Of a stretch of DNA of 64,000 bases, positions 1-64,000 are shown piece by piece. This stretch comes from a virus. Below the pieces are notes generated by a model. That model worked only from the letters and a program-made list of their open reading frames with translations, was not told where the DNA came from and searched no databases. The translations under genes were made by a program, and so were the position numbers. Location of the stretch: positions 83,062 through 147,061 of IMG/VR virus record IMGVR_UViG_3300033146_000946; one strand, 5' to 3'. The number at the start of each line of letters is the position of its first letter. Positions within the stretch are counted from its first letter, which is position 1.

Positions 1-1
1 A

Positions 2-829
2 TTAGAAAAATATAATGGTAAAGTTTCACCACAAGTTAAGATATTTATTAATTATCAAGAACAAGAAATAGATAGTGGACCATATTATACTTTAGATAAT
101 AGTTTAAATACAGTATGGTTTGACACATTTGCTCCTGATTCAGAAGTTAGATTTGAAATACAATTACCACCTTCATTAACTAAACGATTTAATTATATTA
201 GACTAGATCCATTTCCAATATTTGGATTTAATATTACAAAAATAACATATCAAGATTTATATGGAAATTATCATGATATAAATGAAGATATATATGGTAC
301 ACACGATCCTTTATTAAATAATAAAGCATATCCAACTAAGATATTTACATCTCCTAAAGAATTTAATGGAACTTTAATTATATATGGAAAAACTGATAGT
401 ACAGGTTATTTTGGATTTAGTAATATTGATATAGGTTTTATGGATTTTGATAATACAACTACTGAAGTTTTTGTTGAATATAATATATATGAAAAAGATA
501 ATAGTACTACTAGATCTCTTAAATTAGAAACGTGTGTATTAGATTATTATTTTGATGCAAAAGATGCTAAATCGTTATTAAATAATACTAATCCTGTACT
601 AGAAGCTAGATTAATATCTGGAACTAAACAATGTGTTAATAATAGTTGCACTATAGTTCCTGGTGCAGTCGATATTAAATTAGATATATCTGCTAATCAA
701 ATAATAGATATTAATAAGACAATAATATTAAGTCCTAATCAACGACTTTATTTAAAGTTAAGAATTAAAGAACATAATATGACAACCCCTGTATTTAGAG
801 GTTCTAAATTAAAATATGAGAAGGTTTAA
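2..829 (+). CDS. virion structural protein, C-terminal part (5' end outside window)
   Basis: The frame is open from base 2 to a TAA at 827-829, so about 275 residues of a longer protein are visible; an internal ATG at 440 is not needed as a start. The visible part is beta-rich, with a segment around LDNSLNTVWFD and then RLDPFP that resembles discoidin/F5-8C-like carbohydrate-binding domains of phage tail or baseplate proteins. It contains few charged clusters and no enzyme motif. It is followed 2 nt later by a coiled-coil gene. The structural role is an inference from composition and position; the exact family is not recognised. Confidence 0.55.
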   Translation, partial: LEKYNGKVSPQVKIFINYQEQEIDSGPYYTLDNSLNTVWFDTFAPDSEVRFEIQLPPSLTKRFNYIRLDPFPIFGFNITKITYQDLYGNYHDINEDIYGTHDPLLNNKAYPTKIFTSPKEFNGTLIIYGKTDSTGYFGFSNIDIGFMDFDNTTTEVFVEYNIYEKDNSTTRSLKLETCVLDYYFDAKDAKSLLNNTNPVLEARLISGTKQCVNNSCTIVPGAVDIKLDISANQIIDINKTIILSPNQRLYLKLRIKEHNMTTPVFRGSKLKYEKV

Positions 830-831
830 TT

Positions 832-1185
832 ATGAATATAGTAGAAATGGAAAATAGAATTCTTGAATTAGAAACTGGATTAAGAAAAGTGCAAAATCAA
901 GTAAATTCATTAGAACGTGAATTAGGAAAATATGCAACACAAGGTCATTTAAAAACCTCAGAAGCTAATACAAAAAATCTTATTAATAAAAATAGTATGA
1001 TGATAAATAATTTGGAACAGAGATTGGAAACAATCTCCATTCCAGATGATACAAGATATTATTTAGAAGCAACTGAGATAGAAGATTTTAGAAGTAATTA
1101 TAAACGATTGATAGCTTTAATGGCTGATGCAGAAAAGATGTATCAAGCGTTAATTACTTATGTTAGTCAGTTTGAGCTAAAGTAA
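832..1185 (+). CDS. small coiled-coil protein
   Basis: A 117-residue protein starting 2 nt after the preceding stop, with GAGAAGG upstream of the ATG. It is almost wholly helical; residues 5-70 carry heptad-like Leu/Ile spacing (ENRILELETGLRKV, NNLEQRLETI) typical of a coiled coil. It lies at the end of the left plus-strand virion module, so a chaperone or tail accessory role is possible but not shown. Its last 23 nt overlap the 3' end of the convergent nuclease gene. Confidence 0.6.
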   Translation: MNIVEMENRILELETGLRKVQNQVNSLERELGKYATQGHLKTSEANTKNLINKNSMMINNLEQRLETISIPDDTRYYLEATEIEDFRSNYKRLIALMADAEKMYQALITYVSQFELK

Positions 1186-2182
1186 TACCACTATCTGCCA
1201 TACATTTATCTTTAAAATTACAATAAGCACATTCCATATCACCGATTGGTTCGTGCTTTTTATAATGTTTATTATATTTGATTTTAGATATACGACCACA
1301 ATGGTATTGTAAATCTACATCTGAGTTATTATATATTAATTTATATGATGGATCTGGTAAATGTTGTTCTCTAACATAATTATAAACACTATCAAATTTT
1401 GCTATTATATCACGTAATGAAAATCTCAATTCAGCTAATCTAGATTGATCTTTAGTAGCAGTTGTAGAATGATGTAATAACTCATCAAACGAATCTACTT
1501 GTTGTAAATGAATTGTTTCAAATTCATTACCTGCTTCATCTACTGGAGTTATAATAGCATATTCTTCATCATCTAAATCAACCTTAAAATACATAAGACT
1601 ACCTGTACTTCTATCAATATATAAAAGATAAACTTCTTCTATATTTCTTTCTTTTCCATCACTACATAATACTGGTCCTTGTAAAGAACGTTTTTTATAA
1701 TGCATAGCTTGAATTAAATTTTTTGGCGCAGGTAATGGTATCTTTTTATTAGTACCAAATACAGAATCTACTTTATATGAAGATATAGATTTGATTTCAA
1801 TTCCAATATTTTTATTATTTTCATTGATTAATAAATCCATTTTACCAGAAGTTATAACTTTATGAATAGTATCTTCAGAAATATATTCCATTCGAACTTG
1901 TTCATCAACATATAAATTGTTTTTCTTAAATTCATTTATGATACTATCTTCATACATAATACCTGCATCACAAATATGTCGTACACGTACTGACATTGGA
2001 TTTGTATATTCTTGTCCTAGAAATTTATAAAATAAAGATCTTTGACATTCTCCTATTGTGATACCAGCACCTACTTCAGCAATGCCTTCACTTGCCCAAA
2101 TAACATTCTCTTCACGATATAAAGAACCTTTATCTGCGCTTACTTCATCTAATTTTTTCCCAAATAGTTTTTTGATAAACAT
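1163..2182 (-). CDS. Cas4/RecB-like PD-(D/E)XK nuclease with Fe-S cluster
   Basis: A 339-residue protein with the RecB/Cas4 plan: Cys46 in GECQRSLFYK, Glu79 in GIMYEDS, Asp116 in GKMDLLI, the Glu129-x-Lys131 pair in IGIEIKS, a QAMHYK motif near residue 190, and three closing cysteines (Cys318, Cys321, Cys327). One early plus three late cysteines is the 4Fe-4S arrangement of Cas4 and AddB-type nucleases. Family members cut or resect DNA ends, often 5'-3' on single strands. No Cas1, Cas2 or CRISPR repeat is visible, so a recombination or end-processing role is more likely than spacer capture. It has its own sigma70-like promoter and a GGAG ribosome-binding site. Confidence 0.8.
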   Translation of the reverse strand: MFIKKLFGKKLDEVSADKGSLYREENVIWASEGIAEVGAGITIGECQRSLFYKFLGQEYTNPMSVRVRHICDAGIMYEDSIINEFKKNNLYVDEQVRMEYISEDTIHKVITSGKMDLLINENNKNIGIEIKSISSYKVDSVFGTNKKIPLPAPKNLIQAMHYKKRSLQGPVLCSDGKERNIEEVYLLYIDRSTGSLMYFKVDLDDEEYAIITPVDEAGNEFETIHLQQVDSFDELLHHSTTATKDQSRLAELRFSLRDIIAKFDSVYNYVREQHLPDPSYKLIYNNSDVDLQYHCGRISKIKYNKHYKKHEPIGDMECAYCNFKDKCMADSGITLAQTD

Positions 2183-2205
2183 ATTATCTCCTTCGTTATG
2201 TTTGT

Positions 2206-2234
2206 AATATAACTAAAAGTTGGAGATAAGTCAA
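2206..2234 (-). promoter_or_regulatory. sigma70-like promoter for the Cas4-like gene
   Basis: Read on the minus strand: TTGACT, exactly 17 nt, TATATT, followed by ACAAACATAACG and the GGAG of the nuclease gene. The same hexamers and spacing occur at four other places in the window. Confidence 0.7.
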
Positions 2235-2241
2235 TAAAAAG

Positions 2242-2339
2242 TTTAATAAATAATAAATAATAATATATAAATATAATATATAATTATTTTAAAATAAATA
2301 TATATAATATATATAATAATATAATATTAATATTATATA
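2242..2339. other. 98-bp run of only A and T in divergent intergenic region
   Basis: The 288-nt gap 2183-2470 separates divergent genes and holds no gene. Its middle 98 bases contain no G or C, made of short TATATA/AATAAT strings. It is flanked by a promoter on each side and by a perfect hairpin on the right. Such a tract melts easily and could be a DNA-unwinding element or origin, or simply spacer DNA. Confidence 0.5.
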
Positions 2340-2360
2340 CTAAACCCTGTTAGGGTTTAG
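2340..2360. repeat. perfect 9-bp hairpin in divergent region
   Basis: CTAAACCCT, GTT, AGGGTTTAG: a perfect inverted repeat with a 3-nt loop. Both flanks are A/T but neither has a clean T-run, so it is a weak terminator candidate at best. It could be a protein-binding site beside the A/T tract. Confidence 0.55.
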
Positions 2361-2407
2361 TTAAATATATAAATAAATATATAATAAATAATTTTTTTAA
2401 AAAAAAG

Positions 2408-2436
2408 TTGATTTTAATATTTAAATTAATTATATT
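2408..2436 (+). promoter_or_regulatory. sigma70-like promoter for the plus-strand replication genes
   Basis: TTGATT, 17 nt, TATATT, with the start of the HNH gene 35 nt downstream. It matches the other promoters in this window in both hexamers and spacer length. Confidence 0.6.
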
Positions 2437-2470
2437 AGTGATAAGTTAATAAAAAGTTAAGGAGATAGTT

Positions 2471-3193
2471 ATGAAAACTATGACAACTCGAGTAATCGCT
2501 CAAAAGTCTAAAAGACTAAACAAAGATATTTTAAAGTATATCAGAAGACATAAAATAAAACACACGAAAACAACATACACGACAAAGAACAATAGAAAAG
2601 CGACTGAGTATATTTTAAATATCGATGATGCAGAGCGAATTATTAAACGTTTTAACAAAGATTACAAATCTATCAATGTTAACGTATCTTTGGATAAAAA
2701 TAATGTTGTAACATCTAAGAAAACTAAAAAGATTATTACAACTAAGAAGAATAGTGTACAGGTTACTAATGATAAGAAAGATACATATTTGAATATCTAT
2801 TCTAAATATGCTATTAATTCTAAGACCATTAGAAAAGTAGTATTAAGTCATATCTTTTCTCCTATGAAGAAAATGGATATGAGTATTGATGAATCATTTG
2901 AATTAATTGTAGATACAATAAATGCATTTAATTTACATGATTATATCAGTAATTATGCTTATAATTTAGGATCACATAAAAGTTATAAGTTCTTTTTAAA
3001 AAGTACATATTGGAATGTGATTAGAATGAAGCAATTACAAGATCATCCTATCTGTGCTATCTGTGGTGCAACTGAAAATTTAAGAGTTCATCATCCAGAT
3101 TATAAACAAGTTCCTAGAGGAACAGAATATAAGAATATGCATTTATTAACAACTGTATGTGATGAATGTCATTCAAATATTCATAATAAATAA
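2471..3193 (+). CDS. HNH endonuclease, free-standing
   Basis: A 240-residue protein. The last 55 residues hold an HNH/treble-clef module: CAICGATENLRVHHPDYK with the first Cys pair and the catalytic His-His, then CDECHSNIH with the second Cys pair and the final His. The N-terminal 110 residues are very Lys-rich (KKTKKIITTKKN) and probably bind DNA. It starts 7 nt after GGAG, right after the divergent promoter region. It is likely a homing endonuclease or other DNA-cutting accessory; no intron surrounds it. Confidence 0.8.
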   Translation: MKTMTTRVIAQKSKRLNKDILKYIRRHKIKHTKTTYTTKNNRKATEYILNIDDAERIIKRFNKDYKSINVNVSLDKNNVVTSKKTKKIITTKKNSVQVTNDKKDTYLNIYSKYAINSKTIRKVVLSHIFSPMKKMDMSIDESFELIVDTINAFNLHDYISNYAYNLGSHKSYKFFLKSTYWNVIRMKQLQDHPICAICGATENLRVHHPDYKQVPRGTEYKNMHLLTTVCDECHSNIHNK

Positions 3194-3238
3194 TTATTTT
3201 AAAAAATAAATTGAATTAAATATATAAGGAGATTGCAA

Positions 3239-3901
3239 ATGCAAGATTTAAAAACTGTTAATATTAAAGGTAAAAATTATGTTGAAGTTAACGAAAGAAT
3301 TAAATACTTTCGTAAAGAAGATGCATATAAAGGTTGGTCATTAAGAACAGATATTATCGAATTAACTGATGAAAGATGTGTTCTTAAAGCAGTTATATCA
3401 GATACTGATGGAAGAATAATTGCTGAAGGTCTAGCTTATGAAAAAGCTGGAAGCTCATTTATTAATAAAACTAGTTATATTGAAAACTGTGAGACTTCAG
3501 CATGGGGTAGAGCACTTGGTAATTTAGGTATTGGTGTAGATGCGTCAGTAGCATCTGCTTTAGAAATAGCTAATGCTATTAATAATCAAACACAAAATAC
3601 TCAACAAAAAGTAGAAACTAAATCTAATGAGTATAAACCAAGTAATCCTAATAGATATAATAAAGATAAAGGTGGATCTAATGTAACATATACTAAATCT
3701 ACATCTATATCTGAAGCTACTATGAAAAGAATTAGTGCTTTAAGTAGAGATGGTAAACAAGGTAAAGTTGTATTATTAGATTATCTTGAAGATTATAATA
3801 AATTAAATAAAACAAAATTAGTTGCTAGTGATTTAACTACTGATGAAGTATTAAATCCATTAATTGATTTTATCGATAATCAACCACCAAAAGATCTTTA
3901 A
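3239..3901 (+). CDS. probable single-strand annealing / ssDNA-binding recombination protein (ERF/Sak-like)
   Basis: 220 residues from the ATG at 3239, 8 nt after AAGGAG; an upstream in-frame TTG is less likely. The core, about residues 20-115, includes GLAYEKAGSSFIN, SYIENCETSAWGRAL and NLGIGVDAS. This ETSxxGRALxxLGIG motif recurs in phage single-strand annealing and ssDNA-handling proteins. A Gln/Asn-rich linker follows, then a small helical C-terminal domain. It sits directly upstream of the primase-helicase, which supports a DNA recombination or replication role. The family assignment rests on motif memory only. Confidence 0.55.
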   Translation: MQDLKTVNIKGKNYVEVNERIKYFRKEDAYKGWSLRTDIIELTDERCVLKAVISDTDGRIIAEGLAYEKAGSSFINKTSYIENCETSAWGRALGNLGIGVDASVASALEIANAINNQTQNTQQKVETKSNEYKPSNPNRYNKDKGGSNVTYTKSTSISEATMKRISALSRDGKQGKVVLLDYLEDYNKLNKTKLVASDLTTDEVLNPLIDFIDNQPPKDL

Positions 3902-3928
3902 TAATTATTTTAAAAAAATATGTATTAT

Positions 3929-3959
3929 AAAGGGTAATTTAATTATTACCCTTTTTTTT
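3929..3959 (+). terminator. Rho-independent terminator
   Basis: AAAGGGTAAT, loop TTAATT, ATTACCCTTT followed by a T-run. It ends the transcript of the annealing-protein gene and lies immediately before the next promoter. Confidence 0.85.
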
Positions 3960-3960
3960 A

Positions 3961-3989
3961 TTGACTTTTTATAAAAATCATATTATATT
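3961..3989 (+). promoter_or_regulatory. sigma70-like promoter for primase-helicase operon
   Basis: TTGACT, 17 nt, TATATT and then AC, the same layout as the promoter of the Cas4-like gene. It begins 2 nt after the T-run of the terminator. Confidence 0.75.
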
Positions 3990-4027
3990 ACTCGTAACAA
4001 TAAACAATAATCCAAAGGATTTAAAAC

Positions 4028-6457
4028 ATGAATACAAATAATACAAACTTAAATAATTTATCTGTTATACAAGAACTACGTAAAAAATTACCAGAATATT
4101 TAACATCACAAAATATAACTGTTAATGGTGCTGGTTTCTTTTCTTGTATACATCCAGATCACCTTGATAGAAATCCATCATGTTCTTTGAATTATGGTAA
4201 TCATTTAGAAAATGAAGTATTCCATTGTTTCTCTGGAACTGGTCATGATGGTAATATATTTACTGCTGCTCATTGGTTAGAAGGAATGCCATTAGTTGGT
4301 GCTGAATTTTGGGATGTAACTGTTAGAACTTTAGCACAGCGTTATAATATACCTTATAATCCAATGGAGATATCTGAAGATCAGAAAAGAAAATATCAAG
4401 CTTTAAGAGCTATTTCTGACGCAGTTAAGATAATATCAAGAATGTCTTTTAATCATGATAATGAGTTACGAGTTAATCATATTGGTATTAAACATTTAAT
4501 AGATAGAGGTATAACTGAAGAAACTATTAAAGAATGGAAGATTGGTGTACTTACATCTAAATCGGCTTTTAATGACGCTATGGATAAACTTGGTCATATA
4601 GATAAAGAATTTCTAGCATCAAAAGGTCTTCAGCATCATTCTATTTTAAATAGAGATGGATTTATATTACCTATAAATGATATTAATAGTCGACCTGTAG
4701 GATTTGTATCTAGAAATTGTAAAGTTGATGCTAATGAGCATGTTACACGTAAATATGCTAATAGTCCAAATAATGATGTTTATAAAAAAGGTGAAATACT
4801 TTTTGGTTATGATAAAGTTAAAAACATACCAGGACCATTATATATAGTAGAAGGTTATTTAGATGCTATTTATCTTCAACAAGAAGGTTTAAAGAAAACA
4901 GTAGCTTTAGGTTCAACAACTATTACAGAATATCATGTTGAAGAAATATTATATAAATATAATGAACAAGAAATTATTCTTGCATTAGATGGTGATCAAG
5001 GTGGTATTGATGGTACTAAATTAGCAATCGAACGTATTAGTCCATTCAGTATGTTTAATGTTAAAATATTAAATATACCAAAAGATTATGATCCAGATTC
5101 ATATGTTAGAGAATTTGGTTTAAAAGCATTTCAAGAATTAGAAAAACTAACTCCATTTGCATGGACTTTACAAAAATCTGATTACGATAAAGATATGCTT
5201 ACTATTGCTAAAAATATTATACCTACTATAGCATCTGAAGAAAGAGCAGTAGAAAGATTGAGTATGATAAAAGAATTATCTCAATTTACAGCTATTCCAG
5301 AAGCTGAAATTAAAAAAGATGTTGACCTTTTAGTTAATAAAAAAGAAGATAAATATCTTGATGAACTTGCTCATTTAAATAATTTTGTTCAAGTAAAATT
5401 AAATAAAGCAATGCCATCTGAAACAAGATCTATATTATCTAATGCTTTAGATAAACTAGAATCTATAGAAGATAAATATGAGAATGTTAAAGATGTTCAA
5501 TCATTAAGTCTTGATAATTTAATGTTATTAAGAAATGATATTCTTGAAGGTAATTATGAATATGGTTTAATTACACCTAATCATAGTTCATTTGAGAAAA
5601 AACTTAATGGAATACCTTATAAAGAAAAATTAATATATTTTGGAGGTAGAGGTTCAGCTGGTAAAACTGCATTTATGACTTCATTAGCATTAGATTTAAT
5701 AAAAGCAAATGCTGATGTAACTATATTTTATATGTCTATTGATGATAGTTTTTCATTTTTAGCAACTAAAATGCAAGCAGTATTAAGTGGTCTTGCTACT
5801 ACTGAAATACAAAATTATCAAAATTTAACTATAGATGATAAAGGTAAAGTTGATGAAGCATTTAATTTTGTTGCTAATTCTATGAAAGAAAAGAAATTAG
5901 TTATTATGGATTCATCTAGTGGTAATACTATTGAAATTATTGAAAATTATATGAGACAAATACAACGCGATTTTGCTGGACGTAAAGCTATATTTGTATT
6001 AGATAACTTTCATAAATTACAAATGGATGCAGGTCAAGGACAAAAACGAGATGCTATTAGTGACACATCTTCTAAATTAAAAGATTTAGCAACTAAATAT
6101 AAAGTGACTATTATGGCATCAGTAGAACTTAGAAAATTACAAAATGAAATATCTCGTCCTACAAGACAAGATATGCAAGGTTCTAATAAACTTGATTATG
6201 ATGCAGATGTAGTTTGTATGGTACATAATGATTTACAAGTTAATCCATCAACTAAAATCATTCATGAAAAAGAAGTTAATGGACAAATGGTTGTTATGCC
6301 TTGGGTTGAAATTAATATAGTTAAAAATAAAATAACTGGTCAACTTGGTGAATGTGTATTTAAATATAATGCAGTTAATATGAGTTTTGAAGAAGGAGAG
6401 TATTCATTATTTAAAAGACTCAGAGAATCTGGAACAACTAGAAAATTATCATTTTAA
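4028..6457 (+). CDS. DNA primase-helicase (T7 gp4/Twinkle-like fusion)
   Basis: An 809-residue fusion protein. The N-terminal zinc-binding region (about residues 38-75) has FFSCIHPDH, a Cys at 52 and HCFSGTGHDG. A TOPRIM primase core follows, with the metal-binding Glu in LYIVEGYLDA near residue 272 and LALDGDQGG near 320. The C-terminal half is a DnaB/RecA-type helicase: Walker A GGRGSAGKT near 538, an acidic strand end in FYMSIDDS, Walker B AIFVLDNFHK near 656, and an MASVELRK sensor strand near 695. It should prime and unwind at the phage fork. It opens a new transcription unit behind a terminator and a promoter. Confidence 0.9.
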   Translation: MNTNNTNLNNLSVIQELRKKLPEYLTSQNITVNGAGFFSCIHPDHLDRNPSCSLNYGNHLENEVFHCFSGTGHDGNIFTAAHWLEGMPLVGAEFWDVTVRTLAQRYNIPYNPMEISEDQKRKYQALRAISDAVKIISRMSFNHDNELRVNHIGIKHLIDRGITEETIKEWKIGVLTSKSAFNDAMDKLGHIDKEFLASKGLQHHSILNRDGFILPINDINSRPVGFVSRNCKVDANEHVTRKYANSPNNDVYKKGEILFGYDKVKNIPGPLYIVEGYLDAIYLQQEGLKKTVALGSTTITEYHVEEILYKYNEQEIILALDGDQGGIDGTKLAIERISPFSMFNVKILNIPKDYDPDSYVREFGLKAFQELEKLTPFAWTLQKSDYDKDMLTIAKNIIPTIASEERAVERLSMIKELSQFTAIPEAEIKKDVDLLVNKKEDKYLDELAHLNNFVQVKLNKAMPSETRSILSNALDKLESIEDKYENVKDVQSLSLDNLMLLRNDILEGNYEYGLITPNHSSFEKKLNGIPYKEKLIYFGGRGSAGKTAFMTSLALDLIKANADVTIFYMSIDDSFSFLATKMQAVLSGLATTEIQNYQNLTIDDKGKVDEAFNFVANSMKEKKLVIMDSSSGNTIEIIENYMRQIQRDFAGRKAIFVLDNFHKLQMDAGQGQKRDAISDTSSKLKDLATKYKVTIMASVELRKLQNEISRPTRQDMQGSNKLDYDADVVCMVHNDLQVNPSTKIIHEKEVNGQMVVMPWVEINIVKNKITGQLGECVFKYNAVNMSFEEGEYSLFKRLRESGTTRKLSF

Positions 6458-6463
6458 TAAAAG

Positions 6464-6515
6464 GAGCAATTATGATAACATCTCATACTTTTGCAGAAAG
6501 ACTTTATAATTGCTC
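6464..6515 (+). repeat. inverted repeat over the ribosome-binding site and start codon
   Basis: GAGCAATTAT at 6464-6473 and ATAATTGCTC at 6506-6515 form a perfect 10-bp stem with a 32-nt loop. The left arm covers part of the AAGGAG and the ATG at 6472, so the stem could hide that start while leaving the second start at 6540 free. Confidence 0.6.
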
Positions 6516-7137
6516 TAACTTTAAAGAGGAGAAAAATTATGGCAGTATTATTCAGAAACTTACCATGGAAATTATTAATGAAAGTATCGACAGTAGGAAA
6601 GATAATGACAACGTTAGTATCTTTACTCTTCTCTATCAAAAATTTATTGAATCCAAAACCTTACGGTTGGTGATGAAAGAAGATAAAGAATTAGTAGAAG
6701 ATATAATTATAGCATATGCTGAAAATATGAGTTATATTTTAAATAAGTTTAATCTTAATTTTACTGATGTTTATTATGAATATCGTTATAAGATATATGG
6801 TAATATTTTTGGTGTATTAGAAGGAGATCATAATTACAATTTTGATATTAGTTATCGATCTCCAACTGACACATTTTATCATTTATATTATTATAAGTTA
6901 AATTTCTTTTTATATAATAAAACTTATAATACAAAACGGGATGGGTTAGTTTTTATTTTATCTAATAAAACAGTATACTATATACCATATAATGAAGATG
7001 ACTATACTATAAATAGAGGATTTTTAGATTACAATATAAAGAATCGTGCTGTTAGACCAGGTCATCAATGTTTATATTGTTCAGTAAAAAATTGTAAACC
7101 AAGATTAATTACAAATATAGATAGATTTCTAATTTAA
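6472..7137 (+). CDS. unknown protein with C-terminal cysteine cluster
   Basis: 221 residues from ATG 6472 (AAGGAG upstream). The middle is Tyr/Phe-rich and the C-terminus carries GHQCLYCSVKNCKPR, a CxxCx4C cluster like those closing Fe-S or zinc-binding nucleases, but no catalytic residues were found. An alternative start at 6673 makes a 154-residue protein whose ATG overlaps the stop of the nested 44-codon ORF as TGATG, which would be translationally coupled. The first 67 residues are therefore uncertain. Confidence 0.6.
   Translation: MITSHTFAERLYNCSNFKEEKNYGSIIQKLTMEIINESIDSRKDNDNVSIFTLLYQKFIESKTLRLVMKEDKELVEDIIIAYAENMSYILNKFNLNFTDVYYEYRYKIYGNIFGVLEGDHNYNFDISYRSPTDTFYHLYYYKLNFFLYNKTYNTKRDGLVFILSNKTVYYIPYNEDDYTINRGFLDYNIKNRAVRPGHQCLYCSVKNCKPRLITNIDRFLI
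6540..6673 (+). CDS. possible nested small membrane-active peptide gene
   Basis: 44 residues in another frame inside the preceding gene. It has the best ribosome-binding site in the area (AGAGGAG, 7 nt, ATG) and ends in TGATG with a downstream in-frame start of the host ORF. The product is hydrophobic and basic (LPWKLLMKVS, TLVSLLFSIKNLL). The local rise in G/C at third codon positions of the larger frame fits dual coding. It could be real or chance. Confidence 0.4.
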
Positions 7138-7149
7138 GGAGAATTTAAA

Positions 7150-7341
7150 ATGAGTATTGAAATTAAAAACAAAAATGGAAAGACAATAGGTCTTATTGAT
7201 CGAGAAGATGGTGAAGATTATGTTGTGGTAAAAAATAAAAAAGTCGCTTTATCAGATGTATATCAAGATAAAGAACTACTTAATGAATTTAATGATGAAA
7301 TCAAAAATTCAGAAGTAGAGTTAAATGATGATTCAGAGTAA
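7150..7341 (+). CDS. small acidic protein, unknown
   Basis: 63 residues, with AAGGAGAATTTAAA before the ATG. The first 40 residues alternate short beta strands (GKTIGLIDREDGEDYVVVKN), and the tail is acidic. It overlaps the next gene by 17 nt. No family recognised. Confidence 0.65.
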   Translation: MSIEIKNKNGKTIGLIDREDGEDYVVVKNKKVALSDVYQDKELLNEFNDEIKNSEVELNDDSE

Positions 7342-7570
7342 TATAATAAACAATATAGATTTAGATAAATTACCAGAAGATGTACAATATACTATGTATG
7401 TTATTTTTAAAGAATTACCTTTAAAAGAACGCATGATTATATTATCTAAATTAACACATGGAACATTATTTAAATTAAATAAACAAGATATTATTAAATT
7501 ACAAAAAACTTCTGTATCAAAAATCTATAATAATTATATAGAATTAATTAAACAGGAGTTAGGAGAGTAA
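7325..7570 (+). CDS. small helical protein, possibly sigma region 4/HTH-like
   Basis: 81 residues starting inside the end of the previous gene. The run LPLKERMIILSKLTHG followed by a second helix pair resembles the early part of a sigma-factor region 4, but the recognition helix is not convincing. It ends one base before the MNLR-type gene that follows. Confidence 0.5.
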   Translation: MMIQSNIINNIDLDKLPEDVQYTMYVIFKELPLKERMIILSKLTHGTLFKLNKQDIIKLQKTSVSKIYNNYIELIKQELGE

Positions 7571-7571
7571 T

Positions 7572-7733
7572 ATGAATTTAAGAAAATTAAAATATTTTGG
7601 CAATTTAATAAAAAATAGATTATATTTAAAGAATAAGATTTACTTCGAGTCTACAAAAACTCAACCATCTTTATTTTATAGAAAATGGTTAGAAGTAGAT
7701 TTATCAAACCAACAAGAACTTAATAACCTTTAA
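7572..7733 (+). CDS. 53-residue MNLR-type small protein
   Basis: Starts 1 nt after the preceding stop, with AGGAG upstream, and encodes 53 residues beginning MNLRKLKYFG. The same MNLR(K/R) opening occurs on about nine other small proteins of this window, here on the opposite strand and 30 kb from the main cluster. The body is basic with a short beta-prone stretch (KIYFES) and an acidic C-terminus. Function unknown. Confidence 0.6.
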   Translation: MNLRKLKYFGNLIKNRLYLKNKIYFESTKTQPSLFYRKWLEVDLSNQQELNNL

Positions 7734-7746
7734 CATAGGATAAAAT

Positions 7747-9189
7747 ATGTCCAAAAGAATACTGATTATATCTGATAGTATTTTCAGACAAACAGGTTAT
7801 TCTACAGTTACCAATAATATTATAGAACATTTAAGTAAAGATTTTGAAGTGGCTCAAATGGGACTGGCTCATATGCCAGTCCCTAATTATAATAATACTT
7901 CTATAGATTATTATACTCCAATAATGAGCCATAGTAAATGTTGTGGTAAAGAATTATTAATTGAACATTATAACTCTAAAACTGGTAAAGTAGAATACAT
8001 TACACCTAATGTTGATTTAGATGTAATACAAAATGAATGTAATCGAGGATATCCAAATCAATCAGATCCATTTGGATTTGAATCAGCGTATTATATAATT
8101 GAACATTTTCGTCCAGATATTGTTATACCGATTAATGATATTTGGGGTATTTATAAATTAAACTTTTTAAAGAATAGAAAAAATTTCAAATTAGTACCAT
8201 ATCTTGCTATTGATAGTGAATGTTTTCCTGCTCAAATACAAACTAATGAAAATATAAATACTTTACAATTTTTAAAAATAACTGATAAATTAGTTGTATT
8301 TACTAATTGGGCTAAACATACTATAAATAAAACTTCTGAATTAATAATAGGAACTAAATTTAATAATATTGAAATTATTCCACATGGTGTTAATGCATCT
8401 AAATTTTTTAATTTAAATGCTAGAGATAGATTAATACATGAATTATTTAGATTAGATCCAAATAAAGTATTTATAATAGGTTCAGTTAATAGAAATCAAC
8501 CTAGAAAAAGATTGGATGCTATTTTTCAAATATTAAAAATATTAAAAAATAAATATGAAAAACCAAATGGTAAAAAATTTATGGTTCATTTTCATTGTGC
8601 TATCAAAGATAGTCATGGTTGGGATTTACCTTGGTTAGCTAAATATTATGGTGTAGAAGATAGAGTTATTTTAGATCAAAATTTAAAACCTGGAATAGGT
8701 GTTACTGATGAATTATTAAATATGATTATGAATACATATGATGTACATTTAGTACCAACTAATAGTGAAGGTTGGGGGTTGTCTATTCTTGAAACTATGG
8801 CTGTTGGTATCCCAAATGTAATATCTGATTATTCGGCTCATGGAGATTGGGCTAAAGATTATTCTCTTAAAATAAAATTAGCAGCAAAGATACATGAACC
8901 AATAACAAATCATATTAAAGGTATTATCGATGTAAATCATGCAGCGAAGCAAATATCTTTATTATATAATTCTAAAAAAATGTTAGAGTCATATAAAAAT
9001 AAAAGTATTAAATTAGCAAATAAATTGCAATGGGTAAATGTAGTTGAACAATGGAATATATTATTAAATAATATTGATATAAGTGATTTAAAAGAAAATA
9101 GATATCATGAAGGATATTTTGATGTTTATAATTTAAAACATGTACCAGAAAACCCAATAACTACTGAATTTGAATTACAAGAAATTTAA
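7747..9189 (+). CDS. GT-B glycosyltransferase (GT4-like)
   Basis: 480 residues. The N-terminal Rossmann half opens with RILIISDSIFRQTGYS, where the Gly binds donor phosphate in this fold. The C-terminal half has IPHGVN near 217, GSVNRNQPRKR near 245 and the donor-binding NSEGWGLSILETMAVGIP near residue 338, with the E-x7-E pattern of family GT4. It transfers a sugar from a nucleotide donor; the acceptor (DNA, virion or surface glycan) is unknown. It is first of three GT-B genes in this operon. Confidence 0.85.
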   Translation: MSKRILIISDSIFRQTGYSTVTNNIIEHLSKDFEVAQMGLAHMPVPNYNNTSIDYYTPIMSHSKCCGKELLIEHYNSKTGKVEYITPNVDLDVIQNECNRGYPNQSDPFGFESAYYIIEHFRPDIVIPINDIWGIYKLNFLKNRKNFKLVPYLAIDSECFPAQIQTNENINTLQFLKITDKLVVFTNWAKHTINKTSELIIGTKFNNIEIIPHGVNASKFFNLNARDRLIHELFRLDPNKVFIIGSVNRNQPRKRLDAIFQILKILKNKYEKPNGKKFMVHFHCAIKDSHGWDLPWLAKYYGVEDRVILDQNLKPGIGVTDELLNMIMNTYDVHLVPTNSEGWGLSILETMAVGIPNVISDYSAHGDWAKDYSLKIKLAAKIHEPITNHIKGIIDVNHAAKQISLLYNSKKMLESYKNKSIKLANKLQWVNVVEQWNILLNNIDISDLKENRYHEGYFDVYNLKHVPENPITTEFELQEI

Positions 9190-9204
9190 AAAAAGGATTG
9201 AATT

Positions 9205-9549
9205 ATGTCAGATAAAAAAATAGTTACTGAAACTAAAATGGAAACAGTTAAAACAGAATTAGAAAGAATGCATCCAGAAGAAGGAGATATTTTTATATTA
9301 AATGTTAATACTGATGATCCCGATATAATATATTCAGAAGAAATTGCTGAAAGTGTAGAACAATTATCAGAAATATTAAAAGATCTAACTGGTATAGATA
9401 TTCCTATTTTAGTATTTGGAACAGAACTAACTATGTCATTAATTAAAAAAGATGATCTTGAAAAATTATTAGATAGTATTGAAATAATTGATGATATAGA
9501 TGAAGAATTAGATAACGACGTAGAAAATATTAAAGATTTATTTAATTAA
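9205..9549 (+). CDS. acidic protein between glycosyltransferases, unknown
   Basis: 114 residues, strongly acidic, especially the C-terminus (EIIDDIDEELDNDVEN). Beta/alpha alternation around residues 25-90 suggests a small folded domain. It lies 15 nt after one glycosyltransferase and 12 nt before the next, so it may serve the same pathway. No family recognised. Confidence 0.65.
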   Translation: MSDKKIVTETKMETVKTELERMHPEEGDIFILNVNTDDPDIIYSEEIAESVEQLSEILKDLTGIDIPILVFGTELTMSLIKKDDLEKLLDSIEIIDDIDEELDNDVENIKDLFN

Positions 9550-9561
9550 AGGATAATTAAA

Positions 9562-10713
9562 ATGAAGATCGTAATTAGAGGATATAAGAACCAAAGTGGA
9601 TTTGGTGTTGCTTTAATTAATTTATTAAAAGTTTTAGATAAATCTAAATATGATTTTAGATTTATCCCATTAAATGCTATACAAGAACAAGATGATTCAT
9701 CATTATCCAATGATACTCAAAACTTTATTAAAAGTATAACAATAAATGAAAATGATTCATTTATTAATGATTCTATATTTATTGATATTGGTTCTTTAAA
9801 TAGAGGTGAAATTTCAATTCGCCCTAAAAATGTAAAAAAATACATTTTATATACTACTACTGAAACAACTAGAATTGATCCATATTATTCAAATATCTTT
9901 AATAAGAAATTCGATGAAATATGGACTGCTAGTAGATTTAATAAAGCAACATTATATTCATCTGGAGTGGAAAAGCCTATTAAAATTTTACCACATGCTA
10001 TTGATACTGATATTTATATTCCTGGTTTACCAGAATATAAGATTACTAATAAAAGGAAATTTAATTTTTTAATTAATATTGATTTTTCTTTTAGAAAAGG
10101 TATACATAAATTATTGCCAGCTTGGTTAGAAGTATTTAATTCTACAGATGATGTTGCATTAATAATGAAATTATCTGAGTTTGATTTTAAAGATTCATCT
10201 AGACCATTAAAAAGTTTAAATAATTTATTATTTCAATTTGAATATACTGAAAAAGATCATGCTCCAATTATAGTTATGAGTGATTTAATTAATGAGAAAT
10301 ATATACCAAATATGTATTCAATTTGTGATGTTTATATTGCTCCAACATTAGGTGAAGGTTTTGGTTTTCCAATAGCTGAAGCTATGTCTTGTGGTAAACC
10401 TACTATTACTAGTGGTTGTTCTGCCCCATTAGATTATGTTACTAATGATAATGGTTTTATTATTGATTTAGATGATACTAAAATGATATCTAAAATAGTA
10501 AACGAAGAAGGTTTATTAATGAGAGATCAAAGATATAAAGATCATTATCTTTATGATATCTCTGTTGAATCTTTATCATATCAATTAGAAGAAGCATATA
10601 ATATGTCAAAAGAAGAATTAATAACTAAAGGAAGTATAGCTCGTAATGATATTATTGATAAATATTCATTACAATCTGTTGTGTCAATATTAACTCAACT
10701 ATTAGAGGAATAA
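9562..10713 (+). CDS. GT-B glycosyltransferase (GT4-like)
   Basis: 383 residues. The N-terminus carries a GYKNQSGFG donor loop, then LPHAIDTDIY near 140 and the diagnostic PTLGEGFGFPIAEAMSCGKP near 260 with the GEGFG and E-x7-E pattern of GT4 enzymes. TAG-free spacing of 1 nt to the next glycosyltransferase suggests cotranslation. Acceptor unknown. Confidence 0.85.
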   Translation: MKIVIRGYKNQSGFGVALINLLKVLDKSKYDFRFIPLNAIQEQDDSSLSNDTQNFIKSITINENDSFINDSIFIDIGSLNRGEISIRPKNVKKYILYTTTETTRIDPYYSNIFNKKFDEIWTASRFNKATLYSSGVEKPIKILPHAIDTDIYIPGLPEYKITNKRKFNFLINIDFSFRKGIHKLLPAWLEVFNSTDDVALIMKLSEFDFKDSSRPLKSLNNLLFQFEYTEKDHAPIIVMSDLINEKYIPNMYSICDVYIAPTLGEGFGFPIAEAMSCGKPTITSGCSAPLDYVTNDNGFIIDLDDTKMISKIVNEEGLLMRDQRYKDHYLYDISVESLSYQLEEAYNMSKEELITKGSIARNDIIDKYSLQSVVSILTQLLEE

Positions 10714-10714
10714 A

Positions 10715-11830
10715 ATGAAATTAAATATTATAGGTACTACTGCTAAAGTAGGATTTGGTACTCATTGTAAAGGTATGCTTAAATCACTTGATAATATAGG
10801 TGTCGATATATCTTTTATGCCAATTGGTAATCTTGAAGAAGAAGATTCTGAATTATATAAAAAAATAACATCAAATCAATTCGATCCAGATGGTATATCA
10901 TTATATATATTTCATGATGCATTTTTAACTCAAAGATTTAGTAAAACAGTAATAATGTTTTATGTATTTGAAACAACTATAATTTCTGATCATGTTAAGA
11001 ATAAAATTGAAAATTATGTTGATATTCTTTTTACATCTACTGAAAAACATAAAGATATATTATTAAAAAATGGAATAACTAAACCTATTTATGTTATACA
11101 TGAAGGTATAGATCCAGAATTATTTAATATTAATAATAATAAAAAATTAATTGAAACAAATAATTACACATATTTAATATTAGGTAAAAGTGAAAAACGT
11201 AAAAATACTAATAAAGTATTTGCATCATTCTTTGAAACTATGCAATATGAAAATGTAAGTTTAATAGCTCATACTTATAATCATAGACATGAAGCTAATA
11301 TTATTTATAATTGGTTTGATTTTGATTTAAAAGATTTTGGTTATAGATTAATAGAAGATAATGATTTATATTTGAAATATTATAATTCATTTTCAACAAT
11401 ATATTTAACTAAACCTAAATTAACAGATGAGCAAATGACAGAATTATATAATTCTGCTAATATAGGACTATCTTATAGTTCAGCAGAAGGGTGGGGTTTA
11501 CCTGAAATGGAAATGATGACTTGTGGAAAACCTGTTATAATAACAAATGTTTTAGGTCATAATGAATATATAAATAATATCCCAATTTATAAAGAATTAA
11601 TAATAGAACCAATTGGAACAGAATTGGCTAAAGATATGGTTTATTTTGATGGATCAACTGGATATTGGTCTAAGTTAAATATTTCAGCATTAAAAGAAAA
11701 ATTAATATATACTTATAAACATAATATAGGATCGATAAAATCGGAAATTTTATCAGATTATTTTAAAAATAATTTTAGTTGGCATAATGCCGCAATAACA
11801 TTAAAACAAATACTCACAGAGGAGATTTAA
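10715..11830 (+). CDS. GT-B glycosyltransferase (GT4-like)
   Basis: 371 residues, a relative of the previous gene. It has GTTAKVGFG near the N-terminus, YVIHEGIDPELF near 128 and SAEGWGLPEMEMMTCGKP near 255, where Glu occupies the donor-binding positions. Its stop is directly followed by the ATG of the next gene. Three consecutive enzymes of one fold suggest an oligosaccharide built in steps. Confidence 0.85.
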   Translation: MKLNIIGTTAKVGFGTHCKGMLKSLDNIGVDISFMPIGNLEEEDSELYKKITSNQFDPDGISLYIFHDAFLTQRFSKTVIMFYVFETTIISDHVKNKIENYVDILFTSTEKHKDILLKNGITKPIYVIHEGIDPELFNINNNKKLIETNNYTYLILGKSEKRKNTNKVFASFFETMQYENVSLIAHTYNHRHEANIIYNWFDFDLKDFGYRLIEDNDLYLKYYNSFSTIYLTKPKLTDEQMTELYNSANIGLSYSSAEGWGLPEMEMMTCGKPVIITNVLGHNEYINNIPIYKELIIEPIGTELAKDMVYFDGSTGYWSKLNISALKEKLIYTYKHNIGSIKSEILSDYFKNNFSWHNAAITLKQILTEEI

Positions 11831-12145
11831 ATGAATGATCTTAATATTGAATTAGTAAAAGTTATCCAAGATAAACATATGGAAGTTAAATATAATGAAA
11901 AGTTTATTGTAATAAATAATAAACGAATACATATTGAGATGCAAGGAAAAATTAATTGTCCAGTATTAAATACTAAAATTTCATCTTTAACATGTAGTAA
12001 ATTTATGGAACAAAAAGGTTGGCCTAGACATATTGATAATCATATTTGTGATAGAGCTAATTGTAAAATTTATAAATCTATACAAAAAAATATGGCAAAT
12101 AGAAATGAAAATAAAACAAGAAAAAATAATAAAGAGACTAGATAA
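11831..12145 (+). CDS. small cysteine-containing basic protein, unknown
   Basis: 104 residues starting on the base after the glycosyltransferase stop, with AGAGGAG upstream. Four cysteines (CPVLNTKISSLTC, HICDRANC) could bind a metal. The C-terminal 25 residues are basic (NENKTRKNNKETR) and overlap the next gene in another frame. Function unknown. Confidence 0.65.
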   Translation: MNDLNIELVKVIQDKHMEVKYNEKFIVINNKRIHIEMQGKINCPVLNTKISSLTCSKFMEQKGWPRHIDNHICDRANCKIYKSIQKNMANRNENKTRKNNKETR

Positions 12146-12383
12146 AATATTAAAAATATATGATACTAAAGTTGAAATGTTAAATGAGATGCACCAATTA
12201 GGTGCATCTCGACATATTTGTATGATTACTGAATTATTATTATTAAATAAATCATATAAATCAATACAAAAAACTTTATTATTTACAGATAATGCTTTTG
12301 AAATATTAATTGAAGAATTGAATACGTTTTTTATTAATTATAAACAACTTAGAAAACGATATAAAAAATTAAGAGGGTTTTAA
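12105..12383 (+). CDS. small basic helical protein, unknown
   Basis: 92 residues from ATG 12105; an upstream ATG at 12033 would overlap the previous gene by 113 nt and is less likely, and no good ribosome-binding site marks any start. The sequence is helical and Lys-rich. Residues near 30-37 are encoded by a perfect DNA hairpin. The stop codon lies inside the terminator hairpin. Confidence 0.5.
   Translation: MKIKQEKIIKRLDKILKIYDTKVEMLNEMHQLGASRHICMITELLLLNKSYKSIQKTLLFTDNAFEILIEELNTFFINYKQLRKRYKKLRGF
12186..12210 (+). repeat. perfect 10-bp hairpin inside coding sequence
   Basis: GAGATGCACC, AATTA, GGTGCATCTC. It is the most GC-rich short palindrome in the region, with no T-run after it. It may regulate a downstream start codon or bind a protein. 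Confidence 0.6.
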
Positions 12384-12397
12384 TAAACCCTCTTTTT
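12372..12397. terminator. bidirectional terminator between convergent operons
   Basis: AGAGGGTTT, TAAT, AAACCCTCT followed by TTTTT on the plus strand; read from the other side it is followed by TAATTTTT. It separates the plus-strand operon from the minus-strand Hsp20 gene. Confidence 0.85.
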
Positions 12398-12402
12398 AAT
12401 TA

Positions 12403-12804
12403 TTATTTAATTTCTACTTTAGTTATATTATCATCATGTTCTTTATTAAATAATGTTATAGATAATATACCATCTTTAAATTCAGATTGAATAGAACTTA
12501 AATCATATTTATCAGATATATTAAATTCTAATCTATAAGATTTGGTGTTTTTATTTTTATCTGGTAAATCTATAACTATCATATTATTATTTTTTATAAC
12601 AAAAACCGATAATAAATCTTTATTAGCTCCAGCAAGATTAATTTTATAATTAATCTTATTATCTTGTTTATCATAATAAACAACATTAGTTTTATAATAT
12701 TTAATACCTTCTTGTGGTATTATACGTATTGTATTTTGTGTATCAGGTTTTTTATCATAGATGTTATAAACATCATTAATAAAATCATACATAGTTCTAA
12801 CCAT
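12403..12804 (-). CDS. Hsp20/alpha-crystallin small heat-shock protein
   Basis: 133 residues with an alpha-crystallin domain from about 48 to 125: YKINLAGANKD, NNNMIVIDL, SYRLEFNISDKYDL and the closing FKDGILSITLF, the usual DGxLxI(x)L signature. Small heat-shock proteins hold unfolding proteins; T4-like phages often carry one. GGAG lies 7 nt before the ATG. Its leader carries a small hairpin and a perfect palindrome. Confidence 0.85.
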   Translation of the reverse strand: MVRTMYDFINDVYNIYDKKPDTQNTIRIIPQEGIKYYKTNVVYYDKQDNKINYKINLAGANKDLLSVFVIKNNNMIVIDLPDKNKNTKSYRLEFNISDKYDLSSIQSEFKDGILSITLFNKEHDDNITKVEIK

Positions 12805-12825
12805 TTAAAACTCCTTGGTTAAAAA

Positions 12826-12843
12826 TATCCGAATTAACGGATA
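12826..12843 (-). promoter_or_regulatory. leader hairpin before hsp20
   Basis: TATCCG, loop AATTAA, CGGATA: a perfect 6-bp stem, 21 nt upstream of the hsp20 start. On the minus strand it is followed by five T. It could be a weak attenuator or a temperature-labile element. Confidence 0.4.
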
Positions 12844-12846
12844 AGT

Positions 12847-12871
12847 GTTATATATTCGCTTAATATATAAC
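12847..12871. promoter_or_regulatory. perfect palindrome upstream of hsp20, possible operator
   Basis: GTTATATATT, CGCTT, AATATATAAC: 10-bp arms with a 5-bp centre, lying between the sigma-gene terminator and the hsp20 leader hairpin. The arms contain TATATT-like boxes, so it may overlap the promoter and bind a regulator. Confidence 0.5.
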
Positions 12872-12906
12872 AAAAAGTATGCCAATCTTTTAAATCAGCA
12901 TACTTT
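12872..12906 (-). terminator. terminator downstream of the sigma factor gene
   Basis: On the minus strand: AAAGTATGC, a 15-nt loop, GCATACTTT continuing into TTTTT. The stem is perfect over 9 bp. Confidence 0.8.
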
Positions 12907-12925
12907 AATAATTGATGTTTAAATT

Positions 12926-13747
12926 TTAATCTATATATGTTTTAACATAATACATTAAATTATTAATAAATTCATCATCTAAATTATAAATATATTTTAA
13001 TTCTTGTAAATCATAAGGTCTATCATACCCTATACCAAATCTCATTTTAATAATATTTAAATATTCTATAGGAATATATTTTAATTCATTTAATATATTT
13101 GTTTGAAATTCTAATAATGCAGCAAATGTATTATCATTAGATAAATCATCTATATTATTAGTTGTGAAACTTGAATCACTCATAGAGTTTAATTCTATTA
13201 ATGTTAATAATTGTATTATAATTTCTCTTTTTAATTCAATATTTCGATTTAATAATACATTTTGAATTTCTTCAACAGTAGGTTCAAAACCATTATTATT
13301 CATTGTCAATTCTTCTTTTATATCTGTTATATGTTTTATAAATCTAGCAATATTTCGATTAACTGATATAACTTTATTTTTCTTAATATAATCTATTAAA
13401 CATTTTTTAACATAATGATATGCGAATGTTGTAAAATTAACACCACGATAAACATCGAATCTATCTATTGCTTCTATTATACCCATTTGTGCTTGTTGAA
13501 ATAAATCATCAATAATATCACTATTATTTAATTTCTTACAATATGTTATTGCATATTTCATAGCAAAACCACCATTAGATAATATTAATATATTTCTCAA
13601 ATTATCATATTCTTCTTGATTATCTGGTAGATTTTCTCGCAATACATGCAATGTTTTAAATCTTTCTAAATTTTCATTTTTAGAAGGAAAAGGATATTTT
13701 TTAATATATCTATTTAATTGTATTTTTAATCGAACGAAACTATCCAT
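12926..13747 (-). CDS. phage RNA polymerase sigma factor (sigma70 family)
   Basis: 273 residues. Region 2 is clear at about residues 78-122: DDLFQQAQMGIIEAIDRFD then GVNFTTFAYHYVKKCL, the polymerase-binding and -10 recognition helices. Region 3-like helices follow (EELTMNNNGFEPTVEEIQ), and a reduced region 4 ends the protein (IIKMRFGIGYDRPYDLQELK). It should direct RNA polymerase to a phage promoter class, as T4 gp55 does for late genes. It overlaps the next gene by 1 nt. Confidence 0.85.
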   Translation of the reverse strand: MDSFVRLKIQLNRYIKKYPFPSKNENLERFKTLHVLRENLPDNQEEYDNLRNILILSNGGFAMKYAITYCKKLNNSDIIDDLFQQAQMGIIEAIDRFDVYRGVNFTTFAYHYVKKCLIDYIKKNKVISVNRNIARFIKHITDIKEELTMNNNGFEPTVEEIQNVLLNRNIELKREIIIQLLTLIELNSMSDSSFTTNNIDDLSNDNTFAALLEFQTNILNELKYIPIEYLNIIKMRFGIGYDRPYDLQELKYIYNLDDEFINNLMYYVKTYID

Positions 13748-14103
13748 TAGTTAATCCTTTCAACATAATTAGCATATTTATTATTTCTTTTAAATAAATC
13801 AACTAATTTTTTATTGTTATCAATAAGAAAATCAACTGATGAATAATATGATTCATCTTTTATTTTATAATCCCAAATATATTCTGTTAAACCTACAGAA
13901 TCAATATATCGTTTCATAGTAAGTAGTGATTCAGTTTTAGACCAAACGTTAATAAATTGACCTAAACCTATAAGATATTTAAATTCAGTGGCTAATGCTT
14001 CTGGATTACTATTTTTAATAATTTCGAAATCAATATAAGTTTTAAATTTAATTTGAAATTTATCTAATAATACTTCTTTTTCATCTGTTTTGTTTTCACT
14101 CAT
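13747..14103 (-). CDS. unknown protein coupled to sigma factor gene
   Basis: 118 residues, starting on TAATG with the HNH gene stop and ending on a 1-nt overlap with the sigma factor start, so all three are cotranslated. Helical, without known motifs. By position it might be a sigma partner, as T4 gp33 is to gp55, but that is inference. Confidence 0.6.
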   Translation of the reverse strand: MSENKTDEKEVLLDKFQIKFKTYIDFEIIKNSNPEALATEFKYLIGLGQFINVWSKTESLLTMKRYIDSVGLTEYIWDYKIKDESYYSSVDFLIDNNKKLVDLFKRNNKYANYVERIN

Positions 14104-14516
14104 TATCTTCTCCTTGGTCTTTTAAACATAAGAGAACCAGCTCTTAATTTAGATAAAAGATATTTTCCTTTATCTTCCCATTTTTTAATAAGATTTATTA
14201 GACCGTGATATTCTACATGTGTCATCTCACCTTTAGCATTATTACATTTAGAACAACAATAAGCAAGATTAGTTTCAGTAGTATCACCTCCACGAGAAAG
14301 AGGTATTTTATGATCAACAGATAAATTAGTACGAGTTAATTTAACTCCACAATATTCACATTTACCTTTTAATTTTTCTTTAATTATTTCTGCATATTCA
14401 ACACGTTTTGTTAAATAATTATATTTCTTTTTATATTTCTTGTGTCTTCTTTGAAAACCACCGATTAAACAATCAGCTTTCCATTTGAAGTAATCTGTTT
14501 TTTTATTATAAGCCAT
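14103..14516 (-). CDS. HNH homing-type endonuclease
   Basis: 137 residues from ATG 14516 (GGGAGA ribosome-binding site 9 nt before); a longer reading would start inside the promoter. A classic HNH core at about residues 65-115: CEYCGVKLT, the DHKIPLSRGGD His-containing strand, NLAYCCSKCNNAKG with the second Cys pair and the HNH Asn. The N-terminus is very basic. It sits between a small gene and the sigma operon without an intron. Its ribosome-binding site is in an inverted repeat that contains its promoter. Confidence 0.85.
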   Translation of the reverse strand: MAYNKKTDYFKWKADCLIGGFQRRHKKYKKKYNYLTKRVEYAEIIKEKLKGKCEYCGVKLTRTNLSVDHKIPLSRGGDTTETNLAYCCSKCNNAKGEMTHVEYHGLINLIKKWEDKGKYLLSKLRAGSLMFKRPRRR

Positions 14517-14520
14517 AATA

Positions 14521-14569
14521 AATCTCCCATGATATATTATATATAATATAACATAATTCACGGGAGATT
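14521..14569 (-). promoter_or_regulatory. RBS-sequestering inverted repeat around internal promoter
   Basis: AATCTCCCaTGA at 14521-14532 and TCAcGGGAGATT at 14558-14569 form an 11-of-12-bp stem. One arm is the ribosome-binding site of the HNH gene. The -10 box lies in the loop, so only read-through transcripts contain both arms. Confidence 0.6.
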
Positions 14570-14573
14570 GCAA
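14545..14573 (-). promoter_or_regulatory. sigma70-like promoter for the HNH gene
   Basis: Minus strand: TTGCAA, 17 nt, TATATT. Transcription would begin near 14538, inside the loop of the inverted repeat, giving an mRNA lacking the arm that hides the ribosome-binding site. Confidence 0.55.
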
Positions 14574-14576
14574 CAA

Positions 14577-14789
14577 TTAATTTATACAAATCGAATTTAT
14601 TTCTTCTTTAAGATTTTCATTTTCAGGACTTACACTCATAAATTCATGATCTTCATATATTCCGATAGTAGGAGTAAAAAATATTCTATTATATCTATTA
14701 CCTTCTTCATCTTCAGAATAAATAACATCTAGATCTCCAAACTCATTATAAGTTTGTTGTAGTTCATTAATTAATTTAGATAATTTCAT
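14577..14789 (-). CDS. conserved small phage protein, unknown
   Basis: 70 residues of the common phage type that opens with MKLSKLINELQ and continues GDLDVIYSEDEE: a short helix followed by acidic beta strands. Proteins like this are widespread in phages and have no known function. It starts 1 nt after the ligase stop. Confidence 0.65.
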   Translation of the reverse strand: MKLSKLINELQQTYNEFGDLDVIYSEDEEGNRYNRIFFTPTIGIYEDHEFMSVSPENENLKEEINSICIN

Positions 14790-14790
14790 A

Positions 14791-16212
14791 TTATTCTCCT
14801 TTTAAACCTAAAACCATATTTTGATTATTTATAATATCTTCAAGTGAATCAGCATCAGAATCATCTCTTAAAATTTTATATACTGGATGTAATAAAGAAT
14901 AATTTCCTTCTTTATCTTGTGATAAACCATTACATTTAATTTCAACAATTGAGTTTAATAATTCATCTCGACTATTCCATATTAAATCACGTTTATCATC
15001 TTTTATTCCACTAGCATCTGCTTTTAATAAACCATCAGATGATTCACATTGCAATGAACCTAAAGTGTTAGCGTATTTAGTTCCTTTTTTACCAGGATTA
15101 AATCCTACTATCTTTAAATTTATAGTAAATTCTAATTTCATTTTAATTTGATATACTGGTTTTTTATTTTCCCATATACCTTTTAAAGATTTAACAATTA
15201 CACCTTCTTCACCTTTATTTAAAAGTTCTTTAAAGTAAGTCATTATACCTTTATATGAATGTAAGAATTTATATTCAACTAATCTAATAACATCAGTTAA
15301 AACTGGCATAGATTTTTCTAAAATTTCTAATCGTTTTTTTCTTATTTTTTTCCAAGGCTTATTTTCTTTATAAAATTTATATGGTAAGAAATCCCAAACT
15401 GTAACATAAACTTTGTCAACTATTTTTTCAAAGTCACCATGTTTCTTTTTAAATTTTTCTAAATCTTTTTCAATATTTTCACCAGCTAATTCTTTTTCAG
15501 TTATTTTAATAATACTATTTAATATTCCATTAGCTTCATATCTAGAATAACCTTCTAACATTAATTCACCATTGAATACTATACCATCATCAATATTATT
15601 ATTTTTTGCTAAATATATCGCAGTATATTTAGCAGTATTTATCAATTTTTTATTATTAATAAATGATGGTTTTCCTTGTCTAGATACCATTTCTACAATA
15701 TTATCATGAACAATAATATTAACATATCTACCATCCATTTTAACATCTACTTCAACCATATCATTATCTTTTATAACATTTAATATTTTTTCTTTATCAA
15801 ACGTTACAGCACCCATATATGGTGTAACAGGTATAAGATTAGGAATAGCTTTATTAATAGTTGATATATTACAATCTAATTTTAAATTACGATCTAAAAT
15901 TCTTTTAATAACAACTTCGTCGTCATGATCTAATTTAGCTAACATATATCTAACTTGATCTATTGCTTTATTACCAACATATTTTCTATTAGATATATCT
16001 TCTAATAAATCTAAACCATTTAGTAATTCATATTCACCAGTAGATTTAATATCTATATCAACATCTTTAATTCGATATATATAATTTGGATCATATGCTA
16101 GTTTTAATACTCTAATAAATAATTTATTAGATTTATATTTTTTAATTAATTCTATTTTTTTATTTTTACTATTTTCTTCTGATATAATATTTAATATATC
16201 TAATATATTCAT
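14791..16212 (-). CDS. ATP-dependent DNA ligase (T4 gp30-like)
   Basis: 473 residues. Motif I with the AMP-accepting lysine is EVDVKMDGR (Lys158); motif III-like FNGELML is near 215; VWDFLPY near 270; motif IV EEGVIVKS near 335; motif V QIKMK near 355; then an OB-fold C-terminus. It seals nicks using ATP during lagging-strand synthesis and repair. It is coupled by TAATG to a tiny upstream ORF. Confidence 0.9.
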   Translation of the reverse strand: MNILDILNIISEENSKNKKIELIKKYKSNKLFIRVLKLAYDPNYIYRIKDVDIDIKSTGEYELLNGLDLLEDISNRKYVGNKAIDQVRYMLAKLDHDDEVVIKRILDRNLKLDCNISTINKAIPNLIPVTPYMGAVTFDKEKILNVIKDNDMVEVDVKMDGRYVNIIVHDNIVEMVSRQGKPSFINNKKLINTAKYTAIYLAKNNNIDDGIVFNGELMLEGYSRYEANGILNSIIKITEKELAGENIEKDLEKFKKKHGDFEKIVDKVYVTVWDFLPYKFYKENKPWKKIRKKRLEILEKSMPVLTDVIRLVEYKFLHSYKGIMTYFKELLNKGEEGVIVKSLKGIWENKKPVYQIKMKLEFTINLKIVGFNPGKKGTKYANTLGSLQCESSDGLLKADASGIKDDKRDLIWNSRDELLNSIVEIKCNGLSQDKEGNYSLLHPVYKILRDDSDADSLEDIINNQNMVLGLKGE

Positions 16213-16295
16213 TATAAAATCCTTTCAATAAATGCTTTACATTTATTTTTAGTTATATAAATTTTTTTATCATTTTCATTTATTAATATAAACAT
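16212..16295 (-). CDS. 27-residue ORF coupled to ligase gene
   Basis: Starts with ATG at 16295, 7 nt after TAGGAG whose TAG is the stop of the GMP reductase gene, and ends in TAATG with the ligase start. The product opens MFILINENDKK and is basic at the end. The tight spacing on both sides suggests it is translated, perhaps only to couple the ligase. Confidence 0.45.
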   Translation of the reverse strand: MFILINENDKKIYITKNKCKAFIERIL

Positions 16296-16303
16296 ATAGT
16301 CTC

Positions 16304-17398
16304 CTAAAATTTATCATGAATATGAGTAACACGTACAAATGTAGCACATTTACCAAAGTCTTTTATATCACCAGCACCAATATAGGTTCCAGTAGAACGA
16401 AGTCCACCTAATAAATCTTTTATAATATTATTAACAGATCCTTGATATTGTACAGTTGTTACTATTCCTTCAGATGCACGATAATCTTTTTTACCACCAA
16501 AATGTTGTTCTTGAGCATAATCAGAACTCATACCATAAAATACCATTTTTTGTTCAGTAATAATTTCATTTACCCATTTCCCATCTATCCATGTCATCGT
16601 TGGTAATTTAACATCTTCAGAAGATATTTCACCTTCTTGTTCATCTGTACCAGCAAACATACCACCTAACATTACCATGTCTGCATTAGCACAGAATGCT
16701 TTTGCCACATCACCAGGAGTTCGCATGCCTCCGTCCAATATAATACCCCCACCAAGACCATGGGCAGCATCTGCACATTCAATAGCAGCAGAAAGTTGAG
16801 GATACCCAACTCCAGTTTGTTTACGAGTAGTACATACTGAACCAGGTCCAATTCCAATTTTAACATAATCAGCTCCAGCTATAATTAATTCTTCTGTCAT
16901 TTCAGGTGTTGCAACATTTCCAGCTATAATAACATGATGTGAAAAATGTGATCTGACTTTTTTAACAAAGTCAGCAAAATTTTGAGTATAACCATTAGCT
17001 ATATCAATAACAATTTTAAGATGTTTTAAATCTTTAGAATTATTAGCATATATCTCATGTGCAAAATCACATAATGAATAAAATTCATCATCATTCATTC
17101 CAATTGTATAAAATCCATATTTTAATATATCTGAATTTTTTTTATATTCTTCTAACCATTGTTTATTATTATGTTTAGCAACTGCTACAAACATTTGTTC
17201 TTCTTTAAATGCTTTAACCATGGCAAATGAACCAGTAGCCATATTAGCTGCCATAATTGGTACACCTGAAAATTGATCACCATATTTTGGTTTAAATGTT
17301 TTAATAAGATTAACTTCTTTCCGACTAGATAAAGTTGATCTTTTTGGTTTTATAAGTACATCTGAAAAATCTAATTTTATATCATTTTCAATTATCAT
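16304..17398 (-). CDS. guaC: GMP reductase
   Basis: 364 residues from ATG 17398 (AAGGA ribosome-binding site); a TTG two codons earlier is less likely. A complete IMPDH/GMPR barrel: DFSDVLIKPKRS near 10, PIMAANMATG near 48, the catalytic-loop Cys in GPGSVCTTRK near 190, DGGMRTPGD near 220, then FYGMSSDYA and ASEGIVTTV, and the GMP-reductase-type GGLRSTGTYIGA close. It reduces GMP to IMP with NADPH. It lies in an operon with ligase and RNR, so it probably feeds purine remodelling. Confidence 0.9.
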   Translation of the reverse strand: MIIENDIKLDFSDVLIKPKRSTLSSRKEVNLIKTFKPKYGDQFSGVPIMAANMATGSFAMVKAFKEEQMFVAVAKHNNKQWLEEYKKNSDILKYGFYTIGMNDDEFYSLCDFAHEIYANNSKDLKHLKIVIDIANGYTQNFADFVKKVRSHFSHHVIIAGNVATPEMTEELIIAGADYVKIGIGPGSVCTTRKQTGVGYPQLSAAIECADAAHGLGGGIILDGGMRTPGDVAKAFCANADMVMLGGMFAGTDEQEGEISSEDVKLPTMTWIDGKWVNEIITEQKMVFYGMSSDYAQEQHFGGKKDYRASEGIVTTVQYQGSVNNIIKDLLGGLRSTGTYIGAGDIKDFGKCATFVRVTHIHDKF

Positions 17399-17407
17399 AA
17401 TCAATCC

Positions 17408-17635
17408 TTAATCGTTAAATTTATGAAATTCTTCTGTTGGCATCATTAAACAATCTTCTGAGTTTTCTGATATAAAAATAGTAGTACCTATTCTTAAATC
17501 TCTTTTTTCTGGTAAAAACTCACAACCATATTCAGTTAACCATTTAATTATATCTTCATAATTACTTGTATCTGTAACATCATGATAATATAATTTTAAT
17601 CCAAATGCATTAACTAATTTAAATATTTTACTCAT
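17408..17635 (-). CDS. small unknown protein
   Basis: 75 residues from ATG 17635, 5 nt after GAGGAG; longer readings through upstream sequence overlap the previous gene by 65 nt. It has short helices and a beta-rich end (RIGTTIFISENSEDCLMMP). The start overlaps the end of the upstream gene by 8 nt. No family recognised. Confidence 0.6.
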   Translation of the reverse strand: MSKIFKLVNAFGLKLYYHDVTDTSNYEDIIKWLTEYGCEFLPEKRDLRIGTTIFISENSEDCLMMPTEEFHKFND

Positions 17636-17900
17636 CAAGCTCCTCATATGTTTTAAAAAAGATATCAGGTTTACATGCATAAAATTCACCATTTATACCT
17701 TTAATAATATAATCATTTTCAGTTGCTTTCATTGGGCCTTCTAAAGTATCTATAGTACATATTGCTAAACAATTTATACATTTAGGTATTAATAATGTAT
17801 GAGCTACATTATTAGTAAATGTTTTTATTTCATTCCAATTATCTCTAGTAAATTGAACTGCTTCAATTTTAATCGGTTTCTTCTGATAATGTTTTATCAT
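17628..17900 (-). CDS. conserved phage protein of the PGDYG-like type
   Basis: 90 residues from ATG 17900 (another ATG three codons upstream). It opens MIKHYQKKPIKIEAVQF and closes KGINGEFYACKPDIFFKTYE, the hallmark of a very common small phage protein family in which the central ENDYIIKG corresponds to the GDYIVKG motif. The family has no assigned activity. It overlaps the upstream membrane-protein gene by 32 nt. Confidence 0.75.
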   Translation of the reverse strand: MIKHYQKKPIKIEAVQFTRDNWNEIKTFTNNVAHTLLIPKCINCLAICTIDTLEGPMKATENDYIIKGINGEFYACKPDIFFKTYEELDE

Positions 17901-18009
17901 ATTCTTCATCCAATCGTTGATGATAACCTAATAATATACCAAATGAAAATCCAATAGAAATACCTATTAATAGACATCCAATAATTATTCCAGGTAATAG
18001 TATATTCAT
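17869..18009 (-). CDS. 46-residue single-span membrane protein
   Basis: ATG at 18009 after AAGGAAATAATT. Residues 2-28 form one long hydrophobic helix rich in Gly and Ile (PGIIIGCLLIGISIGFSFG), followed by a charged tail (LDEEYDK). It overlaps the following gene and follows the Cys-rich gene by 2 nt. Topology only; function unknown. Confidence 0.6.
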   Translation of the reverse strand: MNILLPGIIIGCLLIGISIGFSFGILLGYHQRLDEEYDKTLSEETD

Positions 18010-18011
18010 AA

Positions 18012-18269
18012 TTATTTCCTTATCATTTTATCTATTTCATCCATCATTTTATTATAATTTTCGACATCATGTGGAAATGTACATGAACTACAATCTTTAT
18101 AACCAGATGGAAGATATTTTGCATCACCATTTAAAATTCCAGGACAATCTGTTTTAGTTTGTAATGGACAATAACAAAATAAACAATTTAAAACCTTACC
18201 ATTCATATCATGACAAGGATAATATTCGCAATTTTTATTAGTAAAAAATTGATAATGTTTTACTATCAT
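18012..18269 (-). CDS. cysteine-rich small domain protein (PF04071-like)
   Basis: 85 residues with nine cysteines in the order of the cysteine-rich small domain family: FFTNKNCEYYPCHD, NCLFCYCPL, DCPGIL and KDCSSCTFPH. These proteins are thought to bind metal. Host relatives are often encoded near cobalamin genes, which is of interest because the RNR downstream is the B12-dependent class, but the link is only suggestive. Its ATG overlaps the previous stop as ATGA. Confidence 0.7.
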   Translation of the reverse strand: MIVKHYQFFTNKNCEYYPCHDMNGKVLNCLFCYCPLQTKTDCPGILNGDAKYLPSGYKDCSSCTFPHDVENYNKMMDEIDKMIRK

Positions 18270-18379
18270 AATATATTAGTCCCAGTTATTATAGTATAGA
18301 CTGTGACCCAATTGATAAGATTTAATGGTGGAACTTTTTTAGTTTTATTATAATATTCACAACATTCTTGAGGTGTCAT
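18266..18379 (-). CDS. 37-residue ORF in a tight small-gene operon
   Basis: Opens MTPQECCEYYNKTKK and ends with ATGA overlapping the Cys-rich gene start; it begins 2 nt after the stop of the preceding small gene, whose GAGGT lies 7 nt upstream of this ATG. Coupling on both sides makes translation likely. Unknown function. Confidence 0.5.
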   Translation of the reverse strand: MTPQECCEYYNKTKKVPPLNLINWVTVYTIITGTNIL

Positions 18380-18381
18380 AT

Positions 18382-18531
18382 TTATACCTCATCATTTAAT
18401 GTTATTACTATATCTTTATTAAAATATATTTTAGTTAATCTTTTAATTTCAGTAATATCCATATTATAAATATCACCAAAAGAAAATCCAGATTTTTCTG
18501 CTAATAATATACAAAATTCTTCTACATTCAT
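18382..18531 (-). CDS. 49-residue small protein
   Basis: Opens MNVEEFCILLAEKSG and is mixed helical. Its ATG overlaps the upstream stop as ATGA (18528-18531). A compact folded domain is plausible; no family recognised. Confidence 0.55.
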   Translation of the reverse strand: MNVEEFCILLAEKSGFSFGDIYNMDITEIKRLTKIYFNKDIVITLNDEV

Positions 18532-18749
18532 AGTATATCCTTTATATTTTGTTCAAATTTCATATCACATTTACAGCAATGATAATATATTTTTTTATTA
18601 CATTTATGTACTATTCTAATTTGATGTTTATGTTCTTTATTTTTCCAATATTCAAATTTTTTCATTTCATCAGATGTAAATGATTCTTCAAAATATCCTC
18701 TACCTTCTGTTCTACAATAACAAGGATATAAAGATAATTGTTTACTCAT
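18528..18749 (-). CDS. small cysteine-rich protein, possible zinc ribbon
   Basis: 73 residues with a CYC pair near the start and HKCNKKIYYHCCKCDM near 50-65, a plausible zinc site. The middle is highly charged. It starts the chain of four overlapping small genes behind the RNR terminator. Function unknown. Confidence 0.6.
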   Translation of the reverse strand: MSKQLSLYPCYCRTEGRGYFEESFTSDEMKKFEYWKNKEHKHQIRIVHKCNKKIYYHCCKCDMKFEQNIKDIL

Positions 18750-18771
18750 ATATATTCCTTATTTTACATTC

Positions 18772-18798
18772 ATAAAAATAGGGAGGATTACTCCTCCC
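18772..18798 (-). terminator. terminator after the RNR gene
   Basis: On the minus strand GGGAGGA, GTAA, TCCTCCC followed by TATTTTTA. A perfect 7-bp GC-rich stem directly after the RNR stop. Confidence 0.85.
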
Positions 18799-18804
18799 AT
18801 TTAT

Positions 18805-19740
18805 TTAAATTGAACTAACTTCACAAGCTCCGCCTGAGCAAGCAAGTTCACCACTTAAATCGGTATTATCTTGTGTTTCAATTATATCATTAATATTAAA
18901 ATCCTTAATAGCATTATTTAATTTAGAAATTAAATCAGCATATTTAGCTTTTGATATATCTTCAAATGGCATTTGTGGATAAGTACCACCATCTAAAGGA
19001 AGAACTGAAATACCATGATAATGTTTTCTATTTTCCCACATCCAATTACCAACTTCTTCCCATTGATTTTTATCAATAGAAACAGTAACTGAAACATTAT
19101 GAGTATTAGCACCTTCTTTATGACCAGCTTTAATCCATTTATCGTGTACTAATTTAGTTCGTTCTAAAAGATCAATTGGACTTTCATTTCTAAAAATAGC
19201 ACCTTCAGGAGCAGCAATTGGTACTGTTAATACTGCTGTTGTATTAGGTGAGAAATAATCATCTTCTAAAAATTCTTTTGGAAGTAATTCAGAAAGATAT
19301 TTATAAATTGCTTCATCTTTATTAATTCGCATACGACGCACATAATAAGGAGCATGCCATGCATGTATACCAGATGAAGTTTTACCAACTAAACTAGCAG
19401 TTCCACTAGGTTTTACTGTTGTTATTCTTTTACCTGTATTAATACTAATTAATTCAGCAATTCTTTCATTTTCTTTTACAGCTTCTTTACCAGCTTCTTC
19501 CATATCTAATTTAAGTACATCACCAGAAGCAATACCTGTCATCGAAACACCTAATAAGGCATCATTATCAGCATTTTCTTTCCAATCAGATCTTAGATAA
19601 TGAAAGTTAGTATAACCAGCTTGCAATGTACCTAAAAATGCAGCAGCACGAGCTCTAGCATTATATTCTTCTTGAGAATCAATTCCAGATGCGATAATTT
19701 CTGTCAAATTACAATATCCTTTTGATTGTAAACTTATTTC
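18805..19740 (-). CDS. nrdJ: class II ribonucleotide reductase, exon 2 (C-terminal part)
   Basis: Exon 2 begins at 19740 with codons for EISLQSKGYCNLTEI, which continues the NPC motif at the end of exon 1. It encodes 311 residues: YNARARAAAFLGTLQ, the VKPSGTASLVG and HAWHAPYYVRRMRI substrate-site segments, LPLDGGTYPQMPFED, and a C-terminal Cys pair (ACSGGACEV) that can be the redox-active tail. Spliced, the protein is about 673 residues, near the size of monomeric adenosylcobalamin-dependent triphosphate reductases. A TTG inside the exon is not a real start. Confidence 0.85.
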   Translation of the reverse strand, partial: EISLQSKGYCNLTEIIASGIDSQEEYNARARAAAFLGTLQAGYTNFHYLRSDWKENADNDALLGVSMTGIASGDVLKLDMEEAGKEAVKENERIAELISINTGKRITTVKPSGTASLVGKTSSGIHAWHAPYYVRRMRINKDEAIYKYLSELLPKEFLEDDYFSPNTTAVLTVPIAAPEGAIFRNESPIDLLERTKLVHDKWIKAGHKEGANTHNVSVTVSIDKNQWEEVGNWMWENRKHYHGISVLPLDGGTYPQMPFEDISKAKYADLISKLNNAIKDFNINDIIETQDNTDLSGELACSGGACEVSSI

Positions 19741-20660
19741 CTATGAGCAGATAAACTAATATCTGACATTTCGACTATATCTTCAACTTTATATAACATA
19801 CATTTTGGTATATCAGATAAAAATGGTTTAATAAAATTATAAAAAAACTTTAAATCGTTTTCTTTACCTTTACATATAATAGATGTTCCATCTTCTCTAG
19901 CATCTATATCAAATGTTTTTAAAACATCAATAGCTTTTAATCTAAGTTTTTTATCACGTTTACAACATATTGAAATATTTTGATTATATGAACCATCATC
20001 TAAAAACCATAGTAACCAACCAAAATTGGTTAATTTAGTAATAGCTTCTAATTCAGATATAATATCTATATTTCCTAATGGTGTATAATAATCTCCATAA
20101 ATGTGACCTTGTTTATGTGTTCTTATATTAACAATTGAACTAGTTTTAGGATATGCTTTATTTAACATAGAAACTTTCCATTTTAAATATGGAATTTGTT
20201 TTTCTCCATGTATAATGCGTAATCCATGACTTTTCTTATTATAAGAACCATCTCCCAATAATTGAGAATAAATAATACTTCTATTATCTTCTCTAATAGG
20301 TACATAATTTGTATCTAATTTTTCACTTAAAATTTTTAATCTAGCTTTTTTAAAAGTAGATACTGAGAAATATCTATCAAATATACCTTTAGTTAAGTTA
20401 TTAGGTAAATTTAAAGTTTCAAAAAACATTTTACTATTTGATGATTCTAAAAGTATTTCAATTATTTCTTGTCTACTAGGAAATATATTTTTTATAATAT
20501 ATTCTCTTGGTGACATTTTAAAAATACTTTTAAATCTATTATAAATAGTTTTTTCACATACAGAATATTTATTTGTTAAATATTCTATTTTAGTAGCAAA
20601 ATAAGAATAGTCTTTCTTATTAATTGCTTCTTGTATAATTTTATTAAAATCATTTATCAT
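19734..20660 (-). CDS. LAGLIDADG homing endonuclease in the nrdJ intron
   Basis: 308 residues with two LAGLIDADG helices: IYSQLLGDGSY near 135 and WLLWFLDDGSY near 225, each with the catalytic acid. The N-terminus carries a helix-turn-helix-like stretch (TIYNRFKSIFKMSPREYI) that looks like the AraC DNA-binding half. The last codons run through the 3' part of the intron core and its stop lies 7 nt inside exon 2. It should cut intronless nrdJ alleles and drive intron spread. Confidence 0.85.
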   Translation of the reverse strand: MINDFNKIIQEAINKKDYSYFATKIEYLTNKYSVCEKTIYNRFKSIFKMSPREYIIKNIFPSRQEIIEILLESSNSKMFFETLNLPNNLTKGIFDRYFSVSTFKKARLKILSEKLDTNYVPIREDNRSIIYSQLLGDGSYNKKSHGLRIIHGEKQIPYLKWKVSMLNKAYPKTSSIVNIRTHKQGHIYGDYYTPLGNIDIISELEAITKLTNFGWLLWFLDDGSYNQNISICCKRDKKLRLKAIDVLKTFDIDAREDGTSIICKGKENDLKFFYNFIKPFLSDIPKCMLYKVEDIVEMSDISLSAHRK

Positions 20661-20832
20661 TTTTATACCTCACATTATTATATAAAGTGCTTCGCACTAT
20701 TAGTCTGTGAACCTTCCTAATTTATAATTAGGCTTGGCTGCTGATTGTCCAACGCTTTCGCTTTAACAGAGTCCCAGCAGTTCACGAAGTTTTTTAACTT
20801 AGATCACTCTAAGCAGCTGCCAAATAATTCAA
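19741..20832 (-). mobile_element. group I intron in nrdJ
   Basis: 1092 nt. The 5' exon ends GCTGT, which pairs with GCAGC about 12 nt into the intron and places the usual U-G wobble at the splice site. Core strands are recognisable on the minus strand: ATCAGCAGCCAAGCC (P/Q region), GGTTCACAGACTAAT (P7 side) and its partner ATTAGT near the 3' end; the intron ends in G. The homing endonuclease ORF fills a peripheral loop. Joining 20833 to 19740 restores one RNR frame through NPC-C-EISL. Confidence 0.85.
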
Positions 20833-21918
20833 ACAGCAAGGATTAGATCCTAATTCTTTATCATTAGTCCAATAAATACCAGGTTCACCAGCACCAGATG
20901 CTTTTACTTGTTTCCATATTTTATCAAATATATTTCTATCAACTTTATCATATTCAAGAACAATTGAATTATTTGCTCGACCTCTTTGTGGTTCAAAAAT
21001 ATACCAAGGTAATTTTTTTGATTCTTGATACTCAGTATATTGTGATTTAGAAATAAAAACTTCTTTTCTAACTCCATTATAAGAACCTTCAAGAATTACC
21101 ATGTCTCCTTCAAATCTAGGAGCCATAGTAGTTTCAAAATTAATATAACCTTTACAGTTTAACATTTCATTATCTTCAAGTGAAAATAAAGATATTAAAG
21201 CCGAACGTCTAATACCACCAGCTAATACTGCATCTGATATATAACATAATATGTCATGTACTTCTAACGGTGTTAAGTTAGTTTCACCTCGTGTTTCTAT
21301 AATTTTATCTAATTTTTCTGATACGATATCAATACATTCTTTTAATGGTTCTGGTCCAGGTGCTTTACCACCTGCTGTAACTAATTCAGTTCCTTTTGCT
21401 CTAATATCAGAATAATCAAAAACAATTCTTGATGAACCTTTAAAATATGATTTCATTAACATTTTAATTGACTCAGCCCAACCTTCTATTGAATCTCCAA
21501 TAAGATATCTTTTATGTTTTTTAGAAGATGGCGCTTTAACTGTAGGTAATTTTTCTACATGATGTTGTTGTACACTAAATCCAACACCAGATCCACCAAG
21601 TAAATTAAACATAGTTTCATTAAATACAGATGGATGATCAGCAGCAACATATGCACAATTATAAATTCGGTTTGGTGCTACTTCAATTGCTCTTCCAGCA
21701 AATTGTAAGCTTCTCATACTTGGAAATATTTTTTTTGGTATTACAAATTTTCCATATAATTCATATATTTCATCTGCAATATTAGGATATCGTTTTGCAT
21801 GCATATCAGCGTTTCTTTGACAAATCTCAATCCAGTTTTCTCGTCGTTGTAATGATTTATTATATTTAGCATATTTACTATAAATCACAATCTGTGATAA
21901 AAATTCTTTTGAATCCAT
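20833..21918 (-). CDS. nrdJ: class II ribonucleotide reductase, exon 1 (N-terminal part)
   Basis: 362 residues up to NPCC. Features: SMRSLQFAG, the first active-site Cys in NRIYNCAYVA near 85, LGGSGVGFSVQ near 107, RAKGTELVTAGGKAPGP near 190, AVLAGGIRRSALIS near 235, and EPGIYW near 345, in the order of RTPR/NrdJ enzymes. It makes deoxynucleotides from ribonucleotides using adenosylcobalamin, so it needs no NrdB; none is visible here. Without splicing the frame stops 8 codons later. GGAGG precedes the ATG. Confidence 0.88.
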
Positions 21919-21935
21919 TAAACCTCCATAATAAA

Positions 21936-21961
21936 GATAAAAAAAGGAACTTTTGTTCCTT
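21936..21961 (-). terminator. terminator or attenuator just upstream of nrdJ
   Basis: On the minus strand AAGGAAC, AAAA, GTTCCTT continuing into a T-run. It ends only 18 nt before the nrdJ ATG with no promoter seen between, so nrdJ expression must depend on read-through or on another promoter. Confidence 0.75.
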
Positions 21962-21991
21962 ATATTTTGAGTGAGTATTTTATAGTATACA

Positions 21992-22357
21992 TTATATTTT
22001 ATGTTTTTGCTGAATTATTTTTTGCTGTATACTACCATTTAATTGTGTGTCTAATTTTAACATTATTTTTTTTAAATTATCTAATTCGTTTTTAATATTA
22101 TTATAATCTTCTTTTAATTTAATATTTTCTTGTAATATTATTTTTAATTCTGCACCTGATAATTCATAATCTGGTTCAAATACAAAATGAGCATTATCAT
22201 TTATATATATTTGTTGAGTATATTCATTATTAAAAGCTGCTATATAACTTGGATTACTAATATATATTGAAGATAATAAATTATCATCTTGAGTTACTCT
22301 AATTTCACCACTTGGTATTATTTGTGAATTATCTATTTGTGGATTTCTAATATTCAT
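21992..22357 (-). CDS. unknown protein with C-terminal coiled coil
   Basis: 121 residues. The first 65 are beta-prone and Asn/Ile-rich (SSIYISNPSYIAAFNNEY); residues 66-110 look like a coiled coil (KLKEDYNNIKNELDNLKKIM), then a Gln-rich tail. This resembles small phage structural or scaffold-like accessory proteins, without direct evidence. It follows the HNH stop by 2 nt. Confidence 0.55.
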   Translation of the reverse strand: MNIRNPQIDNSQIIPSGEIRVTQDDNLLSSIYISNPSYIAAFNNEYTQQIYINDNAHFVFEPDYELSGAELKIILQENIKLKEDYNNIKNELDNLKKIMLKLDTQLNGSIQQKIIQQKHKI

Positions 22358-22359
22358 AT

Positions 22360-22701
22360 TTAATCCTTTATTAAATTATCTAAATTTCCATTACGCCATG
22401 TATCACAAAGTGTATAACCTTCTGATCTTTCAGTTTCATATTGTAAAACATAACCACCAGATGAAGGAATAATATTTTTTAATATAATATAATTTTTGGA
22501 TTTAATTGAATGGATACCTCTTTTAGTACCAGGAATATAAATTCGATTATGGCAATTAGGACATAAAGTGACAAGATTAAATTTATTATTCTTGCCACCT
22601 TGTGATTTTGGAATTATATGGTGAAAATGTATTTGATGTTTATCTAATGTTGTATAAACACAACCAGGTGCTTCACATTTATATACTGTTAATTCTTTCA
22701 T
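22360..22701 (-). CDS. HNH endonuclease
   Basis: 113 residues with an HNH module at the start: KCEAPGCVY, IHFHHIIPKSQGGKNN with the catalytic His-His, and LVTLCPNCHNRIY with the second Cys pair and Asn/His. The rest is beta-rich and may bind DNA. It overlaps the gene upstream by 23 nt, as expected of a recently inserted or well-tolerated selfish gene. Confidence 0.85.
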   Translation of the reverse strand: MKELTVYKCEAPGCVYTTLDKHQIHFHHIIPKSQGGKNNKFNLVTLCPNCHNRIYIPGTKRGIHSIKSKNYIILKNIIPSSGGYVLQYETERSEGYTLCDTWRNGNLDNLIKD

Positions 22702-23035
22702 CTAAATCTTCCCAAGGAATAAATAAAATTATACGTTGATCTTTTTCATGCATTACAAATTGAGCTCTATCTAAAATATTTTTTTCTTCTTTTGTTTCAG
22801 GAATTAACTTTACAAAATCTTCATAATCATTATCTTTATCAATATAATTTTCATCTTCATAATAATAATTAAAAGATATATATTCATTATCATCTATAGG
22901 AACATTTAAATAATAAGTAGTAGAATCAGGATATACATATTTATAAATTGTATTAATTATTAATTTTGGAAATTTTCCATCATAATCATAATGTGCAGAT
23001 TGAATAATTTTATTATTTTTTATTTTAAGTTTCAT
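22679..23035 (-). CDS. small unknown protein
   Basis: 118 residues, with an acidic middle (YYEDENYIDKDNDYEDF) and a beta-rich end (QRIILFIPWEDLDE). The phrase FIPWEDL resembles the FIPREDL segment of the protein at 40518-40835, hinting at a distant relationship. Function unknown. Confidence 0.6.
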   Translation of the reverse strand: MKLKIKNNKIIQSAHYDYDGKFPKLIINTIYKYVYPDSTTYYLNVPIDDNEYISFNYYYEDENYIDKDNDYEDFVKLIPETKEEKNILDRAQFVMHEKDQRIILFIPWEDLDERINSI

Positions 23036-23043
23036 AATATATC

Positions 23044-23793
23044 CTAATGAATATGATAATCGTATAAGTTATTAATAACTCGATCATAATCTAAATGAAC
23101 TTTTTTAAACATAAATCTAAATCGATGCCACCAAGCACCAGGTAATTGCATAAGTTTAGAATTATAAGGATGTTCATAACCCATTTCAATAGGTGGAACA
23201 TCACATACTATATCATGTGTAAAAAATACTCGCAGATAATCGATTGAATTATTTACCAAATATTCAGCAAGATTTCTATCAGCTATTCTAGGTTGACCAT
23301 ATGTTGTAACATATAATGTTAAATGATCAGCATAGTTATTTAATTTTAACAAAGTAGCAGCCATTAATGCTAACGCTCCACCTCTAGAATGACCTATAAA
23401 ATTATTATCTTTTGCTGTATTTAATTTTTCTTTAATTAAATCTATTAATTTAATAGATTTTTTATTTTTAGTATTATATTTATATAAATCTAATAAAGAT
23501 AAATAAAAACCTTGATGAAATTTAATATCATTAATATTAATTCCTATAGCATCAAAATTATTAAGCCAATCTATAACATCATTAGATCCAAGAAATATAA
23601 AATTTATTTCTTTAGAATTTTCTGCGATATACATCACATCATTTCCTATAACGTATCTTTTAAAATGATATACATTATTTCTTTGATTTTTTAAATGTAA
23701 TTTGATAGTTGCAGCATGTGCTCCATCTGTATACATTTTTTGGGCAAAATGATAAAGTTGCCAATGATTAAATGTTCTATCTAATTTATTCAT
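23044..23793 (-). CDS. class 3 lipase-like alpha/beta hydrolase
   Basis: 249 residues. The nucleophile elbow is FIGHSRGGALA (Ser136), preceded by the conserved HQGFYLSL segment; then TYGQPRIADR, Asp194 in FFTHDIVCDVPP and His208 in GYEHP complete the usual class 3 lipase triad order. Such enzymes hydrolyse acyl esters of lipids. It has no signal peptide, so it would act inside the cell unless released by lysis or carried in the virion. Unusual in a phage replication region. Confidence 0.75.
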   Translation of the reverse strand: MNKLDRTFNHWQLYHFAQKMYTDGAHAATIKLHLKNQRNNVYHFKRYVIGNDVMYIAENSKEINFIFLGSNDVIDWLNNFDAIGININDIKFHQGFYLSLLDLYKYNTKNKKSIKLIDLIKEKLNTAKDNNFIGHSRGGALALMAATLLKLNNYADHLTLYVTTYGQPRIADRNLAEYLVNNSIDYLRVFFTHDIVCDVPPIEMGYEHPYNSKLMQLPGAWWHRFRFMFKKVHLDYDRVINNLYDYHIH

Positions 23794-24514
23794 TTAATTC
23801 CTCATATTTATTTGATTTTTTAAGATTATCTTCAGCAGATAATATTTGCATATTAGTATAGTGAAAACATTTTTCTTGTTCTTCAGGTTTTGACAAATCA
23901 AACATTGAACAAGGTTTAATATGATCAATATGATATTCTTGTCCAGAATAATTATGTATATCAAAATCTAAGTATCCATTATCAATTGCTGTTTGTTGTA
24001 AATGATTTTTAAATTCTTCTATAAAACAACCTAATAATTTCATTGTTGATTTAGATTTAATATTATTTTTTAAAGTTTGGTTTATTCTTTGTCGTAATCT
24101 ATTACCTATAAGTATATTAACATTGTTTTTTCTTTTATTCATTTCATTACTATAACCATATTTTTTTCTAAATTTCATTTTATAAAAATATGATTCATTA
24201 TATACACATTGTTTACATTTCTTTGAAATATTAAAATATCTATAACGTGTATGCTTTGAATAAAAAAAATTATTTAATGATTTAATCTCCTTACATTGTT
24301 TACATTTAGCACCATTATGTTTTATGAAATTAATTCTATCTATTACATAATTTGGAAAATTTTGTTTTATTCTATATTTAACTTTACTAAGTTTAGATAT
24401 ATCATTAATATTGTAATACTCTCTTATAGCTGCAGTTAATGTTGAATATTTAAGTGTTATAAATAATTGATATATATTATATAAATCTTCTTTTTTAAAT
24501 GTTTCATTATACAT
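23786..24514 (-). CDS. HNH endonuclease with zinc ribbon
   Basis: 242 residues. An N-terminal half carries CKQCKEIKSLNNFFYSK and KKCKQCVYNE, a two-CxxC zinc ribbon common in this type. The C-terminal HNH core is QEYHIDHIKPCSMFDL, NMQILSAEDNLKKSNK, where HIDH and the N-x-K/N end match the phage family. It overlaps the lipase start by 8 nt. Probably a homing-type DNase. Confidence 0.85.
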   Translation of the reverse strand: MYNETFKKEDLYNIYQLFITLKYSTLTAAIREYYNINDISKLSKVKYRIKQNFPNYVIDRINFIKHNGAKCKQCKEIKSLNNFFYSKHTRYRYFNISKKCKQCVYNESYFYKMKFRKKYGYSNEMNKRKNNVNILIGNRLRQRINQTLKNNIKSKSTMKLLGCFIEEFKNHLQQTAIDNGYLDFDIHNYSGQEYHIDHIKPCSMFDLSKPEEQEKCFHYTNMQILSAEDNLKKSNKYEELNE

Positions 24515-24523
24515 AATATACTC

Positions 24524-25177
24524 CTAATGTTTTCTAAAAGCTATATTATATTTTTTGTCTACCATACATAAATTACAAGATTTACAACTACCAGGACATA
24601 ATTTATATCCTTCTGGTATTTCTTCATTTTTATCTAATATAGTTGTCATACCATTATTACCTTTATTATGTCCAGAACCTTTAACTAAAAAAGATACATT
24701 TTTAAAATTAAGATCTTTTCTAGATGTATAACCATAAACTACAATTCCAAAATTTCTTAATTTTTTAGCAATAACATCTAGTTTTTTAATATCATGTTGA
24801 TCCCAAAAATCTCCAGCTTCATTAAATCTAATATATTTAATAGGTATACTAGATTTTTTATCAGCTATTTTTTTAATAATATCATTAGATATAGTAGTAG
24901 CTGAATTATTTCTCCAATAATTAAATTGTCTTTGTCGATAAGGTTCAACTTGTTTATATAATTGTTCTGCTTTTAAAGCATAACATTTAGCACCATTTTT
25001 AACAGCATTACACATTCCAAGTTCTTTACTTGGACAATTAGTAGCTGATCCCATATTTAAAATTAAAGTATTTTTACCAAGTTTAGTATTACCTATTGAT
25101 ATTTCTAATATATTTGAATCATTTGTAACTAATGCCATTTTTTTTAAAAGTTTATTTATTTTTTGTAATTTATTCAT
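24524..25177 (-). CDS. Gp88-like / radical-SAM-like phage protein
   Basis: 217 residues. Cysteines and spacing match the phage gp88 family: ATNCPSKELGMC then KCYALKAEQLYKQVEPYRQRQ, followed by IRFNEAGDFWDQ and a closing LCPGSCKSCNLC. The Cys sets suggest an Fe-S cluster. The family has been compared to radical-SAM enzymes, but its reaction is unknown. Confidence 0.65.
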   Translation of the reverse strand: MNKLQKINKLLKKMALVTNDSNILEISIGNTKLGKNTLILNMGSATNCPSKELGMCNAVKNGAKCYALKAEQLYKQVEPYRQRQFNYWRNNSATTISNDIIKKIADKKSSIPIKYIRFNEAGDFWDQHDIKKLDVIAKKLRNFGIVVYGYTSRKDLNFKNVSFLVKGSGHNKGNNGMTTILDKNEEIPEGYKLCPGSCKSCNLCMVDKKYNIAFRKH

Positions 25178-25178
25178 T

Positions 25179-25529
25179 TTATTTTTCCTTATATAATTCT
25201 TTTAATTTTGATATTATATCTAAAATTTCAATTAATTTTTTATGTATTTTCATAGATAGTATTTTTTTTATTATTTTTATATGTTTAAATAATTTAAATA
25301 CTTTAAATATAGGTAATAATAATATAATATCAAACCAATAATTTTTAAAAAAATCTTTTTTATTATTATATATAATAAAAAGATATATTAATTCTATTAT
25401 ATAATAGAATGAAATAATATATAAAATATTATGTATAATATTATTTTTAAATTTAAATGATAAAAAAAATACTATTACCCATATTATAAATATTATATAT
25501 TTGATAATTTTATTAAATTTTAAATTCAT
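25179..25529 (-). CDS. stand-alone voltage-sensor-like membrane protein
   Basis: 116 residues with four hydrophobic helices. S2 carries an acid (IIELIYL, Glu46); the S2-S3 linker KKDFFKNYWFDIILLLPI closely resembles the FFK..W..ID..LLP stretch of Kv channels, with Asp67 in S3; S4 has lysine every third residue (76, 79, 82, 85, 88). There is no pore helix or TVGYG selectivity filter. After S4 comes an amphipathic helix. It may sense membrane potential or block a host channel; function unknown. Confidence 0.65.
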   Translation of the reverse strand: MNLKFNKIIKYIIFIIWVIVFFLSFKFKNNIIHNILYIISFYYIIELIYLFIIYNNKKDFFKNYWFDIILLLPIFKVFKLFKHIKIIKKILSMKIHKKLIEILDIISKLKELYKEK

Positions 25530-25857
25530 TACAATTTATTATTTTTATAGTTATATTTAATTTTTTTATTTTATTTACATATTTTAACATTTTAGCTTTA
25601 TTAAAATCATGTTTAGTAAAACATAATAAAAATATACCTGGTTTTTTTCCAGTAAATGTACTATATGCTAATGCTTGACCGATTGCTTCATACCATTTAC
25701 AAGCAAAATCTACTTCATATGCATGCGACTTTGTAATTATATCAACACTTAATCCATTATCTAATTTATATTCAATTTTACCATTAATAATATCAGCTAA
25801 TTTGATCTGATATTGTTGTTCTGATAATTCTTTTTTTTTAGTATTATTAATAATCAT
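25513..25857 (-). CDS. small PD-(D/E)XK nuclease-like protein
   Basis: 114 residues. SVDIITKSHAYEVDFACKW gives the D, the E-x-D and the K positions of a PD-(D/E)XK core, then EAIGQALAYSTFTGKKPGI with the Gln of motif IV. Proteins of this length and pattern are frequent in phages and mobile elements. DNA cleavage is likely if the core is intact. It overlaps the membrane gene by 17 nt. Confidence 0.6.
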   Translation of the reverse strand: MIINNTKKKELSEQQYQIKLADIINGKIEYKLDNGLSVDIITKSHAYEVDFACKWYEAIGQALAYSTFTGKKPGIFLLCFTKHDFNKAKMLKYVNKIKKLNITIKIINCNEFKI

Positions 25858-25859
25858 AA

Positions 25860-26267
25860 TTAAATCTCATAATATTTTAATACTTTAATTAATTCTTTTT
25901 TTAATTCGCAAATATCGTTAATAGAAGTGATAGAATGTTTAGTTTCATTTCTATTTTCATCAAATGTACCAATATACATTTTAGATGATTCTAAATATAA
26001 TCTAGCAAGTGGTTTTCTATTATTATCATCTAATAATATACCACAATATTTTATTTTATCTCTTAAAATAATTCTAGAAGGATTAATTTTTGAAGATAAT
26101 AATCCAATAATTATTCCATATGAAATCAATTCTTCATCAGTTGTTTGTATTCTAACTTCTGATTCTTGTTGTACTTCAATTTCATCTATTTCTTCTTCTG
26201 CTATAATTCCTTCTATATTATTAATATTATCAGTATTTTTTTTAAAAAGTTTTTTAAAAATCTCCAT
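25860..26267 (-). CDS. unknown acidic protein
   Basis: 135 residues. An acidic N-terminal stretch (IIAEEEIDEIEVQQESEVR) precedes a predicted alpha/beta domain. Wording such as KPLARLYLESSKMYIGTFDEN followed by ISDICELKKEL resembles the C-terminal domain of small host restriction-helper proteins, but I cannot place it. Function unknown. Confidence 0.55.
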   Translation of the reverse strand: MEIFKKLFKKNTDNINNIEGIIAEEEIDEIEVQQESEVRIQTTDEELISYGIIIGLLSSKINPSRIILRDKIKYCGILLDDNNRKPLARLYLESSKMYIGTFDENRNETKHSITSINDICELKKELIKVLKYYEI

Positions 26268-26278
26268 TTAATTCTCCT

Positions 26279-26722
26279 TTACCAACTACTGATATAATAC
26301 AATGTATCTATTTCAAAATTTACTGGTTCTATAATACCATCTCCAAATGTTTCTTGTAATTCTTCACCATTTAAAATTTTATATATTTTATCATAAGTAT
26401 TTACAATATCTTCAATAAAATATTCATCTATATCTGTTGAACCAAAAAAGAATCCAGCAGTTGGTGGTAAATTTTCATTTATATAATCCAAATCATCTGA
26501 ATTATCTTTTATATATTTTAATATATCTAATAATGTTTCAAGAATATCTCTTGTTAATTTATAATAATTACAGTCATCAATATTATCTTGTACATTTCTA
26601 ACAAACCAATTATGTAATGCATTGAATTTTCGCCAATAAGCTATTTCTTCAAGATCATCATAATTGGGTTCAGATTTATTAGTTTGTTGATGTTCACGAT
26701 ACATCATCATATCTAAACCCAT
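26279..26722 (-). CDS. conserved phage protein (MGLDM family)
   Basis: 147 residues with the recurrent features of a widespread phage protein: MGLDMMMYRE at the start, EIAYWRKFNALHNWF near 28, DDCNYYKLTRDIL near 52 and AGFFFGSTDIDEYF near 90. Copies occur in many unrelated phages but no activity is assigned. It lies just downstream of the polymerase gene. Confidence 0.7.
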   Translation of the reverse strand: MGLDMMMYREHQQTNKSEPNYDDLEEIAYWRKFNALHNWFVRNVQDNIDDCNYYKLTRDILETLLDILKYIKDNSDDLDYINENLPPTAGFFFGSTDIDEYFIEDIVNTYDKIYKILNGEELQETFGDGIIEPVNFEIDTLYYISSW

Positions 26723-26731
26723 ATTATCTCC

Positions 26732-29700
26732 TTATTCAAAATCATGATTAACTTTATCTAATTTAACTTTATCTGGAATATCATCTAAACCAATATCGAT
26801 AAATAAAGATTGTTGTTTAACACGAGAGATGTTAAATTTATTTAACATCTTATCTATTTGTTTATTATAATAACTAATATCTATTTCAGATATGTCCTTA
26901 GCTAATTTAATAAATTTATAATTTTCACCAGTTTTTTTCTCATAAAACTTTTTAAATTTTGGATCAGTTAAAGGTTTACACGTAATAATGTAAGGAATAG
27001 TTGTATCAACTGCAGGTTTAGAATGAGTAAGATGTTCATATTGAGCTGCTAAAAATGCAACTTGACCAGTTTTATCATCGTATTCATCTAAATCTTTATT
27101 TAATCTAATCCTATATTCAAAATCCTTTAATTCTAATCCAGTAAAATCATATGCTTCTCTAATAACTTCTTCCATTGGTTTATTATTAAACCAATATTCA
27201 ATAGCTAAATCACGAGCCCTATCTTGTACATAACAATTACGAGATGATTTTAATGAAGATCCATGTAAGTGAGTATGTCCTTCAATTTCAACAACATAAT
27301 TTTTCATAGCACAAAAATAAGCTGGTCCTACAATATCTAGTTCCATTTGCATATAATTTTCATCAATACCAAATTGATTAATCATTAATTGATCTAACCA
27401 TTTATTAGTTTCTTCTTCAGAAATCCATTTATCAATAGCAAGACCATCAGTATTATGTAAAACTATATTACCTAATGCTGTAACAAAAGTTCCATCATCA
27501 GTTGATATATCATAAACATATGTATCATTTTTATTAGATATTATTATATTATTTTTAATAACTAAACCATTAGAATAATCTTCATCATTATATCTAACAC
27601 ATCTATATGTATTACCATTATTAACTAAATATATTTTACAATCATTAAATATAAATTGTATACCAGCAGCTAATGTTTTAGATGAGGTATCAATATATCT
27701 ATTTTTACGCATACTATAAGGTTTAATTGCATACGTTGAATCAGCTAATAAACCACCAATAAATGCATCACCTTTTTCGACATTGTTTATAATATCAATA
27801 GGCACTTTACTATATCCATTTTTTGTATATAATTTTTTAATTAAAAACTCATATATTTTAAAACTATTTTTACCCCAAGGTATAAGTTCATAATGATTTC
27901 TAAATTCTGTTGTTCTAAATCTACATTCAAATTTTGAACCAATATATAAATTTAGTAATTTAACAATGTTTGTTTTTATATGTTTATATTTTTTACTTAA
28001 AATTAATTTTGTTTTTAAAGTTCTAAATCTAGTTTTATATGTATCTATTTTAATATTATTAAGTAAAAATCCATATAACCATGCTAATTCATTATTTATA
28101 AAATTATTATTTGGTATATAAAAATAATCAGTTAATTCAATATGACTTTTATTTACGATAATATCTTTTGGTGTTAATTCTTCTTCATTATTATTAAATA
28201 AAGAATGATCTTCTGTTATATCAACAAAACCATTTTTTATTCTAGTTCTATATATATTTTTTGATACTTCATGTCGTTTCGTATAATTAATATCAGCCCA
28301 ACCATGTCTAGTTAAAGCTTTAATAGGTTCAACTACTTCATAATTTTTAGCATCACCTCTATGTATATCTTCAATAGGAATTATATCTACCATATTCATA
28401 AATTTATTTTTAACCCAAATAGGAGTATCACCAGTTACACTATCGAGTTCTACTAATTCATCTTCGTATTTAACAATAGTTTTACCAGTAGTATATCTAC
28501 ACATTGCTGTAATAGTTGCACCAGTTATAGTATCACCATATGTTGAACTTTTTAAACCTTGAATACCATAAATAGAATTCAAAATAATTTTAATAGCAAG
28601 CTGTTGAGAATCAAGCATAGGAACTAATTCAGGATTAGTTTTAGCTGCTTCTTTCATCTCTTTTTTAATAGCTTTACGTTCAGCCCAAAGCATCTTAATT
28701 TCTTTTTTAAGAATACCTTCAATATCATTTCTAACACGAACTACGAGATCTACACCAAAGTTTTTATCTGGAAATGAATGCCAATCATATTTAGCAGTCT
28801 TTTTAAATTTGTATTTACCAGTATAAGGTCTAACTTCAATTAATTTAGTTGTATCAGGTCCTAAATTAAAAGTACATATAGCAGAAGGATACATAGATGT
28901 AAAGTCAAGTTTATATGTATCTTCAAATTTACCATATTTATATAAACCAACGAGTGCACCTTGATATTTTAATTCTTTATTATCATATTTTCTAAATTGA
29001 TATCTAGTACCAGTTCTAGAATTATATTTACTAAAATTAGTTTCAGTAGATATAAGTTTATTTTTATAAAAGTTACGAGCTAAAAATATTTTAGGTATAA
29101 AAGATGGATAACTATTCATAGTATCATTTAAAGATACTTGAACTTTTTCAGCAAGTGTTATATCATTTCTAATATAAACAGCACCTACATGTTCAGTTCT
29201 AATAACATCTGCTTTTTGATATGACCATAATAAATCTGGATTTTCAGTTCTAACTTTTTCAGTATTTCTAATAGCATCTTCAAGTTCAACATCAGCATCT
29301 TTATCAAGTGGTACTTTATAATGTCGTGCTAATGTTTTTAATGATTTATTTTTAAGACCATATAATGATTGATCTTTAAGAACTTTAAGATACATATCAT
29401 AATGTATTCTACCATTAATAAATATTTGACCTCTGTCATTTATAAATGGAGATTTATTTTCTCGAGCAAAACCTTGCATAGATACTTTTCTAATTTTACA
29501 TCGATTATAAAAATAAGGAAAGTCAAATATTTCTGAGTTATATCCAGCTAATATATCAACATCCCATTTTCTCATAGCTTCTACAAAATCTTGTAGAATA
29601 AATAAATCTGTTTTATCTTCGTCATAATTATTAAGTAATGTATAATTTAACTTTTCCTTTGATCCATCAGGATGATAATCCCAAATAGAAAATCCTATAC

Positions 29701-30124
29701 AAATAATAGGTTGTTTTTCTGGTTTTGGGAATACATCATCACCAACAGTTCTAGTCTCAATATCCCAGAACATTATTCTAATTTTTTCTTCATGAGGAAA
29801 TTTTAAAATAAAATCTGGATCACTAATATATAATTGTTCGACATAACTATTATTATAAATTTGATTTATTTTATCTTTATGTCTATCAAGAAATTCTCGT
29901 TGTTGAGCCGTATCATTAAATACGACTCTTTTATAATTAGTTAATTCATCATCTGGGATTTTAGTCCATTTTTCAATAGCTTTATTTGAGACAGAAACTT
30001 CTGGAAAAGCTGACTCTTCCAGAAGATTAAAAGGTTTAAAAGGAAAATTTGTATATACAAATTTATTATTATGAAAGATCCTCAGATTCGTTTTCGTTGC
30101 TTTCAACAGTAGCGGTACTTTCAT
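26732..30124 (-). CDS. family B DNA polymerase containing an intein
   Basis: 1130 residues before splicing, about 800 after. Exonuclease motifs: FWDIETR (Asp121, Glu123), GYNSEIFDFPYF near 195. Polymerase motif A DFTSMYPSAI near 408 and motif B KIILNSIYG near 512. Motif C is split: Asp561 precedes the intein and Thr892-Asp893 follow, so DTD exists only after splicing. ATG at 30124 follows GAGGAAG and overlaps the previous gene by 56 nt. It is the replicative polymerase with proofreading. Confidence 0.92.
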   Translation of the reverse strand: MKVPLLLKATKTNLRIFHNNKFVYTNFPFKPFNLLEESAFPEVSVSNKAIEKWTKIPDDELTNYKRVVFNDTAQQREFLDRHKDKINQIYNNSYVEQLYISDPDFILKFPHEEKIRIMFWDIETRTVGDDVFPKPEKQPIICIGFSIWDYHPDGSKEKLNYTLLNNYDEDKTDLFILQDFVEAMRKWDVDILAGYNSEIFDFPYFYNRCKIRKVSMQGFARENKSPFINDRGQIFINGRIHYDMYLKVLKDQSLYGLKNKSLKTLARHYKVPLDKDADVELEDAIRNTEKVRTENPDLLWSYQKADVIRTEHVGAVYIRNDITLAEKVQVSLNDTMNSYPSFIPKIFLARNFYKNKLISTETNFSKYNSRTGTRYQFRKYDNKELKYQGALVGLYKYGKFEDTYKLDFTSMYPSAICTFNLGPDTTKLIEVRPYTGKYKFKKTAKYDWHSFPDKNFGVDLVVRVRNDIEGILKKEIKMLWAERKAIKKEMKEAAKTNPELVPMLDSQQLAIKIILNSIYGIQGLKSSTYGDTITGATITAMCRYTTGKTIVKYEDELVELDSVTGDTPIWVKNKFMNMVDIIPIEDIHRGDAKNYEVVEPIKALTRHGWADINYTKRHEVSKNIYRTRIKNGFVDITEDHSLFNNNEEELTPKDIIVNKSHIELTDYFYIPNNNFINNELAWLYGFLLNNIKIDTYKTRFRTLKTKLILSKKYKHIKTNIVKLLNLYIGSKFECRFRTTEFRNHYELIPWGKNSFKIYEFLIKKLYTKNGYSKVPIDIINNVEKGDAFIGGLLADSTYAIKPYSMRKNRYIDTSSKTLAAGIQFIFNDCKIYLVNNGNTYRCVRYNDEDYSNGLVIKNNIIISNKNDTYVYDISTDDGTFVTALGNIVLHNTDGLAIDKWISEEETNKWLDQLMINQFGIDENYMQMELDIVGPAYFCAMKNYVVEIEGHTHLHGSSLKSSRNCYVQDRARDLAIEYWFNNKPMEEVIREAYDFTGLELKDFEYRIRLNKDLDEYDDKTGQVAFLAAQYEHLTHSKPAVDTTIPYIITCKPLTDPKFKKFYEKKTGENYKFIKLAKDISEIDISYYNKQIDKMLNKFNISRVKQQSLFIDIGLDDIPDKVKLDKVNHDFE
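27452..28441 (-). mobile_element. intein in DNA polymerase motif C
   Basis: Residues 562-891 (330 aa). Block A is SVTGDTPIWV with Ser as first residue; block B is ITEDHSLF; blocks F and G are STDDGTFVTALGNIVLHN, ending His-Asn before the +1 Thr. A LAGLIDADG-type insert is visible: WLYGFLLNN lacks the catalytic acid while AFIGGLLADS keeps one Asp, so the endonuclease looks partly decayed while splicing residues are intact. Confidence 0.88.
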
Positions 30125-30491
30125 TTTCAGCTTCCTCTTGTTTTTGCATATAAGTGTTTAGTCTTTCTGTAAGACTTCTAATATCATCATTGTCTATTGA
30201 TTTACCAATATTAGTGATAATACTAATTGTGTCATTAGAAATGGTATCCAATTCATCTAAGATATTTTTATTATCTTTATAATCATTTAGCAATTTAGCA
30301 TTAACAATCATTTTAGATAGAATATCAAATAGTTCATTGAATCCCATACTAGTAGCAGCAAGAAGTGCACTTGTAATTTGATCATCATTAAGATCTTTTG
30401 TTTCTAATTCATTGATAACATTTTCATAAATTTCACCAATTTTTGGGTTTTCTGATACACTATGATACATAGTATTGTTGTTTTTACTCAT
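30069..30491 (-). CDS. unknown acidic helical protein
   Basis: 140 residues, helical, ending in a Glu/Asn/Ser-rich acidic tail (ENESTATVESNENESEDLS) that is encoded in the overlap with the polymerase start. Its close coupling upstream of the polymerase suggests a replication role, unproven. Confidence 0.55.
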   Translation of the reverse strand: MSKNNNTMYHSVSENPKIGEIYENVINELETKDLNDDQITSALLAATSMGFNELFDILSKMIVNAKLLNDYKDNKNILDELDTISNDTISIITNIGKSIDNDDIRSLTERLNTYMQKQEEAENESTATVESNENESEDLS

Positions 30492-30915
30492 CTTTTAATT
30501 CCTTTAGTTTAAGTAAGATATTAACCAATTCATCATTTAAATCAGTTGTAATATTATTAACAGATTGTTCAATATATTTTCTAGATAATGTCATAGATAT
30601 TTTAGCAAGATCGTCATAATCAAGATTAGAATCTTTAATTATTTTTTCAATTGCTAAAATTAATTTATAAGAATATTCTAATTGCCCAATTGCATTAGTC
30701 AATAATTGTAAACTCATTGCATATGTAGTTCCAATCATATCTTTTTGCGTTTCTTCATCAGGTAATATACCTTCATCGTTAACAAATTGCGATTTAAATA
30801 AATTATAATATTCATCAAATTCAGTTCTAACTTTTTCACCCAGAGTAGAATAATCGACATTTTTTAAATTTTCAATAATGTCATCTATCTCAACAGGTTC
30901 TGTTACGTCTATCAT
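30484..30915 (-). CDS. unknown helical protein
   Basis: 143 residues, mainly helical and acidic, with MIDVTEPVEIDDIIENL at the start and a long amphipathic region after residue 60. It overlaps the following gene by 8 nt, so the two may act as a pair. No motif found. Confidence 0.55.
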   Translation of the reverse strand: MIDVTEPVEIDDIIENLKNVDYSTLGEKVRTEFDEYYNLFKSQFVNDEGILPDEETQKDMIGTTYAMSLQLLTNAIGQLEYSYKLILAIEKIIKDSNLDYDDLAKISMTLSRKYIEQSVNNITTDLNDELVNILLKLKELKDE

Positions 30916-30925
30916 ATAATATCCT

Positions 30926-31288
30926 TTATATTAAAGCCCAATCTCGAATATTCTTAGAATATTTAAGTTTCTTTTTATTAGTATTTAGTTCTCGTAAAAT
31001 CGCTTCATCTGATATAGAATCATATCCTATACATTTAAATCTTTTACCAGTTTTAACATTAAAATAATCTTGTCCTTTATGAAAATTTGCATGTGTTAAA
31101 ATTAATCTTTTATGAGAATCATATTTAGCATTTGTTCTATATAAAATAAAATCTTCACCTATATTATCTCTTAATTTTTCAACTAATTTTCTAGAATTAG
31201 TTAATAAATAAATTTCATCAAATAAAATTTCACGTCCAGTTTCATCATTTAATGTTACATAATCGAAATGTGATACAGTAAATTCCAT
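30926..31288 (-). CDS. small unknown protein
   Basis: 120 residues from ATG 31288, 6 nt after AGGAGC; an upstream extension to 31336 overlaps the next gene and is less likely. Mixed beta/alpha; the closing region (KTGKRFKCIGYDSISDEAI) is the best conserved-looking part. Function unknown. Confidence 0.55.
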   Translation of the reverse strand: MEFTVSHFDYVTLNDETGREILFDEIYLLTNSRKLVEKLRDNIGEDFILYRTNAKYDSHKRLILTHANFHKGQDYFNVKTGKRFKCIGYDSISDEAILRELNTNKKKLKYSKNIRDWALI

Positions 31289-31310
31289 ATTAGTGCTCCT
31301 ATTATAAATA

Positions 31311-31832
31311 CTATTTAATGATATGTAATCTTTCAAAACTAAGAGTTTCTCTTAGTTCTTCAATCATATCATTTATATATACATTATTTTTATATAAAGT
31401 ATTCTCTTTATCTATCATTAATTTAATAATATTAACTAAATGTATTACAACACCTTCTGTCAATATTAAATCATTAATATCAGATTTAGCATGAGTAACT
31501 GTTATATAATATAGTATATATAAAATTGAATCAATTTTCAAGTTATTTTCATAATTATTCGATATTATATATTTTATAATAGAATTATAGATATAACTGT
31601 AAGGTAAAGCATTTACGATTTTTGATTTATTATTAATTTTAGATTTTAATAAACATATTTTATTATCATCTATTAAAATATTAAAATTATTATTATTTAA
31701 TTCAGTAGAATATGTAGATAGAATCAAATCTAAATCAATATCATTAATAATAGTTATCCCAGAATTTTTTAAAAAAATTGATCTAGGATAACCATAATCT
31801 GCTATAAAATCAATTAATGAACTAATGTTCAT
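31311..31832 (-). CDS. unknown helical protein downstream of the ubiquitin-like gene
   Basis: 173 residues, Ile/Asn-rich and mostly helical. It begins 2 nt after the ubiquitin-like gene, with which it is probably cotranslated, so it is a candidate partner. No cysteine, hence not an E2-type carrier. No family recognised. Confidence 0.5.
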   Translation of the reverse strand: MNISSLIDFIADYGYPRSIFLKNSGITIINDIDLDLILSTYSTELNNNNFNILIDDNKICLLKSKINNKSKIVNALPYSYIYNSIIKYIISNNYENNLKIDSILYILYYITVTHAKSDINDLILTEGVVIHLVNIIKLMIDKENTLYKNNVYINDMIEELRETLSFERLHIIK

Positions 31833-31834
31833 TA

Positions 31835-32053
31835 TTAACCACCAATTAATTGATTCATAATAGTAATAGTTTTTGCATCCTGAAGTTCATCTTCTAATAC
31901 AAAATCTTTCATATAAGGTGAACCATTAATATAAATTGTCTTATTATTTCTTTTTTCAGAATTAATAAAATCAATTGCTTCTTTTAAATCGTAATCTTTT
32001 ACAACTGGGCCATTTGTATCAATCATTTCGATTGTAATTTTTTTGTTACTCAT
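31835..32053 (-). CDS. ubiquitin-like (ThiS/MoaD-type) beta-grasp protein ending in Gly-Gly
   Basis: 72 residues. The predicted order is two strands (KKITIEMI, GPVVKDY), one helix (LKEAIDFINSEKRNN), a strand with the typical YINGSPYM phrase, and a last strand running into TITIMNQLIGG. Small size, beta-grasp order and exact C-terminal diglycine are what E1/ThiF enzymes adenylate. It overlaps the GroES stop by 1 nt and lies in the same operon as an E1-like gene. It may be a sulfur carrier or a protein tag. Confidence 0.65.
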   Translation of the reverse strand: MSNKKITIEMIDTNGPVVKDYDLKEAIDFINSEKRNNKTIYINGSPYMKDFVLEDELQDAKTITIMNQLIGG

Positions 32054-32334
32054 TATTCATCTCCTAATATAATTAAAATGTCAGACTCATCCATTATTAA
32101 ATATTTTTTATCTCTTAATTCAATTTCAGTTCCAGCATACTTCCCATGTAATACTGTATCACCTATTACTGCGGTCATATCATAATCAGATGTACCTGGA
32201 CCAGTAGCAATCACTTTTGCTAATTGTGGTCTATCTTGAGCTTGATCTGGAATATAAATTCCACCTTTAGTAATTGTTTCTTTTTCGATAGGTTCTAATA
32301 AAATTTTAGAACCTAATAATGTTACATTTTTCAT
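32053..32334 (-). CDS. groES: GroES co-chaperonin
   Basis: 93 residues, full length for the family. Motifs: LLGSKILLEPIEKETITKGG with the mobile loop GGIYIPD, PQLAKVIATGPGT, GDTVLHGKYAGTEI and the closing KKYLIMDESDILIIL. It should cap host GroEL, as T4 gp31 does for capsid folding. It lies 3 nt after the 767-residue gene and overlaps the ubiquitin-like gene. Confidence 0.93.
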   Translation of the reverse strand: MKNVTLLGSKILLEPIEKETITKGGIYIPDQAQDRPQLAKVIATGPGTSDYDMTAVIGDTVLHGKYAGTEIELRDKKYLIMDESDILIILGDE

Positions 32335-32337
32335 AAA

Positions 32338-34641
32338 TTAACCTTTATTTAATTCATCTTCTAAATTATAAATTGAACTAGCAATTACACTATCATTTTT
32401 AAGTGAAAGAAGTTTAGATACAACTGTATCATAACCAACCGTTGATTTCATTTTTGATTGATCAATCATACATATATATGTACCATTAATATATATTTCT
32501 TTATCTGTTTCAGCAACAATATTATCTAATTCTGGATTCATAAAAACAAATGATTCTTTTAAATTATATGCTATAACATAATTTTTACCAGATAATCCTG
32601 TAACTTTAATACCATCATATTCAACTTTATTTTGTTTATCAAAATATTTCACATAATTACAATCTAAATCTTCAACTTTTTTAGTTAAAAATTCTTTCGA
32701 TTTATCAATATATAATTGATATGATTTATCAATCATAATTTTATATTTAATATAATCAAATTTAGTTTCACATGATTTAAATACATGATTATTAATATAT
32801 TCCATATTGCTAATTGATGATCTGTAACTACTATCTCTAGTTTTTAATATACAAATATTATATAATGTATTAAATACTTTTTTGCCTTTAATTTTAATAT
32901 CAACACCATCAATATTCATTTCATATATATTTGTTTTATCAGTTGTTTTAAATTTAAAATAATTTTTATCTATAAAATAACCTGAACTTAAACCAATAAA
33001 TACTGACAAACCTTTTTTTGTAATATTATCAATGAATAATTGAGCAGATGCTTGTGAATTATAACATGACATTTCTTTTAATACATTTATAATTTCATTT
33101 TTATTAATTCGTTTTTCATTAATATATGTAAAATTACTACCATTCTTATATAATTCAATTTTAATATTTACTGTATTATTAAACTCAATAAATATATCAC
33201 GTGATTCTTTAGTATAAGTAATTACCGATTCCAGATGATTAAATATTTTTCTAGTTAATTGTTCAATTATTTCATCTTCATTTGTTTGTTTTCTAAAATA
33301 TAATACCATATATTCATTTGCTAATGTATATAATCTTTCTTTTAATGATTCATCATTAAATTGAATAGCAAAATCGTTATATGAAATTTTACCTTTTTCA
33401 TGTTCATATAAAATATCATCTGTAATTTTAACATCATCACCAGTTGATTTTTGTTTTTTAATTACATATAAATATTCATTAGATAAATTCTTTAAACCTT
33501 TTAAAACATCTTTAAAAGTATGTTTATATTTATGTGAAGGTAAATATGTGCTTAAACGTAATGTTTTATCTGAACCTTCAAAATATAAATTATCTATTTT
33601 AATATTTTCACTCAAAATTTTATTTAGAGATTTATCTATAACTTCTTCGATATCAAAAGTATGAACTTTTGGATCAGATGTAATAGTAGTAAATTGAAAT
33701 TTACTACCATCACCAAATGAAATTATATATCTACCTTCATCTAAATAATTAAAAGGTACACCTCTAAAAAGAACATTAACATAATTAATAGAATTTAACA
33801 TAATAAAATCATTAGCATTATGATATAAGTCCATTGTATCAGAACTATTATTAGTTGCTTTATCAGAATGTACAGATTTAACAATACGTTCAGAATCAGG
33901 ATCTTTAAAATATGATGTTACCATACAATATCTTTTATTTTCAATATTAAATATTTTATCTATTTTAGATATTATTAATATATTATCAGTTCTATAAGAA
34001 TCAGTAGAAGGATTATTTAAATTAATATCTATAAATTCTAATGGATTTACAAATGATAATTTTAATTTTTTCGCAGTATTATTAAATTTTTTAATAATAT
34101 TATTTTTAATTTCAAGTTCTTTATTAAAAGTAAATTTAGCTAAATTTGTTAAAGTATCATTACTTATAATATCATCATTATATTTATCCATTAAGTCTTT
34201 AAGTTCATATACTTTTTGTTTATTAATTTTATAACTTAAAGTTGTTTTAGTAATCATTAATGTTACTATTTCATTTATAGTTAATGGTGAATTTTCTGAT
34301 ATTTCTGTAATAAATTCATATAAATTTTCAGTTGATGTTTGTTCTAATTTATAATTAAATCCAGTATCAATAGCTTTAGTTTTTTCAATAATAAATCCGA
34401 AATTATATGAATAAGTATCTTCTGTATATGATATAATTAAAATTAAATAACTTTTCTTTTTTATATCAATTGAAAATAAACTAAAACCATTTCTGGTATT
34501 TAATATATCTGATATATCATTAGTAAATTTTTCTACTACATCATAATTATTTTTAACTTCATCTAAATTTAAATAATTAAAAAATAATAGATCAAAAAAT
34601 TCTTTATCTGAATTTTGTCCAGACGTACTAAATGTTTTCAT
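32338..34641 (-). CDS. large unknown protein between E1-like and GroES genes
   Basis: 767 residues with no recognised domain. It is alpha/beta, Lys/Asp/Asn-rich, soluble and without transmembrane segments. Several strand-rich stretches occur (GVPFNYLDEGRYIISFGDG near 285, KTTDKTNIYEMNIDGVDIKIKG near 560, GIKVTGLSGKNYVIAYN near 690). No JAB, HECT, RING or Walker motif was found. Position between E1-like, GroES and ubiquitin-like genes makes it a candidate partner or target. Confidence 0.6.
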   Translation of the reverse strand: MKTFSTSGQNSDKEFFDLLFFNYLNLDEVKNNYDVVEKFTNDISDILNTRNGFSLFSIDIKKKSYLILIISYTEDTYSYNFGFIIEKTKAIDTGFNYKLEQTSTENLYEFITEISENSPLTINEIVTLMITKTTLSYKINKQKVYELKDLMDKYNDDIISNDTLTNLAKFTFNKELEIKNNIIKKFNNTAKKLKLSFVNPLEFIDINLNNPSTDSYRTDNILIISKIDKIFNIENKRYCMVTSYFKDPDSERIVKSVHSDKATNNSSDTMDLYHNANDFIMLNSINYVNVLFRGVPFNYLDEGRYIISFGDGSKFQFTTITSDPKVHTFDIEEVIDKSLNKILSENIKIDNLYFEGSDKTLRLSTYLPSHKYKHTFKDVLKGLKNLSNEYLYVIKKQKSTGDDVKITDDILYEHEKGKISYNDFAIQFNDESLKERLYTLANEYMVLYFRKQTNEDEIIEQLTRKIFNHLESVITYTKESRDIFIEFNNTVNIKIELYKNGSNFTYINEKRINKNEIINVLKEMSCYNSQASAQLFIDNITKKGLSVFIGLSSGYFIDKNYFKFKTTDKTNIYEMNIDGVDIKIKGKKVFNTLYNICILKTRDSSYRSSISNMEYINNHVFKSCETKFDYIKYKIMIDKSYQLYIDKSKEFLTKKVEDLDCNYVKYFDKQNKVEYDGIKVTGLSGKNYVIAYNLKESFVFMNPELDNIVAETDKEIYINGTYICMIDQSKMKSTVGYDTVVSKLLSLKNDSVIASSIYNLEDELNKG

Positions 34642-34653
34642 TTTTTTATCCTT

Positions 34654-35226
34654 TTAAAATATATGATTTAATTCTGTTGGTAAAATATTTTTTCTACTGT
34701 ATGTTAATAGAGCTTGTGCTAAAATTTGAGCAATAATTCTATTGCCTAATTCAATTTCATTTTTTTCTAATTGATAAGGAAATTGACAACTGAAACTTTC
34801 AGTAGAATCATCGATTGTATTTAGATAATCATTTGTATCTGAACTAAATAAACCAACTGCTCTACCATTAGATCTAGAGTCAATAAATGGAATATTATTT
34901 TCCTTATAATTTTTGAAAACTTCTCTTCTAATAATATTATTATCAGCACAAATAAGAATTAAATTATATTCTTGTAAGTCAGAATAATTAACTCGTTTTA
35001 CTTCATATTCCAAGTTAAAATATCTTTCTTCTAATGCTTCTACTTTATAAGAATCAATATCACTAGATTCGAAATTTTGATATCTAATATTTTTCATTTC
35101 AACATTATCATCATCGACAGCAATAAACTCCCAATCTGATTCAAATTGATCATTATCTATTAGATTATCAAGTGTTTCTATAAAATAAGAACCGATACCA
35201 CCAGCTCCTATAATTAATACTTTCAT
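34654..35226 (-). CDS. minimal E1-like adenylyltransferase (ThiF/MoeB family)
   Basis: 190 residues. Rossmann nucleotide loop GAGGIGS at 7-13, VDDDNVEMKNIRYQNF with Asp38-40 and the Asn-x-Arg-x-Gln pattern at 46-50, Lys61, and ILICADNNIIRR with Asp95-Asn96, all landmark positions of ThiF/E1. There is a single Cys near the end (Cys147, SFSCQFP) that could form the thioester. It lacks the rhodanese or UFD parts, so it is a bare activating domain. Confidence 0.72.
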   Translation of the reverse strand: MKVLIIGAGGIGSYFIETLDNLIDNDQFESDWEFIAVDDDNVEMKNIRYQNFESSDIDSYKVEALEERYFNLEYEVKRVNYSDLQEYNLILICADNNIIRREVFKNYKENNIPFIDSRSNGRAVGLFSSDTNDYLNTIDDSTESFSCQFPYQLEKNEIELGNRIIAQILAQALLTYSRKNILPTELNHIF

Positions 35227-35235
35227 TTTTATCTC

Positions 35236-35829
35236 CTAATACTTAATTGTTGTATATTCATTTATTTTTCCATCAATTATTTTATTTGTAATTCTTATAT
35301 TACAAGAACCATTGATTATTGTGTAATTTAAAAATCCACTACATGAAAATTGTGATGTTTCTTCTGTTTTATATAAATTAGTAACATCATATTTATCATC
35401 TAATATAAAAAATAAATGATAACCTTGTCTTTTACTAATAGGATTTTTAGAAGAAATAAATAATTTATAATCGATTAATTTATCACCTAATAATTTTTTA
35501 TAAAATTTATATACTAAATCTAATCTATACATATCTGTATCATTAAATTTTTTATTTTTTGCATCTTTTCTTATTATATAATTTAAATTAGAATGATATA
35601 TTTTATTAATATTATCTATATCTAATACAAATAAATTAGTATTTTTTATATCTGTCAATATTCCAAAACTATATGATTTAGTAATTGGACTAATATTATG
35701 ATTAAGTATTTCATCTAATGTAACTTGTTTATATAATCTATATTCACTATATTCATGTTCTATATCATATTGTACTAATGTATAATTATATTTATTTATT
35801 AAATCTAAATGTATATCAGAAACCAACAT
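35236..35829 (-). CDS. possible primase-polymerase (AEP)-like protein
   Basis: 197 residues from ATG 35829 (AGAGGA upstream). LFVLDIDNINK near 65 gives an hhDhD pattern, SKNPISKRQGYHLFFIL near 135 a possible S-x-H motif, and a later GSCNIRITNK an Arg strand, in AEP order. The spacing is short for an active enzyme. It could equally be a nucleic-acid-binding relative. Overlaps the previous gene by 14 nt. Confidence 0.45.
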   Translation of the reverse strand: MLVSDIHLDLINKYNYTLVQYDIEHEYSEYRLYKQVTLDEILNHNISPITKSYSFGILTDIKNTNLFVLDIDNINKIYHSNLNYIIRKDAKNKKFNDTDMYRLDLVYKFYKKLLGDKLIDYKLFISSKNPISKRQGYHLFFILDDKYDVTNLYKTEETSQFSCSGFLNYTIINGSCNIRITNKIIDGKINEYTTIKY

Positions 35830-36406
35830 CGTATTTATCCTCTTTATCATTATTTAAAATAGATTTATTTTTAACAGATATATATTTTCTAACATAATTT
35901 GACATGAGATTAGTTTCAATACATATCCTATTTAATTTATAATTTTTAATACTTGATTTAGTTATTATATATTGTTTATATTCATGTTCTTCATTATAAT
36001 TTAAATAAAATATATTTAATATATTAATAGGAATACCTTCAGATATTGGTTTAGAACTAATATCTAAATTTGTTACAAATTCTATTTTAACTAATTCATT
36101 AAAATTTAACTTCGATAATTTATCTAATAATTTAGTTTTATCATATGAAATTAATAATGGAACGTTTAATATATAAATATTACTTTTATTAATAACTTTA
36201 TGTCTTAAATTAATTTTACTAACTTTAGTATCTTTTTTAAAATATAAAGTTAGATTGTCGATATTATATCCATTAAATACATTTAAATATGTTGTATTTT
36301 GTGTTCGTTTTAATAATAAACTAACTGGTTCATTTGATTTTTCATTACTATATAATATAAAATTAGGTATACCAATTAATTTTGATATTTCATTTATAAT
36401 AGACAT
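35816..36406 (-). CDS. unknown protein
   Basis: 196 residues, Asn/Ile/Lys-rich with alternating strands (TLYFKKDTKVSKINLRHKV) and helices. No cysteines and no motif. It lies 2 nt after the glycosylase-like gene and overlaps the next, so these three are coupled. Confidence 0.5.
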   Translation of the reverse strand: MSIINEISKLIGIPNFILYSNEKSNEPVSLLLKRTQNTTYLNVFNGYNIDNLTLYFKKDTKVSKINLRHKVINKSNIYILNVPLLISYDKTKLLDKLSKLNFNELVKIEFVTNLDISSKPISEGIPINILNIFYLNYNEEHEYKQYIITKSSIKNYKLNRICIETNLMSNYVRKYISVKNKSILNNDKEDKYDVGF

Positions 36407-36408
36407 AA

Positions 36409-36999
36409 TTAACTCTCAATCAAAGTGTTATAATAATTAGAAATAATTTCCCAATCTTCTTTTAAAATACTAAGTTTATAATTATCATCTTCATATCCAG
36501 TTCTTTTATTATAATAATCAATATTATAAGTTAATATAACTGGTATATCATCATAATTATATACAACTTTACCATGATCCTCTATAATGTTAGGTTTTTG
36601 ATTCATAAATAATTCAGCTGAACTATCATCAAATGTAACTATTAATTTAGGACCAATTATTTCAATTAAATCGTAAAATATTTCTCTTGATTTTTTTATA
36701 GTTTTTCTAGCAGCACCAAAACTTTTAGATGGTTGCGCATAACATATAATATAATTAGTTATATTATATTTATCTAATATTGATATAAAAAATTGTTTCT
36801 CAAAATCAGCATTAAAAAAACCATGATTAGTTATAAATGGAAAAATAAATAATACACAATTATTAAAATTTTTTTTATTACCTTTTATAATTGTAAATTT
36901 ACCTTTACCATTTTGATCTACTTCTAATAATTTTTTATATTTTTCTTTCATTTCATTTAATCTTTGATTAACTGATAAATTACTACTAAACAAATCCAT
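36409..36999 (-). CDS. uracil-DNA glycosylase superfamily-like protein
   Basis: 196 residues from ATG 36999 after GGAGAGAAA. The order CVLFIFPFITNHGFF, ITNYIICYAQPSK, IGPKLIVTFDDSSAELF, then DHGKVVYN and VILTYNIDYY follows the family 4/5 UDG outline (substrate loop, N-x-x-x-C strand, PKLIV strand, RG-K-x strand). The catalytic residues are not clearly conserved, so it may be a non-catalytic or inhibitor-like relative. Confidence 0.5.
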   Translation of the reverse strand: MDLFSSNLSVNQRLNEMKEKYKKLLEVDQNGKGKFTIIKGNKKNFNNCVLFIFPFITNHGFFNADFEKQFFISILDKYNITNYIICYAQPSKSFGAARKTIKKSREIFYDLIEIIGPKLIVTFDDSSAELFMNQKPNIIEDHGKVVYNYDDIPVILTYNIDYYNKRTGYEDDNYKLSILKEDWEIISNYYNTLIES

Positions 37000-37306
37000 T
37001 TTCTCTCCATATTTTAAATGCTTTATTAAGATTAACACAATCATTTTTAGTTAACATTATTTCTGATTCATCATTTTCATCAGTTGATTTAACTATATTT
37101 ATTAAATTATCTAAAACATCAACTGTTTTATCCCATAATAATTCACCTATAATTTCGTGTAATGTAGATATTTTAATTGTTACCATTTTATATAGATAAT
37201 AACAATCTATAATAACAACTAAATCATAAATAGTTTTTATCATTTTAATATCGTATCTTGGTGTGTTTATTATAGGTTTATATAATAATTTTCTAAAATT
37301 AATCAT
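36986..37306 (-). CDS. small protein with MINFR start
   Basis: 106 residues from ATG 37306; a longer reading (37318) overlaps the zinc-protein end by 20 nt. It opens MINFRKLLYKP, related to the MNLR/MINLRK openings of neighbouring genes. The rest is helical. Function unknown. Confidence 0.5.
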   Translation of the reverse strand: MINFRKLLYKPIINTPRYDIKMIKTIYDLVVIIDCYYLYKMVTIKISTLHEIIGELLWDKTVDVLDNLINIVKSTDENDESEIMLTKNDCVNLNKAFKIWRENGFV

Positions 37307-37736
37307 TTTTAGTTCCATTTAAAAATTTTGATAGTGCAAGATATTCTCTATAAGTTATATTTTTATAATTTTGTTGTGTTATAAAATAATTATTATTATT
37401 AATATCTATATCATTATAATTAAGTGTAATATTAAATAAATATTTATTAAACATACCTATTATAGCATTATTATTTATAATTGATCTATCATCATTTGAA
37501 TTAGTATGAATTGAATATATTTTATATAATAAATCATTTAATAAATTACTTTCAATTATAAAATAATAATAAGCATAATTATTACAACCATCACAAACTT
37601 TGAATTCAGGTAAATTAATTTTTAAATCATCATAACTTAAAATATAATATTGTATTGTTTGCATAGTAGAATTAAATTTTAAACCACATACATCACAATA
37701 TTTAGATTGTTTTAATTTACCATATCTCAAATTCAT
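37299..37736 (-). CDS. zinc-ribbon protein with MNLR start
   Basis: 145 residues opening MNLRYGKLKQSK and then YCDVCGLKF near 13 and VCDGCNN near 48, a four-cysteine zinc site. The remainder is Asn/Tyr-rich. Its ATG overlaps the helicase stop (ATGA, 37733-37736). It may bind nucleic acid. Confidence 0.6.
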   Translation of the reverse strand: MNLRYGKLKQSKYCDVCGLKFNSTMQTIQYYILSYDDLKINLPEFKVCDGCNNYAYYYFIIESNLLNDLLYKIYSIHTNSNDDRSIINNNAIIGMFNKYLFNITLNYNDIDINNNNYFITQQNYKNITYREYLALSKFLNGTKND

Positions 37737-39472
37737 AATCCCATTTCCTTAACAAATTGAGGTTTTTTATTACCAGAATAAGTTATATATAATCGTTCTT
37801 TTGCTCTAGTTATACCTACATAAAATAATCTACGTTCACTTTCAACCACATCAGCAACTCTCTCATCTAATTTCATTTTCCAATTAGCGAAAGGTATAAT
37901 GACCATTTCTGATTCTCCACCTTTAGCACCATGAATAGTTGATAACATTATTTTAGCATCTTCATTTTGTACTTCTTCTTTACCATCTAATCCAAAATTA
38001 TTACATAATTCTTTAATTGAATCAGTTGTTATTTCATAATCTTCAGCGATATCTATTAAAAAATCAGAAATAGCTTGAGGTACATCAAATGATTTAATCA
38101 TATAATCTGGAAAGATTTTTAATAATTCATCTAATGATTTATTTTTTTCAGCTAATTTACAAAATTCACTTTGTAATTTAAAAGCTTGTATCATTCCTCT
38201 TTTAATTTTTTTATTAGCATCAGCTAGTCGAGATACTTGAGAATAAAATGGTTCATCTTCTACAATAACATCGAACATATTTAATTGTGGTGAATCACTT
38301 ATACTTTCAACTATATTATTAGTTTTTTGTTTAATTAATTCAACAGTTGTAGTACCTAATGCTTTCATACCTTTAGCTGCAATTTCTAAATCATAAATAT
38401 CATAATCTTTTGCTGCTATTTTCATAATAGCAATATAAACTCGAAAAGCAGATCTATCAACTAATTCAGTAGAATCATTAACTGTGTAATTTAATCTTGC
38501 TTTTTTTAATTGATATTCTAATTGCATTTTATTAGTTCTATCACGATATAATATTAATATATCTCTATTTCTATTAGTTCTACATAAAGATACTATATAA
38601 TCTATTTCAGATAAAGGATGATTAGTTTGATAGACATGTACTATTCCATCTGTTTTATCATATGCTCTTAAATCTATTTTAGAATGAGTTATATTATGTT
38701 CAATAAGATTTCTTGAATATTTAACTATATTATTTTTAGATCTAAAATTTAATCCTAAATTAACAACATTACATTTAAATAATTTAATAAATTTATCAAC
38801 ATTTCGAGGTTTAGCTCCTCGAAATTCATATATAGCTTGTGACTTATCAGCAACACCAATCATATGAGATTCATAATTATAATATAATTGTTTTAAAAAT
38901 TCTAATTGTGCTAATGATGTATCTTGTAATTCATCAACTAAAATATGTGTATATGTAAATTCAGGTTGTTTTTCTTTAATAAATTCAATACCATTAAAAA
39001 TAATATCATCGAAATCGTACATATTATATTTTTCTAATTCGTTATTATATTGTTCAGTATATTCACATGATCTTTGAGGATAATTAGATTTTGTAATACT
39101 AATTTCATTTTTAATTCTTTCAAATTCAGACTTATCTTTTTTACAATCAAATATTTTTCTTATAATCATATTAGATTTATTTGTATCACAAATATTAAAA
39201 GATATTCCGTTTTGACGCATTAGTCTATAAGCAATTGAATGAAAGGTTCCACCTGAAATTCTATCAGAATTACCAGCTTTATCAATAATATCTTTTGCCG
39301 ATTTATTAGTAAAAGTAATTAATAATACTTTATTATTAGAATTTTGTTGTAATATTAATCTAGCTATTTCTGCAAGTGTTGTACTTTTACCACTTCCAGG
39401 ACCAGCCATAATATATGTATTTTGTTTTAGTGAGCTTTCTATAGCTTCTTGTTGTTCTTTAGTAAATTGCAT
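37733..39472 (-). CDS. SF1A helicase (UvrD/Rep/PcrA-like)
   Basis: 579 residues. Motif I AGPGSGKST at 23-31, Ia ITFTNKSAKDI, II DELQDTS near 195, III GVADKSQAIYEFRGA, IV NLGLNFRS, V STIHGAKGGE near 510, VI ERRLFYVGITRAKERLY near 548. It translocates 3' to 5' on ssDNA and could serve replication or recombination, like T4 Dda in role. Its start overlaps the preceding MINLRK gene by 1 nt. Confidence 0.9.
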   Translation of the reverse strand: MQFTKEQQEAIESSLKQNTYIMAGPGSGKSTTLAEIARLILQQNSNNKVLLITFTNKSAKDIIDKAGNSDRISGGTFHSIAYRLMRQNGISFNICDTNKSNMIIRKIFDCKKDKSEFERIKNEISITKSNYPQRSCEYTEQYNNELEKYNMYDFDDIIFNGIEFIKEKQPEFTYTHILVDELQDTSLAQLEFLKQLYYNYESHMIGVADKSQAIYEFRGAKPRNVDKFIKLFKCNVVNLGLNFRSKNNIVKYSRNLIEHNITHSKIDLRAYDKTDGIVHVYQTNHPLSEIDYIVSLCRTNRNRDILILYRDRTNKMQLEYQLKKARLNYTVNDSTELVDRSAFRVYIAIMKIAAKDYDIYDLEIAAKGMKALGTTTVELIKQKTNNIVESISDSPQLNMFDVIVEDEPFYSQVSRLADANKKIKRGMIQAFKLQSEFCKLAEKNKSLDELLKIFPDYMIKSFDVPQAISDFLIDIAEDYEITTDSIKELCNNFGLDGKEEVQNEDAKIMLSTIHGAKGGESEMVIIPFANWKMKLDERVADVVESERRLFYVGITRAKERLYITYSGNKKPQFVKEMGL

Positions 39473-39735
39473 TACATTAATCCTATTTTGAGAGAATAAT
39501 CTATTTCATTAATAGTCATATAAATATAAATTATACTATCCTGTTTTTTAACATCAAATTTATTAAAATTAGTATTTTGATGTTTTGTTAATATTATAAT
39601 TACATCATCAATAATATTATTTTTTATATTGTCATCCATATAAAGACCAATATATTTAAACTCTAATAAATCAAATATATCTTTTGATATAGATTTTAAT
39701 AATTCATTTGTTTTTGGTTTTCTTAAATTAATCAT
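39472..39735 (-). CDS. small protein with MINLRK start
   Basis: 87 residues opening MINLRKPKTNELLKSISK, then alternating helix and strands (SIIYIYMTINEIDYSL). It belongs to the group of small proteins sharing this N-terminus. Overlaps both neighbours by a few bases. Confidence 0.55.
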   Translation of the reverse strand: MINLRKPKTNELLKSISKDIFDLLEFKYIGLYMDDNIKNNIIDDVIIILTKHQNTNFNKFDVKKQDSIIYIYMTINEIDYSLKIGLM

Positions 39736-39880
39736 TTATTTCATCCAAGAATAAAAGTTTATTCAATGTTGTTATATGTTTATTATTTTGTCTTCCAACT
39801 TTAACAGTCCAAATTTGAGTTTTTGTATTATAAGTAATTTTATTATTATTTAATTTATATTTAATCTTTCTTAGATTCAT
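39728..39880 (-). CDS. 50-residue MNLR-type protein
   Basis: From ATG 39880, 50 residues opening MNLRKIKYKLNNNK. Its first codons are read in a second frame over the last codons (NESKKD) of the diphosphohydrolase-like gene. Closest sibling is the protein at 62565-62846 (MNLRKIKYNLINNK). A longer frame to 39964 is a shadow. Function unknown. Confidence 0.6.
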   Translation of the reverse strand: MNLRKIKYKLNNNKITYNTKTQIWTVKVGRQNNKHITTLNKLLFLDEIND

Positions 39881-40253
39881 TTTGTTGTTCTTTTTCAAGA
39901 TAATATAAAAACATAGCGTTAACTGCGATGGCTGCCAGATGTTGTCCAAATGGATAATCTTCATCTGTTAATTGACCACTTAAATATTTTAACATATGTC
40001 TAAAAAGACTATTTTTAATTCTATCGATTTCTAATTTTTGCCAATTATAATCACCATGAACTTTAGCACCTTCAGTTAAAATATAAGCCATTTCTTCTAA
40101 AAATTCTGGATTAATTAATGCAGGTCTAATTTTACCAGCATCATTTTTAGTTCCACCTTTTTCATTTTTAGGCATTTCTTTTCTAAGTTTTTCAAAATAT
40201 TCTTTTGAAAAATGTTGTTTATTAAATTTTAAATCTTCTTTATCTTTTTCCAT
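39861..40253 (-). CDS. dATP/dGTP diphosphohydrolase N-terminal-type protein (DUF5664)
   Basis: 130 residues. GTKNDAGKIRPALINPEFLEE, ILTEGAKVHGDYNW, NSLFRHMLKYLSGQ and HLAAIAVNAMFLYYLE follow the all-alpha MazG-like dNTP pyrophosphohydrolase family found in many phages. It probably cuts dNTPs to dNMP and pyrophosphate, adjusting the pool for the phage polymerase. Substrate not provable from sequence. Confidence 0.75.
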   Translation of the reverse strand: MEKDKEDLKFNKQHFSKEYFEKLRKEMPKNEKGGTKNDAGKIRPALINPEFLEEMAYILTEGAKVHGDYNWQKLEIDRIKNSLFRHMLKYLSGQLTDEDYPFGQHLAAIAVNAMFLYYLEKEQQNESKKD

Positions 40254-40275
40254 AATTTCTCCTATTTATAAAAAC

Positions 40276-40325
40276 AGGTTTGCTGCTCCCAAAATTTTTA
40301 AATTTATAATAAGAGCAACGCACCT
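40276..40325. repeat. imperfect long hairpin between genes
   Basis: AGGTTTGCTGCTC at 40276-40288 and GAGCAACGCACCT at 40313-40325 pair at 11 of 13 positions around an A/T loop. It fills the only gap in this gene cluster and is relatively GC-rich. It may terminate, stabilise or regulate the MNLR gene before it or the diphosphohydrolase after it. Confidence 0.45.
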
Positions 40326-40521
40326 ATACGACAGTTGTATTATGTCTATTAATAAAATCAGCAATACGATTATATGCTTCTTCATTAGTAAGTACATCAT
40401 GATGTAATCGACTAGGTTGTAAAGGTGATAATGTAATTTCACCACAAGGATTTTGTATTATTTTTGTTATTTTTTTTTTTGGTACATAATTTTGTTTATA
40501 TTTTATAAATCTTAAATTCAT
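40324..40521 (-). CDS. 65-residue MNLR-type protein with NPCGEI motif
   Basis: Opens MNLRFIKYKQNYVPKKK and contains QNPCGEITLSPLQPSR, which copies the NPCGEI active-site phrase of ribonucleotide reductases, where the nrdJ intron inserts. The remainder (NEEAYNRIADFINRH) is helical. Overlaps the preceding gene by 4 nt. Function unknown; no other RNR feature is present. Confidence 0.55.
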   Translation of the reverse strand: MNLRFIKYKQNYVPKKKITKIIQNPCGEITLSPLQPSRLHHDVLTNEEAYNRIADFINRHNTTVV

Positions 40522-40835
40522 ATCATATTTACCTTACCATGAATATCTAATTGTCGTTGATGATATAAAGTATGATATTCAGTAATATATTTTGGAATAT
40601 TCACATATTGTAAATCTTCCCGTGGTATAAAAACACATATTCTCCATTTAGAAGATTTATAATGATAATTTTTAGTTAAACCATAATATTTACCATTAGC
40701 ACTAGTTTGTATAATAAAAACTTCTGATGTATCTAATGTTTCATATTTAATTTTTAATGCTTTAATTAAAATATCAAATTCGTTTTTATATCTATTTTTT
40801 ATATTAAAAGTAATAGCTATTAATCTTAAATTCAT
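40518..40835 (-). CDS. 105-residue MNLR-type protein
   Basis: Opens MNLRLIAITFNIKNRY and continues with helices and beta strands, ending in a strand (WRICVFIPREDL) similar to the FIPWEDL of the protein at 22679-23035. Coupled to the next MNLR gene by a 4-nt overlap. Function unknown. Confidence 0.55.
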   Translation of the reverse strand: MNLRLIAITFNIKNRYKNEFDILIKALKIKYETLDTSEVFIIQTSANGKYYGLTKNYHYKSSKWRICVFIPREDLQYVNIPKYITEYHTLYHQRQLDIHGKVNMI

Positions 40836-40837
40836 AA

Positions 40838-41002
40838 TTATTCTTCAATATCATATATTTCTTCAAAATCATCAGGTATAATAAAACATTCAAATGTACC
40901 TTTACATGAATTACATTCAATTATAATATTTACACCACCATCTTGTTCTTGAATATTACTTTTATTAACAGGTATATTTTTATTACATTTTGGGCATTGC
41001 AT
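40838..41002 (-). CDS. 54-residue zinc-ribbon protein
   Basis: ATG at 41002, 5 nt after GGAG. MQCPKCNKNIP at the start and ECNSCKGTFECF in the middle make a CxxC pair of pairs; the tail is acidic (DDFEEIYDIEE). It lies between recA and the MNLR genes. A nucleic-acid- or protein-binding zinc ribbon is likely. Confidence 0.65.
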   Translation of the reverse strand: MQCPKCNKNIPVNKSNIQEQDGGVNIIIECNSCKGTFECFIIPDDFEEIYDIEE

Positions 41003-41012
41003 AATTTACTCC

Positions 41013-42161
41013 TTAATCATCTAATACAGATAAATCCAAATCATCATTATTGTCATCTTTAATATCATCAATTTCTTTATTAGCTAATTCTAAAAATTTT
41101 GGTTCTAATAAAGTTTCTAAATAATTAATAGCTTCATTAGGTAATCCTCTATTTTCACTTTCAATCATTTCTTTTAAACCCCGAGCTTTATATTCTATAT
41201 CATTTCCATCAGTATCTTTATAAATCACAGTTTTACCATCATGTAAACCTAAATCTTTAGCTATAGCTATAATATTAAATCTTTTATCAAATTTACCTTT
41301 ATAAAAATAACCTTTTAAAGTTAATCCTTTATATCTATTAGCACCTTTAATTTTATCGATTTTATATGTAACTACATAACTATGAGGTGGAAGTTTTGGA
41401 ACAGAATATGGCCATTGTGTTGCTGATTCTGATTTAGTCATTTTTACAATTAAATTACAATAATGTTTAATAGCATTACCACCAGTCATACCATCAAATG
41501 GCATACCGCCACCAATACCAGCTGTTCTAATTTGTGATACAAGCATAATAGATAAACCTGTATTTAAAGAAGTATACATTCTAAAAAATTGTGAATATAA
41601 TCTTGGAATAAGAGCCATTGTATTATCTGATACAGATTTAGTATCTTTACCTTTATATAATTCACCTTCAGGAGCTAAAGCTTGTAATGTATCAATAGTT
41701 AGAATATCAACAGGAACTTCCCCAGTCGCAGCTTTATTACACATATCTAATGATTGTTCTACAGTTTCAAATTCAGCAACTTGAATCTGATCAAATTTTA
41801 CACCAGCTTGATCCCAATAATTTCTATCCATAGTTTTTTCTTGATTCATATATAAATGAAAAGCGTCATATTCTTTTTGAGTATATGCAACCATATCTCT
41901 AATAAAAGTTGATTTACCAACTCCAGGACCACCATAGATAACATTTACTAAACCTTGAAAATTACCACCTGTTAATATATCATATGCTATATTACCAGTT
42001 TTATATTGTTCGATAATTCCAATATCTTCGTTTTCTGATAAAATACCAATTTTAACATTTGGATTATCTTCTAATTTATATTTTTTAATAAATGATTTAT
42101 TTGAACTTTTTATCTTTCTTTTCTTTTCAGCATTAGAAAGATTATTTTTTCTTAAAGACAT
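41013..42161 (-). CDS. uvsX: RecA/UvsX-like recombinase
   Basis: 382 residues from ATG 42161 (GAGGAG upstream). Walker A GGPGVGKST near 75, FHLYMNQEKTM, Walker B LTIDTLQAL near 137, and LVSQIRTAGIGGG then MTGGNAIKHYCN loop regions. The C-terminus is acidic (KDDNNDDLDLSVLDD), a RecA/UvsX habit. It forms the presynaptic filament for recombination-dependent replication. Overlaps a nuclease-like gene. Confidence 0.88.
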   Translation of the reverse strand: MSLRKNNLSNAEKKRKIKSSNKSFIKKYKLEDNPNVKIGILSENEDIGIIEQYKTGNIAYDILTGGNFQGLVNVIYGGPGVGKSTFIRDMVAYTQKEYDAFHLYMNQEKTMDRNYWDQAGVKFDQIQVAEFETVEQSLDMCNKAATGEVPVDILTIDTLQALAPEGELYKGKDTKSVSDNTMALIPRLYSQFFRMYTSLNTGLSIMLVSQIRTAGIGGGMPFDGMTGGNAIKHYCNLIVKMTKSESATQWPYSVPKLPPHSYVVTYKIDKIKGANRYKGLTLKGYFYKGKFDKRFNIIAIAKDLGLHDGKTVIYKDTDGNDIEYKARGLKEMIESENRGLPNEAINYLETLLEPKFLELANKEIDDIKDDNNDDLDLSVLDD

Positions 42162-42678
42162 TATTATTCTCCTCAAAAAGATTATATTGACGATTATTTA
42201 TTTCTTCTAATTCTTTATTTAAAGATTCTTCTAATTCTTTAAATTTTTCATTATATTTTGATTTAATTGCATCTATAATTTTTATAGATCGTTTTATTAA
42301 TTTTTTATATTCGTATCGTTCTGTTTTAGATTTACATGATGATATATTTGATTCTACAAAACGCATCAATGACATACCTACGATAATATGAAGTACATCT
42401 TTAAATATAATACTATCTGGAATAGATAATAATTTTATTCCTTTATTTTCTGTTATAAATAAAGGAATCTTTTTTTGTAAATTAGCAGCATCAATTAATC
42501 TATCAATATCTTTACGCAATATAGAAATATTTTTAGTTTCTGAAAATTTACATTGTGTTATAGTAGATAAACCAATTACATCTTCTTCACCTTTTCCATT
42601 ACCTGAACCAGGAACAGTTTCAGCTTTATCTAATAACAATAATTCTGTCATTAGATCTTCAAGATTTTGCCATGACAT
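42142..42678 (-). CDS. PD-(D/E)XK nuclease-like recombination protein
   Basis: 178 residues. GSGNGKGEEDVIGLSTITQCKFSETKN has the order G-x-D...Q-x-K of phage resolvase-like PD-(D/E)XK proteins, followed by IDAANLQKKIPLFI, which is their typical next strand. A long helix (about 110-165) follows. Coding next to recA fits resolution or end processing. Catalysis not certain. Confidence 0.55.
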   Translation of the reverse strand: MSWQNLEDLMTELLLLDKAETVPGSGNGKGEEDVIGLSTITQCKFSETKNISILRKDIDRLIDAANLQKKIPLFITENKGIKLLSIPDSIIFKDVLHIIVGMSLMRFVESNISSCKSKTERYEYKKLIKRSIKIIDAIKSKYNEKFKELEESLNKELEEINNRQYNLFEENNNVFKKK

Positions 42679-42681
42679 AAT

Positions 42682-42984
42682 TTATCCTTTAACTAAATAT
42701 TTATATATTCCAAAATATTTACATAGTGTATAACCTGATTTAGCTAATTCATTTTTACTATCTTTTTTAAATGTATCTCTAAATTCAATTGCTATTTCTT
42801 TTATTTTATCAATATCTTCTTCATGCATTAATTCGATAACTTTTTTATTTAAAAAATCTCTACCAGTTGTTAAAGCATCATCAAAATTACATTCATTTTC
42901 AATTTGTAAAACTCGTACTAATTGAATTAATTGTGAATCTATAGCATTTGCTACATGACCAGAATTAATCGTAATATTGTCCAT
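42682..42984 (-). CDS. small helical protein, unknown
   Basis: 100 residues from ATG 42984 (GAGGAAT upstream). Helical; resembles no family I know. Overlaps the previous gene by 20 nt. Confidence 0.55.
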   Translation of the reverse strand: MDNITINSGHVANAIDSQLIQLVRVLQIENECNFDDALTTGRDFLNKKVIELMHEEDIDKIKEIAIEFRDTFKKDSKNELAKSGYTLCKYFGIYKYLVKG

Positions 42985-43237
42985 AAAATTCCTCATTTTC
43001 ATTTGGAGATAAAATAGTAGATATAGTATTAACTGTGGATTCTAATTCTGCCATTATATCTTGAATTTCTGATTTATTAGAATCATCTAATAATGTTATT
43101 TCTAATTGCAAAAATCCTAATGATTTAATTACATAATTTTTTAATTCTGTTATTCTTTCATCAGTACAATTATCATTATATTCTAATTTTACTGTATGTT
43201 TCATTTCAGAATTAGTTAATGATATTATTTGTTTCAT
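42965..43237 (-). CDS. small unknown protein
   Basis: 90 residues with alternating strands and helices (QLEITLLDDSNKSEIQDIM) and an acidic end. Lies upstream of the recombination genes in the same operon. No motif recognised. Confidence 0.55.
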   Translation of the reverse strand: MKQIISLTNSEMKHTVKLEYNDNCTDERITELKNYVIKSLGFLQLEITLLDDSNKSEIQDIMAELESTVNTISTILSPNENEEFYGQYYD

Positions 43238-43245
43238 ACTAACCT

Positions 43246-43839
43246 CTAGAATTCAATATCGTTAGAATCTATATCTACTGTTTTCTTTTTAGATTTTTTT
43301 AATAATTCTTTTGATTTTTTAATAGGTTCAATTGCTGTTGGAGTAATAACAGATAAATCTGATTTTTTAATCAAATCTTTTTTCTTATATTTTAAATATT
43401 CTTGATAACCTTGATATATTAATGATGATGTATCTGGATTAGATTCCAAATAAGTTTTTGCTCTATCATAATATTCTTCATCAGCTAAACCAAGTAAATA
43501 TTTAATTTTAAAATTTTCTTCTAATTCTTCTTTAGCATCTTCAAATGATACATCAATAATATCATTAACAATAAGTGTATCAGCGATCATATTTACAGCA
43601 GATAACTTAATTGTATCTTTAAATAATTTATTTAATTTGGTTGATGTTAAATTATCATCTTCCATAATTTGCTCAATATCTTCAGTAATATCGATATTTT
43701 TAATATGTTCATTAGCAATATTAATAAAAATTGGTGAGTTTATAATATTGTTAATATATACTTTATATAAAGAAGTATTTTTAAGTTCTTTAAATTTTTT
43801 AACATCATTTACTGAAATAGAATATTGTTTATTATTCAT
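43246..43839 (-). CDS. unknown charged helical protein
   Basis: 197 residues from ATG 43839 (GGAGAAA upstream). Helical, acidic in the middle and Lys-rich at the C-terminus (KKSKELLKKSKKKTVDID). A DNA- or protein-bridging role is possible. An upstream extension to 43941 overlaps the previous gene and is unlikely. Confidence 0.55.
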   Translation of the reverse strand: MNNKQYSISVNDVKKFKELKNTSLYKVYINNIINSPIFINIANEHIKNIDITEDIEQIMEDDNLTSTKLNKLFKDTIKLSAVNMIADTLIVNDIIDVSFEDAKEELEENFKIKYLLGLADEEYYDRAKTYLESNPDTSSLIYQGYQEYLKYKKKDLIKKSDLSVITPTAIEPIKKSKELLKKSKKKTVDIDSNDIEF

Positions 43840-44221
43840 TATTTTCTCCATTTGATTTTTGTTTGTTTTTCCATTTTGTATGAGAATCTTCTTGTTGTTG
43901 TCTATGTTCATGCAACATTTTAGAATATTTACTGATTTCATTTTTATTTAGTTCAGTATAATAAATTCTCATAACATATAATTTATCACCAGATAAATCT
44001 AATACATCTGTATCTTTAAAATTAAAAGCGGTTATATAACCTCTTTCATTTTTTCTATCAACAACAACTGTTGTTTCTTCACATTCACCATTAGCGGCTA
44101 ATTGTAATAATTCATCTACTGATGAACATTCAAAAAATAATGTTGATCTTTCGCCAAGATGTTCTTTTGCCATTACTTGTAATGGCTTTGGTAAATTACC
44201 TTTATTTGTGATTTCTTGCAT
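43832..44221 (-). CDS. unknown protein
   Basis: 129 residues. The first 95 residues look like an alpha/beta domain (FFECSSVDELLQLA, TTVVVDRKNERGYITAF, KLYVMRIYYTELN); the rest is a charged Gln/Lys helix. Coupled by 1-nt overlap to the MNLR gene before it. Confidence 0.55.
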   Translation of the reverse strand: MQEITNKGNLPKPLQVMAKEHLGERSTLFFECSSVDELLQLAANGECEETTVVVDRKNERGYITAFNFKDTDVLDLSGDKLYVMRIYYTELNKNEISKYSKMLHEHRQQQEDSHTKWKNKQKSNGENNE

Positions 44222-44472
44222 TATTTCTCCTGATATATTATTAGATAACTATAATTGTGATATGTATAATTTTGTAAAGGTTCATTACCTGAATAATCAT
44301 AACCATAATTAATATTATCTAATTGTTGTATTATATCTAATATAATTAATGTATTTTGATAATTGTTAATAAAATTTTTAATATCATCAATACTATAAAA
44401 TATATCAGATAATATAGGTTTATCTAAATTTTGAGCTGTTAGTTTTGGTAATGGAACTCGTCTTAAATTCAT
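44221..44472 (-). CDS. 83-residue MNLR-type protein
   Basis: Opens MNLRRVPLPKLTAQNL; the rest is helical with a Tyr/Asn-rich end. Its ATG overlaps the stop of the ATPase-like gene by 4 nt. Another member of the shared-N-terminus set, separate from the main cluster. Confidence 0.55.
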   Translation of the reverse strand: MNLRRVPLPKLTAQNLDKPILSDIFYSIDDIKNFINNYQNTLIILDIIQQLDNINYGYDYSGNEPLQNYTYHNYSYLIIYQEK

Positions 44473-45071
44473 GTAATAAATCCTTGTTTTCTATCAAAAT
44501 TTAATATGCTCCTATATTGATATTTATTACCTATTCTATATTTATCATATATATCAATATATTTTCTATTTAAAAATTTATTTGGTTCATTTACTTTACG
44601 AATCCATATCGAACAATCAAATAATAATCCATTAAATTGTTTATTCCATTCTTCTACAGTAGAATATGGTTTTGAATTATTTGGATTAATTCTTAATTGT
44701 GAAGTACATATAAGCTTTATATTATAATTACTTAATAATTTAATTAAATTATATAACTTATCCTTATTAAGAATATCTGCAGTATCTATAAATATATAAT
44801 CAAATATTGATAAATTTCTATTTATATTAGAAATATAATTCATAAAATCTTCATAAGATCCTTGAAAAATAAATACAAAATTATATATACCAAAATAATA
44901 TTTTTTTAAATATTCTCTGTTTAATTGATTACCAGTATCAAATAATAAAATTAATTTACTATTAATAGCTAATTCATTACATATATAATATAATAAATTT
45001 GTTGAACCTTCACCAGGTGCAGATGTTATTATTGTATTTTTATTTTCTATTGATGATATAAAATTAGACAT
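44469..45071 (-). CDS. RecA/DnaB-like ATPase with degenerate Walker A
   Basis: 200 residues. TIITSAPGEGSTNLLYYI replaces the Walker A lysine with Ser/Thr; LILLFDTGNQ and FDYIFIDTADIL (Walker B-like) and ICTSQLRINPNNSKPYST follow the DnaB/RecA core order. It looks like a P-loop paralogue that lost ATP hydrolysis, perhaps a regulator or a loader. Preceded by a structured non-coding region. Confidence 0.5.
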   Translation of the reverse strand: MSNFISSIENKNTIITSAPGEGSTNLLYYICNELAINSKLILLFDTGNQLNREYLKKYYFGIYNFVFIFQGSYEDFMNYISNINRNLSIFDYIFIDTADILNKDKLYNLIKLLSNYNIKLICTSQLRINPNNSKPYSTVEEWNKQFNGLLFDCSIWIRKVNEPNKFLNRKYIDIYDKYRIGNKYQYRSILNFDRKQGFIT

Positions 45072-45091
45072 AAATATTCCTTATAAATATA

Positions 45092-45214
45092 GAACAGGGT
45101 TATAGGAGACCCCTGTGAACTCCCCAGCTTACGATCTGGTCACTACATTTATTATAGAAGTGTATACCCTTCTTATAACAGGGAAGAATGAAGTTACGAT
45201 CTACTCGTCAGTAG
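45092..45214 (-). ncRNA. structured RNA element with pseudoknot upstream of ATPase-like gene
   Basis: On the minus strand: hairpin CTACT-GACG-AGTAG; GTGA-CCAG stem closed by CTGG and TCAC; ACAGGG hairpin with CCCTGT; the bulge GGAG can pair with CTCC in the loop of that hairpin. The 9-nt AGATCGTAA occurs twice. It lies 20 nt upstream of the next ATG, so a leader or small RNA is likely. No known class recognised. Confidence 0.4.
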
Positions 45215-45221
45215 CTAATTT

Positions 45222-45264
45222 AAAAAAAACCTTATGATTTGAGCTATTAAGAAGCTTATAAGGT
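45222..45264 (-). terminator. terminator after the DUF2997 gene
   Basis: Minus strand: ACCTTAT, an AGC-TCT inner stem, ATAAGGT, then a run of eight T. It ends the Ycf46/Ycf35 operon. Confidence 0.8.
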
Positions 45265-45277
45265 GTTCTATAAAATA

Positions 45278-45349
45278 ATCTACAAAAGGTTGCCATCCTT
45301 CTAAGGACTGAACTCAGTAATGGCTAATTACCTTATCAGTCTTATAGAT
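45278..45349 (-). ncRNA. structured 3' element before terminator
   Basis: Minus strand: ATCTA with TAGAT encloses AAGGT with ACCTT and GCCAT with ATGGC, with an inner TCCTT/AAGGA hairpin; GACTGA and TCAGTC offer an alternative crossing pairing. A switch between two folds next to a terminator is possible. Could also be a stabilising 3' end. Confidence 0.4.
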
Positions 45350-45359
45350 TTATATTTAT

Positions 45360-45560
45360 TTAACCAAGCTCATTATAAACTGGATCGGGATTCTCATAAA
45401 GATATCTTTCAGCAGTATCTTCTGTATGTTCAACAGTTCCAAGTGCCATTTCGATATCTTTAATGATATCACAACCTTCACCAATAAATCCACTTGTTTC
45501 AAAAGACATTACACCTGAACCATCTTTTTTAATTTTGATTTTTACTACTTCTTCTGCCAT
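45360..45560 (-). CDS. DUF2997 family protein
   Basis: 66 residues with the family layout KIKIKKDGSGVMSFETSGFIGEGC, then a C-terminal ALGTVEHTED...NPDPVYNELG. DUF2997 genes commonly sit beside Ycf35 (DUF1257) and Ycf46-type AAA ATPases, as here. Biochemical role unknown. Confidence 0.7.
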   Translation of the reverse strand: MAEEVVKIKIKKDGSGVMSFETSGFIGEGCDIIKDIEMALGTVEHTEDTAERYLYENPDPVYNELG

Positions 45561-45699
45561 TTTGACTTTCTCCTATTTTATTTTCAAAAATAAATTTTGT
45601 AATTTGTATTTGTTGAATTCTAATAATAATAATTAAATATGTATTAAATATTATTAATCCTAATATTAGAGCTAATAATATTATTATATACATATACAT
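45529..45699 (-). CDS. small single-span membrane protein
   Basis: 56 residues from ATG 45699, just after the DUF1257 stop; an upstream extension to 45747 lies inside that gene. Residues 3-28 are a hydrophobic helix (YIIILLALILGLIIFNTYLI) followed by a basic, polar tail. It overlaps the DUF2997 start. Function unknown; may anchor the trio at the membrane. Confidence 0.5.
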   Translation of the reverse strand: MYMYIIILLALILGLIIFNTYLIIIIRIQQIQITKFIFENKIGESQNGRRSSKNQN

Positions 45700-45700
45700 T

Positions 45701-46114
45701 TTAAGACCATCTTGTAAATGTATATTCAACTTCACCAGATGTATCATTAACTTCAGGATTCATTGTAAATCCTAGAGCCATGAGTCTATCATTAACTTCT
45801 TCTTTTTTAGCTTCTACTGTAAGAGTATTAGTAAGTTCTTGTGCACTAAGTCCACGAGCAAAATAATAATCTCCTGTACAAGTATATGTACCATCTTCTT
45901 GTTCTTGAATACCAATTTCGTCATTAGTATTATGACCATTAGGAAGTTCAGTAATTAAAATATCAACAGCACTTTTAGTAGATCCATAATATCCACGAGT
46001 TGTGAGTTTTTTACCTTCTTCTGCAACTTGAAATTTATATCCAAGATTTTTCAATGCTTTAATAATATATTCTTTATTATTAAGTTTTGTTTTAACGTCA
46101 GTTTTGTGGCTCAT
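45701..46114 (-). CDS. DUF1257 (Ycf35-like) protein
   Basis: 137 residues. SHKTDVKTKLNNKEYIIKALKNLGY and TRGYYGSTKSAVDILI near 40, then DGTYTCTGDYYFA and a C-terminal LGFTMNPEVNDTSGEVEYTF match the Ycf35/DUF1257 family known from plastids, cyanobacteria and phages. Function unknown. It is 15 nt downstream of a Ycf46-type ATPase. Confidence 0.75.
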   Translation of the reverse strand: MSHKTDVKTKLNNKEYIIKALKNLGYKFQVAEEGKKLTTRGYYGSTKSAVDILITELPNGHNTNDEIGIQEQEDGTYTCTGDYYFARGLSAQELTNTLTVEAKKEEVNDRLMALGFTMNPEVNDTSGEVEYTFTRWS

Positions 46115-46129
46115 ACCATTCTCCTTCTA

Positions 46130-47869
46130 TTAATCGAAATCTACTTCGAGATTTTTTAAATTAATTTTTTTAGATTTATTTTTTCTTTTAGTTTTTACTT
46201 CAATTGGTTTTTTAGATACATTAACAGCATTATCTTTTGCCCATTTACGCATATTTTGAATATGTTTATCACCAACTTTTACAATTGGTACAACATCTTT
46301 CAATCTTTCAGCAATTGCTTTTGTTGTTATATCAGATTTTGAATTAATCTTTACAATTTTTTTAGATTTACCATTTAATTGTTTAGCAAGATTATATTGA
46401 ATTGCTTCTTTAATAGCATGTTCAATTTCAGCACCTGTATAATCATATATACCACCATTTGAATCAGTATGTCTAATTTCAGCTAGTTCATCTAGATCAA
46501 ACTTTTCAGAATTTCTTCCACGTTTTTCTAAATGAATTTTAAAAATTTCTTTTCTTTCTTCTTTAGAAGGAATATCTGAGAAAAATATATTATCAAATCT
46601 ACCCTTTCTAAGAAGCTCAGGGTGGCTATTTCTAATAGCAGTGATATCATTAGCTGTCGCAATGATAAATACGCCAGGATGAGGCTCCTGCATCCATGTA
46701 AGAAGCGTTCCAATAACACGTTTTGTTGTACCACCATCTGTTTTATCAGAACTACCAGCACCAGCCAAAGATTTATCAAGCTCATCAATAATAACAATAC
46801 CACCAGCTGCTTCTGCTTGTGCTAATGCAAGTCTCATTCTTTTTTCAGATTCACCAACAAGACCAGCAAATACTTTACCTGTATCAAATTTAATTACAGA
46901 CATACCTGATTCTTTAGCCGCTGCTTTAGCAATTGCTGTTTTACCTGAACCTTGAACTCCAAGTAGCATACAACCTTTTGGATGTTCAGCTTTAAAATCA
47001 TTAGCAATTTCAGGATTATCCATAATAGCTTTTTGAACTGTAAACCATTCTTTAAAGTTTTCAAAACCACCTACAGTGTTCAATCCACCTTCACATGGCC
47101 AAAATTCAAGAATATCATTTTTATTAATAATATTTTTCTTTTCTTGAATGATAACATCTTCATCCAAACGTTTCTTTGTTTGTAGAGAATAATTACAAGC
47201 GTTAAAGATTTCATCTTCTGTCAAACCCATACAAGCATTTGCAATTTTATTTAGATCAAAATCAGTATCGATTTTATCTTCATCATTCACAGTTTCTTTA
47301 TTATGAAGTTTCATTAAAGCTGCAATATTTTTAGTAATAATATCATCTTTAATTTCTTCTCGAGTTGGAAGACCAAGTTCAATATATGCTGAATCTTTTT
47401 CAAGTTCAGTTGGTACTTTTAATGCTGGTCCAGAAATAAGTATAGGTGAACCTGCAGTAGCAGCTAAATATACAATATCTCTAATTTTTCTAATAACCAT
47501 AGGATTATTAAAAAACTTATCAGCATCTCTTAAAATATATATATTTCTTTTAAAATCTTCAAAATCATCAGTTAGTTTTGTTTGACAATCATGTTCAATT
47601 ATATCTAATGCTGTAAGAATATTACCGACAGATGATGCACCTTTAACTGTTTTTCTAGCTGAATCAGAATTATAATTATGTGGAGTAACATCTTTATCAT
47701 TATCAGATAATTGATGTAATCCTTGTGTTGCTGACCAGAATTCTACTTTATCATCTTTAAAATTCTTTTTAAGTTCACGGATAAGTTTTGTTTCTTCAAA
47801 AGTATTAACAAATACTAATCCACTATTTGATTCTATTCTATCAAATAGTTCTTGGTAACTGATATGCAT
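46130..47869 (-). CDS. AAA+ ATPase (Ycf46-like)
   Basis: 579 residues. The N-terminal 250 residues form a non-catalytic region typical of Ycf46; then Walker A LGVQGSGKTA near 307, Walker B IVIIDELDKS near 360, sensor GVFIIATANDITAIRNSHPELLRKGRFD with arginine finger, and a Lys-rich C-terminus. Ycf46 in chloroplasts and cyanobacteria is of uncertain function. In this operon it is followed by DUF1257, a membrane protein and DUF2997. Confidence 0.85.
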   Translation of the reverse strand: MHISYQELFDRIESNSGLVFVNTFEETKLIRELKKNFKDDKVEFWSATQGLHQLSDNDKDVTPHNYNSDSARKTVKGASSVGNILTALDIIEHDCQTKLTDDFEDFKRNIYILRDADKFFNNPMVIRKIRDIVYLAATAGSPILISGPALKVPTELEKDSAYIELGLPTREEIKDDIITKNIAALMKLHNKETVNDEDKIDTDFDLNKIANACMGLTEDEIFNACNYSLQTKKRLDEDVIIQEKKNIINKNDILEFWPCEGGLNTVGGFENFKEWFTVQKAIMDNPEIANDFKAEHPKGCMLLGVQGSGKTAIAKAAAKESGMSVIKFDTGKVFAGLVGESEKRMRLALAQAEAAGGIVIIDELDKSLAGAGSSDKTDGGTTKRVIGTLLTWMQEPHPGVFIIATANDITAIRNSHPELLRKGRFDNIFFSDIPSKEERKEIFKIHLEKRGRNSEKFDLDELAEIRHTDSNGGIYDYTGAEIEHAIKEAIQYNLAKQLNGKSKKIVKINSKSDITTKAIAERLKDVVPIVKVGDKHIQNMRKWAKDNAVNVSKKPIEVKTKRKNKSKKINLKNLEVDFD

Positions 47870-47885
47870 TATATCACTCCATTCT

Positions 47886-48749
47886 TTAAGTTATTGATGT
47901 AATCAATTCATTTTTCATAATAGGTAATTTTACGTTTTTAAAATATCCATTTATAATTGGATTAAACATACCAACAGTAGCATATTCTCCTACTATTGGA
48001 CTTGGATTACAGATATACAAAATCTTTTTTACTTTTCCATTAATATCATATCTTGTATCACTAAAAGCAAAATCTCTATGATAATGTCCTGTTATATAAA
48101 CATCAGCATTAATCAAAGATTTTTTTTCTTTAAAATGATTTAATAATGTACTATCTGAAATAGTTGTAGAATTTGATAATCTATGGGTGATATATAATCT
48201 ATATGTCTTTGATAATTTTTTAGATTTATTAGTTAATTTTAAATTAACAAGACAATGAATACCACCATCTACTACACCTTTACCACCATATAATTGTTTA
48301 TTTAACCAAGTTCCACTTGCAATACGGCTTCGATATTCATGATTTCCTATCACACCGATTCTTCTTGCGTTCTTGGTATTTTTTCTATTACATGATTGCA
48401 TTGTATTATAATTTGATCCATATAAATCTTTATCTAAATCTTCATATAATTTTAATGCAGTAGTTAATTGTTCAGCTGGATCAGCTATTGATAATTCATT
48501 AGTTGAACCAGTACTAGTTTTTAATATATTTTCAATCATATCACCTGTATTAACTACAAACATATGATCTTTATATTTTTGTTGTTCTTTTAATAATATT
48601 TGTTTCATATCATTAATATTTAATGATTTATGACCAATATGTTCATCACCTCTGACTTGTAATATAACATAATCAGTTGTAATTGGCATTTCAATATTAT
48701 ATACAGGAATACTTTGATTTATAGTTTCTGAATGTTCCCATTGTGCCAT
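47886..48749 (-). CDS. calcineurin-like metallophosphoesterase
   Basis: 287 residues. Metal motifs: GDEHIGHK near 35 (D-x-H), NTGDMIEN near 63, GNHEYRS near 133 and ITGHYHRD near 215. This order is that of a dimetal phosphoesterase; DNA repair (SbcD/Mre11-type) and cyclic nucleotide hydrolysis are both possible. Its start overlaps the radical-SAM-like gene by 1 nt. Confidence 0.75.
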   Translation of the reverse strand: MAQWEHSETINQSIPVYNIEMPITTDYVILQVRGDEHIGHKSLNINDMKQILLKEQQKYKDHMFVVNTGDMIENILKTSTGSTNELSIADPAEQLTTALKLYEDLDKDLYGSNYNTMQSCNRKNTKNARRIGVIGNHEYRSRIASGTWLNKQLYGGKGVVDGGIHCLVNLKLTNKSKKLSKTYRLYITHRLSNSTTISDSTLLNHFKEKKSLINADVYITGHYHRDFAFSDTRYDINGKVKKILYICNPSPIVGEYATVGMFNPIINGYFKNVKLPIMKNELITSIT

Positions 48750-49498
48750 TATTCCTCCTGATAAAATAATTTATGCCAAATACAATTAGGAGTAAATGGT
48801 ATATCAAACATTTCGTCAGGATTATTATAATTTATATCATGACTTTCATTAGAAAAAGGACAACGTCTGACTGTACCATCATATCTTAAATCAATGTAAT
48901 TTTCAGCATAAACACATTTATTATTTAATAAATAGTTTTCAAGACAACTATCTAAGGATATATTATATTTAACTTTATCACAAGAATTCCAAAATTTAAT
49001 TAATGTCCAAAGATCTTTTTGATTATCTTCTGCCCATTTATGATAAATAGGAAAATGAATATTTTTAAATTCATTTGTTTTAAGATTTTCAAAAACTTCA
49101 ATTGCTATATCAAAAGTTTCTTTATCTTTAATTAAAAAGAATTTTGTGTAATCGGTAAGTTCTTCATCTTTTAATTTATCTAATGAATAAACTGTAATAG
49201 ACACATCTTTTTTTATTACATCACCTGCAAAACTTAATAATGATGGATAAACATTTTCTGATATAGTTAAAAATTTAAATTCATCATCATGAATAAATCG
49301 TCCATATTCTAGTAATGTATTAATTACACTACATCCTGAATAATAAACTTTTTTATTATCAATTTTTTCAAGTAATATTTCAAATTCATCTGATGATAAT
49401 TGTTCATCTTTATGTTCACTATTTAAGAAATAACAAATATCTGCATGTTCACAAGGTGATGTACATTTTTCATAATGAACTGAAACTTGTTTAGTCAT
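48749..49498 (-). CDS. radical-SAM-like Fe-S protein
   Basis: 249 residues from ATG 49498; a GTG 5 codons upstream is less likely. CTSPCEHADICYF resembles the radical-SAM Cys cluster but spaced CX3CX5C rather than CX3CX2C. Further Cys residues are near the end (RYDGTVRRCPFSNES, NCIWHKLF), as in SPASM-type auxiliary clusters. Substrate unknown. Confidence 0.6.
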   Translation of the reverse strand: MTKQVSVHYEKCTSPCEHADICYFLNSEHKDEQLSSDEFEILLEKIDNKKVYYSGCSVINTLLEYGRFIHDDEFKFLTISENVYPSLLSFAGDVIKKDVSITVYSLDKLKDEELTDYTKFFLIKDKETFDIAIEVFENLKTNEFKNIHFPIYHKWAEDNQKDLWTLIKFWNSCDKVKYNISLDSCLENYLLNNKCVYAENYIDLRYDGTVRRCPFSNESHDINYNNPDEMFDIPFTPNCIWHKLFYQEE

Positions 49499-49919
49499 AA
49501 TCGGAATCCACACTTCTCATATTTAAAGGAATATCACTAATATCTAATTCATCAGATTTGATTTTTTCTAAAAGATCTTCAAGCATTTCAACTGTTTTAT
49601 CTTTAATTTCATCAGTATCTAATTGATCTACTTCTGTAACTACATGTAATTTAATTTTATTTTTATGTTCATAAGTCATTAAAATTTTATTAATAACCCA
49701 TCCCATCATAAATGCAGTTCCACGATAATGATCTCCAAGAATAGCAGCACCAAAATCAATTATTTTTTCAAGTTTTTCTTTTTGATTATCAATGGTATCT
49801 TTAAAAATATTTCGAAGAGTATCCATATCAAATTCTTCACCATCATCATCTTTAATTATGATATTAACATATTCTAAATTATTATCATCATTTTTTCTAT
49901 AAAATCCTGTATCAGACAT
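49491..49919 (-). CDS. unknown acidic protein
   Basis: 142 residues, acidic, mostly helical, with a hydrophobic middle (HYRGTAFMMGWVINKILM). Overlaps the radical-SAM-like gene by 8 nt. No family recognised. Confidence 0.55.
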   Translation of the reverse strand: MSDTGFYRKNDDNNLEYVNIIIKDDDGEEFDMDTLRNIFKDTIDNQKEKLEKIIDFGAAILGDHYRGTAFMMGWVINKILMTYEHKNKIKLHVVTEVDQLDTDEIKDKTVEMLEDLLEKIKSDELDISDIPLNMRSVDSDYD

Positions 49920-49928
49920 TTCGTCTCC

Positions 49929-50393
49929 TTAAAAATATTTTGTTCTAGTTTTAATTTCAATATTAATATTTGGTTTTTCATTTTCATTTTCAATAAATTC
50001 AAGTGGATTAGGAATACCACAAGAATCAATATCTAATTCTTTTCTTAACTTAATCAAATAATTAATATTTTGTTTTACAATACTTAATGTATTAGAAGGT
50101 TCTAATGTAAATATATTATTTACAATAGCAGTTTCAATTGAAGTATGATTATTTAATAGTAATTTAAAACTTGTAGTTTTATCTGATACTTCTATATAAA
50201 CATCAAATTTTTTACCTTTAAATTCATCTTTAACATAATCACTAATAACACTTTTTAATTTATTATTAATAGTATCTGTGTCAATTGAAGTTTTTTTTCT
50301 TTGTTCAATAATCTTTTTTCTTTTAACATTAAAGGACTTAATCGTATCAATTAAGTCCTGTGTTTTATTAAGACGAACATTTATATTACCCAT
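49929..50393 (-). CDS. unknown protein
   Basis: 154 residues with a basic N-terminal helix (VKRKKIIEQRKKTS) and alternating strands after residue 60. It sits between the SSB and the acidic protein. Could bind DNA or SSB, unproven. Confidence 0.5.
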   Translation of the reverse strand: MGNINVRLNKTQDLIDTIKSFNVKRKKIIEQRKKTSIDTDTINNKLKSVISDYVKDEFKGKKFDVYIEVSDKTTSFKLLLNNHTSIETAIVNNIFTLEPSNTLSIVKQNINYLIKLRKELDIDSCGIPNPLEFIENENEKPNINIEIKTRTKYF

Positions 50394-50407
50394 TTTTAGT
50401 TTCCTTT

Positions 50408-50842
50408 CTAAAATGGTAGATCTGAAGCTGATAAATTATTAGTTGATTGAGATTGTTCTGGTTCCTGTTGTCTAACAGAATCTATACCTTTTGATATAGG
50501 TGTTATTCCAGATACAATAATATTTGTATAATATTTATCTGTTTTTTTATCTTTAGTTCTGGATTCATATCCTTCAATTTCAACTATTGTTCCAAGTTGT
50601 ATAGTATTTTTTAAATCATCAACTGCTTGTTGTGTTTTTGCAAATACTGTACATCTTTCAAATAATCTCATTTTAGATTCAGCTGAATCTTTAACTTTTG
50701 TTTCAACATTAAATGATATAATGTATGAACTAAAATCAGAATCAGATTTAGGTGGAATAACTCGTAAAATTTCATCTGAATCATTACTGTTATATTTATA
50801 AAATGGTATAACAGTAGCATTAGTAAGTGTTACTTTTTTCAT
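50408..50842 (-). CDS. ssb: single-stranded DNA-binding protein
   Basis: 144 residues with an OB-fold core (VTLTNATVIPFYKYN, SSYIISFNVETKVK, ERCTVFAKTQQAVDDLK, GTIVEIEGYESRTKDKKTDKYYTNIIVSGI), a flexible Gln/Ser linker and the acidic tip SASDLPF. The C-terminal D-x-P-F-type tip is how bacterial-type SSBs recruit partners. It protects ssDNA at the fork. Overlaps the Clp-like gene by 1 nt. Confidence 0.8.
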   Translation of the reverse strand: MKKVTLTNATVIPFYKYNSNDSDEILRVIPPKSDSDFSSYIISFNVETKVKDSAESKMRLFERCTVFAKTQQAVDDLKNTIQLGTIVEIEGYESRTKDKKTDKYYTNIIVSGITPISKGIDSVRQQEPEQSQSTNNLSASDLPF

Positions 50843-52812
50843 TAACTTTCCTCTTTCTTTGTTTGATTGAAAATCATTTTAGGTACAATTGATGTTAAAT
50901 TAGTTATAACATCTGATCCATTTTTACTATTTTTTAATACTTCGCTTTTTAATTCTTTTTTATCAATATTAACATCTGAATATACATTTAATACATTATC
51001 AATATTTTTATTAAAGATTTCTTCTAAATCTTTTTTAGATAAATCATTAAATTTAATAATAGAATCAACTGAATTTAAAATAGTTTTATTTATTACTTGT
51101 TCTAAATTAGAAGTTGATGTAGAATCAGAACCAAAACCAAAACCCATAGCTTTAGTATTAATTGCTTTATTTTCATTTTCTTCTAATGATACAGAAAAAA
51201 TAATAATTGTATTATTTAAACTAACTTCTCTTTCAGCACTATCAATCATTTTACCATTTTTAATACTAGTAAGAAGATATTCAGATATAGATTGGTGACA
51301 TTTATTAATATGTCTCAAGTATAAAATACTTTGTGGATTATTTCTTAAATCTTTAATAAGTTTACCAGACTTTTGATAACCAACATATCCTGGAGGTGCA
51401 CCTTTAAGTTCTGTTAATTGGAACTCTTGAGTATATTGAGCTAAATCATATTCAATAATATTATCTTGTGTACCATAAAGACTTTCTGATAATAATTGAA
51501 CAGATTTAGTTTTACCTACTCCATGACTACCAACTAATAATAAAATACTAATTGGTCTTGTTCTTACAGAATTGATATGTTGCATTATATTACTAACATT
51601 TGCTAATTCTGTTACTGGATCATTTTGATTAACAATTTCTTCGTTCATTTTATCAACAATAGCTTTATAATTCAAACTATTTTTAATATAATTATAATCA
51701 ATATTTCCGATATCAGATATAGCTAAATCAATATGTCTTTTAGTTAAAGTTCTTTTACCTGAAACAGTTTTAGTAGTTTTAATAATATTAATATCTTTAT
51801 CAATATGTAAAAAATCTTTATTACTACTATCATCATATTCATCATGAATATCTTTAATATTCATAATAGAACAAGACTTATCAAGTATATCAAATGACTT
51901 ATCTGGATTCTTTCTATGTCCAAGAAATCTAGATCCATTTTCAACAAGATATTCACATATTTCTTTATTAATAGAACAATTATGATAATCTTCAAAAACA
52001 CTTTTAGTATTATATACCATTTTAATTGTTTCATCAATAGATGGTTCATTAATATTAACTAATGTAAATCTACGTTCTATTGCTTTATCTTCAGTTATAA
52101 TATTATGATATTCATCTACAGTAGTAGCACCAATAAATCTAATTGTACCTGTAAGATATGGTTTAAGAATATCATTAAATTTTTCATTAAGAAGTTGATG
52201 TACTTCGTCAATAAAAAGAATATGTTTTGGATCTTCAGAAGCTTTTTCAAGAATATCTACAATTTTACTAATTGGATCTTCTTTATAATGAGTGAAGAGA
52301 TATGGAATATCTAAATGATGTAGTTTAGCATTTTTAAGTGGAAATGGAACTGTTCCATTTATTAATCTAGTATTAATTTCATTAACAATAGCTGTTTTAC
52401 CAGTACCTGCTTCACCAACTATAATAACACCACGTTTATTTTTTCTAGCTAATGTTATTAGAATTTGTTCAACTTCTTTATCTCGACCAGTTATAATATT
52501 ACCACTATTATAACTTAATTTTTTACAAGCATTAAATTCTTTATAATTTCTTGTAATAGGTGAAAATGAAACTATATTAGTAGTATTCTTTTTAGATATA
52601 TCTTTAAGAATTGTAATAAGATCATCAGTTTTTTTATAAATTCCATCAGGTATTTGAGATATTAATTTCTCATAATTTTTGATATTATATTTTTTTGGTG
52701 TTTTACTTTTTCTTTTAAGTAATTCATAATTTTCTTCTGATGAAAAAATATCATCAGTTTTGTTAGCCAATTTTTTTAATTGGTTTTTAATACTATTAGA
52801 AAGTATCAACAT
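50842..52812 (-). CDS. ClpA/ClpB-like double AAA+ ATPase
   Basis: 656 residues. First module: GRDKEVEQIL, Walker A GEAGTGKT near 135, Walker B LFIDEVHQLL near 195 and arginine finger ERRF. Second module: Walker A GSHGVGKTKS near 428 and the GAPPGYVGYQKSGKL loop near 465, MGFGFGS at the end. The second Walker B, LYLRHINKCH, lacks the Asp-Glu. It may unfold host or phage proteins, or have become an adaptor or decoy. Confidence 0.82.
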   Translation of the reverse strand: MLILSNSIKNQLKKLANKTDDIFSSEENYELLKRKSKTPKKYNIKNYEKLISQIPDGIYKKTDDLITILKDISKKNTTNIVSFSPITRNYKEFNACKKLSYNSGNIITGRDKEVEQILITLARKNKRGVIIVGEAGTGKTAIVNEINTRLINGTVPFPLKNAKLHHLDIPYLFTHYKEDPISKIVDILEKASEDPKHILFIDEVHQLLNEKFNDILKPYLTGTIRFIGATTVDEYHNIITEDKAIERRFTLVNINEPSIDETIKMVYNTKSVFEDYHNCSINKEICEYLVENGSRFLGHRKNPDKSFDILDKSCSIMNIKDIHDEYDDSSNKDFLHIDKDINIIKTTKTVSGKRTLTKRHIDLAISDIGNIDYNYIKNSLNYKAIVDKMNEEIVNQNDPVTELANVSNIMQHINSVRTRPISILLLVGSHGVGKTKSVQLLSESLYGTQDNIIEYDLAQYTQEFQLTELKGAPPGYVGYQKSGKLIKDLRNNPQSILYLRHINKCHQSISEYLLTSIKNGKMIDSAEREVSLNNTIIIFSVSLEENENKAINTKAMGFGFGSDSTSTSNLEQVINKTILNSVDSIIKFNDLSKKDLEEIFNKNIDNVLNVYSDVNIDKKELKSEVLKNSKNGSDVITNLTSIVPKMIFNQTKKEES

Positions 52813-52814
52813 AA

Positions 52815-53204
52815 TTAAATCCTTGCGATTGAGTTATACCAATGAATAAAAGATGTATTATTAACATTTAAATTACATCCAGGTTGAAGATCAGTAACCA
52901 TATCATAAATTTTTGGATATTCTTTAATAGTATTACTAATACATAAAATTCGTTTACACATAAAAGATGCTAATGCTATTTCAGCTATACTTAATTCATT
53001 AATTTCATGTATTACTAAAATTTCAACATTAGGATCCATTATTAATCCAGTTATATATCTTATATTCCATTTATCTTTATCTCTAATTATAAAAGATACA
53101 TTACCTAATTCCTTGGTTATATCTTGTATAATATAATCATCTGCTTTATCAGTATAAATATACACTTTATTTGAAGATGTATCATCTAATGATTCTAAAT
53201 TCAT
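52815..53204 (-). CDS. unknown alpha/beta protein, possibly deoxyribosyltransferase-like
   Basis: 129 residues from ATG 53204 (AAAGGT upstream); an extension to 53249 lies inside the previous gene. VYIYTDKADDYIIQDITKEL and ILVIHEINELSIAEIALASF resemble the nucleoside 2-deoxyribosyltransferase fold, in which Glu is the nucleophile. The call is weak. Confidence 0.4.
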   Translation of the reverse strand: MNLESLDDTSSNKVYIYTDKADDYIIQDITKELGNVSFIIRDKDKWNIRYITGLIMDPNVEILVIHEINELSIAEIALASFMCKRILCISNTIKEYPKIYDMVTDLQPGCNLNVNNTSFIHWYNSIARI

Positions 53205-53205
53205 A

Positions 53206-53622
53206 TTAAAACCTTTTAATTTTATTTCGTTTAAACAATATTTTAGCAATATCTGAAATATTATTAAAATTTTTTATTTCTAATTTTTGTCTTTTTAGTG
53301 GAAAATAAATAGTTATTTTAAAATTTGAAGTATCAATAAATGCCATATATAATTTATCAAATATCATATCACTATTTAATAGTTTTGCTATTTGTAAATT
53401 AATTTTAGCTTTATTAATTAGATTTGATTGAATAAATTTAGTATTATTACTATAAGTAGTATTTAAGTAATAAAAACGATTATAATATTTTTCAATAATA
53501 CCGTAATTTATTAATTTATAAATTTCTTTTTTTGCTTTGTAATAACTAATTTTATTTTTATTAGCAAATTCTTTTATTGTTATGAAGTCACCCTTATTCT
53601 TCAAAATGTGTTTCATAATCAT
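53206..53622 (-). CDS. winged-helix-like protein
   Basis: 138 residues; the start at 53622 overlaps the upstream gene by 29 nt. The N-terminal 60 residues (ITIKEFANKNKISYYKAKKEI, LINYGIIEKYYNRFYYL) look like a winged helix with recognition helix and wing. The basic C-terminus could bind nucleic acid. A transcriptional regulator is plausible. Confidence 0.5.
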   Translation of the reverse strand: MIMKHILKNKGDFITIKEFANKNKISYYKAKKEIYKLINYGIIEKYYNRFYYLNTTYSNNTKFIQSNLINKAKINLQIAKLLNSDMIFDKLYMAFIDTSNFKITIYFPLKRQKLEIKNFNNISDIAKILFKRNKIKRF

Positions 53623-53758
53623 TCCATTCTTCTAAAGTATTTTGATATATACCTGATTGTACTAAAAGTTCATCTTTGTGAAAACCACATAATTCACAAT
53701 AATTTTCTTTATCAAATTTATGAGTATGTGTATTTAACCATTGCACATAATCACTCAT
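53594..53758 (-). CDS. 54-residue protein with CxxC
   Basis: ATG at 53758 after GAAGGTAATATT. 54 residues opening MSDYVQWLNTHTHKF, with CELCG in the middle and an acidic end (NDYETHFEE). It fits the gap between two genes with short overlaps, so it is likely translated. Function unknown. Confidence 0.55.
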   Translation of the reverse strand: MSDYVQWLNTHTHKFDKENYCELCGFHKDELLVQSGIYQNTLEEWNDYETHFEE

Positions 53759-53762
53759 AATA

Positions 53763-54035
53763 TTACCTTCTTAAATTAATTCGTTTTTGTTTAGTTTTGA
53801 TTATTGTAACTAATTCATTTATATCATGTTCACCTGAAAATAATGAATCGAATGCTTCAGCATGTTTTTCACATACTGGAATACTATTATAAATAAAACA
53901 ATCTTTATTATTAGATATAATAGTTCTTGTTACATCTATTGAACCAAAATTAAATTGTGCCTTTTCTTCACAGAAAAAGCACGTATGTTTTATAGATGGA
54001 ATATCACCTTCAGTAATATCTATTATAGATTCCAT
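53763..54035 (-). CDS. small zinc-finger protein ending in RINLRR
   Basis: 90 residues. CFFCEEKAQ near 19 and SIPVCEKHAEAF near 52 suggest a treble-clef zinc site of the ClpX-type. The last residues are KRINLRR, echoing the shared MNLR start of other genes but at the C-terminus. Function unknown. Confidence 0.6.
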   Translation of the reverse strand: MESIIDITEGDIPSIKHTCFFCEEKAQFNFGSIDVTRTIISNNKDCFIYNSIPVCEKHAEAFDSLFSGEHDINELVTIIKTKQKRINLRR

Positions 54036-54236
54036 TTAAATTTCTCCATGTATTTTAATCCAATTTTCTCTAAATTCTGCTGCATATTGAGTTATCCACA
54101 TTGTACTTATTTCTTCTAATGTATAAAGTTCTAATGGATCTTTATGAAGTATTTCACCTAGATACCATTTAAATTTATATATCTCTTCAATTTCATCATT
54201 AAGAAATTCTTTAAATTTAATAGTATTATGTATCAT
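54036..54236 (-). CDS. small unknown protein
   Basis: 66 residues, helical with many aromatic residues (FKWYLGEILHKDPLELY). Its stop directly abuts the next start. No family recognised. Confidence 0.5.
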   Translation of the reverse strand: MIHNTIKFKEFLNDEIEEIYKFKWYLGEILHKDPLELYTLEEISTMWITQYAAEFRENWIKIHGEI

Positions 54237-54252
54237 AAAAGACCCACTAAAA

Positions 54253-54618
54253 TTAATCCATTAATTCTTTTAATTTAGTACTATTAATAACTTTTTTAGC
54301 ATTATCAGAAAATTTTCTTGTTAGAAACCAGTTTTCCATTCTATAACTATAATCTAAAATAGATTCTAATCTACTTTTATTAATAGTACCAATAAATCGT
54401 TTTAATGCATATTTACCTTTTGCATTAAGTTTATATTTATTAATAACCTTATTATATAGTTTAGTAATTTCTACACTTTTTTCTTTTTGTTTTTCAACAT
54501 TAAGTTCATGTCGAAGTTGTTTTGCTTCTTTATTCTTTTGTCTATGATGTTCAGAAGCATAACGTTTATATTTTGCTTGATATCCTGCACGTCCACGACG
54601 TTTACGTTTGTTAGGCAT
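54253..54618 (-). CDS. highly basic protein
   Basis: 121 residues. The N-terminal 45 residues are extremely basic (KRKRRGRAGYQAKYKRY, RQKNKEAKQLRHEL), then a helical domain (YALKRFIGTINKSRLESIL). Nucleic-acid binding or nucleoid interaction is likely. The gene has a good GGT/AGGT ribosome-binding region. Confidence 0.6.
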   Translation of the reverse strand: MPNKRKRRGRAGYQAKYKRYASEHHRQKNKEAKQLRHELNVEKQKEKSVEITKLYNKVINKYKLNAKGKYALKRFIGTINKSRLESILDYSYRMENWFLTRKFSDNAKKVINSTKLKELMD

Positions 54619-54634
54619 AACCTACCTCTTTCTA

Positions 54635-54988
54635 TTAAATTTTACCATAAAAAATTGTTTCTACATCACTACTATCAATTCTTGTAACTTGAACTGATCT
54701 TTTATCTTTTCCACCAGATGTATAATCATTTTGAAGTGAATATAAATCTTGAGCAGTTTTTTTAATTTCATTTACATTAGTACCAGTAATCATAATTTCA
54801 ACTTTTTTCATAAATACTCGTTTAGGAGTTCTAGCTTTTCTTCCATTATTTTTTGTGATTCTATGATTTTTTCTTCCTAATGTTGGTTTTAATTTAGATT
54901 TTTGTTTTTTCATTTTAACTACTTTAATATTACTTTTAGTTTTACCTTCTGTAATTTCTAAATACTTTTTACTTTTTCTTGCTTCCAT
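54635..54988 (-). CDS. basic protein, unknown
   Basis: 117 residues. The N-terminal 60 residues are Lys/Arg-rich (KKQKSKLKPTLGRKNHRI), then an alpha/beta C-terminal half (KKVEIMITGTNVNEIKKTAQDLY) that resembles small regulatory domains. It forms a pair with the neighbouring basic protein. Confidence 0.55.
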   Translation of the reverse strand: MEARKSKKYLEITEGKTKSNIKVVKMKKQKSKLKPTLGRKNHRITKNNGRKARTPKRVFMKKVEIMITGTNVNEIKKTAQDLYSLQNDYTSGGKDKRSVQVTRIDSSDVETIFYGKI

Positions 54989-54990
54989 AA

Positions 54991-55698
54991 TTATTTTCCT
55001 ATTAAAAGTTCATTGAAAAATGGTAATTGTTCTAATTCTTCACACATCATATGCCAAAAATGTAATCTATGTGTTTTTCTTAAAAGATATAATCCTCTTA
55101 ATGATTGATAACTAAAAGCTTTAATTCTTCTTTGTAACCAACCTTCAGGTAATGCTGATTTAAGAACATCAATTGGAATATCTTTTACTTCTGTTCCATA
55201 TTTATTCACTAATATTTGTAATGTTAATTTAAAATTATCAATTACAACTTGTTCAGTAAATTTATCAAACATAGATGCATTAATTTCATCTATATTATTA
55301 ATTTCTTTTCTTAATGTATACATTGTTGAAGTTGAACTTGTTGGACTCACACCAACTACATATGTATCTAATTCAGACCATATTTTTCTTGGAGCTGTAA
55401 TATCTAACCAAACTATAATACCTCTTTGAAATTTACCATGTACATTTCCTTGAAATATTTCATCATCTTCATTATCTGACCAATGAACTTTTTCTTTTTT
55501 ATTTAAAAGATGTTTAGCAAGTTTAGCATCATTTGGTCCTAACTTAAAAGTTGTTTTAGTTATTAATTCTAATGTTTCTTTATTAAAATCGTATTCAAAA
55601 TTAATATTAGAATCATTATCTGTTTGAGTTGGTAAACGCATACCAGTAATTGCTGGATTAAAACCTTCTATTCCAACTATTTTAATTTGTTCTTTCAT
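54991..55698 (-). CDS. ThyX-like conserved phage protein
   Basis: 235 residues. KFQRGIIVWLDITAPRKIWSELDTYVVGVSPTSSTSTMYTL and later LPEGWLQRRIKAFSYQSLRGLYLLRKTHRLHFWHMMCE follow a phage protein family that looks related to flavin-dependent thymidylate synthase (ThyX). The central W.E.DTY.VG.S.SSTM segment and the terminal R-x-x-H-x-x-W are shared. Whether it binds FAD or dUMP cannot be told. Confidence 0.45.
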   Translation of the reverse strand: MKEQIKIVGIEGFNPAITGMRLPTQTDNDSNINFEYDFNKETLELITKTTFKLGPNDAKLAKHLLNKKEKVHWSDNEDDEIFQGNVHGKFQRGIIVWLDITAPRKIWSELDTYVVGVSPTSSTSTMYTLRKEINNIDEINASMFDKFTEQVVIDNFKLTLQILVNKYGTEVKDIPIDVLKSALPEGWLQRRIKAFSYQSLRGLYLLRKTHRLHFWHMMCEELEQLPFFNELLIGK

Positions 55699-56343
55699 TT
55701 AAATTTCTCCATATAATCCAACAACTTGACTAATTGTATATCTATTTCTTCTATTACTTAACAATATTTGAATATTTGTCAAATTATTATTATAATTAGT
55801 ATTTAATTTAGACATTATATCATCATTTAATAATAATGGTACTATTTGCCAATTTTGATCTTCAAATTTAATTTTAAATTCTAATTCAGGATTTTTAAAA
55901 TATTCAATTAAATTAGGTAATGATATTGGCATAAATATATAATCATTATATAAATCACTTTTAAAATAAATATAAAAATATTTATTATTTCTTGTATATT
56001 TAGTAAATTTAGTATTCCAAAAATGTGATAATTCATGATAACTTAATTGTGTAAGATCATCTAAATTATCTAAAATAAATTTATATGGATTATATCTTAA
56101 TAATAATTCATTATCATTAAAAAGTATTTTCAAATGATTAACATGATATCTATTTTCTGGTGTAACAGATACTTCATTTATTTTATGTTGTAATTCACCA
56201 ATAGTATAATTTAATGATAACTCTGTTATTTTAAATTCTTTTTTTGATAATTTTACAATAGATTCATATGATTGTCCACAATATTCACAACCATAACCTG
56301 GTGAATATTTATGTAATACTTTACAATTTGTACAAAAATACAT
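55699..56343 (-). CDS. zinc-ribbon protein, unknown
   Basis: 214 residues. An N-terminal zinc ribbon (MYFCTNCKVLHKYSPGYGCEYCGQ) is followed by a large alpha/beta region with no known motif. It may bind nucleic acid or act as an adaptor. Adjacent to the ThyX-like gene with abutting coordinates. Confidence 0.55.
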   Translation of the reverse strand: MYFCTNCKVLHKYSPGYGCEYCGQSYESIVKLSKKEFKITELSLNYTIGELQHKINEVSVTPENRYHVNHLKILFNDNELLLRYNPYKFILDNLDDLTQLSYHELSHFWNTKFTKYTRNNKYFYIYFKSDLYNDYIFMPISLPNLIEYFKNPELEFKIKFEDQNWQIVPLLLNDDIMSKLNTNYNNNLTNIQILLSNRRNRYTISQVVGLYGEI

Positions 56344-56351
56344 TTTATCTC

Positions 56352-56576
56352 CTAATCGAAATATTTATTAATATCTATTGGTTCTTGTTCTTGTTGTATA
56401 TTATTAGATGTAGCATTTATTGTTGTATAATAATTATATAATTTAATTATATCATCACCTTTTATATGATATATAATGCCATCTTTATCTTGAAAGGCAA
56501 TTTGTCCTATTTCTCTTATAGAAGGAGCTATATTTTGTATATCTGATATACTAATTTCTGCTGAAATAATTTTCAT
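56352..56576 (-). CDS. small unknown protein
   Basis: 74 residues with early strands (SAEISISDIQNIAPSI), a KGDDIIKLY segment and an acidic end. Between the zinc protein and the phosphoesterase. No family recognised. Confidence 0.5.
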   Translation of the reverse strand: MKIISAEISISDIQNIAPSIREIGQIAFQDKDGIIYHIKGDDIIKLYNYYTTINATSNNIQQEQEPIDINKYFD

Positions 56577-56578
56577 TT

Positions 56579-57268
56579 TTATTCTCCTAATAAAACTATA
56601 TCATGATATAATGCATGATAATTTTTATAATCTTTATCTTTATGCCAATGACCAAAATAAAATTTTTTAAAAGTTATTCGTTTTTCAAGTTCTTTAAAAT
56701 ATAAAGCTACTGGATCTTCTATTAACCATCTAGGTTTAAACATTTGTTCAATTGCAGTTTGTGATGTTGTATGACCTAATACATAATCAACTTTATTTCC
56801 TATATTTATTAAATTATCTAAGCCATATTCATATTCTTCTTTTGATGGTAATTCTGCTTCCCACCAAGATTTATCTAAAATTCTAACTGAACGATCAATT
56901 GAAAATGCTCCACCCATAACAAAAAAAGTATTATTATTTATAATATATACTTCTCCACGTTTTAAATGAAATATTGAATCAGATACTTTACCAACTCTAC
57001 CATTAAATTTTTTTTCAATTGGTAGACTATATAACCTATCATGATTTTCATGATTACCATCTAAAAATAAAGTTGTCCATGGTTTTCTATTTAACCAATC
57101 GATCCAATATTTTTCATTAGCATCTGGTTCATCTTTCCATAATAAACCAAAATCACCTAATATAATTAGATAATCATCTTTAGTTAAAGTTTTACCTTCT
57201 GGCCATCTTGTACTAGCTAATTTAGTTATGGTATCGTGACCATGTATATCACCTGTTAAATATATCAT
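56579..57268 (-). CDS. calcineurin-like metallophosphoesterase (second copy)
   Basis: 229 residues. LTGDIHGHDT at the start, ILGDFGLLW near 37, LDGNHENHDRL near 70, VLGHTTSQ near 165 and FYFGHWHKDKDY near 205, all metal-binding motifs in order. Its layout is like small phosphatases such as ApaH or serine/threonine phosphatase-like phage enzymes. Substrate unknown. Confidence 0.75.
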   Translation of the reverse strand: MIYLTGDIHGHDTITKLASTRWPEGKTLTKDDYLIILGDFGLLWKDEPDANEKYWIDWLNRKPWTTLFLDGNHENHDRLYSLPIEKKFNGRVGKVSDSIFHLKRGEVYIINNNTFFVMGGAFSIDRSVRILDKSWWEAELPSKEEYEYGLDNLINIGNKVDYVLGHTTSQTAIEQMFKPRWLIEDPVALYFKELEKRITFKKFYFGHWHKDKDYKNYHALYHDIVLLGE

Positions 57269-57310
57269 TGTATTTGTAAAAGTCCTTTAATATAAATATA
57301 TAACTTAAGT

Positions 57311-58519
57311 TTAATAATCTTTAGTTGTTTCATATAAATAATAATATAAAATATCATTATTTATAAAATATTCTTTACATTTTAGTTCTGTTAATTTATT
57401 AAATAACTTATCAGAATATAATTTATCTTCACCATTTGAAATATCCTCATAATCAATCATTAAAGCAATATCTTTTCTTATAGGATTTAAATGATTAGGA
57501 CATCTATAATAAATATTGTTTTTATTATACCAATGATCATATTGTAATGAATGAATAAATTCTACTGGATTTAAATTATTAGTAGTCATTATACCTTTAA
57601 AACCTATAACATCTGCACCTGATTTTATTCCATATAAAATATGTTTTATATAATTTTCAGATACTAAATCATCATCATCAATAAATGTTACATATAATCC
57701 ATTAGCATTATTTAATAAATTAGATCTTTTTTTACCAATAGAAATATCTAAGGTATCATCAATTAGTATTTCTGTTGTTTGTAATAATTGTTTATTTAAT
57801 ACAGATAATAATCTATTTAATTTTGTTTTTCTAACTGGAATTGAACAAATCAATATACTAAGAATTTTTAAATTCAATTTATCTAATATATTTAAATGTT
57901 TTCTAGATAAGTATATTTGTTTATCAAATATTTCTTGAGAAATAATAAATTTATCTATATTATCTATTTTTCTATTATGTGAAGAATGGTGATTATGTTT
58001 AAATATAGGTGATACAAATCGTTTATCTTTTAATAATTTTAATTCTAATAATATATCCCATAATTCATTATCTGAATACGTGTGAGTATAAATTGGATGA
58101 TATATTATTCCATTTAATTTTTTTAAAGTTATAATATCCATAATAGGTAATGTTATAATAGGACCTGAATTAAGACCATCATTATATCTAACACAACCAG
58201 TAAAATCTTTAAAATCTTCTAAAATAATAGTATCCCAGTGTTTAGGTGGAAACATATCATCAGATGCTAAAATAACGATATCTGTATCTGGTAAATTTAA
58301 TGTCAATAAATATTTTGATAATACAGTACATGCATTCGTTACACCTTTTATATTTCCTGTAAGTATACTATTATATTTTGATAATTCTGTTTTATGTTCT
58401 TCTATATTAACACCAGTATAAATTTGTATATTATCGATATTATCTGCTGTATTTAACCATTCATTATAAACTGATTTAAATACATTAGGTCTAATAGTTG
58501 GCCATAAAATATGTATCAT
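57311..58519 (-). CDS. two-domain GT-A glycosyltransferase
   Basis: 402 residues. The N-terminal half has a LWPTIRPNVF start and ILASDDMFPPKHW near 88 (DxD-type). The C-terminal half is GT2-like: LSILICSIPVRKTKLNRLL near 215, YVTFIDDDDLVSENYIKHIL near 285 with the DxD metal site, and KDIALMIDYEDISNGED. It probably transfers sugar from a nucleotide donor. Two similar folds in one chain are unusual. Confidence 0.7.
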   Translation of the reverse strand: MIHILWPTIRPNVFKSVYNEWLNTADNIDNIQIYTGVNIEEHKTELSKYNSILTGNIKGVTNACTVLSKYLLTLNLPDTDIVILASDDMFPPKHWDTIILEDFKDFTGCVRYNDGLNSGPIITLPIMDIITLKKLNGIIYHPIYTHTYSDNELWDILLELKLLKDKRFVSPIFKHNHHSSHNRKIDNIDKFIISQEIFDKQIYLSRKHLNILDKLNLKILSILICSIPVRKTKLNRLLSVLNKQLLQTTEILIDDTLDISIGKKRSNLLNNANGLYVTFIDDDDLVSENYIKHILYGIKSGADVIGFKGIMTTNNLNPVEFIHSLQYDHWYNKNNIYYRCPNHLNPIRKDIALMIDYEDISNGEDKLYSDKLFNKLTELKCKEYFINNDILYYYLYETTKDY

Positions 58520-58521
58520 AC

Positions 58522-59244
58522 TTAATCCTTATATTTAAAATTATTAATTATTTCAGTAGACATAATTAAATCTTTAAATTGTTTATAATTATTTGGACGA
58601 GCATATGTACCCCATTCACCAATTGTATTTGTTCTAGATGTTTCAGGAATAGCTTCTAATAAATTATTATTATTTAAATATCTTGTAATATTACAATCCC
58701 ATCCTTCTTCTTTATGAGGTCCATAAGGTGAAATATCAAACCAATGATTTCTAATATGATTTAACCAAGTATCTTTAGAAATACACCATCCTAATCCATC
58801 AAAATAATTTTTAGTAATTATTGTATCAATACCTGATTTTTTAAATACACTTCTATTACATAATCCATAAATTATAACATTATCTTTTTGATTATTATAA
58901 TACCAATCAGCTAATTCAAATGCATCTGGTGCAAATATTAAATCATCTTCAATATGTATATTCCATTCACTGCCTGCAATAAATGCACGTTCAATACAAT
59001 TAAAAGGATTTTGTTGAACTCCTAATTGTCTATGATGTATCTGAATATTCATTTTTACAAAATCTTGTGATTCTAAATATTTTTTTGTATTTATTGTATC
59101 ATTTGATATTTTTCCTGGATTCATAAAACCAGTTTCTATATTAACAAATAAAGTATAATCAGATAAATCAAATTGTTTTAATGATTCAATTGTTTGTTCT
59201 AAATATTCTAATCTATTATTAGTTGGTAATGTTATTGTTTTCAT
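58522..59244 (-). CDS. GT-A glycosyltransferase
   Basis: 240 residues. TLPTNNRLEYLEQTIESLKQ at the start, WNIHIEDDLIFAPDAFELADW near 97 with the DxD-like EDD, and FDGLGWCISKDTWLNH near 147 as acceptor/base region. The start codon and ribosome-binding site are duplicated in tandem. Acts with the neighbouring two-domain enzyme, probably on virion or host glycan. Confidence 0.7.
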   Translation of the reverse strand: MKTITLPTNNRLEYLEQTIESLKQFDLSDYTLFVNIETGFMNPGKISNDTINTKKYLESQDFVKMNIQIHHRQLGVQQNPFNCIERAFIAGSEWNIHIEDDLIFAPDAFELADWYYNNQKDNVIIYGLCNRSVFKKSGIDTIITKNYFDGLGWCISKDTWLNHIRNHWFDISPYGPHKEEGWDCNITRYLNNNNLLEAIPETSRTNTIGEWGTYARPNNYKQFKDLIMSTEIINNFKYKD

Positions 59245-59277
59245 AATAATCCTTAATTGTTTTCATAATAATCCTTA
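59234..59277 (-). repeat. 22-bp tandem duplication of ribosome-binding site and start codon
   Basis: ATTGTTTTCATAATAATCCTTA occurs twice in a row (59234-59255 and 59256-59277), identical. On the minus strand each copy carries AAGGATTATT-ATG-AAAACAAT. The copies differ by 22 nt, so the two ATGs (59244, 59266) are out of frame. Confidence 0.8.
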
Positions 59278-59283
59278 AATGAT

Positions 59284-59306
59284 GGTGGGATAAATTTTAT
59301 CCCACC
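59284..59306 (-). terminator. terminator-like hairpin after the jelly-roll protein gene
   Basis: GGTGGGAT, AAATTTT, ATCCCACC: perfect 8-bp arms. There is an AAAAATT before it on the minus strand and T-run on the plus side; a clean minus-strand T-run is lacking, so it is a hairpin of mixed type. Confidence 0.6.
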
Positions 59307-59315
59307 AATTTTTAA

Positions 59316-60302
59316 TTAAAGTCCAACACCATTAGCAATTCTTTGAATTACTAGATTAGCATCAGCATTGCCATTTGTAGAACTATCTACATCAACAATT
59401 GCTTGAACTTCTACAGTCATTTCTTGATCTTCTGGTACTACGAGTGTAACACCTTGTGCAAGTGATACATCACCACCTTGACCTGCAAGAATATGTGAAG
59501 CACTAAAACTTGATGGATAATCAACACCATCTACTACAAACTTACCTTTAAAGTTAAGACTTGTTGATGTTTGTGTTTCAATAGTCATTGCATAATCAAG
59601 TTTGTATACACCTGATTTAAGTGTTGCTTTTGTACCATCCCAAGATACATAACTAGGAATAGTATTAAGTCTAATAGTATCCATATTTACAATAGCCCAA
59701 GATGTAGGAATTGTAACTGTACCAAGATCAGAAAGATAAACTTCAAAAACACCATCACCTTCAGGATTTGGTTTTTTATCACATTCTTTTTCATATTCAA
59801 CTACTACTGAAATTTCACAAGCAGGTTTGAACATTCCAGGTTTACGAGCTTCAAAATCTTCAATTGTTCTACAACCAGCAGGTAATTCGATGATATTCAA
59901 AACATCACAATCACAAAATTTTTCTTTAATTGGAATACATTTTGTACCATGATCTTTACCATCAATATGAATAAATTCTACTGGTCTACCATTTTTTGTA
60001 AGTGCTAAAATTTCATTAGTTTCACCTTTCCAGACTACTTTAATATATTTAGCTTTTCCATCATTTACAGCATAACCAAGATATGTATTTCCTGCTGTTC
60101 TAAGAGGAGTAAATGGATGTTGTAGACATTCTATTCTTCCAAATAGATAATTACTTGTATCACAATAATTAAGATCTACATGACAATCATTGTGATCACC
60201 ACAATCATGGTGTTTAGGTTTTTCTTCATGCACTGGAGTAACTTCTGTTTCTGGCATTACTTCTCCTTTTATTAATTGTTTAAGAAATTGAGTAATATTC
60301 AT
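59316..60302 (-). CDS. virion decoration/fibre protein with C1q/TNF-like jelly roll
   Basis: 328 residues (or 313 from ATG 60257, which has AGGAGAA). His/Asp/Cys-rich N-terminus (HHDCGDHNDC), then two small beta domains, then a C-terminal TNF/C1q-type jelly roll (SGVYKLDYAMTIETQTST, NFKGKFVVDG, QEMTVEVQAIVDV). Such domains form trimeric head fibres or decorations. Its codons are noticeably less AT-rich than neighbours, as is usual for highly expressed virion genes. Confidence 0.65.
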   Translation of the reverse strand: MNITQFLKQLIKGEVMPETEVTPVHEEKPKHHDCGDHNDCHVDLNYCDTSNYLFGRIECLQHPFTPLRTAGNTYLGYAVNDGKAKYIKVVWKGETNEILALTKNGRPVEFIHIDGKDHGTKCIPIKEKFCDCDVLNIIELPAGCRTIEDFEARKPGMFKPACEISVVVEYEKECDKKPNPEGDGVFEVYLSDLGTVTIPTSWAIVNMDTIRLNTIPSYVSWDGTKATLKSGVYKLDYAMTIETQTSTSLNFKGKFVVDGVDYPSSFSASHILAGQGGDVSLAQGVTLVVPEDQEMTVEVQAIVDVDSSTNGNADANLVIQRIANGVGL

Positions 60303-60317
60303 TTATCCTCAATATTG

Positions 60318-60956
60318 TTAAATTTTATTTAATAAATCTATTATAGTTTGATATTTAATATCATTATAATAGATACGAAATGTTTCTTCTGATTTATCAA
60401 GTAAAATATTTTTTAATTTTTTTCGTAATGTTGTTACAACTGCATTAGGTGATTTTTTAGATTTAATCTTATTACAATGTATAAAATTTCTATTTTTAAC
60501 AGAATTTTCAATTTGTGAATCAATTTCATTATTATTTTCAATAGACTGATAAAACCAACCTAAATTTAGATAATAATTAGATTTATCATGTTTACCTAAA
60601 TAATAATACATTTGATTATTAGCGCTAAATAATATATCACCTGGTTTAACATTACGTTTTAATTTTCTTAATTCTTCTAATCGTTTTTTTATTTTAATAT
60701 CTTGTTCAATATTTATTTCTTTAGAATCATTATTAGAAATTATATTTGATGATATTAATTCTTTTTTATTTTCAATATTATCTATATTAAAATTAGATAG
60801 GTTTAATATAGCATCATACTTTCCAGTAGTACTAATATAATTTCCATCTATAGTATATTTAATTGAATTACTATATGATTTTAATACTACAGCTACATAA
60901 TTATTATATAGTATAATATCGTTTGGTTTTATTTCAACACCTAACATATCATTCAT
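60318..60956 (-). CDS. unknown protein, paralogue of the next gene
   Basis: 212 residues. A beta-rich N-terminus (DIILYNNYVAVVLKSYSN) and the segment KLKRNVKPGDILFSANNQMYYYLGKHDKSNYY correspond to KKNMKPGNCYK...VLYLGKYDGFEHH in the upstream gene, so the two are duplicates. Unknown domain; KOW-like SH3 barrels are possible. Confidence 0.55.
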   Translation of the reverse strand: MNDMLGVEIKPNDIILYNNYVAVVLKSYSNSIKYTIDGNYISTTGKYDAILNLSNFNIDNIENKKELISSNIISNNDSKEINIEQDIKIKKRLEELRKLKRNVKPGDILFSANNQMYYYLGKHDKSNYYLNLGWFYQSIENNNEIDSQIENSVKNRNFIHCNKIKSKKSPNAVVTTLRKKLKNILLDKSEETFRIYYNDIKYQTIIDLLNKI

Positions 60957-60967
60957 TATTTATTCTC

Positions 60968-61558
60968 CTATAATAATTTTTTAAAATTAGTTTTAATATA
61001 ATTTATAACTTCAGATGAATTTCTTGCTGTATAAGAAGAATTATTAATACTATTTAAAATATCAATTAGTCTAATATTATCAATTTTTTCATAAACTGTT
61101 TTTCTTGATTTTTGTTTTATATAAAATTCATAAGGTAAACGTATTATATTATTATATTGAGTAAATACTATATGATGTTCAAATCCATCATATTTCCCAA
61201 GATATAATACATTATATCTATTAGTTTTATAACAATTTCCAGGTTTCATATTCTTTTTTAATTCTCGTTTATTTTTATCTAATTCTTCTTTTTTCTTTTT
61301 TAAATCAGCAACTCTTTTATTTACTGTAGTTATATTATTTTCGATATCATCTATTTTATTTATAGGTATCATATTGCTTGGTATTTTAACTAATTGAAAA
61401 TCTCTTAATTCTATGTAACTATAACTAGTATTAGTTACAATATAATTAATGGAACTATTATTTTCATATTTAATACTAACAATTTTACCTATAGACATAG
61501 AATATGTTCCAAATGTAACATAATCATCTACACTAATTTGTTGATTTAAACAATCCAT
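60968..61558 (-). CDS. unknown protein, paralogue of the downstream gene
   Basis: 196 residues. VTFGTYSMSIGKIVSIKYEN at the start is beta-rich and SH3-like; then a Lys-rich helix (KRVADLKKKKEELDKNK) and a second KPG...YLGKYD domain. See its paralogue. Preceded by a structured RNA and a terminator, so its expression may be controlled by attenuation. Confidence 0.55.
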   Translation of the reverse strand: MDCLNQQISVDDYVTFGTYSMSIGKIVSIKYENNSSINYIVTNTSYSYIELRDFQLVKIPSNMIPINKIDDIENNITTVNKRVADLKKKKEELDKNKRELKKNMKPGNCYKTNRYNVLYLGKYDGFEHHIVFTQYNNIIRLPYEFYIKQKSRKTVYEKIDNIRLIDILNSINNSSYTARNSSEVINYIKTNFKKLL

Positions 61559-61577
61559 ATTTATCCTTTTTTTTTAA

Positions 61578-61606
61578 ATAAAAAATGGGTGAGTAAAAAC
61601 TCACCC
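61578..61606 (-). terminator. intrinsic terminator in the leader of the 61558 gene
   Basis: Minus strand: GGGTGAGT, TTTT, ACTCACCC followed by ATTTTTTATTT. It lies between a structured RNA and the next gene start, 20 nt downstream, so it may act as an attenuator. Confidence 0.8.
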
Positions 61607-61612
61607 ACCTAT

Positions 61613-61683
61613 AAAGGAGTTAAACATTTCGCACAATGTAATGCTTAACAGATATTGACGGGTAAAATATCTTTGGTCCCTTT
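61613..61683 (-). ncRNA. three-way-junction RNA before the terminator
   Basis: Minus strand: AAAGG with CCTTT closes two arms, GATATT/AATATC and GTTAAgCATT/AATGtTTAAC. The loop ACCC of the first arm could pair with GGGT near the terminator. The element begins just after the stop of the secreted-protein gene and is followed by an intrinsic terminator: a riboswitch-like or small-RNA layout. Class not recognised. Confidence 0.45.
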
Positions 61684-61686
61684 ATA

Positions 61687-62061
61687 TTAAAATAATTCTA
61701 TTGTGTATACTTCGTAGATATCATTATTAATATCTATAAATGTTATTTTATCGGAAAATTTCATTATACTAAAATTAATATTATTTTCGTTATCTTTAAC
61801 TATTAATTGTTTAATTATAATATTATTAATTTCAATTTCATTAATTTTAATAATAGTATAACTTTTTCCAATTTGTTTTTTATTCTTCATTCCTCTTAAT
61901 GATATATAATAATCAGTTATTATTATTTCAGATATAGAAGATGAAAGAGGGCGTTGACCACCAAAATTATTGATATCAACGCCATCATAACTTAATACTT
62001 TATATCTATCTTGACCAAATAATATACTAACTAAGAGCAATAAAGATAATATTATTTTCAT
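61687..62061 (-). CDS. secreted/periplasmic protein with signal peptide
   Basis: 124 residues. An N-terminal Sec signal (MKIILSLLLLVSILFG then QDRY) with a cleavage after Gly16 and no lipobox Cys. The mature part is mainly beta. Export of a phage early protein suggests a role at the cell envelope, such as superinfection exclusion, but nothing further can be read. Confidence 0.6.
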   Translation of the reverse strand: MKIILSLLLLVSILFGQDRYKVLSYDGVDINNFGGQRPLSSSISEIIITDYYISLRGMKNKKQIGKSYTIIKINEIEINNIIIKQLIVKDNENNINFSIMKFSDKITFIDINNDIYEVYTIELF

Positions 62062-62116
62062 AATACCTCCTTTATGCTATTTAGTATAGTATCAATTCCT
62101 GTAATTATTACTCAAT

Positions 62117-62197
62117 TTAAATGACATAATTACAATATTGATTGCGTAAGAAAGTATAGAAAGTACCAGTTTTAATTTAAAGAATACATTTAGCATA
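62117..62197 (-). CDS. possible 26-residue peptide gene
   Basis: ATG at 62197 after TAAGGAG; the product opens MLNVFFKLKLVLFYTFL, hydrophobic and basic. It lies in the leader between the promoter and the signal-peptide gene. It may be a leader peptide or chance. Confidence 0.35.
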
Positions 62198-62255
62198 TAT
62201 TAGCTCCTTATTTAAGTGAACTAATATATAAATAAGATAGTATATATACTAATAT

Positions 62256-62269
62256 GTCGCTGCCGCGAC
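62256..62269 (-). repeat. GC-rich hairpin near the transcript 5' end
   Basis: GTCGC, TGCC, GCGAC. It is one of the most GC-rich spots of the window and lies about 8 nt downstream of the predicted transcription start, so it may stabilise the mRNA or bind a regulator. Confidence 0.55.
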
Positions 62270-62283
62270 GTTGGTACACTTTA

Positions 62284-62312
62284 AATATATATCATAATTT
62301 AAATATTGTCAA
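62284..62312 (-). promoter_or_regulatory. consensus sigma70-like promoter
   Basis: Minus strand: TTGACA, 17 nt, TATATT. It is the best match to consensus in the window, and drives the secreted protein, the paralogue pair and probably the jelly-roll gene. Confidence 0.75.
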
Positions 62313-62584
62313 GTATTATTTTCAAATTGTTTTACTAAATTTTTATCTCTTATTGCTGTATATTTATTTTCATCTATTAATTTAACTATTATAGCTTTTT
62401 CATTTTCAGTCATTACAAATTTATAATATTTATCAGTTAATTTTATAGGAATAGCTTTATAAAAATTATCCATATTTTTTGTAGTTACATTAAATAATTT
62501 TGATTTATTTTTTTGAATCCAAATAATATCTTCTGGACGTTCAATTTTAGTATTAGTTACTTTATTAATACGTCGTAGATTCAT
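62309..62584 (-). CDS. 91-residue MNLR-type protein
   Basis: From ATG 62584 (an ATG two codons earlier is possible), 91 residues opening MNLRRINKVTNTKI. The upstream gene is read in another frame over the start. Lys/Asn/Ile-rich, alternating strands and helices. Function unknown. Confidence 0.55.
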   Translation of the reverse strand: MNLRRINKVTNTKIERPEDIIWIQKNKSKLFNVTTKNMDNFYKAIPIKLTDKYYKFVMTENEKAIIVKLIDENKYTAIRDKNLVKQFENNT

Positions 62585-62846
62585 ATTCATTCCATTCAGT
62601 TAAATTTTTATAATTTCTAGATTTTAATTCAATTCTAATATTATGTATAATATCAATACATTGATTATAATATATTTTATTAAATTCTGCTATTTCATCT
62701 GAAATAAGATCATTTAAATAACTTAATATTAAAATTAAATCTTCTGTAGAAGCTGTACTTGTATAATATTCTTTTCCATTATAAATAAATTTAAAATCTT
62801 TTGATTTGTTGTTAATTAAATTATATTTTATTTTTCTAAGATTCAT
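62565..62846 (-). CDS. 93-residue MNLR-type protein
   Basis: Opens MNLRKIKYNLINNKS, very close to the protein at 39728-39880 (MNLRKIKYKLNNNK); then FIYNGKEYYTSTASTEDLILIL. The C-terminal codons overlap the next MNLR gene start. Function unknown. Confidence 0.6.
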   Translation of the reverse strand: MNLRKIKYNLINNKSKDFKFIYNGKEYYTSTASTEDLILILSYLNDLISDEIAEFNKIYYNQCIDIIHNIRIELKSRNYKNLTEWNEYESTTY

Positions 62847-63219
62847 TTATTTTAACTTGAACTTTAATAATTGTATCTTTTATATTATTTTTATATAATA
62901 CTTGAATACTATCTACATATGCAGAATCACTCTGTCTAAACAATAATGATGAATCTGTATATGTATATTTATTGAGAACAACTATTGATATGTTATTCCT
63001 ATGTTCAATAGGAACAGTTGTACGATTAATTGTATTATATGTTGTGTACTTGCTTTTATTATATACTGAATGTGTACCATTAGCAATTACACCAAATATA
63101 AACATTAACAGAAACGATAAACTTATCCCATCAGCATTACCATCTTGTATAGCCATTATAAATAATCCTATAAATAGTATAAAAGCTATGTATAAAATTG
63201 TTAAAAGTATTATTATCAT
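62836..63219 (-). CDS. small membrane protein with two helices
   Basis: 127 residues. Two hydrophobic spans (ILLTILYIAFILFIGLFIM and LSFLLMFIFGVIANG), then a polar beta-rich C-terminal domain with likely periplasmic or extracellular exposure. Function unknown. Confidence 0.6.
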   Translation of the reverse strand: MIIILLTILYIAFILFIGLFIMAIQDGNADGISLSFLLMFIFGVIANGTHSVYNKSKYTTYNTINRTTVPIEHRNNISIVVLNKYTYTDSSLLFRQSDSAYVDSIQVLYKNNIKDTIIKVQVKINES

Positions 63220-63230
63220 TTACAACTCCT

Positions 63231-63470
63231 TTAATAAGCACACTCATAACAAGTGTATGGATATTTGTCATAGTTATCGTTATCACCCTTTTTAATAATC
63301 CCCTTACCACACAGGGTTTTATCTTTCCACGAGACACATCGATGTCTTTTACCATCTACACCAATACAATCTATAATGTTCATAGACTCTATCATAGACA
63401 AATCGTAATGATGTTCTAAATCTTTTTGATAATCTTTTTCGGTGTAATCATCATCAAACCAACTATCCAT
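63231..63470 (-). CDS. small protein with CxxC pairs
   Basis: 79 residues. Acidic start (WFDDDYTEKDYQKDLEHHY), then CIGVDGKRHRC, KTLCGKG and YTCYEC: a zinc-site-like set. The central GKRHRCVSWKDK resembles small phage zinc proteins. Function unknown. Confidence 0.55.
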   Translation of the reverse strand: MDSWFDDDYTEKDYQKDLEHHYDLSMIESMNIIDCIGVDGKRHRCVSWKDKTLCGKGIIKKGDNDNYDKYPYTCYECAY

Positions 63471-63496
63471 GATATATATCCCTTACAGTTTTTAAT

Positions 63497-63763
63497 TTAT
63501 TTATTAGATTTCATCCAATCATCAGTAATCTTTTCAACTTTATCTTTGGCTATATTCTTTATCCACATACCTGTTCTGACCAAAAATAATATAGGTATAA
63601 ACAAAAACCATATTATTGATAATAAAATTATAACTCCAATATAACCACTGAATTTTTCCATATTGTTATCAACAATATCCCAAACGATTTCACTAAATAC
63701 TACAGACATTATCACTAATAGTGTTAAAGTCCCAACAGCTCCAACTATATACAATTCTATCAT
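63497..63763 (-). CDS. small membrane protein
   Basis: 88 residues with two hydrophobic helices (GAVGTLTLLVIMSVVF, GVIILLSIIWFLFIPILFLV), a charged loop between and a basic-acid tail (IAKDKVEKITDDWMKS). Function unknown. Confidence 0.55.
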   Translation of the reverse strand: MIELYIVGAVGTLTLLVIMSVVFSEIVWDIVDNNMEKFSGYIGVIILLSIIWFLFIPILFLVRTGMWIKNIAKDKVEKITDDWMKSNK

Positions 63764-63776
63764 AGGTATTCTCTTT

Positions 63777-64000
63777 CTAATCTAATTTAAAACTTCTATA
63801 CTTACCATTCTTTTTATTCTTTTGTATAATCATAATGAATTGAGTTTTACTTCCATCAGAACGAGTTTTTGTCCATACAGTAGATACATTTTTAAGATTG
63901 ACATCTTCCCAATTTGAACCATTATTATTGAATATCAAAATCAATGATAGAACAACCACAAGAACGCCTAAAATAAATGTCAGTTTGTTTTCTTTAATTG
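63777..64000 (-). CDS. membrane-anchored small protein, 5' end outside window
   Basis: The frame stays open past the GTG at 63959 to the right edge, so the gene is cut. Visible: a hydrophobic segment (LTFILGVLVVVLSLILIF), then a soluble part ending KNGKYRSFKLD. One membrane span, basic C-terminus. Function unknown. Confidence 0.5.
   Translation of the reverse strand, partial: IKENKLTFILGVLVVVLSLILIFNNNGSNWEDVNLKNVSTVWTKTRSDGSKTQFIMIIQKNKKNGKYRSFKLD

Follow-up and report, generated by a model that had tools for sequence, protein, structure and literature searches.

Can a virus of bacteria encode a voltage sensor without a pore? The question is raised by a small open reading frame, P0001, which an earlier note made from the sequence had read as a stand-alone voltage-sensor domain. 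To our knowledge, stand-alone voltage sensors have been described solely from eukaryotes. In a 2023 review that included database searches, every known prokaryotic voltage-sensing domain was found to come with a pore, and no Hv-type channel was recorded from bacteria or archaea (PMC10377628). If the reading is true, a free-standing phage sensor breaks this pattern of a pore with every prokaryotic sensor (PMC10377628), and P0001, at 116 residues, is a minimal natural sensor. A further implication would be that phages use channel parts to tamper with the electrical state of their hosts. Our literature search found no papers on phage voltage sensors.

The DNA analyzed here (the window, 64,000 nucleotides) belongs to a 147,061-base virus record of 20-26% GC, in which tail sheath, portal and terminase genes indicate a contractile-tailed phage. 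Among named phages, Moorella phage MTATph1 has the most similar terminase (31% identity). The list of open reading frames confirmed P0001 at 25179-25529 as a 116-amino acid frame with an ATG start and placed it on the minus strand of the window, which the earlier note had left unstated. The gene is tightly packed among other minus-strand genes. Its start is overlapped by 17 bp by an upstream gene of 114 amino acids (25513-25857, minus strand), which looks nuclease-like by eye only and whose product gave no match in family-library searches. After a gap of 1 bp it is followed by a gene for a GP88-like protein (24524-25177, minus strand; Pfam PF17338, E=3.7e-9). Scans of P0001 with PADLOC (defence) and NCBIfam gave no matches.

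The charged residues on which the voltage-sensor reading had been based (Glu46, Asp67 and Lys76, 79, 82, 85 and 88) were found at exactly these positions of P0001, and the linker/S3 string quoted in its support, KKDFFKNYWFDIILLLPI, corresponds to residues 57-74. An AlphaFold single-sequence model (pLDDT 79.5, pTM 0.51) contained helices at residues 4-27, 31-53, 57-69, 72-91 and 94-115. Thus, the four helices proposed earlier were roughly right for S1-S4, but the model shortens S3 and adds a fifth helix. Predicted helix S1 (residues 4-27; 25449-25520, minus strand, as are all features of P0001) has no acidic residue, and residues 1-45 as a whole contain neither Asp nor Glu. Helix S2 (residues 31-53; 25371-25439) includes Tyr43 and Glu46, which align with the F-xx-D/E of phage Kv channels. 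Glu46 (25392-25394) occupies the S2 counter-charge position, 21 residues ahead of Asp67, as in short-loop phage Kv channels; Asp67 (25329-25331) aligns with the S3 acid of those channels. Residues 57-73 (KKDFFKNYWFDIILLLP; 25311-25361) were assigned to the S2-S3 linker and a short S3 from HMM and hhalign alignments. The sole proline of P0001, Pro73 (25311-25313), aligns with the conserved S3 proline and is invariant in alignment A1, for which channels were fetched without the use of P0001 residues. The invariance of Lys57, Phe60, Phe61, Asp67 and Pro73 in alignment A3 arises by construction, from a P0001-derived pattern.

All elements of a charge-transfer centre, an S2 aromatic residue and acid and an S3 acid, are therefore present as Tyr43, Glu46 and Asp67 with the channel-like steps of 3 and 21, and the full spacing, Tyr43-xx-Glu46-x20-Asp67-x5-Pro73, is that of most short-loop phage channels. 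A motif rule that combined this spacing, as [FYW]xx[DE]-x20-[DE]-x5-P, with at least four basic residues at i+3 matched P0001 alone among 2,049 stop-to-stop segments of the phage. Outside the phage, where 6,073 ORFs were scanned, all 44 matches were true channels.

The predicted S4 (residues 74-91, IFKVFKLFKHIKIIKKIL; 25257-25310) carries Lys76, Lys79, Lys82, Lys85 and Lys88 and contains no Arg and no Trp. Its i+3 basic register extends to Lys94 and Lys97 and is broken only by Leu91. Five basic residues in a run at i+3 occurred in 1.2% of composition shuffles, and seven of eight in 0.13%. P0001 contains 21 Lys in all and lacks Arg entirely; in the long ORFs of this phage, the Lys fraction of Lys plus Arg is 0.72. 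In related full channels, the i+3 spacing of basic residues is conserved and arginine is prominent. In a rough comparison that included a few wrongly picked stretches, 35 of 35 S4 regions of phage and Bacillota Kv channels had at least two Arg, in contrast to none in P0001; judged by sequence, its all-lysine S4 appears atypical. Two phage Kv channels (L037:1885-2769, minus strand, and L120:10182-10946, plus strand) have a lysine-dominated S4, with 6 Lys and 3 Arg in the compared region. One paper considers it possible that mobile gating charge is never carried by lysine (PMC4761985), an idea that an all-lysine S4 would put to the test if P0001 is a sensor. Since every S4 charge of P0001 is a lysine, voltage-driven movement of this helix is uncertain. 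Beyond S4, the fifth predicted helix (residues 94-115; 25185-25250) is amphipathic (hydrophobic moment 0.43) and lies at the place of the S4-S5 linker in the HMM alignment, in which the C-terminus of P0001 coincides with the point where S5 would begin.

Because the composition of P0001 is extreme, its likeness to voltage sensors was judged against shuffles of the same composition. KvAP served as the query for gathering six-helix channels of phages and plasmids, and profiles of the S1-S4 halves of these channels were built without P0001. A profile of eight phage and bacterial Kv channels, picked from 18 for a short, P0001-like S3-S4 loop, gave P0001 16.0 bits, a score reached by none of 20,000 composition shuffles and by 15 of 20,000 shuffles that preserved hydrophobic and polar classes. 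With the unselected 18-channel profile, P0001 scored 11.5 bits (1/20,000 and 56/20,000 shuffles, respectively). Under both profiles it ranked first among 208 ORFs of the phage, the runner-up scoring 5.2 bits. The HMM bias for P0001 was high (24 bits), and a repetitive ORF with K/R at every third residue, L284, obtained 23.9 bits on the same profile. Since such a repeat can score through S4 alone, S2-S3 was tested apart from S4; it reached 9.5 bits on the eight-channel profile, with 2 of 4,000 and 13 of 4,000 shuffles scoring as well. S4 alone gave 8.0 bits, which was uncommon among shuffles. A further, "big" profile gave 23.3 bits, but its loci had been fetched with a pattern containing P0001 residues, which makes this score partly circular, and we therefore kept it out of the main evidence.

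Matches in family libraries were weak. In Pfam, Ion_trans (PF00520) appeared as a weak second match (E 4.1; 7 bits, the cut-off being 25), and PHROG gave a single match, in which P0001 aligned with the sensor portion of phrog_7872 (E=0.11). This family, labelled "unknown function", appears to be a six-helix Kv channel family, as it strongly matches query sequences representing KvAP (E=1.7e-33) and Kv1.2 (E 1.1e-35). The comparison of a predicted structure with voltage sensors, which had been suggested as a check, returned only chains of the voltage-sensor superfamily, but with poor scores. Foldseek matched three PDB chains, all three from this superfamily, weakly (best E 5.4, TM 0.36), and VIA placed voltage-sensor-superfamily channels in all 11 of its top PDB chains (Z 3.5-6.4, Kv1.3 being best), a Z of 6.4 falling in the range that the tool terms common. 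The structural matches of the model thus agree with a voltage sensor and are not proof of one. Membership of P0001 in the voltage-sensor domain (S1-S4) superfamily is supported by profile similarity. The earlier description of a stand-alone voltage sensor without a pore therefore stands as far as profile similarity, counter-charge spacing and an in-register basic S4 are concerned, and is weak in its structural agreement.

The claim that no pore or selectivity filter follows S4 held. The next gene encodes the GP88-like protein, and searches of the whole 147-kb record with PF07885, PF00520, a pore HMM and the TxGYG filter gave no match. P0001 does not have the S5-P-S6 pore with a filter by which a Kv channel is recognized, and no second voltage sensor was found in the 147-kb record. 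Since related phage channels retain the pore, the pore appears to be the part that was lost.

The nearest known proteins are the six-helix Kv channels of phages and Bacillota (phrog_7872), for example those of Lactobacillus phage PLE2, JNU_P5 (annotated as "ion transporter") and IMG/VR loci L037, L100 and L102. P0001 is 20-32% identical to them and shares the S2 aromatic-xx-acid, the 21-residue step to the S3 acid, the S3 proline, an i+3 basic S4 and a short S3-S4 loop. In contrast to P0001, these proteins (235-294 amino acids) have S5, filter and S6, and they retain an S1 Asp and an S2 Arg that are near-invariant in the family and missing from P0001. The S1-S4 order and the counter-charge positions are also common to KvAP/Ion_trans (PF00520), although P0001 lies far under the Pfam cut-off and has no pore. 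Ci-VSP and TMEM266 resemble P0001 in having S1-S4 without a pore but are eukaryotic; P0001, which ends at residue 116, gave no match to a phosphatase domain and has no other cytosolic domain.

Surveys of other genomes returned channels. A DNA-pattern search of IMG/VR gave at least 33 sensor matches; among those listed, 31 had a filter motif, one (L075) had a degenerate filter and one sensor was cut off by the end of its contig. At least 12 more matches from the same search were all of full channel length. A DNA pattern for S4 only yielded no new channels in the loci examined and one ORF with a K/R period-3 repeat that scored high on the profile. In a sample of 299 Bacillota genomes there were 23 sensor matches and no clear stand-alone sensor. 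Two Bacillota channel genes, L158:1277-1800 and L153:1453-1755 (both minus strand), seem to be frame-broken; in L158, pore and sensor sit in separate adjacent ORFs. A phage Kv channel at L075:2643-3407 (minus strand) has a degenerate filter, SASLFGYEG, and is possibly non-conducting. Direct searches of phages, IMG/VR and GTDB genomes found no relatives of P0001, some of which the BLAST low-complexity filter may hide; alignments A1 and A2 showed too much divergence for use as search queries. Queries with neighboring genes (GP88, polymerase, ligase) also gave no relatives. The reductase query found 53 loci, and the records sampled from these and the closest named phages had no sensor. The terminase query found five close kin (67-80% identity), in whose contigs a polymerase search gave no matches; these contigs therefore seem not to include this region. 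No orthologues were found in these searches, which is a point against the reading proposed below.

We conclude that P0001 probably represents the voltage-sensor half of a bacterial or phage Kv-type channel, comprising S1-S4 and a helix that resembles the S4-S5 linker. The main rival holds that it is a decaying remnant of a former full Kv channel, which lost its pore and left a functionless sensor drifting toward pure AT codons. Consistent with decay, the gene has 8.5% GC, the lowest of 137 phage genes (next, 15.8%), its product lacks Arg, Ala, Gly, Thr, Gln and Cys altogether, and the S1 Asp and S2 Arg that nearly all family members share have been lost. No Shine-Dalgarno sequence was found for P0001, whereas 81 of 124 long ATG ORFs of the phage have one, so its translation would either be coupled to that of the upstream gene or be weak. 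The failure to find orthologues and the resemblance of two sensor-only Bacillota ORFs to frame-broken channels point the same way. However, third-position GC is 6%, normal for this phage, and the bias therefore lies in the choice of amino acids, as in a very hydrophobic protein. The few GC-bearing codons include those of Glu46, Trp65, Asp67 and Pro73, all motif positions but Trp65. The frame stays open across the entire sensor, its stop falls at the domain boundary, 1 bp ahead of the next gene, and no pore remnant was found beside it, unlike in L158. We regard decay as rather unlikely. A different objection is that P0001 has no relation to voltage sensors but is a small membrane protein of holin, antiholin or exclusion type, one of whose helices is cationic and amphipathic, and that its likeness to sensors comes from AT-rich composition and chance. 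The extreme composition, the high HMM bias, the score that L284 obtains through its K/R repeats, the weak library and structure matches and the class-preserving shuffles that outscore P0001 are what such a protein might produce. Against this, hardly any shuffles reach the P0001 score, S2-S3 scores without S4, the structure matches all come from one superfamily, and the exact Y-xx-E-x20-D-x5-P spacing together with S4 gave no false matches elsewhere. This origin is accordingly improbable.

What a sensor half without its S5-pore-S6 part might do is a separate matter. Since sensor and linker are kept and the pore is not, P0001 most likely acts on another membrane component. The single most likely function, although in itself doubtful, is to interfere with a host Kv-type channel or to serve it as an accessory; this is favored by analogy, because sensor and linker are the parts by which Kv channels contact the pore and because the two modules work unlinked in hERG. 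In that channel, gating is reported to have been reconstituted from sensor and pore modules produced apart from each other, which makes it physically plausible that a free sensor acts on a pore (PMC5805800). The sequence statistics relate P0001 to the short-loop Kv sensors of phages and Bacillota, and the record encodes no pore alongside it. From there, P0001 would insert as a small bundle of helices into the membrane of the host and might dock on, or mix into, a host Kv-type channel and disturb its gating or assembly. Host potassium or potential homeostasis would then be disturbed in infection. Taken together, the reading of P0001 as a Kv-type sensor half lacking S5-pore-S6 and most likely acting on a host Kv-type channel is tentative, with somewhat less than an even chance of being correct. 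That it is a pore-less voltage sensor in a bacterial virus, the first outside eukaryotes, which senses host potential with its all-lysine S4 and controls a host channel or a step of infection, we consider unlikely. The earlier note had also raised proton conduction, here taken to mean that the sensor itself conducts, either as an Hv1-like voltage-gated proton channel or by an omega-type cation leak, and so lowers proton motive force. The predicted layout of P0001, a pore-less four-helix sensor followed by an amphipathic C-terminal helix, resembles that of Hv1/VSOP, and an Hv1 chimera was the top PDB match in Foldseek, with an E value of no better than 5.4. But Hv1/VSOP proteins are eukaryotic and about twice as long; their acidic S1 selectivity residue and RxWRxxR/K S4 motif (PMC10377628) are missing in P0001, whose S1 has no acid and whose S4 has no Trp or Arg. 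Ci-VSP, which also has no S1 acid, gave no proton-selective current (PMC10377628). The C-terminal helix of Hv1 forms a dimeric coiled coil, for which the predicted amphipathic helix at residues 94-115 of P0001 is at most a candidate. The missing S1 acid and S4 Trp/Arg signature make proton conduction very improbable. A free sensor that signals depolarisation, caused by superinfection or host defence, to a further protein of the phage, for instance to time lysis, would fit a sensor motif retained without a pore, and TMEM266, a pore-less sensor with no known channel activity, can move with voltage (PMC6392501). P0001, however, has no effector domain, no suitable partner gene adjoins it, no link to a holin was found and its S4 is all lysine; such a reporter seems quite improbable.

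Two other genes in the window seem to bear marks of insertion. A class II ribonucleotide reductase (18805-21918, minus strand) is split into two ORFs that match positions 34-389 and 426-697 of phrog_367, and a LAGLIDADG homing-endonuclease ORF (19734-20660) lies between the halves, suggesting an intron- or intein-like invasion; no Rfam intron family was found at the gathering score at this split. The family B DNA polymerase (1130 amino acids; 26732-30124, minus strand) seems, when read by eye, to hold an intein, the insert SVTGDTPIWV...NIVLHN sitting ahead of the TDG of the active-site motif. A class 3 lipase gene (23044-23793, minus strand) adjoins a gene for an endonuclease VII-like protein, and a match to a Cas4-like exonuclease family (phrog_1706, E 3.9e-13) was found at 1163-2182 (minus strand).

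Follow-up and report, generated by a model that had tools for sequence, protein, structure and literature searches.

A candidate virus-encoded ubiquitin-like modification cassette with a dedicated partner protein in viruses of bacteria and archaea

The operon and its products

The window, the whole stretch of 64,000 nucleotides analysed here (positions 83,062 to 147,061 of IMG/VR record IMGVR_UViG_3300033146_000946), carries a single tight operon on its minus strand. It encodes, in order, an E1-like activating enzyme of the ThiF fold with 190 residues (34654..35226), the large protein P767 (32338..34641), a GroES co-chaperonin (32053..32334; Pfam Cpn10, 2.2e-22), a ubiquitin-like beta-grasp protein (Ubl) of 72 residues (31835..32053), and a 173-residue protein (31311..31832). 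The successive genes are joined by 12 bp, 3 bp, a 1-bp overlap and 2 bp. The open reading frames in which the first-pass annotation had recognised an E1 and its small diglycine partner were both confirmed in position and length and lie on the minus strand, and the frames of E1, Ubl and P767 are all intact. Family HMMs built from bacteriophage sequences without the window match its E1 at 1.1e-45, its P767 at 9.7e-12 and its Ubl at 2.7e-9; the last match shows the Ubl to be a real gene. Sequence and structural modelling show which genes are present, identify E1, Ubl and JAB isopeptidase among them, and support the catalytic residues, the linkage and the distribution described here.

The E1 matches Pfam ThiF at 2.9e-11 and holds the Rossmann GxGGxG loop as well as the DxD, N..Q, Lys and Asp elements of the ATP site. 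Conservation of these residues across relatives, on which the earlier reading had been made to depend, is complete: G7, G9, G10, D38, D40, N46, Q50, K61, D95 and C147 are invariant in all 53 non-redundant relatives. The N-x-R-x-Q stretch noticed earlier is literally present (N46-I-R48-Y-Q50), but its R48 is not conserved. The canonical motif is N-x-x-R-Q, and its ATP-site Arg, expected at position 49 as in ThiF and MoeB, is absent from the window E1, which has a Tyr there, as do 38 of the 53 relatives (12 have Arg). Cys147 (codon 34786..34788), within an S-C-Q motif, is a candidate thioester or persulfide cysteine, and its position probably corresponds to the catalytic Cys region of ThiF.

In a phylogenetic tree the window E1 joins other virus E1s with support of 98/96, on an end branch of 1.42 against a median of 0.26, and the E1s of phages ME3 and Arash and of loci L024 and L025 are sister to this new clan. 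Both the E1 and P767 of the window are strongly diverged. The cassette E1s examined are 185-202 residues long. Among NCBIfam models, PRTRC_ThiF ranks first or second for both bacteriophage E1s tested, which reach 37.3 bits (window) and 58 bits (locus L033), below its cut-off of 144.75 bits; their scores are far below the cut-offs of the UbaA, ThiF and MoeB models. By profile search, CBASS Cap2 is among the nearest solved E1s.

The window Ubl, whose C terminus reads MNQLIGG (codons of Gly71-Gly72, 31838..31843), has no convincing match in Pfam or PHROG. The beta-grasp fold proposed for it is nevertheless predicted by AlphaFold (pLDDT 84.4), in the order beta-beta-alpha-beta-beta-beta, EEHEE(H)E. 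Nearly all Foldseek matches of this model in the PDB are ubiquitin, SUMO or ISG15 (probability 0.97-1.0), at modest TM-scores of about 0.42-0.53. The diglycine, which was expected to persist in homologues, is invariant in a 41-sequence alignment; none of the 53 unique Ubl sequences lacks it, and 0-8 residues lie beyond it. In 33 of the 53, it is followed by one to eight residues, often two, as in GGCY or GGNQ.

Distribution and composition among viruses

Relatives were taken from IMG/VR. In fifteen non-redundant bacteriophage loci, genes for an E1, for a Ubl ending in GG and for a JAB (JAMM) isopeptidase lie close together with that of a homologue of P767, here called the P7 family. About 60 further loci, assigned to the magroviruses, which are abundant viruses of marine archaea, hold an E1 and a JAB and mostly also the same Ubl family and a P7 homologue. 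The neighbourhood of the cassette is conserved, and includes replication and transcription genes. Single-protein scans of viral contigs with the E1, Ubl and RecA of the window gave no matches, nor did a tblastn search of GenBank phages with Ubl and P767. The terminase relatives (L007-L011), all short fragments, have no E1. No published description of such a viral tagging cassette was found.

Judged by its homologues, P767 is a conserved component of the cassette. This goes beyond what the first-pass annotation could see, as do the JAB that normally comes with the set and its occurrence in archaeal viruses. Its residues 502-760 align by BLAST with a 773-residue protein of locus L018 (27.5%, E=6.5e-9), and a scan with P7 in which E1 was not used as a query returned 25 loci with an E1 on every contig. 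P7 homologues have 690-792 residues in bacteriophage loci and about 417 in magrovirus loci. Near the C terminus, Cys724 (codon 32470..32472, within G-T-Y-I-C-M-I-D) is invariant across 16 P7 sequences, and each of the 37 non-redundant homologues listed from archaeal viruses shows an equivalent Cys. The predicted structure around it follows the order helix, four strands, Cys, helix. An identity of P7 as an E2 was considered, given that its C-terminal YPSGxYICIVDKS resembles the E2 motif YPSGTVCLSIL, and was rejected: Foldseek of the P7 model against the PDB gave no match, E2 folds included (best E 0.039, probability 0.08), a profile search of the PDB gave no match, and comparison with the phage E2_D profile gave a probability of 0.4%. 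Searches with UQ_con and Prok-E2_D recognised no E2, but matched no control genome either.

All 15 non-redundant bacteriophage loci have a JAB nearby, as do 61/62 loci of the magrovirus group. Every bacteriophage relative with the whole cassette has one, and the HxH..S..D motif is present in 42 of 44 non-redundant JABs. The JAB of L033 has the desampylase NF041370 as its best curated match (52 bits, below the cut-off) and a tail protein as its top PHROG (1.1e-11). Of the 15 bacteriophage loci that have a JAB, 14 encode a Ubl that already stops exactly at GG; the JAB is therefore not needed for maturation there, which points to deconjugation. The window itself, as had been reported, holds no JAB that is recognised by the family HMM with filters off or by Prok-JAB; the gene is absent from the whole phage record, a 147-kb linear fragment in which absence is not proof.

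The 173-residue gene occupies the slot after the Ubl where relatives keep the JAB. It was considered as a hidden JAB and discarded, as it lacks the JAMM motif and gives no match to the JAB family HMM, even when filters are off. GroES was likewise dropped as a conserved member of the cassette. Since it was not found among the eight bacteriophage relatives searched, its gene in the window operon is probably a local insertion; many magrovirus loci do keep GroES-like and GroEL genes near the JAB.

Proposed mechanism and known counterparts

With a probability of roughly 0.6, these genes form a virus-encoded ubiquitin-like modification cassette that is E2-less in the manner of SAMP and TtuB, employs a new dedicated partner, and is common to viruses of bacteria and archaea; the viruses that carry it probably tag proteins during infection. 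The E1 would use ATP to adenylate the Ubl at its C-terminal Gly-Gly and then hold the Ubl as a thioester on Cys147. Transfer to proteins would need no classical E2: the Ubl would reach them directly, as in archaeal SAMPylation and with TtuB of Thermus, or by way of P7 (P767 here). The JAB/JAMM isopeptidase of nearly all relatives would take the tag off, and would also mature the Ubl where residues follow the GG. As the window Ubl is made mature and no JAB is recognisable, tagging by this phage may be irreversible or may use a JAMM protein of the host. Adenylation, the thioester and conjugation to proteins are inferred, as are the targets and what P7 does.

A more far-reaching version is tentative and rather doubtful. 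P7 and its archaeal-virus counterpart would constitute a new type of Ubl-transfer enzyme, unrelated to E2s and known E3s, which receives the Ubl from the E1 onto its invariant C-terminal cysteine and passes it to targets, perhaps including transcription or replication proteins of the virus itself. The complete pathway would then be virus-evolved and common to bacteriophages and archaeal viruses.

Among the closest counterparts are the Thermus TtuB system, which pairs a GG-ended Ubl with one E1 and a JAMM isopeptidase and has no E2, and the likewise constituted archaeal SAMP/HvJAMM1 system. The three parts are all present in the bacteriophage relatives, and the window is without the JAB. For SAMPs, covalent protein tagging has been shown (PMC4443979, PMC4895103). 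Contrary to SAMP and TtuB, the genes described here form a compact cassette in virus genomes with a dedicated P7 partner, and their E1 is short, scores far below the UbaA cut-off and mostly carries Tyr in place of the canonical Arg.

A second counterpart is the PRTRC cassette, or operon type 6d of Iyer 2006, which reportedly combines Ubl, JAB, E1 and E2. Phage versions of it occur in ME3, Arash, crAss-like phages, L024 and L025. E1, JAB and Ubl are clustered there too, but these clusters have an E2-like protein (in Arash and L024, a weak match to Prok-E2_D) that was not found in the cassette and to which P7 shows no homology; no homology was detected between the window Ubl and crAss-like Ubls. 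The lambda-type tail assembly proteins I/K pair a phage TAPI Ubl with a JAB (PMC1779556), in a cluster described there without an E1, whereas the cassette adjoins replication and transcription genes and not tail genes.

Alternative readings and significance

The main rival to tagging is a carrier of sulfur or of a small molecule, in which the E1 adenylates the Ubl to yield a C-terminal thiocarboxylate (or other group), P7 uses the Ubl on a tRNA, nucleotide or metabolite, and the task of the JAB is limited to trimming the tail, as QbsD does on QbsE, or to setting the product free, as Mec+ does with CysO. ThiS-ThiF and MoaD-MoeB share the folds of both partners and the GG end, the residues beyond GG in 33/53 unique Ubls would need trimming, and P7 is large, conserved and of no known fold. 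Moreover, tagging need not be the sole chemistry, since TtuB, SAMP2 and Urm1, which have an E1 only, double as sulfur carriers. On the other hand, no rhodanese or ATP_bind_3 (NcsA/TtuA-type) gene was found in 10 virus records, in a search that was positive in 13-14 of 14 controls and covered these two families. The JAB close by in relatives also sets the cassette apart from ThiS-ThiF and MoaD-MoeB, and its retention beside a Ubl already ending in GG (14/15 bacteriophage loci) speaks against a trimming role. The carrier is unlikely. Tagging, which the earlier reading had preferred to cofactor synthesis, gains as a predicted function from the JABs of relatives and from the absence of rhodanese and ATP_bind_3 genes.

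It is improbable that the set serves counter-defence, with Ubl, E1 and JAB disturbing the antiviral CBASS type II or Bil systems of the host as decoy substrate, competitor or deconjugase. CBASS type II joins E1 chemistry with a JAB isopeptidase in prokaryotes (PMC10097602). Its Cap2/Cap3 pair and Bil have both in common with the cassette, the E1s and the L033 JAB do match the PADLOC E1-E2 and JAB models, and Cap2 lies near by profile. Nevertheless, CBASS type II and Bil are defence operons of bacteria that include an E2, the PADLOC scores are weak and confined, for the E1, to its domain (window E1 4.6e-5 or worse), and no CD-NTase was seen. The cassette, in turn, lies in a conserved replication and transcription neighbourhood instead of a variable accessory region, occurs also in archaeal viruses, and has an E1 retaining all catalytic residues. 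Decay in the window phage, through loss of the JAB and divergence of E1 and P767, with the Ubl kept by chance, would fit the missing JAB in 147 kb and the long E1 branch, but is highly improbable given that every invariant E1 residue, the Ubl GG and Cys724 of P767 are retained in intact frames of one tight operon.

Ubiquitin-like systems of prokaryotes are known chiefly for regulation in the cell or for defence against phages, and viruses of eukaryotes use ubiquitin-like modification for their own programme. The set described here is instead a conserved cassette of three or four genes in tailed bacterial viruses and abundant marine archaeal viruses. If the tagging reading is true, P7 would be a partner enzyme or target of a new type, and viruses of bacteria and archaea would also use ubiquitin-like modification for their own programme.

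The window phage and its operon

The window is the final 64 kb of a linear IMG/VR virus record of 147,061 bases (G000:C1:83062-147061), which, judging by its sequence, belongs to a large tailed phage. Terminase, tail and baseplate-like genes, read from the sequences, lie within the record's first 80 kb, and the phage also encodes a PolB with a putative intein, a RecA-like recombinase and its own sigma-70-like factor (12926-13747). The tight minus-strand operon under study is ordered as the ThiF-type activating enzyme E1 (190 aa, 34654-35226), the 767-residue protein P767 (32338-34641), GroES, the ubiquitin-like protein Ubl (72 aa, 31835-32053, ending in MNQLIGG) and a 173-aa protein. Pfam assigns E1 to ThiF (2.9e-11) and GroES to Cpn10 (2.2e-22), while no convincing Pfam or PHROGs family was found for Ubl, P767 or the 173-aa protein.

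Several other features of this phage can be mentioned. The insertion in the B-family DNA polymerase ORF (26732-30124, minus strand) spans about 300 residues and looks intein-like with an endonuclease, and the ribonucleotide reductase (18805-21918, minus strand) consists of two ORFs separated by a homing-endonuclease-like ORF of 308 aa, an intron-like arrangement. Besides GroES, a ClpA/ClpB-like AAA+ protein (50842-52812, minus strand) and an Hsp20 (12403-12804, minus strand) are present, together a protein-quality-control set uncommon in kind. At 45360-47869 (minus strand), three genes adjoin that resemble a cyanobacterial/plastid trio of unknown function: one for a DUF2997 protein (Pfam 2.1e-8), one for a protein of 137 aa whose likeness to DUF1257/Ycf35 was judged only by eye, and one for a Ycf46-like AAA ATPase (Pfam AAA 2.1e-23). 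The codons for Met-Asn-Leu-Arg (MNLR) occur at eight positions (62846, 62584, 44472, 40835, 40521, 39880, 37736 (-) and 7572 (+)), mostly as starts of small ORFs otherwise unlike; several read MNLRxIKY, and the record's first 80 kb contain none, raising the question of a shared N-terminal tag or start-site element.

Related cassettes in bacteriophages and archaeal viruses

Scans with single window sequences returned no relatives. When the window E1 was aligned with ThiF from Acinetobacter phage ME3 and this alignment served as query, the search recovered the loci L018 and L019, whose E1 is 39% identical to that of the window. L018 encodes, in order, a 773-aa P767 homologue, an 82-aa protein ending in LINSLVGG, a JAB isopeptidase (HTHPGLSIPIPSHTD) and E1. 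All four L018-type genes are carried by L033, found with the C-terminal part of P767/P773, and a three-sequence E1 alignment yielded 93 virus relatives (80 retained) and 14 bacterial or archaeal contigs. An HMM from only three Ubls matched a small protein in 75 loci, and this protein always carries GG at its C-terminal end or close to it. Matches to a JAB HMM were found in 86 loci.

Group A comprises 15 non-redundant bacteriophage loci, counted as one per contig, and holds Ubl, JAB, E1, P7 (the family of P767) and a sigma-70 gene in 15/15, the latter always 0.8-2.6 kb downstream. HMMs built from these loci, with the window left out, match the window E1 (1.1e-45), P767 (9.7e-12), Ubl (2.7e-9) and sigma gene (2.3e-18), and the window cassette is therefore homologous to that of group A. 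Searching with P7 by itself, without recourse to E1, gave 25 loci, four of them new (L136, L138, L140 and L150, all with E1, Ubl and JAB); since each of the 25 loci shares its contig with an E1, P7 is confined to the E1/Ubl system in these data. In L138, a 268-aa ORF of unknown function (7819-8625) is inserted between Ubl and JAB.

Group B consists of 62 archaeal-virus loci with conserved neighbours, named from their sequences: E1 (62), JAB (61), a 283-aa TFB (57), a protein of about 417 aa (55), Ubl (49), GroEL (40), GroES-like (33) and the clamp-loader small subunit (18). Because PMC10768690 lists TFB, RFC-S, GroEL and GroES among the genes of Aoguangviridae/Magrovirales, this group is assigned by gene content to the magroviruses. 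The contig of one locus, L114, belongs to a Poseidoniales MAG. Profile alignment relates P7 to the 417-aa family (94.9%, E=1e-8), and the P7 model has three significant matches in BFVD, all unnamed proteins of 416-452 aa, which we infer to be this family.

Components of the cassette

In the E1 tree, groups A and B cluster together with the window (support 98/96), with ME3/Arash/L024/L025 as their sister and the crAss-like and MoeB/ThiF-like E1s apart; the window sits on a long branch and groups weakly with A (92/53). The glycine loop, D38, D40, N46, Q50, K61, D95 and C147 are invariant in 53 non-redundant E1s, and Tyr takes the place of the canonical Arg in front of Gln in 38/53. A PDB profile search with three E1s matches a ThiF-type protein (9egc) and CBASS Cap2. 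Distinct clusters of E1 with JAB occur in the phages L013 (ME3), L014/L016 (crAss-like), L015 (Arash), L024 and L025, some also with Ubl- and E2-like proteins; L025 contains 'FPNIYVDGTVCLG' (1125-1856), and ME3 an annotated PRTRC protein A.

The first-pass annotation had also proposed a beta-grasp protein with a Gly-Gly end and had seen no JAB, and both points are supported. The window Ubl model (41 sequences) is a beta-grasp with pLDDT 84.4, and its PDB fold matches consist almost entirely of SUMO, ubiquitin, ISG15 and an archaeal ubiquitin, that of Caldiarchaeum (E from 1.2e-3, prob 0.97-1.0, TM only about 0.42-0.53). GG is kept in all 53 unique Ubls, followed by no residue in 20, one in 5, two in 25, and three, four or eight in one each. 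HxH..S..D is kept in 42/44 non-redundant JABs. Prok-JAB was found in 9/10 records searched, the exception being G000, where the JAB family HMM with filters off gave no match either over the whole record, which is linear and may be incomplete.

In 16 P7s a C-terminal Cys is invariant (C664 in L033, C724 in the window), within G-x-Y-I-C-I-V-D-K-S (G-T-Y-I-C-M-I-D-Q-S in the window), followed by V-G-x-D and N-D; an equivalent Cys is present in all 37 non-redundant 417-aa homologues listed. The L033 P7 model (mean pLDDT 78) has a pTM of 0.49, which leaves the overall fold unsure, and matched no PDB fold. P7 was rejected as an E2, with no E2 match in the PDB profile search or in comparison with the phage E2_D profile. 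A thioester role is possible for this Cys, as it is invariant in a protein found only with E1 and Ubl.

Proposed protein tagging and its possible targets

Bacterial E1-JAB-Ubl-E2 operons and the lambda tail Ubl/JAB have been described (Iyer et al. 2006, PMC1779556), and Borg elements carry deSAMPylases (PMC12660748). A literature search for phage or archaeal-virus Ubl systems found no description; a jumbo-phage survey (PMC7824862) does not mention E1-like, JAB, Ubl or ThiF proteins, nor does the magrovirus literature examined.

Protein tagging by the Ubl cassette, probably without an E2, is the favored reading (probability about 0.6). The alternative, where Ubl carries sulfur or a small molecule, is rather unlikely: the fold and GG end are common to ThiS/MoaD, and many group B Ubls require trimming, but no rhodanese or ATP_bind_3 gene was found in ten virus records (control genomes were positive in 13-14/14). 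Moreover, 14/15 group A Ubls already end exactly in GG, yet JAB is kept in 15/15 loci, and JAB should therefore act after conjugation. Among Ubls that work without an E2, TtuB and SAMP2, for example, perform both tagging and carrier work, which favors the carrier alternative to some extent.

If the cassette tags proteins, its neighborhood offers a lead to the targets. A viral initiation factor adjoins it in both groups (TFB in 57/62, sigma-70 in 15/15), an association that synteny of related viruses could explain, and the window sigma gene lies about 18 kb from Ubl, so this is only a lead. An archaeal TBP is known to bear a ubiquitin-like isopeptide modification (PMC4895103), and viral initiation factors may be among the targets of Ubl.
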